The notes under the pieces: generated by a model | What the model was told of the DNA's origin: nothing | Database searches by the model: none | What the model saw: the letters and a program-made list of their open reading frames with translations, nothing else | Part shown: positions 1-26,787 of the stretch, in pieces | How positions within the stretch are numbered: the first letter of the stretch is position 1 | How the letters are laid out: every line of letters begins with the position of its first letter | IMG/VR virus record: IMGVR_UViG_3300045922_000517 | Coordinates: 1-26,787 of that record | DNA length: 26,787 nucleotides | Direction: 5' to 3' (one strand) | Source of the DNA: a virus | Program-made: the position numbers and the translations under genes

Positions 1-190
1 CCAGAATATCCATCAGCAGTTCGACCGCACCGGTCGGAAGCTCAATGGGTTCGTCATGGCCAGAGTCGCGGACGCACAGCGTCAGCGGTCGCTTGCGGTG
101 GGCAAATCGGGACAGCAGCTGCCCGGACGCGCGGGCGATGGCCGCGTCCTGCGCAGAAGGCGGCATCTGGCGGTGGGCGAGCATGGTCAT
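1..190 (-). CDS. HTH antitoxin, N-terminal part (partial)
   Basis: The minus-strand frame opens with ATG at 190-188 and runs off the window. A strong GGAGGT Shine-Dalgarno (200-195) lies 4 nt upstream; an in-frame ATG at 184 is an alternative start. The visible ~63 residues include SAQDAAIARASGQLL and end in ELPTGAVELLMDIL. From memory this is the N-terminal signature of excisionase/antitoxin-type proteins (usually LPxxAlrLLvdiL, followed by a MerR-like HTH), often encoded beside a PIN-domain toxin. The HTH and any toxin would lie outside the window. Such proteins repress their own operon and neutralise the partner toxin. It could belong to the host flank or to the phage; the gene is co-oriented with the late block, with no boundary visible between them. 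Family assignment is fairly good, function inferred. Confidence 0.7.
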   Translation of the reverse strand, partial: MTMLAHRQMPPSAQDAAIARASGQLLSRFAHRKRPLTLCVRDSGHDEPIELPTGAVELLMDIL

Positions 191-271
191 GGGGACCTCC
201 TTGTTTTCTCGGGCCATAGTTTCCGGGGGGCTCGCGCGGCGCTGGGCGGATCGGCGCGGATGGTGCACCCT

Positions 272-486
272 CTAGCGCACCCGCTCGGCCCGCTCGCTGC
301 TGGTCTCACCGCAGCGGAACGCCGCCCCCATCGCGTTCATCGCCCGGCACATCCGCACTGCCGCATCGCTCACCCGCTCGGCCCAAGCCTCAAGCTGCGC
401 ATCATAGCGCGCCATAGCGCGCCATAGCGCGCCCGGCCTCGTAGTGCTCGTTGCCTGGCGCGGTGAACCAGGCTTTTAATCTTCAT
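272..486 (-). pseudogene. Small phage protein gene broken by two +1 shifts
   Basis: An ATG at 486-484 overlaps the stop of the upstream 103-aa gene (ATGA), as expected for the next gene of the operon. Its frame reads MKIKS, but skipping one base of the four-T run at 474-477 gives MKI followed by KAWFTAPGNEHYEAGRAMARY. That frame hits TGA at 404-402 inside a 10-bp tandem repeat. Removing one 10-bp unit restores DAQLEAWAERVSDAAV and onward to a TAG at 274-272. The reconstructed product is about 67 residues, charged, helix-prone and without membrane segments. I do not recognise the family. Two independent +1 lesions suggest a decayed gene, though length variation at the repeat could be one of them. 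Sequencing error cannot be excluded. Confidence 0.5.
403..432. repeat. 10-bp tandem repeat, three copies
   Basis: The unit CATAGCGCGC occurs three times head to tail (403-412, 413-422, 423-432). As 10 is not a multiple of 3, each copy gained or lost changes the reading frame of the small minus-strand gene it lies in. Two copies give an open frame across the repeat; three copies give a stop. Confidence 0.9.
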
Positions 487-794
487 TTGCTGCCCTTCCA
501 TCTTCTATCAATCAGAGGGCTCTTAAAATCTTCTTCGACGCAACTTTGTTCGATGTCAGCTTGCAACACTTCGCGGACTGTGCTTGGAAACGCCCACATT
601 GGCATTATTCCGCCAGTGTTCCAATCAACAAAAGCGCGCCCATCATCTGAAAACGCAATCAACGCATAAGCCACAATATTGGCGTAATTGTTAACAGCAT
701 TTGCTGATTGCACCATTTCTCTACGAATGGCTCTACGTCGGATTCGTTCGATCTGGCTTTTGTGTGCGCTCAATCTGACTGGTTTTGCGCTCAT
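483..794 (-). CDS. Hypothetical phage protein, 103 aa
   Basis: The 103-residue frame starts at ATG 794 with a strong GGAGGT (805-800) five bases upstream, and its start overlaps the stop of the 28-aa gene upstream (ATGA). The N-terminus (residues 1-27) is very basic, with RIRRRAIRREM. The middle is hydrophobic (NNYANIVAYALIAFSDDG), and a tryptophan-containing stretch, DWNTGGIMPMWAFPSTV, follows. No known motif is recognised. Base composition is somewhat AT-richer than the lysis genes beside it, which may indicate a separate acquisition. It lies at the distal end of the lysis cassette, where small accessory lysis or moron genes are common; that role is only inferred from position. Confidence 0.7.
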   Translation of the reverse strand: MSAKPVRLSAHKSQIERIRRRAIRREMVQSANAVNNYANIVAYALIAFSDDGRAFVDWNTGGIMPMWAFPSTVREVLQADIEQSCVEEDFKSPLIDRRWKGSK

Positions 795-877
795 GCTTGA
801 CCTCCGTAAAGTTTGGTTTCAGCCTCACGGCGACGCGTAAGGCCCCAGCGGGCCAGCAGCGAGACAATCAGGCTCAT
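791..877 (-). CDS. 28-aa peptide gene between holin and 103-aa gene
   Basis: This frame is short and easily missed: MSLIVSLLARWGL followed by TRRREAETKLYGGQA. Its ATG (877-875) overlaps the stop of the holin-like gene by ATGA, and its own TGA (793-791) overlaps the ATG of the 103-aa gene in the same way. A GGGAG Shine-Dalgarno lies about 8 nt upstream, inside the holin gene. The seamless tiling of starts and stops is the main evidence. The first 12 residues are hydrophobic/amphipathic and the rest basic, so it could associate with membrane. No family recognised; possible lysis accessory peptide, or only a translational-coupling relay. Confidence 0.55.
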   Translation of the reverse strand: MSLIVSLLARWGLTRRREAETKLYGGQA

Positions 878-1107
878 TCTTCGCTCCCTTCGTCCAGTTC
901 TCCGGTTTCCCGCGCCTTGGGCCGAAATGTCCCGATCACGCCGATCAGGCCCGTCACCGCCATGCCGATGAAGCCCAGCGCGGCAAGCACCTCATCGAGA
1001 TAGCGCTCGGGCGCAAGCGCCACCGCCAGCCCGCCGACAGCGGACAGTAACACAATCGCCCCCAGCGTGGCCAGATAGGCAATCAGCGCATCCTGCCGGG
1101 GTTTCAC
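874..1107 (-). CDS. Holin candidate, two TM segments
   Basis: The 77-residue protein has hydrophobic segments at about residues 8-31 and 40-62, separated by a short charged loop (APERYLDE), and a charged tail ending in GELDEGSEE. This is the layout of small phage holins with two membrane spans, which form lesions in the inner membrane at a set time. The start is GTG at 1107, overlapping the TGA of the endolysin gene by four bases (GTGA), so its translation is probably coupled to the endolysin. It could be another membrane protein of the lysis cassette; the neighbouring 88-aa protein is a second holin candidate. No sequence family was recognised. Confidence 0.6.
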   Translation of the reverse strand: MKPRQDALIAYLATLGAIVLLSAVGGLAVALAPERYLDEVLAALGFIGMAVTGLIGVIGTFRPKARETGELDEGSEE

Positions 1108-1712
1108 GGCCTCACGCCCGTCTTGCGCTTAAGCCACTCGCGGAACTGCCGCACCGTGCGCCCGCCGCCGAGGATCGAGGAGTTCGCCCGGGCCGCCGCC
1201 GCGTCGACAATGTCTGCCGCACGCGCCTCGGGCGGCGCTTTGAGCATCCGGATCGCCGTGCCCGCGCCCAGGAAATGCGCGGCGTAGAGCGTGGCCGCAT
1301 TGATCGGAATGCCCGCCGCTTGCAGCGCCCTCACATTCTTCATGGTGAACGAACGCGCCCGCGCGGTCTGCTCCTCAACCGAGGGCTTGAGGCCGCCGAA
1401 AGCCTTGCTCATGTCCGGCCCCCACGCGCCGCCCTCGGCGCGCCAGGTCGAACGGATGAACTGATAGAGGCCGCTCGCCGAGCTGGTTGCCGCTTTGACA
1501 TAGGGCTGGTTGCCGCTCTCGATGCGCGCCAGCATCTCGAAATAGCCCGGCGGGATCGGATCGCGATCTGCCGACGGCGCAGCAGGTGCGCGCGGCACGC
1601 CAAACGCATCAAGCAGGTTGTCGAGCGCGAGGACATTGCCCGGATCATCAAACAGCCCAGGGCGCGCCGCCGCACGAACCGCATCGAAGATCGGCTTCCG
1701 TGGGTCGTTCAT
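1104..1712 (-). CDS. Endolysin, SLT-type lytic transglycosylase
   Basis: The 202-residue protein would cleave the glycan strands of peptidoglycan at the end of infection. Residues 55-160 resemble the lysozyme-like SLT fold: the motif ARIESGN places the probable catalytic glutamate at E65, followed by SSASGLYQFIRSTW (about 77-90), the GLYQF block typical of the family. The C-terminal 40 residues are basic. No signal peptide is visible, so release needs a holin. Start is ATG 1712, overlapping the stop of the upstream 88-aa gene (ATGA). The residues before E65 form a short proline/alanine-rich lead-in. Position between two small membrane proteins supports a lysis role rather than a virion-borne enzyme. 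Confidence 0.85.
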   Translation of the reverse strand: MNDPRKPIFDAVRAAARPGLFDDPGNVLALDNLLDAFGVPRAPAAPSADRDPIPPGYFEMLARIESGNQPYVKAATSSASGLYQFIRSTWRAEGGAWGPDMSKAFGGLKPSVEEQTARARSFTMKNVRALQAAGIPINAATLYAAHFLGAGTAIRMLKAPPEARAADIVDAAAARANSSILGGGRTVRQFREWLKRKTGVRP

Positions 1713-1975
1713 GCCTTAACCCCCGTCACCAGCCACTGGATGAATGCCCAGCAAGCGGCAAGACCCGCCCCGATCCCGGCGATCCACTTGACGAACGCGC
1801 CCGCCTTGCCCGCCATGCGATAGCCATCGGCGAGGTCGTGCAGCACAGGCGCGATCTCGACCAGATCGTGCAGTGCCTTTTGCGTGTCACGATTGGTCAG
1901 GCTTTCGATACTGCTCGCCAGGTCTGCGATTTGCTTGGCAATCGCAGCCAGTGCCTCGCGATCCTGCTGGTTCAT
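1709..1975 (-). CDS. Tail-anchored small membrane protein of the lysis cassette
   Basis: The 88-residue protein has an N-terminal helical, coiled-coil-like region (about 1-50, with spaced leucines and isoleucines) and a single hydrophobic segment at about residues 60-84 (KWIAGIGAGLAACWAFIQWLV). Small C-tail-anchored proteins of this shape occur next to phage endolysins and include XhlA-like haemolysin/holin partners; I infer a similar role here from shape and position. It overlaps the endolysin start by four bases. A weak AAGG lies upstream of the ATG at 1975. It may be the holin itself, a holin regulator, or a spanin-like protein. Confidence 0.65.
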   Translation of the reverse strand: MNQQDREALAAIAKQIADLASSIESLTNRDTQKALHDLVEIAPVLHDLADGYRMAGKAGAFVKWIAGIGAGLAACWAFIQWLVTGVKA

Positions 1976-2009
1976 CGCCGTGCCTTGCGCCAGATGATTA
2001 GAGGGCCAA

Positions 2010-4610
2010 TCATAGTGTCAGCACCAACGCCTGATTGGAACCGGCCACATACCAGCCCAGTTTATTCAGATCGTCCAGGCTGTTCGGCTCGCCGCTGGCA
2101 TAGATAGAGCCGCCAAACAACAGCAGGCCCGAACGCCAGTTTTCCTGCGTGATTGTCGCCGCCGAATACCGCCCCGGTGATCCGGGGACATAGCGGATCG
2201 CAACGCTCGTTGAAGGCGTAGAGGCCAAGGTCAATTCAACCTCACCGGTCGCCGCGTCCGTAATCACGCCGCTAACAACATTCGATTTGGACCACGCGCC
2301 ACCATCGATTGACGCCTCAAAACCAGCACCTGGATCGCCGCCCGTTTTCTTGACGTGCAAATTGTAGGTGTAGGAGCCTGATTGCGCCGCCGTGCTGTAA
2401 CCCGTCGCCCCTTCTGGCAGCCCCTGACCGGGGTTGGGCCGAGGCAGGCCAAGACGAACCTTGACCTTGTTCGCAGCCGTCCCTGCACTGATTGTCTCAA
2501 AGAACACCGGGCCGGGATAGGCCGTTGACGGTGCGATGATTTGCAGCATCGCATCCGCCGCGGCCACAGCCACCTCGGTCGATCCCTCAAAATCCCCAGG
2601 CTCGGGATGCGTAACGGAGCCGGACGGCAACCCGCCCGCGCTATTTTCTCCCTCCATCTTGTGACCGATCACCTCCGGCCCAACAAGGTAATTGTAGATG
2701 TGCGAATAGTTCCGGAAATGGTCGCGACTGTCGGCCTCGTTTGAGTTATCCGTATTTGTTGCGCCGCTTCCAGTCGTTGCCCGGTTGCAGGGATTGATAA
2801 CTGTTGCTGCGTTGAGGCTTGAAGAACCATCAAACAGATAGTGGTCGATGTCAGCAGTAGGGATATTGCTGCTTGCGTTATATGTGCCACTATTCGAACC
2901 AACACCAGTAAGCAGCGGGCGATACGCAACAGGCATTGGATTGACTGGGCTTAGGGATGCCTCCCAGCCAAAAATCAGATGCGCAGTCACCACTGCCTCG
3001 TTTGATGGCCCGCGCGCTGTCATGAACGCGCGCAATGCCTCAAGATCGCTCCATTTCCTGCTCGTGTCGTCGTCATTCATCAATGCGAGCGGAGATGTTC
3101 CGATAACGCAATTCAGACGAATGTGAACGGAACGATTGGAATACTGGCGGATGCGTTGCGCGATAGCGGCACAACCCTCGCCGACCCACGCTGTCTGATC
3201 CTGCGTGACCATAATCATGCGCTTGTCTGTGGTAAGATGGTTAAATGCCGCAAAACTAATGGTATCGCAGTCTGGCGGAAGCGTGAAATTGGTGCCTATC
3301 CCTGCGGTGTGCCGCCCCTGGGTCGATGCAAACACGCCTTCTGACTGCGCGTGCATCTCGATCACAGGGCCGCTTGTGCAGAAGGCATGAGTGGATGCAA
3401 TGATCGTGTCATTGCTGGACATCTTCACCTGAATTTGCGCCTTCCCGGTCCATTCGGGCACACTCACATAGCCGTCAAATGCCCCTCCTGTTACCGTGAT
3501 ACCGCTTTCTGACCAAGGTGTCAGCGCATCGCCATTGTCGCGCACAATGCGGAATCGCAAGGAACCCGTTAGCCCGCCGACATTCCCCCGCAGACGAACA
3601 CGCGCATTGGTCGAACCGTAGGGAACCGGGAAATGCTCGGGTTGGAAATAGGGCTTCAGCGTGATCCAGTTCGTCGCGCCTTGACGGCGCAGCGTTTCGC
3701 CCGGCCACACAGTCCCCTGTTGCGTCACGCTAATGCCAGAGAATGTCGTGGCCGCCGTCAGGTCGATGTCGCCCGCAGTGGTCAAAGGCAGATGGCAGTA
3801 AACTGTCGCACCAGCACCCGTGGCAACAGTCACGGGATTGGAGCCTGCCACCATGCTTTCGATATTTGCCTTCGACAGGGCGGCATTGCAGAACAGTATG
3901 TCCCCCATCGACCCGCGCCACTGCGCCGCCAGGTGATACCCTCCGGAGTTGTCAAACGGAAACGTCGTTAATGCAGCACCAATGACAAGATCGTTTGTGA
4001 GCGCAACAGACGAAACGCCAATCCAGCTATTGGGCTTGGCTACCGGGTCGCCGTCATACCAGGTCGCGCCATCAATGTCGTAGACGTGCAGGTATCCGTT
4101 GGTGCCATCATTCCAGGCCCACACAACGAACGGCCCTCTGGCACTGGTGGGAATGACCGCGCTTTCCAACAGCCATGTGCCCGGACCGGCTTCGCCGCGT
4201 GCCCAGAACTCGAACTTCTGGCGCTTCGATGCGGTTGGGTGCTCTAGCGGATAGTAACGCAGCCCTGTCGTGCGATTGACGACGCTGTTTGTGTTTGTGC
4301 CAAACAGCATAGGGAAAAAGTTCTGGCCATCGATCCGTTCACGGTGCGGATCGCAGAAAACCACGCACGAATAGGCATTGCGCCAGTAATCGGTCGCCGA
4401 GTTCGTTCCGCTTGCCTGTGTCCGGAAATTGTTGACCGTAAACTGCCCGTTTTTCGCTGGATCGGTGGTGCGCCCGTTTTCAAACGGGAACATGATCGAA
4501 CCAAAATGCTGAACATTGGTCGGCAGCGGAAGAGACCCGCTCATGTTGCGCGGCCCAAATCCAATACTTAACGACAAATCAACGCTCACCAGCCGTCTCC
4601 GCTCATCCAA
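2010..4610 (-). CDS. Tailspike/receptor-binding protein with LamG-like and SGNH-like regions
   Basis: This 866-residue protein sits directly after the tail-fibre adaptor and overlaps it by 8 bp. Residues ~40-260 look like a concanavalin/LamG-type fold, with the typical closing stretch GSMGDILFCNAALSKANIE. A beta-rich linker (residues ~300-410) follows. Then comes a region resembling SGNH/sialate-O-acetylesterase hydrolases: HAQSEG puts a candidate nucleophile at S423 (compare GQSN), LIFGWEAS lies mid-domain, and VTHPEPGDFEG gives a candidate catalytic histidine at H668, although the usual Asp three residues before the His is Ser here. The C-terminal ~150 residues are beta-rich and may trimerise or bind the receptor. 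Expected role: host surface binding and deacetylation of surface glycans. The virion role is likely; the enzymatic reading is inference. Confidence 0.65.
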   Translation of the reverse strand: MDERRRLVSVDLSLSIGFGPRNMSGSLPLPTNVQHFGSIMFPFENGRTTDPAKNGQFTVNNFRTQASGTNSATDYWRNAYSCVVFCDPHRERIDGQNFFPMLFGTNTNSVVNRTTGLRYYPLEHPTASKRQKFEFWARGEAGPGTWLLESAVIPTSARGPFVVWAWNDGTNGYLHVYDIDGATWYDGDPVAKPNSWIGVSSVALTNDLVIGAALTTFPFDNSGGYHLAAQWRGSMGDILFCNAALSKANIESMVAGSNPVTVATGAGATVYCHLPLTTAGDIDLTAATTFSGISVTQQGTVWPGETLRRQGATNWITLKPYFQPEHFPVPYGSTNARVRLRGNVGGLTGSLRFRIVRDNGDALTPWSESGITVTGGAFDGYVSVPEWTGKAQIQVKMSSNDTIIASTHAFCTSGPVIEMHAQSEGVFASTQGRHTAGIGTNFTLPPDCDTISFAAFNHLTTDKRMIMVTQDQTAWVGEGCAAIAQRIRQYSNRSVHIRLNCVIGTSPLALMNDDDTSRKWSDLEALRAFMTARGPSNEAVVTAHLIFGWEASLSPVNPMPVAYRPLLTGVGSNSGTYNASSNIPTADIDHYLFDGSSSLNAATVINPCNRATTGSGATNTDNSNEADSRDHFRNYSHIYNYLVGPEVIGHKMEGENSAGGLPSGSVTHPEPGDFEGSTEVAVAAADAMLQIIAPSTAYPGPVFFETISAGTAANKVKVRLGLPRPNPGQGLPEGATGYSTAAQSGSYTYNLHVKKTGGDPGAGFEASIDGGAWSKSNVVSGVITDAATGEVELTLASTPSTSVAIRYVPGSPGRYSAATITQENWRSGLLLFGGSIYASGEPNSLDDLNKLGWYVAGSNQALVLTL

Positions 4611-5523
4611 TCAGCCACTGGCTGCCAGTGCAAAACACTTTGACAAAATTGCTTCCGCCACCGGCAACCACAGCCAGCCTTGTCGTCGAATTGGCATCGG
4701 TGACATAAAACTCGCGTCCCTGGTTGGCTGTGCTGGCCGCTGGCAGATTGGCGACCGTGGTCACCGGACGCTTGTTGAGCGCATCCTGCACCGTGACGCC
4801 TCCGGCGGCACCCAGAAGAGATGCCGTAGTCGACGAAGATGGATCGATAATTACCGTCCGGCGAAAAACCGCAGTCCCCGCATTGTTCAGATAGATCGAT
4901 ACGCTGCCATTGTTGTTGTCGACCGCAAACTCCTGATTGTGTGACGTTCCTGCCAGACCTGCGGCGATGCTCGCGTAAATCGGGTTGTATGCCGTGCTTA
5001 CCAGTTCAACAATCGCATCAACCAGAGTCATCACGTCCATGGCAATCGGATTGCCGTTTGCGTCGAACTTCAGGTATTTGTTGGCGCGGGTGTTGGCATC
5101 GGGAATGTTCGAGGGTTGCTCGCCAATCGGAGCCTTGAGGCATTCGCGCAGTCTTGCCCGGAGCTGCTTCATCATTGCCGTCTGTTTGGCCTGCTCCGTG
5201 TTGAGCGATTTGATGTCAAACGGGCCGGTCTCGGGATGATTGGTGAACCGCTCGATTGGCATATCGCCGTAGATTACGATTTTGTCTCCGGCGTTTGCGC
5301 CCGGCGACCCAAGCGTGATCGATCCACCATTCGGTGTGTTTGCGCCGGTGACCGAATACTGGTTGGCATTGGCGGGTGTCGGTGCGTAGGTCAGAAGAAC
5401 ACCGGCGCGCGTCACCTTCAGATCAGCATTTGCGAAAAATGGATACGGCACGCCAAAGTTTGTTTGCCCTTGCGTGGCAATATAGGAAACTACCGGATTG
5501 GTGTCGTTGATCGCAATTGCCAT
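4603..5523 (-). CDS. T7 gp17-type tail fibre N-terminal/adaptor protein
   Basis: The first ~150 residues (MAIAINDTNPVVSYIATQG, then TNFGVPYPFFANADLKV and YGDMPIERFTN) match the pattern of the T7 tail-fibre N-terminal domain, which attaches fibres to the tail. A helical segment follows (about 105-130, SLNTEQAKQTAMMKQLRARL). The C-terminus (~250-306) carries GREFYVTDANSTTRLAVVAGGG and VKVFCTGSQWLIG, a small beta domain common at fibre ends. At 306 residues it is much shorter than T7 gp17 (about 550), so it is probably an adaptor onto which the large downstream tailspike docks. An AAAGGA Shine-Dalgarno lies upstream of the ATG at 5523, and a 68-bp gap separates it from the ejection protein gene. 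Confidence 0.85.
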   Translation of the reverse strand: MAIAINDTNPVVSYIATQGQTNFGVPYPFFANADLKVTRAGVLLTYAPTPANANQYSVTGANTPNGGSITLGSPGANAGDKIVIYGDMPIERFTNHPETGPFDIKSLNTEQAKQTAMMKQLRARLRECLKAPIGEQPSNIPDANTRANKYLKFDANGNPIAMDVMTLVDAIVELVSTAYNPIYASIAAGLAGTSHNQEFAVDNNNGSVSIYLNNAGTAVFRRTVIIDPSSSTTASLLGAAGGVTVQDALNKRPVTTVANLPAASTANQGREFYVTDANSTTRLAVVAGGGSNFVKVFCTGSQWLIG

Positions 5524-5591
5524 GGCCCAAATCCTTTGCCGTCCTCAATTTCCGGTTTTTCCTGCAAACGCAATGCACACAACCTGTTACA

Positions 5592-8500
5592 TCATTGGTT
5601 TGCAGCCATTTGCCCGTCTTCAACTCCAAACGCGCTCCCGACCAGATTTTTCATCAGACTTTTGAGGTAGAAAAGGCTATGACCTGGCATGATTTTGCGA
5701 ATGGTTTCCGCTGTTTCCCTGTCTGAAACATCATTGTCCAGCATGACGCGGGCCACGTTGGCTACAGCACCCCCGACCGGCCCGGTCGCTTCGCCGACCA
5801 CATCTGCAACGTTGGGGTTGCGAATGAAAGGCTCAAGCCCGATAAGCGGCCTGATTCCGACTGTCCCCAGCGATGCTGTTTCAGCCATCGTGACAAGGTC
5901 AGAATAGACTCCTGTAATCCCGGATGCGTCTATGGCTCGCATCGCACGTTCTTCCGGGCTCATGTTGTCCCACCAATCGTCGTCAAGTTTCAGGGACTGG
6001 CTAAGATACCCCAGCCCGACAAGCGCCGCCATCCCGGCAACACTTGACCTGTCACGCCCTTGAAGACTGGACAGCAGGATGCGGTTGATTGCCCCGAAGC
6101 CGTAAGTCATGAACATGAACGGCAGGCGCAGCAGGGGATACTCGCGGCCTTTGACAAAGCCTTTTGCGATTTCCGGAATATCGGCAAGACCAGCTGTTGG
6201 CACGATGTTTTTGGTCATCCCGGCAACAGCCGTCAGGAACACACGCGCGGCGTCAGCGTCCGGCCACTCGCCCGCGTTTGGCAGGTAAAAGTCGCCCGCC
6301 TTTTCATAAGGTTGCCGGGCTATGCGTTGCGCCATCTCTTTGTCTATTCCATAGCTCGCAAGTATCGCGACAGTCTTGTTGTCCGCTTCGCCTTTTGCCA
6401 GCGCAAGGATGTCCTCAAGCATAAACTGGTGCGTGAACGTCGCGCTGATGCGTTTGGTGATGTCCGTGAACGGCGCAAGCAGGTTCAGAATAAAGTAAGG
6501 CCCGGTGGCAAAATTGGTCATTTGCTGACCGAACCTGCCGATTTTCGTGGTTGCCTCGCCGGTTGGGCCGCCTTGTTCCACAAAGCGGGCAAGCGCGGTT
6601 GACTGCACGCTGTCCAACCCTTGCAGCGTAAGATTGGCAATCCTTTTGCTGGCTTCCTTGAACTCGGCCTTTTGGCCAAACGCATAACGGCTGATCCCAT
6701 CAAATGTGCGGCTAAACCCGTGCACCATGAACATGCGCGCGACTTCGGGAATTGACGACAGCATGGCGCTGCCCAGATAGGTGATAACGCCGTAGGACGA
6801 CAGCGCGGAAGCAATCCGGCGCTGATTTACCAGCCCGGGTTCCATCTCGTAAATCTTGCCGGTCAACTTGTCGCGGGCGCGTTCCATCATTTCCCGCGCT
6901 TTGGCCATTTCTTCCAGCCCTTTCGCGACGTCATCCACGTCCATTTCGCGCGCGGTCTGGATGAGGATGTCGTCAATCGCGCTGCTTGCGTCTCCCTCGC
7001 CAAAGATGCGATAGATTTCGTTCGCGATCCCAAACCGCTCCGAATAAGTGCGGATAACCTTTTCAATGTCGGTCTCGATGAAAGGCAAAACATAGCTGTT
7101 CGGGATGTCGATCACACGCATTTTCAGAAAGCTTGCGCTTGCCTTTGGATTGAAAGCCTGAAACTCTCCCAGCTCAGCCTGCTGAATGATCGTGTTGATT
7201 GCCGCCTGGGCGCGTTTTTCTGGCGAGCCTGCATGTGCCCCACGCGGGTCAGGATGATTTCTGAACCAGTCTGCCAGAATTGCCCGCAACTGCTTTGGAC
7301 CGGCTTCATCTTCGAGGATTTTGTCGATGCGCCAGAACCGTGGCAGATAGTTGGGTTCGTTGCGCACAAATCCGCGCTCGCTTGCCAGCCGTTCGATTGT
7401 TTGCGCCATGTTTTTGAAATAGAACAGCTCGGCCTCGCTGAACTTCTCGTCGATGCTGCGCGCGTATTTGATTGCCGGATTTCCAAAATCTGGAGGAAAA
7501 TCAAGCTCGTGACGTTTCAACCTGTTGTTGTGCGCTTCTTCCAGAAGCGCGTCAGTCAGCTCCATTGTGCGCGACAGCAGGGTTTTTTCATCGCGCCCGC
7601 GAAAGCCTAGCAGTCTGGCGGCAAGCTCGACCAGCCTGTCCCACAGGCTCATGTTCTGCTTCCACGGTTGCTCTTTCAGCCACTTCTGGAAGGCGGGATT
7701 GGACAGGCTTTCCGCCATGAACTCGTCGATATTGGTCAGCCCATACCATTCGTCGCTTGTCGCGCGTTCCGACGCCTGAACGAACACATCGCGCAAATCT
7801 TCGACCAGTGCCTTGGCCTTGGGCGAGTCGGTCTGGCGCATCAAGAACCCAAACCGCTCGATCAGGGCGATGTGGGTTGCCTCATGAAGAAGCGCGTGAA
7901 CTCCCTGCGGGCTTTTGACCTGCCGCACAAACGCCACAGGAGAGCGCCCGGTGTTCCAGAAGTTGGCAAAGCCAAGAGAGTTTTTTCTCAGATTGTCTAC
8001 ACTCTCGTTGCCAACTACTACCCACACATCCCTTTTGATAATTTTTGCCAGTTTGTTGGCAATTTCCTTTTGCGCGTCCGTCATGTAGGATTGGACATCG
8101 GCATCCTGCAAAACGGAAATCAGCCTTTTCACATATGATTCGCTTTGGATATTTTCCGCGCTCGTTGTTTGTCCCGTCTGCGGGCGGCCCATCGGCTTTT
8201 CCGGCCCTTTGCCTTGACTGCGCAGACGGTCGTATTCGGCTAGTCGCGCTGAAATCTCATCCAGAAGCCGTTTTTGCTTCGCGCTGAGCGGGTAAGGCGC
8301 GTTTCTTAGCTCATCGGCGATGCGACGGTCACGTGCGATCATGCGATTGAGCACGTTCATCTGTCTGGCGTAGTCGACGCTTTCGACACGCGCCAGCACA
8401 TCGGTCAACTCTTCATTCTGTTCCAGAACAAGCCTGAACTCTTCCGCCAGCCATTTTGCGAGGTTTTCCCGTTTCTGTTTCCAGGCGTAAAGCTCCAGCT

Positions 8501-9890
8501 CTTCTCTTGTGCTGCGTGCGGCTTTGGCTTCGAGCTGCTGTATCCGCTCGATTGCCGCTCTGGCTTCATCGACTTTGCGCGAAAGCAGGTCGCGGTGCTT
8601 TTCGTGCGTGTAGAGCGCTCCGCTTTCCTTGCCTGCCTTTTCGGCCTTTTTCATGAAGTTGCGGACTTCCTGAATGGCCTTGTTGACATAGGGATTGTCG
8701 CTTTTGCCTTCCTTTGCATAGGCTTTGAACACCTCATCCCTGAATTCGTCGTAGCGCATTTTGCCGTCCGGACGTGGCGCTTTGGACAGGGCTTCGACGA
8801 TTGCCCGTTTTGCCGTGGTCACGTTCACGCCGACAATTTCGGCAGACCTGCCGCTTTTGAGTTCCATTTCCGCGAAAGCATTGCGGATAGCCTGCACCAC
8901 TCCGGCTCCGGGTGCCCGCCATTGGACGTCTGCATTGAGCCTGATGCTTTGCGCAGTCGGTCGTCCTTTGGCATTGCCAAGGCTCATTGTGCTGAAATCG
9001 CCGAGGAACATGTCTGCCCAGTCGTTGAGCGCCTGTCGTCCTGTTGCCTTGAGTTGCCCCCACAGGGTCGCGCGCGTCTGGTTTTCGATCCCGAACGCCT
9101 TGGCAACGCCCGCTTCGCCTTCTGTCGGACGAATCTCGAAAGCGGGGAAAGCCGTTCTTGTGCTGTCCCGTTTTTCCGGACTTGCGGGCAATGCGCGCAG
9201 GAACCCGTTGTTTGCAAGAAGTTCTTCGCGATAGGCCGTTTCCAGGGCATAGGCGCGTCCAAGCTCGGGTTCGCTGCGGCGTTTGATGCTTTTAGGAAGA
9301 ACGCTTGCAACGCCGCCCAGCAGGCCGGTAAATGCGGCGCCGAAGGCCACATTGGCAATCTGTTCTTCCGGTGTCGATGTCGGATCGAGATAGCCGCGCG
9401 CGACTTCCTCTGCGCCGATTACCGCTCCGCCCAAAAAGGCACCTCTGCCCACGCCGCGCAGGAATGTGGTGGCTCGCAGGATCGGCAAAGGCAGATAGTT
9501 GACCGGGTTGAACAGCTCCGAAACAATCATGCCTCCAAGGCCAAGTTCCTGTTCGACCAGTGCCCGCCGCTGGAGATTGAGCGCGATCCTGTCCTTGATC
9601 CGCTCCATTTCAATGCGGTTGCGCACATGGATGAACTCGTCCGCAAACTGCTCGTATCCGGCGATGTTGGCCGGTGCGAACGGATTGAACGTGGGATCGG
9701 GTTTTCCGCCTGTTCCCTCAAGCACCGTGCTGATGCCCTGCCAGATCGGTTGCAGGGCGATTGCTGCGGCAACACCTTCGAACCATGAGGTTTCCTCATA
9801 GGTGTATTGGCCGCCGGAATATCCGGAAAACTCTTCCAAGCCGGAATAGACCGGACGCGCGCGATTGATCTGGTCAGGGCTGGACGCCAT
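5592..9890 (-). CDS. Large internal virion (ejection) protein with HEXXH metallopeptidase-like region
   Basis: At 1432 residues this has the size and genomic place of T7 gp16, the protein ejected into the host envelope with the DNA. Long helical and coiled-coil stretches occupy about residues 400-560. Residues 669-673 are HEATH, within VHALLHEATHIALIERFG, a zinc-peptidase-type HEXXH helix; E727 in DEFMAES (E723 nearby) is placed to be a third ligand, as in gluzincins. Hydrophobic, possibly membrane-inserting stretches occur around 130-150, 1033-1055 and 1280-1300. The start shares one base with the stop of the upstream gene (TAATG). T7 gp16 carries a transglycosylase; here that activity seems moved to the preceding protein and a protease-like region sits in this one. 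The virion role is likely, peptidase activity inferred. Confidence 0.8.
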   Translation of the reverse strand: MASSPDQINRARPVYSGLEEFSGYSGGQYTYEETSWFEGVAAAIALQPIWQGISTVLEGTGGKPDPTFNPFAPANIAGYEQFADEFIHVRNRIEMERIKDRIALNLQRRALVEQELGLGGMIVSELFNPVNYLPLPILRATTFLRGVGRGAFLGGAVIGAEEVARGYLDPTSTPEEQIANVAFGAAFTGLLGGVASVLPKSIKRRSEPELGRAYALETAYREELLANNGFLRALPASPEKRDSTRTAFPAFEIRPTEGEAGVAKAFGIENQTRATLWGQLKATGRQALNDWADMFLGDFSTMSLGNAKGRPTAQSIRLNADVQWRAPGAGVVQAIRNAFAEMELKSGRSAEIVGVNVTTAKRAIVEALSKAPRPDGKMRYDEFRDEVFKAYAKEGKSDNPYVNKAIQEVRNFMKKAEKAGKESGALYTHEKHRDLLSRKVDEARAAIERIQQLEAKAARSTREELELYAWKQKRENLAKWLAEEFRLVLEQNEELTDVLARVESVDYARQMNVLNRMIARDRRIADELRNAPYPLSAKQKRLLDEISARLAEYDRLRSQGKGPEKPMGRPQTGQTTSAENIQSESYVKRLISVLQDADVQSYMTDAQKEIANKLAKIIKRDVWVVVGNESVDNLRKNSLGFANFWNTGRSPVAFVRQVKSPQGVHALLHEATHIALIERFGFLMRQTDSPKAKALVEDLRDVFVQASERATSDEWYGLTNIDEFMAESLSNPAFQKWLKEQPWKQNMSLWDRLVELAARLLGFRGRDEKTLLSRTMELTDALLEEAHNNRLKRHELDFPPDFGNPAIKYARSIDEKFSEAELFYFKNMAQTIERLASERGFVRNEPNYLPRFWRIDKILEDEAGPKQLRAILADWFRNHPDPRGAHAGSPEKRAQAAINTIIQQAELGEFQAFNPKASASFLKMRVIDIPNSYVLPFIETDIEKVIRTYSERFGIANEIYRIFGEGDASSAIDDILIQTAREMDVDDVAKGLEEMAKAREMMERARDKLTGKIYEMEPGLVNQRRIASALSSYGVITYLGSAMLSSIPEVARMFMVHGFSRTFDGISRYAFGQKAEFKEASKRIANLTLQGLDSVQSTALARFVEQGGPTGEATTKIGRFGQQMTNFATGPYFILNLLAPFTDITKRISATFTHQFMLEDILALAKGEADNKTVAILASYGIDKEMAQRIARQPYEKAGDFYLPNAGEWPDADAARVFLTAVAGMTKNIVPTAGLADIPEIAKGFVKGREYPLLRLPFMFMTYGFGAINRILLSSLQGRDRSSVAGMAALVGLGYLSQSLKLDDDWWDNMSPEERAMRAIDASGITGVYSDLVTMAETASLGTVGIRPLIGLEPFIRNPNVADVVGEATGPVGGAVANVARVMLDNDVSDRETAETIRKIMPGHSLFYLKSLMKNLVGSAFGVEDGQMAANQ

Positions 9891-12712
9891 TATTTCATGA
9901 ACTCCTGTGCGAGCGCCCGGGCATATGGCAGACGCTTTCTGTAGGCTCCTTCCGGATCTTTGGGCCGCAGATAGTAGCGGATAAAGGCGCTCATTTTTTC
10001 CTCAATCGTATTGGCTTGCTGCATTGCCCGCCACGCTGCGCGATATTTTGTCCGCAGCTCGTAATTGATGAAATCGAGCTGTTCTTCGCGCGTCGCCTGT
10101 TCCATTGGCTTTCCATGGCGCTGCAAAAAAGCTTGCAGCCGGTCAAGCCGCCATTGGGCAATGCCTTTGGCCCATTGCGATGCATCTACGGGCTTGCCGT
10201 TGACAGTCTTGTCGCCGATTGCGTCGGGTTGCAGCATTACACCGCTTTCGCCCTGAAGGGCAGCCACGATGGCGATGCTGTCCATGCGGTCGATGTTCAA
10301 TCGGCGCAAGGTCATTATGGCGCTGCGCGAGACATCGTTAACCGCCTGTCTGTCGACGCCAGAGGGCGCATTGCGCATCATGCGTTCCTGTTCTTTCAAC
10401 TGGCGCATGATTGCGGGCGGAGCGTAATCCTCTTCCGTAATTTTTACGCCGGGATGCTTCCACGGTTTGCCCCACCCGGTTGTGATCGACGCGAGCAACA
10501 GGTTTTCGGGTGGAAAGCGCTTTTTGTGTTCTTCAAGCGCTTGCTGGTAAGCCTTTCGCGCCTCGGGGTTTCTTCCGCCGCCCGCTTGTCCGCCGATCAG
10601 TTTTTTTTGCAGTTGTGCCAGCGCCCGCTCGCTCTGGGCTCTGGCAACCCTGAAGCTCTGCACCTGCGTGTCGTAGGATTTTTGCGCCTTTCCAAGGTCT
10701 ACGATGATTGTGCCCCCGTCCTTGTCAAGCAGGGGCACGATCAGGCCGCTTTTGTCGCGGTCGTGATACATCAGGTTGAACAGGCGCGATCCGTTTGGTG
10801 TCTCGCCCACAAAACGGGTGCGCACATTCACGCCGAACTTGAGTTCTTCCGGTTTCTCGCTTTGCAGCACGATGTTCTGTTGCGGAGCAAGGCGGGTCTT
10901 GAGTGCGTGTTCGACCACGGCTTCGACCCATCTTTCGCCGACAATGCTGGTAGGGATGGCCTCCCGCTTGGGAACCCACCCGCCATAACGTGTGTCGCGG
11001 AAATCAATGATGTCAAAGACGCCTCTTTTTTCCAGCACCAGTGCCATCGAGACATCATAGGGGTTTTGCACCCAGTTGCCCTTGAACGCTGCGGCTGCCC
11101 GTTCAAGCGCCGCGTTGGGATTGATGTCCATCGCGACAAGGGTTGAGGCATAATCCAGCACCCATTCGCGGGCGCGATCTGTCAGAGCACCCCAAGGCGT
11201 TTCGATTGCCTTTGCAAAAATCGCGTCAAGTGCGGAGTCGTCAACGGCCTTGAACCTCTGTCGCAGCAATTCGCGCTGCGCGGGGCCATCCATGGCAATG
11301 CCCTTGTCGTAGACTTCGCGTGCCGCAAGCCTTGCCATGTCAGCTGGCAGACCGGCTTCCCGCTGCGCCAGATAGGCTTCCAGAAATCCTGCATCGGCGG
11401 CATCGAGGAACTCGCTCATGCGGTCCATTGCGATACCGTCTTTGCCGGGCAGGTTCTTGAGCGCGCCAATCAGGTTTTCGCTGGCCTGAAGCTTTTCCGA
11501 AGACCACGTGCTCAGGCCCTCGAACGCCTTTTTGTAAAGCAGCGTCGGCAAGCCTCCGAAGGCATTCTGGAAAATCTGCAACGCATTGGGAGAAAACGGG
11601 TCAAAGCCTTGGCGTTTGGCGAACTCGAGTGCGAGCTTTGCCTGCTTTTCCGGCGTGTCGGCATTGCCCCAGGTTCCCCAGCTCCAGTTTTCAAAATCGT
11701 AGTCGATGTCCTGCAACCGCTCGATTTCCGTTTCTTTGGCTTGTTTCTGCGCGACAACCGGAGCAACAATCTGTTCGACTCTTGCGCGCTCCTCGGCTGT
11801 TTGCAGCACCTCGAACAGTTTTTCCTGCGTGTAGCCCATTGCTACGGTGCCAGGCGGCGCGCTGCCGCGCAGCATGTTGACCAGGTCCTGGATTTCCAGC
11901 GAACTCATGCTGTCCTGTTCCTGACGGAACTGGAACACCACGGTTCCCACGCGGACATTCCCTTCCAGAATCGACCGCAATTGGTCGATGTCCTTTTCGT
12001 TGCCGAATCCCATGCTGATGCGGTCGCGGATAATTTGTTCCATCTCCTTCAGGAGCGTCGCGCTTTGCGCGATCACCGCGTCATTATCCGGCCCTAGTAT
12101 TTGCAGGGTTTCGTGCTTTTCCATGAGGCGCTTGAGGTCGTTCGAGCTTTGCCGATCAAAGTCGGCCAGAGTCTTGTTCAGGAACTGTGTTGAACGTCCC
12201 AGATGAAACTGGCGCAGCTCGCGCGTGCCGATTTCAAACATCGGCCCCTGCAACTCCGCAGGCACGCCAAGGATGTGCCCCTTGACGATTGCCTGGGCGC
12301 TTTCGAACATCTCTTCGGGCGTCATCCCGGCATTTTCGGGATCTGAATAGAAGTTGGCCAGTTTCAGTTCGAGCGCATGGGCGCTTTCGCGAATGAACTG
12401 GTTTTTTGCCGCGTTGTCGTAGGCTTCGCGATACAGCACCCCGCCTTTTTCGGCTTTTGGCAGAATGGGATTGCCTTCTTCGTCCTTGCCCAATCCGTCG
12501 GCGGCAAAATCGGCAAGCCCCTGATCGATGGCCTTCTTGCGCAGGTAAGGCTCTGCTGTTCGAAGAAAAGTTTCACTGAGCCCAAAAAGCATCTCACTCA
12601 CATTGCGTGAATGGTTCCTTGAATCCAAACCATAGGGGCTGACAAGCTGCGTGCTTGCGCCCTCGCGCGCGTCCAACAATCTGGTTCGTTGCAGATAGGG
12701 CTCGATTGCCAT
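9890..12712 (-). CDS. Internal virion protein with C-terminal lysozyme-like domain
   Basis: The 940-residue protein occupies the T7 gp15 position. Most of it is helical and charged. The last ~130 residues contain IVAALQGESGVMLQPDAIGD, with candidate catalytic glutamate E822, followed by KGIAQWRLDRLQAFLQRHG; that GIAQW...R pattern is typical of phage tail lysozymes (Phage_lysozyme2-like). It would open the peptidoglycan locally so the ejected tube can cross the periplasm. The N-terminus (SPYGLDSRNHSRNVSEMLFGLSETFLRTAEPYL) begins a helical scaffold. Its stop shares one base with the start of the gp16-like gene. The enzymatic domain is at the C-terminus of the gp15-like protein, unlike T7, where it is the N-terminus of gp16. 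Confidence 0.8.
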   Translation of the reverse strand: MAIEPYLQRTRLLDAREGASTQLVSPYGLDSRNHSRNVSEMLFGLSETFLRTAEPYLRKKAIDQGLADFAADGLGKDEEGNPILPKAEKGGVLYREAYDNAAKNQFIRESAHALELKLANFYSDPENAGMTPEEMFESAQAIVKGHILGVPAELQGPMFEIGTRELRQFHLGRSTQFLNKTLADFDRQSSNDLKRLMEKHETLQILGPDNDAVIAQSATLLKEMEQIIRDRISMGFGNEKDIDQLRSILEGNVRVGTVVFQFRQEQDSMSSLEIQDLVNMLRGSAPPGTVAMGYTQEKLFEVLQTAEERARVEQIVAPVVAQKQAKETEIERLQDIDYDFENWSWGTWGNADTPEKQAKLALEFAKRQGFDPFSPNALQIFQNAFGGLPTLLYKKAFEGLSTWSSEKLQASENLIGALKNLPGKDGIAMDRMSEFLDAADAGFLEAYLAQREAGLPADMARLAAREVYDKGIAMDGPAQRELLRQRFKAVDDSALDAIFAKAIETPWGALTDRAREWVLDYASTLVAMDINPNAALERAAAAFKGNWVQNPYDVSMALVLEKRGVFDIIDFRDTRYGGWVPKREAIPTSIVGERWVEAVVEHALKTRLAPQQNIVLQSEKPEELKFGVNVRTRFVGETPNGSRLFNLMYHDRDKSGLIVPLLDKDGGTIIVDLGKAQKSYDTQVQSFRVARAQSERALAQLQKKLIGGQAGGGRNPEARKAYQQALEEHKKRFPPENLLLASITTGWGKPWKHPGVKITEEDYAPPAIMRQLKEQERMMRNAPSGVDRQAVNDVSRSAIMTLRRLNIDRMDSIAIVAALQGESGVMLQPDAIGDKTVNGKPVDASQWAKGIAQWRLDRLQAFLQRHGKPMEQATREEQLDFINYELRTKYRAAWRAMQQANTIEEKMSAFIRYYLRPKDPEGAYRKRLPYARALAQEFMK

Positions 12713-12741
12713 TGACTCTTATCCTTCTTTCGGCACGTGCA

Positions 12742-13278
12742 TCATCCACTTTCCACGGTGATTGACGCTGGTTTCGGTTGCTGTTTGGGTTTTGGGGTTC
12801 TCGTCATGTTGTAGACATTGCCTGCATCAATAGCCGAGCCGATTCCCTTGAGAACAGAGCCGAAGATCGCCGAGCGCTTTTCAGCCTGTGCGATCTCAAG
12901 CTGTGTGCGGTTGACCCGGATCTGCTGGGCGATGCGGTTGTTTCCTTCGAGGAATCCCAGCCGGATGTTGGCCAAATCACGCCGCAGGTTCCGCTCGTTG
13001 GCTTTTTCGATCCCCTGAAAGAAACTCATGTTCTGGCCGACACCGGATGCGGCCATGGCCAGCAGGCTGGCCTCGCGATTGCGCCTGTATTCCTCAAGCC
13101 TTGCCAGCTCTTCTTCTTGCGCCTGCATCAAAAGGTTCTTTTGCTCCTGGCGCATCTGCTCGCGTTGCTCGTCGAGCTGGAGCTTCATCATCCCGGCCTG
13201 GTATTTGGCATTGGCAATTCCCGCCGCCGTGCCCGCAGCAGTAGTTACAAGCGAAGCAACAAGAAGCGTGATGCACAT
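12742..13278 (-). CDS. gp14-like internal virion protein
   Basis: The 178-residue protein starts with a hydrophobic segment (residues 2-22, ITLLVASLVTTAAGTAAGIA) and continues as a glutamine/glutamate/arginine-rich coiled coil (about 27-72). A second helical region (88-135) and a glycine-containing hydrophobic stretch (IFGSVLKGIGSAID) come next, with a proline-rich tail. This matches the small internal virion proteins of T7-like phages (gp14), which insert in the outer membrane during DNA ejection. The start shares one base with the stop of the nozzle gene (TGATG). Identification rests on layout and position, not on a sequence motif. Confidence 0.75.
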   Translation of the reverse strand: MCITLLVASLVTTAAGTAAGIANAKYQAGMMKLQLDEQREQMRQEQKNLLMQAQEEELARLEEYRRNREASLLAMAASGVGQNMSFFQGIEKANERNLRRDLANIRLGFLEGNNRIAQQIRVNRTQLEIAQAEKRSAIFGSVLKGIGSAIDAGNVYNMTRTPKPKQQPKPASITVESG

Positions 13279-15455
13279 CAGACGTTGACCTCGATGTTGA
13301 TGCCCAGAACAGTTACTGCAACAGGTTCTTCCTGTGTCAACACCACGTGGGCATTTCGCTGATAGCCCAGCATTCGAAACTCCTTCACTCCCGTAAAGGG
13401 CGGCGAGGCATCCTCCACATTGTCTCCAACCTGTCGCAGCAACAGTTTGTTGCGCGAAATTGACAGGGAAAACGCGCGGTCAAGACCGACAAGAACCCGG
13501 ACGATGCGCTTGGGAAGCCCGGTCATCGGCCCGGTTTGCAACTGGATGTCAACCGGCAGAGTCTTGATCTCAAACGTCGATTTGTAGCCGACGGTGATTT
13601 GCGTGACTTCCTGCCCGACATCGATGTTGCCGGAGCCATCGACATCAAAATCGCCGAGATAGTAACTGCCGCACAGCACTGACACTTTCTGGTTGTAGTA
13701 ACGTGCGCTTACCACCCAGTTCCGGATTGGCGTGGCGTTGGTGTAGGTCTTGGCTCCATCGAGTGTCATTTCCAGCGTGTCGGACAGCTTGTCGAGCCAG
13801 AACTGGCTGTTCCGCTCGCTCACCACAAAGACGTCTTCTCTAAGCACGCAAATGTCGCGGAACTTCGGATTGCCTACGCCACCTTGATCCCATTTTGTCC
13901 AACCCGCAAGCTGTTCCGAGCGGGCGGAATAGAACACGGCGATTGTCCCGTCGTTGTTGACCACATAGGCATATTGCTCGTTGCGTTTCTTTGCACTGTA
14001 GAGCACGTCCATGCTTACCGGCGAGGACAGCAGGTGCGACGAAAGCACATTGAGATCGGTCGACTGGTAGCGCTGGCTGGCTTCCGAGAAGATGAACTCG
14101 CGCACTGCCGTTCCGCTTGCCTGCACAAACAGCGTCGCGCCGTCAAAAGGATAGGGGCGCGCGAATCCGGCTCCATAGGGCGTTTGCTGCCGGATCACAA
14201 TGTTTGCCGGTGTCAGCGAGACATCGCGCGGAGCCCGGGCCACCGCTTCGGCATTGGTCGTAAAGATTTGCAGATCATTGTTCGACACAAGGTGCCGGAT
14301 GTTTGCCAGTTGCGACGCGCCAAGAGTGACCTGAATGCTGTCCGACGCGCCGCCATCGCCCACATCGAAGGCAAAATAGTCGAACAGGCGCGAAGAAAAA
14401 AGACCGTCTGGAAGACCTGCCGTTCCGGCAAACCACAGTCGCCCTTCATGAAAAACAACGGCTCCCGGCCAGCCGTTGCTGGTGGAAAAAGCTTGTTCAA
14501 GCCATGCGCGGGTCGGCAGGTTTGCGCCGGAAAACGTCACACTTGGCCCACCGCCGTCAATGCTTTGTGTCGCGACTCCACCGGCTGTAAAGCTGTAGCG
14601 GTTGTCATCAATCACCGTGATGACATGCGAACCGTTGAGCTGAGCCGCTGTCAGGCCACCTGTCGCGCCTGCGCCCGCAATCGTCACTGTCTCTCCGTTG
14701 GCGAAACCATGCAGCACATGCGTTACCTCGACAACCGACGATCCTTCCTTTGTCCGGAAAGGGTTGTTGTCGTATTTGCCGGTCAGCGTTCCCTTGATTG
14801 TGCCGGTCATCACCGTCGGGCTGGTGTAGCCGGTCAGCTCAATTTCCGTATCGTGCCAGCGGATGCGTTCTCCCACCATGCTGGAAACAAAAGCCGGTGC
14901 GCTTGCCGTCACCGTCGTTGTCCCGCTGGTGGTGCTGCACTTGATCGTTACGTCGTCATCGGCAAACTTGTAATAGGGCTGATAAATCTTGTTGCCATTG
15001 ATGCTTTCGGCAAACTCGAAGTCGGACACATCGAACGTGTCCACATCGAGGCGGGTGATAACCTGGGGTCGCCATGCCTGATGGGCGACAATCATGGTGT
15101 CGGCCACCTGGTCCCAGGTCATCTCGAAGATTGTCGCGGTAGTCCAGTTGCATCCGCTTGTGATGCTGGCAATAAACACGCCGTCGGCATCAAAAATGTC
15201 AAGCCGGGCGTTGGAAAAGGCCAGCACATAGCGCTCGTCCGGTGCGAAATCGAACGGAACGATGCGACACAATCCGGGCAATTGCGCGCGTGACCATGTG
15301 CCAGGCCGACGTGCCGCGCCTCCGCTTGAAAACAGGATTGCGTTGCGCAGTTTGTTGGCACCATTCTGATAGGCTCCGGTATCGGAGCGGAAATGCATCA
15401 GCGGATCAAGCTCTCCGCTCGAAAAATTGGTCTGGATTGTTCGCACCCTAGTCAT
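13278..15455 (-). CDS. Tail tubular protein B (gp12-like nozzle)
   Basis: The 725-residue protein begins TIQTNFSSGELDPLMHFRSD, then NKLRNAILFSSGGAARRPGT, the characteristic opening of T7-like tail tubular protein B homologues. Later blocks also fit: GRLWFAGTAGLPDGLFSSRLFDYFAF, a middle part with VSLTPANIVIRQQTPYGAGFARP, then FIFSEASQRYQSTDLN. These beta-propeller-like proteins form the hexameric nozzle at the end of the short tail and hold the fibres. The N-terminus overlaps the tail tubular protein A gene by 8 bp, suggesting coupled translation. Length is close to the family's usual 700-800 residues. Confidence 0.9.
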   Translation of the reverse strand: MTRVRTIQTNFSSGELDPLMHFRSDTGAYQNGANKLRNAILFSSGGAARRPGTWSRAQLPGLCRIVPFDFAPDERYVLAFSNARLDIFDADGVFIASITSGCNWTTATIFEMTWDQVADTMIVAHQAWRPQVITRLDVDTFDVSDFEFAESINGNKIYQPYYKFADDDVTIKCSTTSGTTTVTASAPAFVSSMVGERIRWHDTEIELTGYTSPTVMTGTIKGTLTGKYDNNPFRTKEGSSVVEVTHVLHGFANGETVTIAGAGATGGLTAAQLNGSHVITVIDDNRYSFTAGGVATQSIDGGGPSVTFSGANLPTRAWLEQAFSTSNGWPGAVVFHEGRLWFAGTAGLPDGLFSSRLFDYFAFDVGDGGASDSIQVTLGASQLANIRHLVSNNDLQIFTTNAEAVARAPRDVSLTPANIVIRQQTPYGAGFARPYPFDGATLFVQASGTAVREFIFSEASQRYQSTDLNVLSSHLLSSPVSMDVLYSAKKRNEQYAYVVNNDGTIAVFYSARSEQLAGWTKWDQGGVGNPKFRDICVLREDVFVVSERNSQFWLDKLSDTLEMTLDGAKTYTNATPIRNWVVSARYYNQKVSVLCGSYYLGDFDVDGSGNIDVGQEVTQITVGYKSTFEIKTLPVDIQLQTGPMTGLPKRIVRVLVGLDRAFSLSISRNKLLLRQVGDNVEDASPPFTGVKEFRMLGYQRNAHVVLTQEEPVAVTVLGINIEVNV

Positions 15456-16047
15456 AGCGATTGAGCCAGCCGCCAGCCGAGCGTCCCTTGATCAGTCGTG
15501 TGGTGTTGATGCGTGTTGCCGTGCGACCTTGCGCATCACGGGTGCGCGCCAATGCCGCATGGCGAAGCGCGCGCCGGTCAAGCAGTTCGGACGTGTCCAC
15601 TTGCGCCGCAATCGAATGGGCGAGTTGCGAGGCCATGCGATAGACCATCAGCCGCTCAAAATAAGGCGGCCAGAACTGCTCATCGACGCGATAGATGCCT
15701 TCGGCAAAAACTTCGTCCGTTTCGGACGCATCGCAATAGACGTTGTCCTCGTAGCGGTCGAACCGGATCGGATTGCCGTTCACGTAAACGGTCGAAAGGA
15801 CAAGGCAGTTGGGCGGCACCTGATAGGCCGCGCTCCACTTTGTCGCGGGCGTATCGGCCAGACGGCTCATCTGCTCCATTCCGGTGGCAAAACGCCATCG
15901 GTATTGCGACAGTTCGTCGCGCGCTGTCGGCTCGTAGAGCGTCCGGCAGGCGACGCCTTCGGTCGTGTCATCATCGAGTGACGAAATCGGCTCGGCACCG
16001 ATCATGACAAGCGCCTGTTGGCAGATGGAAACAGCGGTTGCGCTCAT
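15448..16047 (-). CDS. Tail tubular protein A (gp11-like adaptor)
   Basis: The 199-residue protein has the family hallmarks: SICQQALVMIGAEPISSLDD at the N-terminus, ARDELSQYRWRFAT (about 42-55), TPATKWSAAYQVPPNCL (about 66-82), and the helical block YFERLMVYRMASQLAHSIA. These proteins form the dodecameric adaptor between portal and nozzle. It is the first gene after the double-hairpin terminator that follows the capsid genes, as T7 gene 11 follows the T-phi terminator. The 8-bp overlap with the nozzle gene links expression of the two tail proteins. Length fits the family (about 190-210). Confidence 0.9.
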   Translation of the reverse strand: MSATAVSICQQALVMIGAEPISSLDDDTTEGVACRTLYEPTARDELSQYRWRFATGMEQMSRLADTPATKWSAAYQVPPNCLVLSTVYVNGNPIRFDRYEDNVYCDASETDEVFAEGIYRVDEQFWPPYFERLMVYRMASQLAHSIAAQVDTSELLDRRALRHAALARTRDAQGRTATRINTTRLIKGRSAGGWLNRYD

Positions 16048-16066
16048 GGTCTACTCCAACAAGAAA

Positions 16067-16133
16067 GGGCCGACACGCCGGAGAGAAAGCGCGTCGGCCC
16101 AAAAGGGGCCGGACGAGGAGGATGCTCCGGCCC
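16067..16133 (-). terminator. Tandem hairpins between capsid and tail genes
   Basis: Two strong hairpins lie in the 100-bp gap. The first reached by leftward transcription pairs 16106-16113 with 16126-16133 (GGGCCGGA/TCCGGCCC, 12-nt loop). The second pairs 16067-16078 with 16089-16100 (about 11 of 12 bp) and is followed on the minus strand by TTTCTTGTT, a modest U-rich tail. Position just after the major capsid and capsid-associated genes matches the T7 T-phi terminator, which lowers tail-gene transcription relative to capsid. Leaky termination is inferred. Confidence 0.65.
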
Positions 16134-16148
16134 TCATGACTCGTTCCC

Positions 16149-16394
16149 TCAGGTGCCGTTGACCACGGTCACCGGGCTTACTCCGTCCGCGCTGGTCACG
16201 ACCAGAACGTCGACCGTCGGGGTGCCGCCTGTCGAACCGACCGCGATGATGATGTCATGCTGGCGCAGCTCGTCCTTGGCACCATTGAAATAGTTTGCAC
16301 CGGTCATGTTCGCAATCGTGTCAGGCGTCTTGTAGATGTGGATTTGCGGATTCGCACCCGCAACCTTGAAAAGGTTTGCCTTGTTCAGCGGCAT
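16149..16394 (-). CDS. Small capsid-associated protein, 81 aa
   Basis: The protein begins MPLNKANLFKVAGANPQIHIYKT, then YFNGAKDELRQHDIIIAVGSTGG, and ends in a beta-strand-rich stretch (VDVLVVTSADGVSPVTVV). Small proteins of this form are common immediately downstream of the major capsid gene in podovirus-like phages; I recall the style but cannot name an established function. A decoration or head-stabilising role is plausible from size, beta content and position. Only 12 bp separate it from the capsid gene, so the two are co-transcribed and made before the terminator that follows. Confidence 0.75.
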   Translation of the reverse strand: MPLNKANLFKVAGANPQIHIYKTPDTIANMTGANYFNGAKDELRQHDIIIAVGSTGGTPTVDVLVVTSADGVSPVTVVNGT

Positions 16395-16406
16395 TGCTCG
16401 GACTCC

Positions 16407-17222
16407 TTATTCGGTAGTGCGGATGCGATAGACGCCGTTGTTGTCGATGAGCACCGCGCCCTGGCTCATGTAGTTGGTGATGAGATGTGCGACTTTTTCG
16501 GGAATGTAGTTGATTTCCGAGCGCACATCCGAACCCGACGCATGGCCGATTGCCGAGGTGTGATAGGCGTAGTTGTGCCGGACGTTGCTGGCAATCGGCA
16601 GGCCGGAAAAGCCCCACCACAGAAAACCTTGCCAGCGCTTGGCTGTCATGCCGCCCTGATAGGGAAGCTCATCGCTCGACACGTAGTCGGCGTTGGAAAA
16701 CTCGGCGAGAGACAGCAGATTTGTCCACGCCTTTGGCGACACCGCGCAATAACGCCCGCCGTCGTCGGGCACGTCGTTGTTGTCGAAAAACTCGCGCATT
16801 TCGACGGTCTTGGCCAGCGTCATGCCGCCTGCGCTTGCGCTCTGGTTGGTGGCCGTTTCCATCGCGTCAATGATGAGCGTGTCGGTTTTGCGGCCCAGCG
16901 CATAGGCACCGGCATTGACCACCACCTGACGCTCGTCGTGGTTGACCTTGAGCTCGTCGAGCTTGTCAACGTAGTCTGCCGCATACCAGTCGCTCAGCAT
17001 GCACTCGACCGGCGTGTGGTCGATTGACATCACGGGGACGTTCCCGTGACGCGATTTTTGCGCCGCTTCGCCCTTGCCGACCTTCTGGAAGGTAGTCGAC
17101 TTGCCCTTGACGTTGTTCTTCTGCCGCACGGTGTTGCGGAACTTTGAGCCCATGCGCTGATAGGCAGTGTGCACTTCGCTTTCATACTGCCGCACAAAGG
17201 CTTCATCGATGTCGATAGCCAT
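16407..17222 (-). CDS. Major capsid protein
   Basis: The 271-residue protein is placed after scaffold and before the tail adaptor, as expected for the major capsid subunit. Features typical of this podovirus capsid group include the N-terminal FVRQYESEVHTAYQRMGSKF, the basic KNNVKGKSTTFQKVGKGEA (about 35-53), LSDWYAADYVDKLDELKVN (about 76-94), and a closing beta segment VAHLITNYMSQGAVLIDNNG. It is shorter than T7 gp10A (about 345 aa) but an HK97-type fold is expected. A GAAAGG Shine-Dalgarno sits directly below a strong 5'-UTR hairpin, consistent with a stabilised and efficiently translated message. Confidence 0.9.
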   Translation of the reverse strand: MAIDIDEAFVRQYESEVHTAYQRMGSKFRNTVRQKNNVKGKSTTFQKVGKGEAAQKSRHGNVPVMSIDHTPVECMLSDWYAADYVDKLDELKVNHDERQVVVNAGAYALGRKTDTLIIDAMETATNQSASAGGMTLAKTVEMREFFDNNDVPDDGGRYCAVSPKAWTNLLSLAEFSNADYVSSDELPYQGGMTAKRWQGFLWWGFSGLPIASNVRHNYAYHTSAIGHASGSDVRSEINYIPEKVAHLITNYMSQGAVLIDNNGVYRIRTTE

Positions 17223-17234
17223 GTGTTTGCCTTT

Positions 17235-17265
17235 CGGATAAATGAAACTGCGTTTCGGTTATCCG
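17235..17265 (-). promoter_or_regulatory. 5'-UTR hairpin upstream of the capsid gene
   Basis: CGGATAA (17235-17241) pairs with TTATCCG (17259-17265), and inside it GAAAC (17244-17248) pairs with GTTTC (17252-17256) around a TGC loop. On the minus-strand mRNA the hairpin ends just before the GAAAGG Shine-Dalgarno of the capsid gene. Such a stem may protect the 5' end, serve as an RNase III processing site, or keep the ribosome site open. No U-tract follows, so it is not a terminator. Confidence 0.6.
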
Positions 17266-17298
17266 CTCTCCTTGGTCTTTGCGGTTCTCCCTTGCGGG

Positions 17299-17326
17299 GC
17301 CGGTTGACCGGCGCGGGCCTTGGCCC
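17299..17326. other. Paired short palindromes in the GNAT-capsid gap
   Basis: GCCGG-TTGA-CCGGC (17299-17312) and the palindrome GGGCCTTGGCCC (17315-17326) lie side by side in the 187-bp gap between acetyltransferase and capsid genes. They lack a U-tract. They could weaken read-through or be protein-binding sites near a capsid promoter, but I see no clear promoter here. Confidence 0.4.
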
Positions 17327-17409
17327 TCAAATCCCGCAGTTCCGGTTTTCTGGCAATGGACAAAACTGCTCAAGCCGATAACGCTTTGTCTACTCCAATT
17401 CATCAACAG

Positions 17410-17865
17410 TCACGCGATGCGTTTGGTCAACAGAACGCCTGTCTGTTCATAGCCGAGCCTTTTCAGAAATCTGATTGCCTGCGGATGATTGGTGCCCGTT
17501 GTCACTCCCATGCGGATTGCCACCGCCCGCTGCGCCGCCCATGATTCCATGATGCGCAGCATTCGCAGCGCCGCGCTGCTTCCCCGCCGGTGCGGCACAA
17601 CATAAAGCGCCAGATCATCTACTGTTTTCAGCTGGTTGAACAGCATCGGCACCGACCCTACGGCAAGAAAGCCGATTGGCTCGCCATTGTCCCATGCGAT
17701 CAGGCACAGCCAGTCATCATTGTCGCGGCACAGACTGATCCATTGGTCCAGAACCTCTTCCTCAAACGGCCATTGCGAATAGACAGGGCTTTCGGCATGC
17801 ATGTCGCGCGCCATTTTTGCGACAGCCATCTCGTCGCCGCATTCCATTTCGGCGATCTCGATCAT
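17410..17865 (-). CDS. GNAT-family N-acetyltransferase
   Basis: The 151-residue protein has GNAT layout: EIAEMECGDEMAVAKMARDM (first strand and helix), WLCLIAWDNGEPIGFLAVGS (about 52-71, central strands), DDLALYVVPHRRGSSAALRML (about 83-103, the acetyl-CoA loop, with HRRGSS in place of the usual [QR]xxGx[GA]), and TNHPQAIRFLKRLGYEQTG (about 125-143, the C-terminal helix and strand). It would transfer an acetyl group from acetyl-CoA to an amine; the substrate is unknown. It is embedded in the head operon, overlapping the scaffold stop by 4 bp and preceding the capsid gene. That suggests late expression and either a virion substrate or a host-modifying role. The degenerate CoA loop leaves activity uncertain. 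Confidence 0.8.
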   Translation of the reverse strand: MIEIAEMECGDEMAVAKMARDMHAESPVYSQWPFEEEVLDQWISLCRDNDDWLCLIAWDNGEPIGFLAVGSVPMLFNQLKTVDDLALYVVPHRRGSSAALRMLRIMESWAAQRAVAIRMGVTTGTNHPQAIRFLKRLGYEQTGVLLTKRIA

Positions 17866-18656
17866 CTTTTGCCGCCGTATTTTTTCCTGAAGAACTCCTC
17901 GACCCTGGCAACCACAGCCGGATCGCGCTTTTGCGGGTGATAGTAGGCCGGAGTGTTCATGATCTTGCGAACATCGGCTTCGGTCAGCTCCGGCTCCTTT
18001 TCCGGCGGATCGCCAGCACCCGTGTCAATGTCGCGCGTGAGTTCCATGAGTTTTTCGAGCGCGCGCACGCCAGCGGCATCGACAGCCATGCGTTGCAGCG
18101 CTGCAAACTCTTCGGTGTCCGCTCCAAGCACCTTTTGCGCCCACAGAGCCACGGCCTGCGTGCGGGCCACCGCATTGTCTCCAAGCTTGGCCATTTCGGC
18201 TTCACGCTGGGCTTCCATGCGTCTGATTTCGGTTTCAACATATTCGTTGATGACAGCTTCGAACTGTTCCTGCCCAAGCCCCGCCTCATAGGCGGCCTTG
18301 CGCCACAACTGCACGATGGGCGAGGCCGCCAGCGCTTCGGGATCGAGCGCCTCGTTTTCGGGCAGGGTATAGCTGTCCGGCGTTTCCGGGCGCGCTGCCA
18401 GACGCTCGGCCTCCCACTTGGCCTTCAGCTCCTCGATGTTGCTGCGCCCTTTCTCAAGCTCGACATAGGACTTGGCCAGATTCTCGACATTCGGAGCCTT
18501 GGCTTTGCTGTCCCAGAACTTTTCCGGCAGCCACTCCGGTCTGGTGGGCTCTGCCGGTGCCGTGGACTTTTGCTCTTGCGCGGCAGATTCCTGCGTCTTG
18601 GATGCCTGACCGGCAGGCGCTTCCTGCACTGCTTCCTGCACCGCTTTCTCACTCAT
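17862..18656 (-). CDS. Capsid scaffolding protein
   Basis: The 264-residue protein is acidic and helical, with a low-complexity Gln/Ala/Glu-rich N-terminus. RPEWLPEKFWD (about 39-49) and NVENLAKSYVELEKGRSNIEEL (about 56-77) are hallmark stretches of podovirus scaffolding (capsid assembly) proteins. The C-terminus is basic (VEEFFRKKYGGKR), as needed for capsid binding. It would guide procapsid assembly and leave before packaging. It overlaps the 93-aa gene by 4 bp (ATGA) upstream and the acetyltransferase by 4 bp downstream. Location between portal and capsid genes agrees with T7 gp9. Confidence 0.9.
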   Translation of the reverse strand: MSEKAVQEAVQEAPAGQASKTQESAAQEQKSTAPAEPTRPEWLPEKFWDSKAKAPNVENLAKSYVELEKGRSNIEELKAKWEAERLAARPETPDSYTLPENEALDPEALAASPIVQLWRKAAYEAGLGQEQFEAVINEYVETEIRRMEAQREAEMAKLGDNAVARTQAVALWAQKVLGADTEEFAALQRMAVDAAGVRALEKLMELTRDIDTGAGDPPEKEPELTEADVRKIMNTPAYYHPQKRDPAVVARVEEFFRKKYGGKR

Positions 18657-18934
18657 TGTCTTGCTCTCCTTTTGTGTCCGCGATTGACGCGGGTTTCAAT
18701 GATCGCCACCAGCGAGCGCATTCCCTCACGGTGTCTCAGGTGGGCGTCGGTTATGTCTGGCCCGGCCACGAGTTCGATGGTAATGGACCTGAGGTAGCGC
18801 AAGAACTCTTTGCCGGAACCGCGCCCAAATGTTGCCAGCGCCAGTTCGTCCAGTCTTTCGTCTTCTTCTGTCGTCCATTCCAGCCCTTCTGGCCCGATTA
18901 CCTTAGCCGAGCGGGATTGCTGCCTGTCCGCCAC
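18653..18934 (-). CDS. Small conserved head-module protein, 93 aa
   Basis: The 93-residue protein overlaps the portal gene's 3' end by 32 bp and the scaffold start by 4 bp. Its middle, ATFGRGSGKEFLRYLRSITIE, and the C-terminal HREGMRSLVAIIETRVNRG, faintly recall small phage proteins of the Bbp19 type found between portal and capsid genes; this is a memory-based resemblance only. The C-terminus is strongly basic. A head-assembly accessory role is suggested by place. The long overlap with the portal gene indicates strict co-translation. Confidence 0.7.
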   Translation of the reverse strand: MADRQQSRSAKVIGPEGLEWTTEEDERLDELALATFGRGSGKEFLRYLRSITIELVAGPDITDAHLRHREGMRSLVAIIETRVNRGHKRRARQ

Positions 18935-20480
18935 TTATCGCTCCTGTATCCATACCGGCCTGCTGAAGCTGCGCAATCTGCGCCGCAATCTGCTCCCGTT
19001 CTGCCCGGTTGCGGTTCAGCCTGGCCGGAACTCCGAACCTTTCGCGCAGATAGTTGGCAGTCTCTTCCTGGTTGATCATCAACTGCGCAAGCTGCGGCCC
19101 GAAATGCTGGTTGATCATCATCAGATAGTTGTTCACCGCATTGATGTCCTCGACCGCCTGCGCCTGCGACAGCGGGCTGGTTGACACAACCTTGATTTCC
19201 CGTCCATTGACCGCCGGAAGCACGATCCGGTTCTGCTTGCGCAGAATCCACACCACCCGTTGCACCACGCGGTTGACAAACTCGACCTGCAACCGCCCGA
19301 AAGCCGCTCCAATCTGGCGCGACAGATCAGCCATCCGCTGCGCAACCTCCGTCGCGCTCATCGGCGTCTTGTCCGGCGTGCCCAGCATCTCGTTGAACAG
19401 CGCCCGCTTGATGTTGGTGCGCATGTCCGAAAGCACAATCTGTGACACATCGAACGATCCGGCCGCAGGGACAGGACGCAAACCGCTTGAACCCGGCGCA
19501 ATCGGCAAAATCGTGCCGGGCATCAGCCGCACATTGTCAACCGAAAGCACTCCATCATCCTCGGCAGTGTAAATCCCCGAAATTGCCATCTCGGCATTTT
19601 CGAGAATCATTTGCATCACAAGGTTGACAGTTCGCACCGCAGGCAACGCATTGAAGAGCGGCCCGCGCCCCCACACCTCGCCGGTTGCTTTCGACCACCT
19701 GAACCCGATAAACCGTCCCGAACCGATCCCGCGATACTCGCGCTCAAGCAACGGCGCTTCTTCAGGATGATCGGGAAGGAACAGAACCAGTCTGTTTACC
19801 TCCTCGTTTTTCACTTCAAAATCCCGATAGACCGCAATGACCACGGTCACTTCCGGATCATCCTCGATCTGCCCCGCCTTTTCCTTCCGCAACTTGTCCT
19901 TCAGCGCTTCGGGAAGCCGGGCACCGGGAAAAGCCGTCTCGATATGGCTCAAACGGAGTTTCCGGCTGCGAAAATAGCTGGCGATCTCGTCCATTGGACC
20001 CGTGTCAATCGCCAGCTCGGGCAATGGCACAGCAGAAAAAATCACCGGATTGACAGCATCACCTTCGGCCACATCCATGCAGGCCGTGCCCAAAGCAATG
20101 TCCAGAAAACACTCGTTCGTCTCTTGCGAGAAGTTCGAGTTGTCAATCACATCCTGAACCTGCTTTGTCACCTCCTCAAGCGCGGCATTGACCTCATCGA
20201 CCTCATCCGGCGGAATGTCGCTGCCAGCCTGCAAACTGATGAAACGCCCGTAATTGGGCACAAGTCCCGCCTGCAACCGGCTGGCAAACTCCTGAACCGC
20301 CACAATGGCCGTCTCATCGAAGATTTCGGGAGCTTCCCGGCCCGCACTGCGCTCGAAAAAACTGGTTCGCCCGGGCAAAGCGTAATCATAGCAGTCCTGA
20401 TAGCCGCGTTCCCAAGGCTGCCGCTTCAGCAACGCGCGCTTGTAGCGCGCTACCAGCTTTTTCGTGACTTCGCTCATCAA
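18903..20480 (-). CDS. Portal protein (head-tail connector, gp8-like)
   Basis: The 525-residue protein matches T7-like connector proteins. Its N-terminus includes KRQPWERGYQDCYDYALPGR (about 19-38). Near residue 60 is VAVQEFASRLQAGLVPNYGRF, then FDVSQIVLSDMRTNIKRALF and the helical MSATEVAQRMADLSRQIGAA (about 380-400, the channel-lining crown region). The C-terminus is Gln/Gly/Ala-rich. It forms the dodecameric portal through which DNA enters and leaves. It is followed by the 93-aa protein with a 32-bp overlap. Two starts are possible (MM at the N-terminus). Length is close to T7 gp8 (536). Confidence 0.92.
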   Translation of the reverse strand: MMSEVTKKLVARYKRALLKRQPWERGYQDCYDYALPGRTSFFERSAGREAPEIFDETAIVAVQEFASRLQAGLVPNYGRFISLQAGSDIPPDEVDEVNAALEEVTKQVQDVIDNSNFSQETNECFLDIALGTACMDVAEGDAVNPVIFSAVPLPELAIDTGPMDEIASYFRSRKLRLSHIETAFPGARLPEALKDKLRKEKAGQIEDDPEVTVVIAVYRDFEVKNEEVNRLVLFLPDHPEEAPLLEREYRGIGSGRFIGFRWSKATGEVWGRGPLFNALPAVRTVNLVMQMILENAEMAISGIYTAEDDGVLSVDNVRLMPGTILPIAPGSSGLRPVPAAGSFDVSQIVLSDMRTNIKRALFNEMLGTPDKTPMSATEVAQRMADLSRQIGAAFGRLQVEFVNRVVQRVVWILRKQNRIVLPAVNGREIKVVSTSPLSQAQAVEDINAVNNYLMMINQHFGPQLAQLMINQEETANYLRERFGVPARLNRNRAEREQIAAQIAQLQQAGMDTGAISGGQAAIPLG

Positions 20481-20496
20481 AAACCTTTACAAAGGG

Positions 20497-20895
20497 CTAA
20501 CGTTCGTAAACATTTCCCGACCACCAGCCGCCGTAACCACCACCAGCCTGGCCCGCATTGCCACCGCCCATTGCAGCCCCAGTCCCCGAAACCAGAGACT
20601 GGCCCGGCGGAAGCAACAACGTCGAGGAACTCCCCACACGCCTGAACCTGCGCCCCTTCTGTCCGCGCGCGCCAGCTCCCAAAAACCCCGCACCACCCTT
20701 CGGACCGCTGATCAGCGACCGGTTTCCAACAAATCCAAGCGCACGAGCCAGCGCAGCCTCCGTCTGCGCCTCTTTCTCAGCCGCCAGCTCACGCTCAAGC
20801 TGCGCCCTGCGCGCAAGACGCGCCTCCTCAAGCTCCTTCTCGCGCTCAATATCCTCTTGCGTCTTCGGCGGCAGTTTCGGCTTCTTGAAACACAT
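20497..20895 (-). CDS. Small Cys-Phe-start phage protein
   Basis: I place the start at ATG 20895 (MCFKKPKLPPKTQEDIE), with a GGGAG about 10 nt upstream, rather than at the longer frame's start at 20967, which overlaps the terminase gene. The ~132-residue product has an N-terminal Cys, a proline stretch, a charged helix (EREKELEEARLARRAQLERE) and then a Gly/Ser/Arg-rich tail with GNRSLISGPKGG and GRRFRRVGSSSTLLLPPG. Proteins beginning MCFxKPK with a downstream R-S-L motif are frequent in podovirus head modules; the function is not known to me. It may act in head completion or portal assembly. Confidence 0.65.
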   Translation of the reverse strand: MCFKKPKLPPKTQEDIEREKELEEARLARRAQLERELAAEKEAQTEAALARALGFVGNRSLISGPKGGAGFLGAGARGQKGRRFRRVGSSSTLLLPPGQSLVSGTGAAMGGGNAGQAGGGYGGWWSGNVYER

Positions 20896-20935
20896 CGCTG
20901 TCACACTCCCTTCTTCCCCAATTTCCCCCATCCGA

Positions 20936-22471
20936 CTAACCGAACCGCCCGAATGACCGCCGCGCAACCCGGCTTACCCGCGCAAATACGTCTCTTGCCT
21001 CCCTCTTTACCACGGGTTTCTGGCCTGCACCATCGCCAATCAGCAACTTCCGGCTCTCCCCACCCCCACAAAGCAGATATTGCAGCGCATCATGCACATG
21101 CGAATACCTGTTCTTCTCCGGCAAACTCTCATATCTCTCCCCGGAAATCTGCAAACGCCGATAGTGATACCCGCCGGCAAACCCACGACGCAGCATTACA
21201 CAGCTCGGATCAAGCAGAAAACCCGCCTGCCCATCCACCATCCGCGTCAAACAGGTCTCAACCGCACCAATCCGAACAGCAGGATCATTGCTCGGCGCCG
21301 CTCGCGCCTTGATCCCCGCCGCCCTCAGCAACTGAAACGGCGTCGCCTCATCCGTCTGCGCCCGATAATCCCCCGCTGGATCACCCCAGATCACAAACTT
21401 CTCCGCCGGAACACCAGGAAACTCCTGCGCCATAAACTTGCGCAGCACATCAGCAAACTTCACCGTCCCCATGTCCTGCGCCACAAGCTCACGCAACACC
21501 AGCCAACGACCACGAACATGCTGCGCAAACACCGCACTCGGCGTCAAACCAAAATCCAGCCCCACAAAAACCGGCAACCCCTCCGCTACCAGCAACGGCT
21601 CCCTCGCAACATGCAACTCTTCCTTGAAATCCGGATAAACCGGCTTGCCATCCGACAAACTCCCAAGCTGATTCAGCACATAAACCGAAATCCAGCTCCG
21701 CGTCTTCCCCGCAATTATCCTCGGATAATAATCCGGCGTCAGATTCTCCTGATTCTCCGCCTCCGGATTCAAATCATAACCAACCACCTCCCCATCCGCA
21801 TCCCTGCGCTCAACCATCCCGCCAGGCTGATTAAAAAACTCCCAGCCCTCAGGCTTGATCAGCATCATCGCCTCTTCGCGGCCAATATGATCGGGAATCG
21901 GCGCTTCCCCAGCCATGATCGGCCACCAATGATCATCATCCGGCGCATTGGTGTCCATAATCACACCATACCAGCTCGGACCACCATCCTTCATCGACGG
22001 ATAACGACCAACCCGCATCGTCGTCGCATCAACAATCGACTTCGGAACCTCCCGCGCCTCGTTAATAAACGCCCCCGTCAACTCCAGCGACAACAGCTTC
22101 TTCACATCCTCCGGACGATCCAACGCCAGAAAAATCACCTCAAGATCAAGACGACCACGCCGAATATGATGCGTAAACGGCGGCGACCAGTTGAACTTCC
22201 CCCAAACCTCCTCCGGAAACCAGTCCAACCACGTCTTGATCGTCGTCGTCCTCAACTGCGGATTCGTATTCCGTATCACCGCCCACCGACTGCGCCTCAC
22301 CCCATCCGCACCAGGCTCCTGCTCCAACGCCCGCCGAAATATCTCAACACAACAACAAACCGACTTCCCACTCCCAACAGGCCCCCGTATCCCACGAACA
22401 AACGCATCAGACTTCATAAAAGCCCGCAACACAGAACCACCAGGCTTGTAATTCAACGAAAACCCACTCAC
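20936..22471 (-). CDS. terL: Large terminase (packaging ATPase-nuclease)
   Basis: The 511-residue protein is the DNA-packaging motor. The Walker A motif GPVGSGKS is at 30-37; the Walker B-type strand TGAFINEA at 132-139 has catalytic E138, with Asn where Asp is usual. The nuclease half shows VGLDFGLT (D306), WGDPAGD (D364/D368) and HDALQYLL (D461), the acidic residues of an RNase H-like headful/cos nuclease. It overlaps the 62-aa gene by 4 bp. Third codon positions are strongly G/T-biased here, unlike the small terminase gene upstream. Length is typical for T7-like to HK97-like large terminases. Confidence 0.93.
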   Translation of the reverse strand: MSGFSLNYKPGGSVLRAFMKSDAFVRGIRGPVGSGKSVCCCVEIFRRALEQEPGADGVRRSRWAVIRNTNPQLRTTTIKTWLDWFPEEVWGKFNWSPPFTHHIRRGRLDLEVIFLALDRPEDVKKLLSLELTGAFINEAREVPKSIVDATTMRVGRYPSMKDGGPSWYGVIMDTNAPDDDHWWPIMAGEAPIPDHIGREEAMMLIKPEGWEFFNQPGGMVERRDADGEVVGYDLNPEAENQENLTPDYYPRIIAGKTRSWISVYVLNQLGSLSDGKPVYPDFKEELHVAREPLLVAEGLPVFVGLDFGLTPSAVFAQHVRGRWLVLRELVAQDMGTVKFADVLRKFMAQEFPGVPAEKFVIWGDPAGDYRAQTDEATPFQLLRAAGIKARAAPSNDPAVRIGAVETCLTRMVDGQAGFLLDPSCVMLRRGFAGGYHYRRLQISGERYESLPEKNRYSHVHDALQYLLCGGGESRKLLIGDGAGQKPVVKREARDVFARVSRVARRSFGRFG

Positions 22472-22656
22472 TCAACACCAGCCTTCCGTGCAGCCCTCAA
22501 CGTCCTCTCAATCACCCTCTCCGAAAAACTATCCACCAACTTGTCCGCCTCATAATCCGTCAAAAACTCCGACGGATAATACCGCAAATGAACCCTCTTC
22601 ACATACTCCCGCAACCTACGCCTGTCCGCAGGCCTCAATAACCCAGAAAAACCCAT
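22468..22656 (-). CDS. Hypothetical 62-aa protein upstream of large terminase
   Basis: The protein (MGFSGLLRPADRRRLREYVKRVHLRYYP, then DYEADKLVDSFSERVIERTLRAARKAGVE) is basic, helical and without membrane segments. It starts right below the repeat-rich gap and overlaps the large terminase start by 4 bp (ATGA), so it is probably co-translated with it. Its G/T-rich codon ends match the large terminase. I do not recognise a family; a terminase accessory or DNA-binding role is possible from charge and place. Confidence 0.65.
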   Translation of the reverse strand: MGFSGLLRPADRRRLREYVKRVHLRYYPSEFLTDYEADKLVDSFSERVIERTLRAARKAGVE

Positions 22657-22726
22657 CTCACCTATCTCCTCAAATGCATATCTGCCACAGAACCTTCAGC
22701 GCCAAAATGCTTGAGAGGGTTCTCTC

Positions 22727-22758
22727 GGGGGGTCAAGGGGGGTAATTTTTGACCCCCC
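22727..22758. repeat. 10-bp inverted repeat with competing G6/C6 pairing
   Basis: GGGGGGTCAA (22727-22736) and TTGACCCCCC (22749-22758) are perfect inverted copies around a 12-base loop. The loop itself contains GGGGGGTAATTT, so the C6 arm can pair with either G6 tract, giving two mutually exclusive hairpins. There is no clear U-tract after the stem on either strand, so a simple terminator is not certain. Confidence 0.75.
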
Positions 22759-22781
22759 TCCCCTGCCGCAACGTTCTGCCA

Positions 22782-22849
22782 GCCGAGAGCTCGCAGGCTG
22801 AGCATCTGTTGCCCAGGCAGGGGTGCTGTCTTGCCGAGAGCTCGCAGGC
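22782..22849. repeat. Two 17-bp direct repeats, 51 bp apart
   Basis: GCCGAGAGCTCGCAGGC occurs at 22782-22798 and 22833-22849. Each copy holds the small dyad CGAG-AG-CTCG. The copies are 51 bp apart, about five helical turns, so bound proteins would face the same side. They lie next to the terminase genes, so a terminase or regulator binding site is possible. Confidence 0.8.
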
Positions 22850-22863
22850 AAACAGCATCATCC

Positions 22864-22892
22864 GGGGTGGGGACTCTCTCTCGGGGTGGGGG
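22864..22892 (+). other. G-quadruplex-capable motif
   Basis: Four G-tracts of four or more lie on the plus strand at 22864-22867, 22869-22872, 22883-22886 and 22888-22892, with loops of 1, 10 and 1 bases. It also reads as a direct repeat of CGGGGTGGGG. Such tracts can fold into a quadruplex when single-stranded. Confidence 0.6.
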
Positions 22893-22972
22893 CAGACCTC
22901 TCACCAAAAGCCCACCGGAACCCATCACAACAGATGGCAAGGTGTGAAGACAAGCCCAAGTCAATCCAGAAG

Positions 22973-23353
22973 CTAGCTCAGGTCAATGTTGATGCTTATG
23001 TCACCAGTGATACTATGACTGTGCTTGTCTACAGGCTTCAACCCAGCACGATCAAGTAAATCCTTGGCAGCTTCTAGCCGAACATACTCGCTTTTAGCTT
23101 CAAGAAGACTCTTGAGAGTTGCTTGTGCTTTTGGAGCGTTTGCGATGAAGTTGGTTAGGGTTGCTTCTAGGATGGCGTGCATTACGTGTGGTATTTTAAT
23201 GAGGTCATAGGCTTGTTCGCGGGCTGTTTTTGGGGAGTATCCTGCGGTGATGGCGGCTTGTGTTTTGTTTCCGCCGTTGGTTACAAGTGCTTTGACGAAG
23301 GCGGCTTGTTTTTCGGTGAGTTTGGATTCTGTGTTTGGTGAGATGAGGTTCAT
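22973..23353 (-). CDS. terS: Small terminase subunit
   Basis: The 126-residue protein has the terminase-small (Terminase_2-like) signature: LTEKQAAFVKALVTNGGNKTQAAITAGYSPKT in one block (about 12-43), which is the DNA-binding HTH region, then YDLIKIPHVMHAILEA and a helical oligomerisation part. It recognises the packaging site and recruits the large subunit. The leader upstream of ATG 23353 is C/A-rich with no visible Shine-Dalgarno. Codon third positions are A/C-rich over the first two-thirds and shift to mixed G/T in the last third, unlike any neighbour. A 316-bp gap separates it from the 62-aa gene and the large terminase. Confidence 0.88.
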   Translation of the reverse strand: MNLISPNTESKLTEKQAAFVKALVTNGGNKTQAAITAGYSPKTAREQAYDLIKIPHVMHAILEATLTNFIANAPKAQATLKSLLEAKSEYVRLEAAKDLLDRAGLKPVDKHSHSITGDISINIDLS

Positions 23354-23414
23354 ATTGGTGGCTTAGGTGTTGGTGGTTTGGGATTAGGTGAGTGGCGCGC
23401 GCGCGCGAGGTTGG

Positions 23415-23443
23415 AGATTTGGCGTGTTTGTTTTTGTTGTCAA
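23415..23443 (-). promoter_or_regulatory. Candidate leftward promoter for the terminase/late block
   Basis: On the minus strand TTGACA (23443-23438) is followed 17 bases later by AAATCT (23420-23415). The -35 is perfect and the -10 weak. It would start transcription about 60 bp upstream of the small terminase ATG. Activation by a phage factor would be expected for late genes; none is visible. Confidence 0.35.
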
Positions 23444-23597
23444 TGGACTAAGTGTAAAGGGTTGATTTTGTTGGGCAATGCCTTCGGCCCGCGCTCTTGC
23501 GCGTCGCGCTTTGCGCTCCGCGTGGAGCCGCTTTGCGTCTCCACCCTTCGGGCTTCGATCGCTATTGCGGGCGGGCCTTTGCTTGCGCTACGGCCCG

Positions 23598-23618
23598 GGC
23601 GCTACCGCGCCGTTTTTT
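23598..23618 (+). terminator. Rightward rho-independent terminator-like hairpin
   Basis: GGCGC (23598-23602), loop TACC, GCGCC (23607-23611), then G and six T (23613-23618). A GC stem followed by a T-tract is the usual intrinsic terminator form, though the stem is short (5 bp, slightly extendable). It faces right, so it would stop rightward transcripts coming from the terminase gap, where no rightward gene is evident. Confidence 0.5.
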
Positions 23619-23692
23619 GTTTGTGGTGGTGGCTTGGCATGGGGTGCGCGGGGCGCACCCCGTTTTGGATGGTATTTCGGCTTTGCCGAAGT

Positions 23693-23790
23693 GCGGTGTC
23701 AAGGATCGTGGGGCCCCACGATTTTTTGGCAAAAATCGTTACCCCCACGCCCGCGGTGCGGCGCGCCTTGGGGCGCGTCCTTGACACCGC
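23693..23790. repeat. Nested palindrome element with 13-bp inverted repeat ends
   Basis: GCGGTGTCAAGGA (23693-23705) and TCCTTGACACCGC (23778-23790) are perfect inverted copies that frame 72 bp. Inside lie an 18-bp perfect palindrome ATCGTGGGGCCCCACGAT (23705-23722), an overlapping hairpin CGATTTTT-TGGC-AAAAATCG (23719-23738), and GCGCC-TTGG-GGCGC. A second CCCCACG at 23743-23749 can compete for the CGTGGGG arm. The DNA could form a cruciform with branched arms. Function unknown. Confidence 0.8.
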
Positions 23791-23905
23791 GCTGCCGAGC
23801 GACGGCACCGGGGGACCGAACGATGGCGCGAACGAGCGAGCGCGCCCGCACCCGGCGCCCCGAGCGACCGAGCAAACGCGCCCGCGCGTGCCCAGCACTG
23901 CATTT

Positions 23906-23934
23906 TTGCATTGACATTATCCCCTTGATATGCT
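23906..23934 (+). promoter_or_regulatory. Candidate early rightward promoter
   Basis: TTGCAT (23906-23911) and TATGCT (23929-23934) are spaced by 17 bases; an overlapping TTGACA at 23911-23916 is a better -35 but badly spaced from TATGCT. Transcription would begin about 20 bp upstream of the first early gene's start. The CATTGACA string also occurs at the leftward promoter candidate, on the opposite strand. Confidence 0.4.
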
Positions 23935-23961
23935 AGGCCTTTAGAACCTATGGAGGACCAC

Positions 23962-24264
23962 ATGACCAATAGCAATCGTGACCCTGAAACCCTTGCCGCC
24001 CAGATCAAAGCGTGGGATTTGCACGACGTGCGCCAACTGCGCGATTTGCTTGTTCTATTTGAGGCGTGCCGCGATGAATTCGGCGGCCACATCAACGTTC
24101 AGCGTTACGTTGATTTTTCCAATCTGCCCTCGGCCTTGATCCCTGACGACATCGACACCGGCTATCCCGTGTGGGCTATGGATGTGCGGGGATACGCGCT
24201 GGTCGGCCTTGGCGCGCGCGACATCGAGCATGTCAATAAGATCCGCGACCGCTGCCGGTTCTGA
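23962..24264 (+). CDS. Early small protein, 100 aa
   Basis: I choose ATG 23962 (MTNSNRDPETLAAQ) because the GGAGG Shine-Dalgarno lies five or six bases before it; the upstream in-frame ATG (23950) overlaps that site. The protein is acidic, with a helical first half (IKAWDLHDVRQLRDLLVLFEACRDEFGG) and a second part with YPVWAMDVRGYALVGLGARDIEHVNKIR. No motif or membrane segment is recognised. It is the first gene of the rightward block and is followed by a structured repeat element, so it is likely an early-expressed accessory or host-takeover protein. Function not assignable. Confidence 0.75.
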   Translation: MTNSNRDPETLAAQIKAWDLHDVRQLRDLLVLFEACRDEFGGHINVQRYVDFSNLPSALIPDDIDTGYPVWAMDVRGYALVGLGARDIEHVNKIRDRCRF

Positions 24265-24318
24265 CAGCGGCGAGCGTGGCGGGTTGCTTCGGCGACCCAC
24301 CATCCCGCCTCTGGCGGA
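24262..24318 (+). repeat. 57-bp structured repeat, copy 1
   Basis: The element runs from the stop codon (TGACAG) of the first early gene toward the next ribosome site. Its last 45 bp are identical to copy 2. It can form GGGTTGC-TTCG-GCGACCC (24281-24298), a seven-pair stem with a UUCG tetraloop, then CCGCC-TCT-GGCGG (24305-24317). No T-tract follows. Possible roles: mRNA 3'-end protection, attenuation, or a site for recombination. Confidence 0.85.
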
Positions 24319-24340
24319 TGATGATGAGAGGAGGACTGAG

Positions 24341-24715
24341 ATGCGTATCACGATTTTTGACGGCATCTACGATGATCCCGCCCGTCTCTCGGCGGATGGC
24401 CGGACCGTCGAGCGGATGGACATCGACACGGGCGAGTGGCATCCGACGCCATACAGGGTCGGCGCTGTGGGCACACTGGAGCGGGCGCTGCATATCACAG
24501 ACGGCTGGGTCAAATACAGGCTGGATTTCTCTGGCAAGGGCATTCCTGGGAACAGCAACCCCCAGATTTGCCGCCATCACGGTTGGCGCGGGACGACGTG
24601 CGACGTCGAGGTGACTGCGCTCGGTGTGCGCCGGATCAAGTCTCTGCGCAAGCTCAAGCGTAGTGACGGCATCTCGGTCGAGCTGTCAGATGATCTCGCT
24701 CCCGATCTCCCCTGA
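24341..24715 (+). CDS. Repeat-bracketed early protein, 124 aa
   Basis: ATG 24341 is chosen because GAGGAGG lies just upstream; the open frame extends back to 24182 only through the previous gene and the repeat. The product starts MRITIFDGIYDDPARLSADG and contains GTLERALHITDGWVKYRLDF and ICRHHGWRGTTCDVEVTALGVRRIKSLRKLKR. It is mixed alpha/beta with a basic stretch near the C-terminus, without membrane segments. I do not recognise a family. It lies exactly between two near-identical 57-bp elements, so it may be an exchangeable cassette. Early expression and an accessory role are inferred. Confidence 0.75.
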   Translation: MRITIFDGIYDDPARLSADGRTVERMDIDTGEWHPTPYRVGAVGTLERALHITDGWVKYRLDFSGKGIPGNSNPQICRHHGWRGTTCDVEVTALGVRRIKSLRKLKRSDGISVELSDDLAPDLP

Positions 24716-24769
24716 CAGACGCGTGCGTGGCGGGTTGCTTCGGCGACCCACCATCCCGCCTCTGGCGGA
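24713..24769 (+). repeat. 57-bp structured repeat, copy 2
   Basis: Identical to copy 1 over the last 45 bp (24725-24769) and differing at three positions in the first 12. It also starts at a stop codon (TGACAG) and ends shortly before a Shine-Dalgarno. The same UUCG hairpin and second stem are present. The two copies are 451 bp apart and in direct orientation. Confidence 0.85.
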
Positions 24770-24793
24770 ATGTGCACCAACAGGAGAGATACT

Positions 24794-25129
24794 ATGCGCA
24801 TGATCAAGATTTCTGTCGGCAATGCCCTTAGTTTTGCCTTGCCCTGGAACGAGGAAACCGTTGCCCTTGCCGTCAAGCTGATCGGCAAACCGGTTTTTAT
24901 CGAGGAATACAAATCCACAAGTGTAACCGATTTTTCGCGCGTCTGGTGCAAGCCTGGCTCGGGCTGTTCTATTCAGATTATCGATCCGCACGATGTCTTT
25001 TATGGCACGATTGACGAATATCGCCGCCGGTCTGACCACGCCAGCCGCGCCGATTTGACCGCCGGGCAACAGCCTGCTGACGAACCCGATTGCGAAACCG
25101 CGTCGGTCGCCACCACCGATTGCGACTGA
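24794..25129 (+). CDS. Early small protein, 111 aa
   Basis: ATG 24794 follows an AGGAGAG site; an upstream in-frame ATG at 24770 has none. The product begins MRMIKISVGNALSFALPWNEETV, a beta-rich start, then FIEEYKSTSVTDFSRVWCKPG and IQIIDPHDVFYGTIDEYRRR. The C-terminal 30 residues are acidic and look disordered (QQPADEPDCETASVATTDCD). Four cysteines are present but in no evident metal motif. No family recognised. It follows the second 57-bp element and precedes the regulator region. Probable early accessory gene. Confidence 0.7.
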   Translation: MRMIKISVGNALSFALPWNEETVALAVKLIGKPVFIEEYKSTSVTDFSRVWCKPGSGCSIQIIDPHDVFYGTIDEYRRRSDHASRADLTAGQQPADEPDCETASVATTDCD

Positions 25130-25139
25130 AGTTTCGCGA

Positions 25140-25176
25140 CAAGGCCGGATGTCGCCCATCGCGGCACCCGGCCTTG
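25140..25176 (+). other. Hairpin upstream of the regulator genes
   Basis: CAAGGCCGG (25140-25148) pairs with CCGGCCTTG (25168-25176) over nine bases with a 19-base loop. There is no T-tract after it. It sits 10 bp after the previous stop and overlaps the -35 of the candidate promoter, so it may insulate the regulators from upstream transcription or be an operator. Confidence 0.5.
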
Positions 25177-25202
25177 AACACCCTGCACATTTGCACTATC
25201 AT
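25174..25202 (+). promoter_or_regulatory. Candidate promoter giving a leaderless mRNA
   Basis: TTGAAC (25174-25179), 17-base spacer, TATCAT (25197-25202). The ATG of the next gene begins 7 bases after the -10, about where transcription would start. No Shine-Dalgarno precedes that ATG. This layout is like the leaderless cI message made from lambda PRM. Confidence 0.5.
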
Positions 25203-25208
25203 CGTGCC

Positions 25209-25475
25209 ATGCAAATCGTCACCTATTTCGATCAGCTCAAAACTGCCGCGCGGCAGTTTGGCGACAATCCCGATCAAGTTCTGCTTCATGCCTTTGTCGA
25301 AGCAGGCTTGCCCACATCAACTTTTTACCGCGCCCGCAAGGGCACCGACCTGCGCGGTGACAAGGCAAGGCGCGTTGCACAGGTTTTGTTTAGTTGGGCA
25401 AAGGAAGGCGTCCCGCATGAATCGCGCGAACATCCGGAAACGTCCCCAGAAACGGACGCTGCCGCCGACACGTGA
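25209..25475 (+). CDS. Small HTH-like regulator, possibly leaderless
   Basis: I start at ATG 25209 (MQIVTYFDQLKTAARQFGDN) because a promoter-like sequence ends just before it and the longer frame (from 25149) would lie upstream of that promoter. The 88-residue product has a helical first part and FVEAGLPTSTFYRARKGTDLRG (about 30-55), which reads as a helix-turn-helix with a recognition helix at STFYRARKG. A helical segment (DKARRVAQVLFSWAKEG) and an acidic tail follow. It is likely a DNA-binding regulator of the early region. The 3' end overlaps the next regulator by 59 bp. No immunity region is proven. Confidence 0.6.
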   Translation: MQIVTYFDQLKTAARQFGDNPDQVLLHAFVEAGLPTSTFYRARKGTDLRGDKARRVAQVLFSWAKEGVPHESREHPETSPETDAAADT

Positions 25476-25689
25476 AGAGCGCGATTTCTATGCCCGACTG
25501 ATCGAGGCTTTGATTGAAACGCGCAAACGGCGCGGATTGTCGCAATCCGCGCTCGATGACATGATCGGCATAAGCGAGGGTTGCACCGCGAAATGGGAGA
25601 GTCTGGTGCGAATACCAGGCGCATTCTATCTGATGTGCTGGTGCAAGGCGCTTGGCGTGGAGATAGTTATCAGAGAGCGGAGACGGTAA
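25417..25689 (+). CDS. XRE-type HTH regulator, 90 aa
   Basis: ATG 25417 has a GGAAGG about nine bases upstream and lies within the previous gene in another frame. Residues ~22-75 form an XRE (Cro/C1-type) HTH: RDFYARLIEALIETRKRRGLSQSALDDMIG, then SEGCTAKWESLVRIPGAFYLMCWCKALGVEIVI. The LSQSALDDMIGIS block is the first helix-turn of the family. It could be a Cro-like or repressor-like protein, and its pairing with the preceding small regulator suggests a genetic switch. The stop (TAA) directly abuts the ATG of the DUF1064 gene, so the genes are co-transcribed. Confidence 0.75.
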   Translation: MNRANIRKRPQKRTLPPTREERDFYARLIEALIETRKRRGLSQSALDDMIGISEGCTAKWESLVRIPGAFYLMCWCKALGVEIVIRERRR

Positions 25690-26163
25690 ATGCCAAGACG
25701 GGTCCAGGGCGCAACCGAAAAAAGTCCTTATCGCCTGAGCAAACGGGCTATCTTGCGCGCCCGAAAATTGCGCGGCGAACTGCCGCCGCCTAGGAAACGA
25801 CGCAACAAATACAACAGCAAAGGTATCTGGATCGATGACATTTACTTTGCCAGCAAGGCCGAAGGCGAGCGCTATCGACAGCTTAAGGCTATCGAGGCAA
25901 CGGGAATTATCACGCGCCTGGAACTGCAACCGTCTTGGTCGGTCGTGGTCAACAACAAACTCATCTGCCACTATCGCGCCGACTTTCGCTATGACGTAAT
26001 CGATGATCGCGGAACGGTGTTAAAACAGGTCGTCGAGGACGTCAAAGGCGTGCCCAACGCGCTTTACAAGCTGAAGAAAAAACTGATCGAGGCGACGCAT
26101 GGCGTTCACATCATGGAGATTCCCGCCGCGCTGATCGACAAGTGGTGGAACCGCCTTCCATGA
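25690..26163 (+). CDS. DUF1064 / PD-(D/E)XK-like endonuclease-type protein
   Basis: The 157-residue protein matches the DUF1064 pattern found in phages: KYNSKGIWIDDIYFASKAEGERYRQL (about 40-65), then LELQPSWSVVVNNKLICHYRADFRYDV and VVEDVKGVPNALYKLKKKL. Candidate nuclease residues are E58/E60, D98 in RADF, and the E116/D117-x-K119 of EDVKG. The N-terminal 40 residues are very basic. It would process phage DNA branches or ends, but the activity is not established. The start is immediately after the preceding stop with GGAG upstream. Its stop overlaps the initiator ATG (ATGA). Confidence 0.75.
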   Translation: MPRRVQGATEKSPYRLSKRAILRARKLRGELPPPRKRRNKYNSKGIWIDDIYFASKAEGERYRQLKAIEATGIITRLELQPSWSVVVNNKLICHYRADFRYDVIDDRGTVLKQVVEDVKGVPNALYKLKKKLIEATHGVHIMEIPAALIDKWWNRLP

Positions 26164-26787
26164 GCAGCGAGACAATCGTTTGGGCTAAGCAGCAGGCTTG
26201 CGGCGATCCCGTGACCAAGGCGGTGTTGCTGGAAATCGCCAACCAAGCGCGGCCCAACGGGGTGTGCGACTATCTTTCGGTCAGGCGGATTGCCGAGGTG
26301 GTCGAGGTCTCGGTGCGCACGGTGCAGCGCCACATCGCCCTGCTTGAGAGCTCTGACCTCACCCGCGGCGGGCTGGGGCTGATCCGCCGGATCAAGCGCT
26401 ACCGCGAGGATGGCGGGCGCTATGCCAATGCATTCGAGCTGGTGGGCTATCAGCCGCCGCTTTCGCTCGGCGCGCGCCCCCGCGACAATTTGTCACCCCC
26501 CCCTGACAATTTGTCACCCCCCCCTGACAATTTGTCACCCCCCCCTGACAATTTGTCACCCCCCCCTGACAGATTGACGGGGACCCCCATGACAAATTGT
26601 CACCCCTTACATAACACTAATGACATGGGAAAGAACATAAATCTACCCTATGACACTAATGACAGGGGAGAGAATATAAATATGAATATAAATATAACCC
26701 CCCCCCCATCTCCTTACGGAGATGGCCCCCCCCCCTTGGAGCGGCGCGCGAGACGCGAACTTGAACCCGACTGGCGTCCCGACGAGC
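26160..26787 (+). CDS. Winged-HTH replication initiator, origin inside gene (partial)
   Basis: ATG 26160 overlaps the previous stop by four bases. The open frame continues to the window end (209 codons visible). Residues ~5-98 read as a winged-helix DNA-binding domain: QQACGDPVTKAVLLEIANQA, VCDYLSVRRIAEVVEVSVRT, VQRHIALLESSDLTRGGLGL (helix-turn-helix about 40-62), and RRIKRYREDGGRYANAFELV. From residue 109 the protein carries DNLSPPP four times, encoded by the iterons, and then an Asn-rich linker encoded by AT-rich DNA. This layout parallels lambda O: N-terminal origin-binding domain, linker over the iterons, C-terminal helicase-recruiting part (beyond the window). The other option is a plasmid-type Rep protein. 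Confidence 0.8.
   Translation, partial: MSSETIVWAKQQACGDPVTKAVLLEIANQARPNGVCDYLSVRRIAEVVEVSVRTVQRHIALLESSDLTRGGLGLIRRIKRYREDGGRYANAFELVGYQPPLSLGARPRDNLSPPPDNLSPPPDNLSPPPDNLSPPPDRLTGTPMTNCHPLHNTNDMGKNINLPYDTNDRGENINMNINITPPPSPYGDGPPPLERRARRELEPDWRPDE
26484..26602 (+). repeat. Iterons: four 21-bp repeats plus two related copies
   Basis: The unit GACAATTTGTCA + C8 + T is repeated exactly at 26484, 26505, 26526 and 26547 (each 21 bp, two helical turns). A degenerate copy starts at 26568 and TGACAAATTGTCA lies at 26590-26602. Each core is a dyad, TGACAA-T-TTGTCA (first copy starts C instead of T). TGACA half-sites recur at 26621, 26651 and 26660. They read in frame as DNLSPPP. Confidence 0.9.
26607..26699 (+). 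other. AT-rich tract beside the iterons (candidate unwinding element)
   Basis: I count 28 G/C in these 93 bases (about 30%), against a GC-rich surrounding. It includes ATAAATATGAATATAAATAT. It directly follows the iterons, as the AT-rich region follows the four lambda ori iterons. Rifts of this type open first at an origin. Confidence 0.7.
26706..26725 (+). other. Hairpin flanked by C-runs within the initiator gene
   Basis: CCATCTCC (26706-26713), loop TTAC, GGAGATGG (26718-26725) form a perfect eight-pair stem. It is flanked by long C-runs on both sides. It may be part of the origin (single-strand start site) or just mRNA structure. Confidence 0.55.

Follow-up and report, generated by a model that had tools for sequence, protein, structure and literature searches.

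A strand-composition switch inside the small terminase gene of an uncultured phage as a possible mark of repeated DNA cutting

Results

The strand composition of the phage DNA analysed here switches at about position 23,113, inside the small terminase gene terS and near its codon 80. The window, by which we mean the whole stretch analysed, comprises 26,787 nucleotides (IMG/VR record IMGVR_UViG_3300045922_000517). The most likely, though still tentative, reading is that the switch marks a fixed point at which the phage DNA is cut again and again or from which it is copied.

The terS gene (22,973-23,353, minus strand) codes for a small terminase subunit of 126 amino acids (Pfam Terminase_2, E=6.5e-13; PHROGs terminase small subunit) and is split by the switch, to which no strand is assigned (23,110-23,116, with a segmentation break at 23,110-23,115). 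At four-fold degenerate sites, only 3/44 of codons 1-80 end in G or T as compared to 14/17 of codons 81-126 (Fisher p=1.7e-8), and the third bases of codons 1-80 are C37 A36 T5 G2. The switch is completed within about 60 bp of this one intact gene. The best segmentation according to the BIC has four segments, with breaks at 22,710, 23,115 and 23,685 and G+T fractions of 0.35, 0.49, 0.71 and 0.50, so that 22.71-23.11 kb is a zone of intermediate composition rather than a clean flip. When all proteins were kept and codons were redrawn from unskewed genes, none of 500 redraws reached 0.27, the maximal 300-bp jump in G+T seen within positions 1-23,400. The composition switch at this place is therefore confirmed. 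A first-pass annotation had described an abrupt reversal near 23 kb from hand counts, which are exact (22,081-22,140: C23 A19 T10 G8; 23,221-23,280: G24 T23 C10 A3), and had suggested windowed skew as a check; the segmentation breaks found near 23 kb bear the reversal out and make it sharper than claimed. The true point lies slightly to the right of the 22.98-23.09 kb given there, and the description of terS codons as ending in A or C holds for codons 1-80 but not for codons 81-126.

To the left of the switch, the bias remains close to 0.9 over some 1.9 kb and then drops to baseline about 5 kb away. It covers a 62-aa gene between terS and terL (22,468-22,656, minus strand; four-fold G/T 0.96), a homologue of which is found on 77/80 terL loci, and the large terminase gene terL itself (20,936-22,471, minus strand; four-fold A.04, C.07, G.63, T.26), whose codons end mostly in G or T, as had been stated (third bases G280 T170 C41 A21). 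A small gene following terL (20,497-20,967, minus strand) still has a four-fold G/T of 0.77, and the bias fades within a portal-like head-tail adaptor gene (18,903-20,480, minus strand; 0.66). This fade is smooth, as a model linear in distance, with three parameters, fits better (nll 1926.4) than one step for each gene (nll 1931.0); the linear fit reaches baseline at 4.9 kb from the switch, or about 18.2 kb, in agreement with the earlier estimate of about 18 kb. To the right, the plus strand is G/T-rich (0.71) from 23,115 to 23,685, which includes the 5' part of terS and non-coding DNA up to about 23,685; the non-coding positions 23,354-23,480, for instance, contain A19 C11 G51 T46. The G/T-rich strand points 5' to 3' away from the switch on both sides. 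The outward polarity proposed previously is therefore correct as geometry, and it was also rightly argued that gene direction alone is unable to explain the bias.

The four-fold GC content is unchanged, with 0.70 in terL and about 0.7 elsewhere. Codon positions 1 and 2 follow the synonymous sites in the sense of their shift, which is opposite in the two terminase genes: terL ranks 110 of 110 (z 5.3) and terS codons 1-79 rank 1 of 63 (z -4.7), while no shift at these positions was seen in the portal, major head protein and tail genes. The opposite shifts indicate a pressure on the DNA and not on codon choice, and we therefore reject codon selection or tRNA adaptation as an explanation.

For the comparison with relatives, loci with a long terL match, 166 in all, were thinned to 110 distinct ones (window included) on the basis of shared k-mers; 62 distinct members (window included) have a complete terS and were kept for the terS comparison. 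A portal search in viral contigs gave 3 loci only. Among the 109 distinct relatives, a comparable bias in terL is confined to one clade of four members. This L015/L017 clade is a separate lineage, in which the bias begins at the same gene as in the window and is one-sided. In the L015 clade, the lean to G/T is seen in every kind of substitution and not in transitions alone, and the bias is at equilibrium with 66 changes into G/T and 71 out; the 'far' comparison in this analysis consists of three sequences without counts and hence provides no control. Deamination alone is insufficient as a cause, since it would account neither for the constant GC content nor for transversions leaning to G/T. 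Averaged over 58 representatives, the profile is almost flat, also when the skewed members are left out. Among 57 unskewed relatives, the four-fold G/T is 0.485 in the N-terminal part of terS vs 0.533 in the C-terminal part (p=0.012), a weak echo at most, and across relatives the terL bias and the terS N-part bias are uncorrelated (Spearman 0.06, n=64). A strong effect shared by the whole family is ruled out by the flat profile and the slight terS difference. Most relatives share the gene order without the bias, and most of those examined also share the intergenic element described below. The first-pass annotation had named as one refutation a terS that was recently acquired together with a codon bias of its own, combined with related phages lacking the flip. 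Related phages indeed mostly lack it, but a recent acquisition is rejected: the switch lies inside terS, the non-coding DNA shares the bias, and the 62 distinct group members carry homologous full-length terS genes.

Two conserved sequences lie close to the switch. Codons 86-89 of terS (AKSE; 23,087-23,098, minus strand) may embed a DNA signal, as synonymous conservation is in excess at the last three of them: third-base identity at codons 87-89 is 0.71/0.70/0.83 as compared to 0.50/0.45/0.56 expected (52 sequences). They sit 7-9 codons past the switch and, like codon 80, within terS, making this part of the gene a candidate for pac recognition. As a by-product of the analysis, alignment revealed a conserved single-copy intergenic element 3' of terS (22,676-22,765, minus strand) with the layout G-run, AAAAA, about 45 nt, T-rich block, AAGGTTC. 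A position weight matrix, built from the 32 of 53 aligned elements with the A-run at a fixed distance (window included), matched at one place in 17 of the 21 chosen loci scanned. The element is a candidate packaging signal or late promoter. Nothing at or above the Rfam gathering score was found for 18,000-26,787, and a PDB sequence search with terL gave no match up to E=1.

Contig ends were also considered. Contig starts are enriched inside terS, and codons 80-84 hold 5/29 of the starts in the -80..400 range, which is not significant after allowing for the choice of the interval counted. This cluster shrank as more loci were added and adjoins the conserved stretch, and contig ends were rejected as proof of a physical end and retained as a weak hint. 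Contigs, including the window, pass through the switch site unbroken. The window record (26.8 kb) is incomplete; contigs of relatives extend to 30-39 kb, and these long ones begin and end at different places of the map, with no common end. Such varied ends might come from circularly permuted, terminally redundant virion DNA, but they fit concatemeric DNA in the cell as well. The 12 records consulted are all classed as linear, without end repeats. It is possible that 22,710-23,115 is the neutral zone of a fixed terminal repeat of about 400 bp, although the other boundary has no contig-end support. This zone includes the conserved element, and the sequence of the element may itself be constrained.

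Discussion

We propose, with a probability of a little more than one in three, that the switch is a fixed point in terS at which DNA is repeatedly cut, probably a pac-like packaging-start cut, with the ends being resected and resynthesised. In this reading, terminase would cut the phage DNA repeatedly at about codon 80 of terS. At each end, the strand with its 5' end at the cut would be eaten back, for which a RecE-like exonuclease and an Erf-like annealing protein exist in the group, and would then be resynthesised, or the strands would otherwise be handled unequally. Over time, the 5'-ended strand would accumulate G and T and lose A and C, most strongly beside the cut and less so with distance, and farther on the terL than on the terS side. 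We infer the cut, its role in packaging and the resection-resynthesis step from several observations: the switch is sharp in an intact gene and the fade on the terL side is smooth; codon positions 1 and 2 and the non-coding DNA are biased as well; the onset lies in the same gene in a separate clade; the excess synonymous conservation is found just past the switch; pac of P22 is annotated in the corresponding part of its terS; and the candidate replication origin lies elsewhere. The exonuclease and annealing genes are known from L017's contig and from L009 and not from the window's incomplete record. As L009 is unskewed, these genes fail to account for the restriction of the skew to some lineages. 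Our confidence is modest, because P22, lambda and T7, whose packaging sites or ends are known, have no comparable skew at the genes tested (terL four-fold G/T 0.57, 0.59, 0.65). Against a pac-like cut also speak the relatives that share the gene order and mostly the element without the bias, the unbroken contigs, the unchanged four-fold GC content, and the lean of all substitution kinds to G/T in the L015 clade, which neither a pure deamination nor a G-T mispair model predicts. The wider idea that ends or nicks from packaging initiation drive a strand-asymmetric gradient remodelling codons and proteins, that the packaging start can be read from composition, and that this evolved independently in two lineages at the same terS site is more tentative still, and we regard it as somewhat unlikely.

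Alternatively, replication might start at 23.1 kb, from a second origin or from a nick for rolling-circle or strand-displacement replication, so that the displaced strand would remain single-stranded for the longest time close to the start and accumulate G/T. The polarity is as expected for replication leaving a point both ways, a kilobase-scale fade fits a limited single-stranded time, and the one-sided bias of the L015 clade fits a nick start. However, a lambda-O-like initiator gene, cut by the contig end (26,148-26,786, plus strand; PHROGs replication initiation, E=1e-10), contains 4.6 tandem copies of a 21-bp palindromic iteron (26,477-26,571, plus strand), followed by an AT-rich tandem block (26,672-26,697). 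These are the elements of a lambda-type origin, and from sequence alone we predict that the origin likely lies here, near 26.5 kb. Repeats in or near the initiator gene are also present in L094, L100 and L009 (none were found in L098), no iteron array was found at 22.6-23.2 kb, and the bias does not follow both genome arms but reaches baseline by 23.7 kb on the right and about 18.2 kb on the left. A replication origin at the switch is therefore unlikely, and a replication start of any of these kinds is improbable. The first-pass annotation had offered a bidirectional origin or a physical genome end as the cause; the former is disfavoured by these results, whereas an end or packaging cut would fit the place, given the position of pac in P22.

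Divergent transcription from the terS/terL junction, in which the exposed non-template strand mutates, seems less probable again. It would involve a late promoter firing leftward and a second RNA that crosses terS in the rightward direction and extends to hairpins near 23.6-23.7 kb. The outward polarity agrees with this, the conserved element upstream of terL could be the late promoter, and terminator-like hairpins are present on the plus strand at 23.60-23.67 kb. Yet the bias begins at 23,113, some 350 bp before the element, and two back-to-back promoters inside terS would be required; only 2 promoter-like sites occur in 20,400-24,100 (1.5 expected), none of them near the switch, and the bias fades inside the late operon rather than tracking it. 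Equally doubtful is that the DNA strand itself is under selection close to where packaging or recombination takes place, for instance for unstructured or recombinase-preferred single strands. Such selection could keep GC content despite an extreme strand bias, and would suit the affected transversions and the equilibrium in the L015 clade, but bias at amino-acid-changing sites would be costly and the bias is missing from close relatives. A mosaic origin, with the terS 5' part and upstream DNA derived from another phage with its own composition, is very improbable: the sharp intragenic edge resembles a recombination joint, but no comparable A/C-ending terS 5' part was found among the relatives compared (the next lowest four-fold G/T values listed are 0.26 and 0.31 vs 0.07), the non-coding DNA shares the bias, and terL shows a gradient of its own in the opposite sense.

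A strand skew is commonly taken to point to a replication origin. The skew described here is local, two-sided and nearly saturated; it lies in a packaging gene, at a distance from the likely origin, and alters proteins besides codons. Should it reflect DNA ends or nicks, packaging sites of uncultured phages could be located from composition alone, and end processing would prove mutagenic. For a large group of uncultured phages, the conserved single-copy element between terS and terL is a definite candidate for either a packaging signal or a late promoter. We found no report of such a switch in the literature searched, and a report in a subscription journal could be missed.

At replication origins of bacteria and phages, G exceeds C and T exceeds A on the strand leaving the point. 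The outward strand in the window has the same sense, but its bias is local (about 5 kb and 0.6 kb), near saturation (97% vs 4-10%) and at a distance from the likely origin. The strand gradients of mitochondria arise from single-strand exposure; they likewise combine a loss of both A and C from one strand with a distance gradient, whereas here the GC content is kept and transversions take part. The closest deposited terL relative, Pelagibacter phage EXVC031P Hodr (OQ414635; 65.7%), has the same order of terS, element and terL but no strong switch (four-fold G/T 0.51/0.67 in the N-part/C-part of terS). In P22, pac lies in the terS gene, as stated in a review (PMC9611059). It is annotated at 4-25 of NC_002371, with gene 3 starting at 41461, and hence at about codons 90-97. 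P22 differs in having no strand-composition switch in the genes tested, and pac function and headful packaging are putative for the window phage. The two resemble each other in that the switch lies in the same part of the small terminase gene as pac, directly before terL, and in that the phage group of the window has an Erf-like protein.

Results

In the 26,787-base virus record, the late genes of the window phage lie on the minus strand, with terS (small terminase subunit; 22973-23353) listed first and followed by a 62-aa gene, terL (large subunit) and the genes for the portal, the major head protein and the tail. The early genes are plus-strand and start at about 23.95 kb. The first-pass annotation had reported an abrupt strand-composition flip near 23.0 kb, proposed to mark an origin or genome end, from two hand base counts that both proved exact on recount. 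Within terS, four-fold degenerate sites with G or T on the coding strand (four-fold G/T) number 3/44 in codons 1-80 versus 14/17 in codons 81-126 (Fisher p=1.7e-8). Four-fold sites of terL are A.04, C.07, G.63 and T.26, and those of genes left of 18 kb roughly A.16, C.35, G.35 and T.15. In the best segmentation, the 20.4-24.4 kb region splits at 22710, 23115 and 23685, with G+T of 0.35, 0.49, 0.71 and 0.50, and the observed composition jump was reached in 0/500 null redraws. As the 0.49 stretch comprises the 3' part of terS, which in its own sense already leans to G/T, and a spacer that is rich in repeats and holds a conserved element, we infer that the switch lies at about 23,113 and that the spacer is constrained sequence. 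The terS-terL spacer also carries two perfect 17-bp direct repeats (GCCGAGAGCTCGCAGGC) at 22782-22798 and 22833-22849.

In 300-bp bins leftward from 22.7 kb, minus-strand four-fold G/T is 0.97, 0.98, 0.85, 0.96, 0.93, 0.72, 0.80, 0.61, 0.70, 0.68, 0.65, 0.77, 0.56 and 0.44. A model in which the bias declines linearly to baseline over 4.9 kb from the switch fits better than one with a single level per gene; the first half of terL exceeds the second (0.93 and 0.84, p=0.03), and the portal gene has no internal trend (0.65 vs 0.68 in its halves). On the right arm, the bias carries on across non-coding positions 23354-23480 (A19 C11 G51 T46) and ends near 23,685 in a GC-rich, hairpin-rich stretch. 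The non-coding region at 23490-23930, from which the early and late genes diverge, is GC-rich with hairpins, its left half A-poor and its right half T-poor. Elsewhere, two long virion-protein genes contain a strong AT skew at 8250-11000 (plus-strand minimum -0.40) that comes without GC skew.

At codon positions 1 and 2, terL has the highest G/T of 110 homologues (z 5.3) and terS residues 1-79 the lowest of 63 (z -4.7), and the portal, major head protein and one tail gene are ordinary. Given these shifts and the non-coding bias, the cause cannot be synonymous codon choice. GC at third positions stays the same (0.70 in terL).

A first terL search yielded 80 loci. After a second search with terL and further searches with the terS N-part and in bacterial genomes, loci with a long terL match numbered 166, of which 110 were distinct, counting the window. 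Among these 110, terL four-fold G/T averages 0.53 (sd 0.08) and exceeds 0.7 in the window (0.89) and, at 0.71-0.83, in four relatives that belong to one clade (L015, L017, L019/L101 and L099). A terL tree of 71 rows has the unskewed L003 as the row closest to the window and places the L015 clade, with weak support, near the unskewed L009, L013 and L016; the bias therefore appears to have evolved on two or more occasions. Its onset in the L015 clade is likewise at terS: in L017, four-fold G/T is 0.43 (neutral to A/C-leaning) in the first part of terS, 0.68 (G/T-leaning) in the last part and 0.95 in the adjacent gene, and then fades across several kilobases. Among the sequences compared, only the window has a strongly reversed arm towards terS, and milder N/C contrasts within terS occur in L184, L182, L080 and L017. 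In L184, a Rhodobacterales metagenome-assembled genome contig, four-fold G/T is 0.31 in the terS N-part, 0.62 in the C-part and 0.67 in terL.

The bias of the L015 clade is ongoing and no relic: with ancestral states set to the majority base, a source of bias in such counts, synonymous third-position singletons in terL and portal, scored as derived among six sequences of the clade, comprise 66 A/C->G/T and 71 reverse changes, as expected at equilibrium. Per-site rates in these sequences favour G/T in most change types, including transversions (C>T 44/660 vs G>A 36/1314; A>T 10/186 vs T>A 4/1128), the exception being A>G (5/186, vs G>A 36/1314 and T>C 24/1128).

Two conserved signals lie near the switch. 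Synonymous identity at terS codons 87-89 is above expectation (52 sequences), for part of which phylogeny alone could account. After terS, at 22676-22765 in the window, is an intergenic element of fixed spacing, kept in most relatives examined across a wide range of genome GC. Its weight matrix, built from 32 copies, matched in one place in 17/21 scanned loci, including 8 not used in training. The other four are three loci lacking terS-side sequence and the distant BcepC6B. Being single-copy within the scanned sequence and placed between terS and terL, the element may be a packaging signal or late promoter. It is also found in scanned unskewed relatives and is thus not by itself the cause of the bias. 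In 15/52 representatives, paired G-tracts (two runs of >=6 G, 2-7 nt apart) precede terS codon 87 by about 285-356 nt (L017:7837-7851, with similar placement ahead of terS in L015, L055 and others), and contig starts accumulate near them, perhaps through sequencing dropout.

The last plus-strand gene resembles lambda-O-like initiators. It carries a 21-bp palindromic repeat in 4.6 copies and, after these, an AT-rich tandem block (26477-26697), and this arrangement makes a replication origin at about 26.5 kb likely. L094, L100 and L009 have comparable repeats within or close to their initiator gene, and none were found in L098.

Discussion

The compositional feature is real and unusual, and it is explained only in part. 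A point-like switch, G/T pointing outward on both sides, a fade over kilobases irrespective of gene boundaries and an effect on sites of every kind point to repeated handling of the DNA at one place. Terminase cutting at a site in terS would be the simplest known event there; a review places the P22 pac inside its terS gene (PMC9611059), and the annotated P22 pac lies at about codons 90-97. Subsequent resynthesis of DNA resected in the 5'-to-3' direction would affect precisely the G/T-rich strand, and the phage group has genes for an Erf-like annealing protein and a RecE-like exonuclease (the contig of L017, and L009). Against resection and resynthesis, an unskewed relative carries the same exonuclease and annealing genes, and P22, lambda and T7 have, in the genes tested, no bias comparable to that of the window.

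Follow-up and report, generated by a model that had tools for sequence, protein, structure and literature searches.

Very few uncultured phages have a known replication origin, and one end of a virus record raises the question of whether the origin of this phage lies within its initiator gene. The window, by which we mean the whole 26,787-bp stretch analysed (positions 1 to 26,787 of IMG/VR record IMGVR_UViG_3300045922_000517), ends within a gene that carries a cluster of palindromic repeats. We conclude that this region is very probably the replication origin of the phage, embedded in its own initiator gene, whose N-terminal domain would bind the repeats (hereafter iterons).

Repeats and AT-rich tract in an open reading frame

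The frame opens at the ATG at position 26160 and leaves the contig end at 26786, and its start codon shares the bases ATGA with the stop of the upstream gene. As a fragment of a virus record, the window lacks everything from the 3′ end of this gene onwards; the C-terminal half of the initiator and any helicase gene of this phage fall outside the contig. The features discussed below are the following.

25690–26163, plus strand: upstream neighbour, a DUF1064 / Holliday-junction-resolvase-like protein (Pfam and PHROG matches)
26160–26786, plus strand: replication-initiator gene, 209 codons present, no stop (frame search)
26160–26468, plus strand: N-terminal winged helix-turn-helix domain, residues 1–103, proposed iteron binder (AlphaFold2 model, PDB matches)
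26313–26348, plus strand: recognition helix, residues 52–63 (AlphaFold2 model), with the R53 codon at 26316–26318 and the R57 codon at 26328–26330
26483–26495, no strand: iteron 1, CGACAATTTGTCA, one mismatch in the dyad (copy 1 starts with C at 26483)
26504–26516, no strand: iteron 2, TGACAATTTGTCA, perfect 13-bp dyad
26525–26537, no strand: iteron 3, TGACAATTTGTCA, perfect 13-bp dyad
26546–26558, no strand: iteron 4, TGACAATTTGTCA, perfect 13-bp dyad
26567–26579, no strand: degenerate iteron, TGACAGATTGACG, a related copy after the four units
26590–26602, no strand: iteron 6, TGACAAATTGTCA, perfect dyad in a reading frame that differs from that of iterons 2–4
26605–26697, no strand: AT-rich tract, 30.1% GC, adjoining the iterons, proposed unwinding element

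The core of the array is formed by four identical 21-bp units that stand back to back at 26484–26567 (GACAATTTGTCACCCCCCCCT), so that the dyads recur every two helical turns. A preliminary description of this DNA had reported four perfect 21-bp repeats and two related copies, which we find exactly so, the related copies lying at 26567–26579 and 26590–26602. It had also placed a dyad in each repeat; the full 13-bp dyad is perfect in copies 2–4, whereas copy 1 is one base off. When at most two mismatches are allowed, the window contains 10 strand-matches to the dyad where 0.67 are expected, a number reached in none of 100 shuffled sequences, and the exact dyad has 4 matches against 0.00 expected. 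Every dyad match of the window falls in the iteron cluster and none elsewhere.

The 93-base tract of about 30% GC that had been described next to the repeats was recovered at 26605–26697 and is the lowest-GC stretch of this length in the whole window. It contains a direct repeat of 32 nt, the copies of which are 39 bp apart. That repeats and tract fall within the coding frame of a winged-helix protein was likewise borne out, by the extent of the frame (26160–26786) and by a match to the Pfam domain HTH_36. GC skew was tried as an origin locator and discarded: it mostly tracks gene orientation, and the origin was not placed by it. Slippage-prone C runs, four of 8 nt between the iterons (26496–26566) and two of 10 nt 3′ of the AT-rich tract (26698–26707 and 26726–26735), are also present, and the contig breaks off shortly after them.

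The initiator family and the comparison with lambda

The window protein matches HTH_36 (PF13730) with 29.4 bits against a curated cut-off of 25 (E = 7e-07). It also matches PHROG families named for replication initiation or as O-like (best E = 1e-10), the O-like ones being phrog_391 (E = 1.7e-09), phrog_8540 (E = 3.6e-08) and phrog_678 (E = 4.8e-06). Affinity to phage O proteins was thus recovered among PHROG families and not in Pfam, where Phage_rep_O (PF04492) gave no match at E ≤ 0.1. An AlphaFold2 model of residues 1–103, built from a 67-sequence alignment, has a mean pLDDT of 92.1 and the order of elements of a winged helix, with the recognition helix modelled at high confidence. A fold search with this model returned generic winged-helix matches (best Z 8.6), a list in which the missing lambda O or plasmid Rep carries no weight. 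The PDB sequence search with the window domain alone gave nothing convincing; the family profile gave weak winged-helix matches, including the N-terminal structures of DnaD and RepA.

Lambda provides the obvious standard of comparison: it uses O dimers, with iterons and an AT-rich tract that both lie within gene O, the tract being crucial for unwinding (PMC7466680). In the genomes themselves, the lambda iterons fall inside gene O and the annotated P22 origin inside gene 18. Like the proposed origin of the window, that of the O/ori-lambda system, together with those of the Stx phages P27 and 933W and of P22 gene 18, lies midway along the initiator gene and is made of palindromic iterons and then an AT-rich tract. 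The lambda plan of an N-terminal DNA-binding part, an origin-bearing linker and a C-terminal part (PMC7466680) is the one that we propose for the window also. The sites themselves differ, lambda iterons measuring 18 bp with CCCT/AGGG arms whereas the window has 13-bp TGACA dyads in 21-bp units.

The proteins differ as well. Lambda O and P22 gp18 match Phage_rep_O at 123 and 129 bits, unlike the window protein, and an hhalign comparison of the window N-terminal domain with lambda O and P22 gp18 is weak (probability 43%, E = 0.00025, 73 columns). Lambda O also matches phrog_678, phrog_391 and phrog_345, in the case of phrog_678 partly over the same profile region as the window protein, which matches several of the PHROG O-like families (phrog_391, 678, 345 and 8540) and of phrog_1032 and phrog_270. 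These O-like families are annotation clusters, whose names are silent on embedded iterons or iteron sequence. Iteron-plasmid Rep proteins and the winged-helix domains of DnaD and RepA resemble the window in iteron arrays and in the winged-helix DNA binding proposed here, with slight sequence similarity; classic iteron plasmids carry their iterons outside the coding sequence of rep.

The epithet "lambda-type" given in the preliminary description therefore fits the architecture, with iterons in the initiator frame and an AT-rich neighbour, and does not extend to membership of Phage_rep_O. Judged from sequence, the window origin would work like ori-lambda in plan, and its initiator is placed in the broader PHROG O-like group rather than in that Pfam family. 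The lambda-like reading as a whole is well supported.

The combination of such an origin with T7-like virion genes had been called uncommon. The T7-like virion is real by Pfam and PHROG matches, but "uncommon" is a weak description in view of MEP301, a complete phage with virion genes of the same T7-like kind (its portal is 33% identical to that of the window phage) and likewise without a family-A DNA polymerase. As MEP301 shows likewise, a T7-like virion with another replication module is not unique to the window. An HTH_36 match is present in MEP301 below the cut-off, and a 202-aa winged-helix protein annotated as hypothetical (record MW452941, 34057–34662) is a candidate replication initiator.

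Linker iterons and the recognition helix across relatives

Since a motif-based selection would be circular, we gathered relatives by protein similarity only, drawing on two viral scans that returned alignments, on PHROG searches covering about 800 genomes and on named phages; removal of members at ≥75% identity left 130. Exactly repeated palindromes are present in the linker of 57 of these, compared with 0 upstream, 0 downstream and a mean of 0.3 in shuffled linkers. The remaining 73 relatives are without an exact repeated palindrome there, among them one (L264) that is 48% identical to the window domain. Spacings are mostly 20–24 bp (62/84), reading frames are mixed in 28 of 56 genes, and in 48 of 56 genes AT content is higher over the 60 bp on the 3′ side of the sites than over the 60 bp on their 5′ side (p = 3e-8, kinship ignored). 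The half-sites vary across this family and include GTGACA, GTGCA, GTGAAA, GTGTAA, TTAAAC, TACAAC and others. Because they are seen in a set selected by protein only, linker iterons with a 3′ AT-rich tract are common in the initiator family. Within the Sphingopyxis family, 398 genomes were searched for proteins closely related to that of the window, with 2 matches.

The preliminary description had held that close relatives with the intact protein and no repeats would speak against an embedded origin. Our closest viral relative (L002), which is complete and 83% identical to the window protein over the N-terminal domain, keeps four repeats at 21–23 bp spacing with the left half-site changed to GGTCA. 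It retains R53 and R57 and has the exchange Q56R, and its sites retain G(−5) and C(−3) with −6 and −4 altered (half-site bases are numbered from the dyad centre). Its C-terminal part matches O-like (E = 1.5e-19) and DnaD-like helicase-loader (E = 1.3e-11) families; an AlphaFold2 model of the full-length protein made without an alignment was uninformative (pLDDT 47). The L002 dyads (1197–1277) alternate between GGTCA-ATT-TGTCACC and GGTCAC-YG-GTGACC, the centre of the second type differing from the rest of the family.

A prophage initiator of Sphingopyxis flava (L097/L203) has an N-terminal domain 62% identical to that of the window, the same R53 and R57 and, again like the window, TGACA-N3-TGTCA sites, there spaced at 21 and 24 bp. 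It is unlike the window in the weakness of its AT-rich tract, and in L002 this tract is short. The C-terminal end of the prophage protein (L097 8354–9466, and L203) resembles the N-terminal domain of DnaA (PF11638, E = 0.0016, below cut-off), and might be a direct helicase-docking module.

The DNA motif was also followed on its own, by scanning viral contigs for closely neighbouring pairs of TGACA-N3-TGTCA dyads; counts refer to the matches listed and are hence lower bounds. Among these matches, 48 clusters (that of the window included) lie inside ORFs of at least 180 aa, 43 of them 84–139 codons after the start, and the ORFs are nearly all replication-initiation proteins. Long ORFs with clusters that encode something other than an initiator (L003, L132, L152 and L242) were excluded from the statistics. 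The initiators selected in this way are very unlike overall, with R53, R57 and L62 as the only nearly invariant positions among the matches listed. In the motif-found genes among the same matches, successive dyads most often stand 21, 22 or 23 bp apart, and AT content is raised over the 60 bp that follow the last site. One frame translates the dyad as DNLS/DKMS, a second translates it as MTNCH/VTKCH and the third gives a stop; 25 of 37 motif-found genes among the matches listed use both coding frames. As two frames are used, often by the same gene, it is the DNA and not the peptide that is conserved.

Dyads of the same form also occur elsewhere. Three viral contigs (L003 11906–12015, L093 and L107) carry arrays of 7–9 TGACA-N3-TGTCA dyads at an almost exact 15-bp spacing, tighter than initiator iterons and outside initiator genes by the tests used. 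Bacterial genomes (L127–L246) contain many such pairs that resemble operators of some regulator, with spacings that go by lineage: 15 bp in lactobacilli and relatives, 26 bp in alphaproteobacteria and 23 bp in Lachnospiraceae. We rejected the bacterial pairs as relatives of the window array, as they are mostly outside long ORFs, with spacings such as 15 or 26 bp.

We then compared recognition helices with half-sites, leaving the window protein out of the covariation counts. C(−3) is found in 14/14 genes with R57 and in 0/43 without it. G(−5) is found in 22/23 genes with R/K53 against 1/34 others, and A(−5) in 15/21 genes with Q53 against 4/36 others. Clustering at 50% identity gives the same picture: 8/8 versus 0/17 for R57/C(−3), 13/13 versus 1/12 for R/K53/G(−5), and 5/6 versus 0/19 for Q53/A(−5). 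An unguided scan of all helix positions by all base positions ranks 53/−5 first, with 56/−6, 54/−2 and 57/−3 among the leaders. Residues 53 and 57 act separately, because the genes that have R57 and no R53 still carry C(−3) (6/6). Both arginines are present in 38/39 of the motif-selected proteins (among the matches listed) and in 21/130 of the protein-found ones; TGACA-N3-TGTCA occurs in 11 of those 21, compared with 0/109 others. The window protein itself has R53 and R57, and its own sites carry G(−5) and C(−3), as the family predicts.

In a tree built without the helix columns, R57 changes 11 times and C(−3) likewise changes 11 times. Shared ancestry is not formally excluded as a source of the correspondence, because well-supported branches provide only three independent pairs, which all agree for R57 and are too few for a test. 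These counts, with P-values that take no account of ancestry, argue strongly that the half-site follows the recognition helix across the family. The family also points strongly to the N-terminal winged-helix domain of the window protein as the binder of the dyads in its own gene. The correspondence is probably a modular code, in which residue 53 sets base −5 (Arg or Lys giving G, Gln mostly A), residue 57 sets base −3 (Arg giving C) and residue 56 influences base −6, each gene storing both helix and sites. In the open-access literature we found nothing on linker iterons in HTH_36 initiators or on a helix–iteron code, no binding or replication experiment on these HTH_36 members, and no paper on the exact dyads, the matches being primer-like strings. 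Embedded origins are already known; the helix–iteron correspondence may be the new part, as far as the open-access literature allows novelty to be judged.

Competing readings and the embedded design

Could the repeats serve another purpose? They might be operators, the protein being a transcription regulator that controls the early operon from sites in its own gene, with replication starting elsewhere. Palindromic sites with a winged-helix domain are the usual repressor plan, and the bacterial TGACA-N3-TGTCA pairs, mostly outside long ORFs, look operator-like. The window sites, however, lie deep inside a gene and have no other copy in the window; several of them stand in helical phase and lead into an AT-rich tract. 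Moreover, the family is assigned to replication initiation, and the C-terminal part of L002 is O-like and helicase-loader-like. We therefore consider operators improbable. A site for partition, incompatibility or copy-number control of a plasmid-like prophage, distinct from the start site, is marginally less probable again. Plasmid iteron arrays also serve incompatibility and control, and some relatives were found on records listed as plasmids, but no ParA/ParB-like gene was detected by Pfam and PHROG among the neighbours tested, and the adjoining AT-rich tract and the initiator gene itself indicate a start site. One array could fill both roles.

The repeats might also matter as protein only, as a proline-rich low-complexity linker (DNLSPPP) that arose by replication slippage and has no function as DNA. 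The exact tandem copies with their 8-nt C runs do look slippage-prone, and copies 1–4 of the window are in one frame. Yet the last window dyad is in another frame, and relatives translate the dyad as either of the two peptides, with frames mixed in both sets (25/37 among the matches listed and 28/56). Selection on a peptide explains neither the palindromes nor their correspondence with the recognition helix. We reject this explanation, the least credible of the three, on the grounds that the dyad is translated in two frames, frequently in both by a single gene.

For an embedded replication origin, we propose the following course of events. One dimer of the N-terminal domain would presumably occupy each dyad; R53 would recognize G(−5), and R57 the G that pairs with C(−3). 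From lambda and the family, several copies bound on one helix face would be expected to form a nucleoprotein complex, which would strain and open the adjoining AT-rich tract. The C-terminal part of lambda O serves helicase recruitment; by this example and that of the L002 C-terminal part, the missing half of the window protein may recruit the replicative helicase or its loader. Sites and protein lie in one ORF, and the phage therefore inherits them as a matched pair.

Taken together, our results suggest that lambda's origin-in-initiator design is a general plan, realized with many iteron sequences and in several unlike initiator subfamilies. Perhaps the embedded design keeps protein and site together during module exchange. 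If the rule is true, a single ORF would suffice to find the origin of an uncultured phage and its specificity, and how any one residue of the recognition helix affects the origin could be predicted and tested. If the code is true, the family would offer a natural data set on protein–DNA recognition and on the co-evolution of initiators with their origins.
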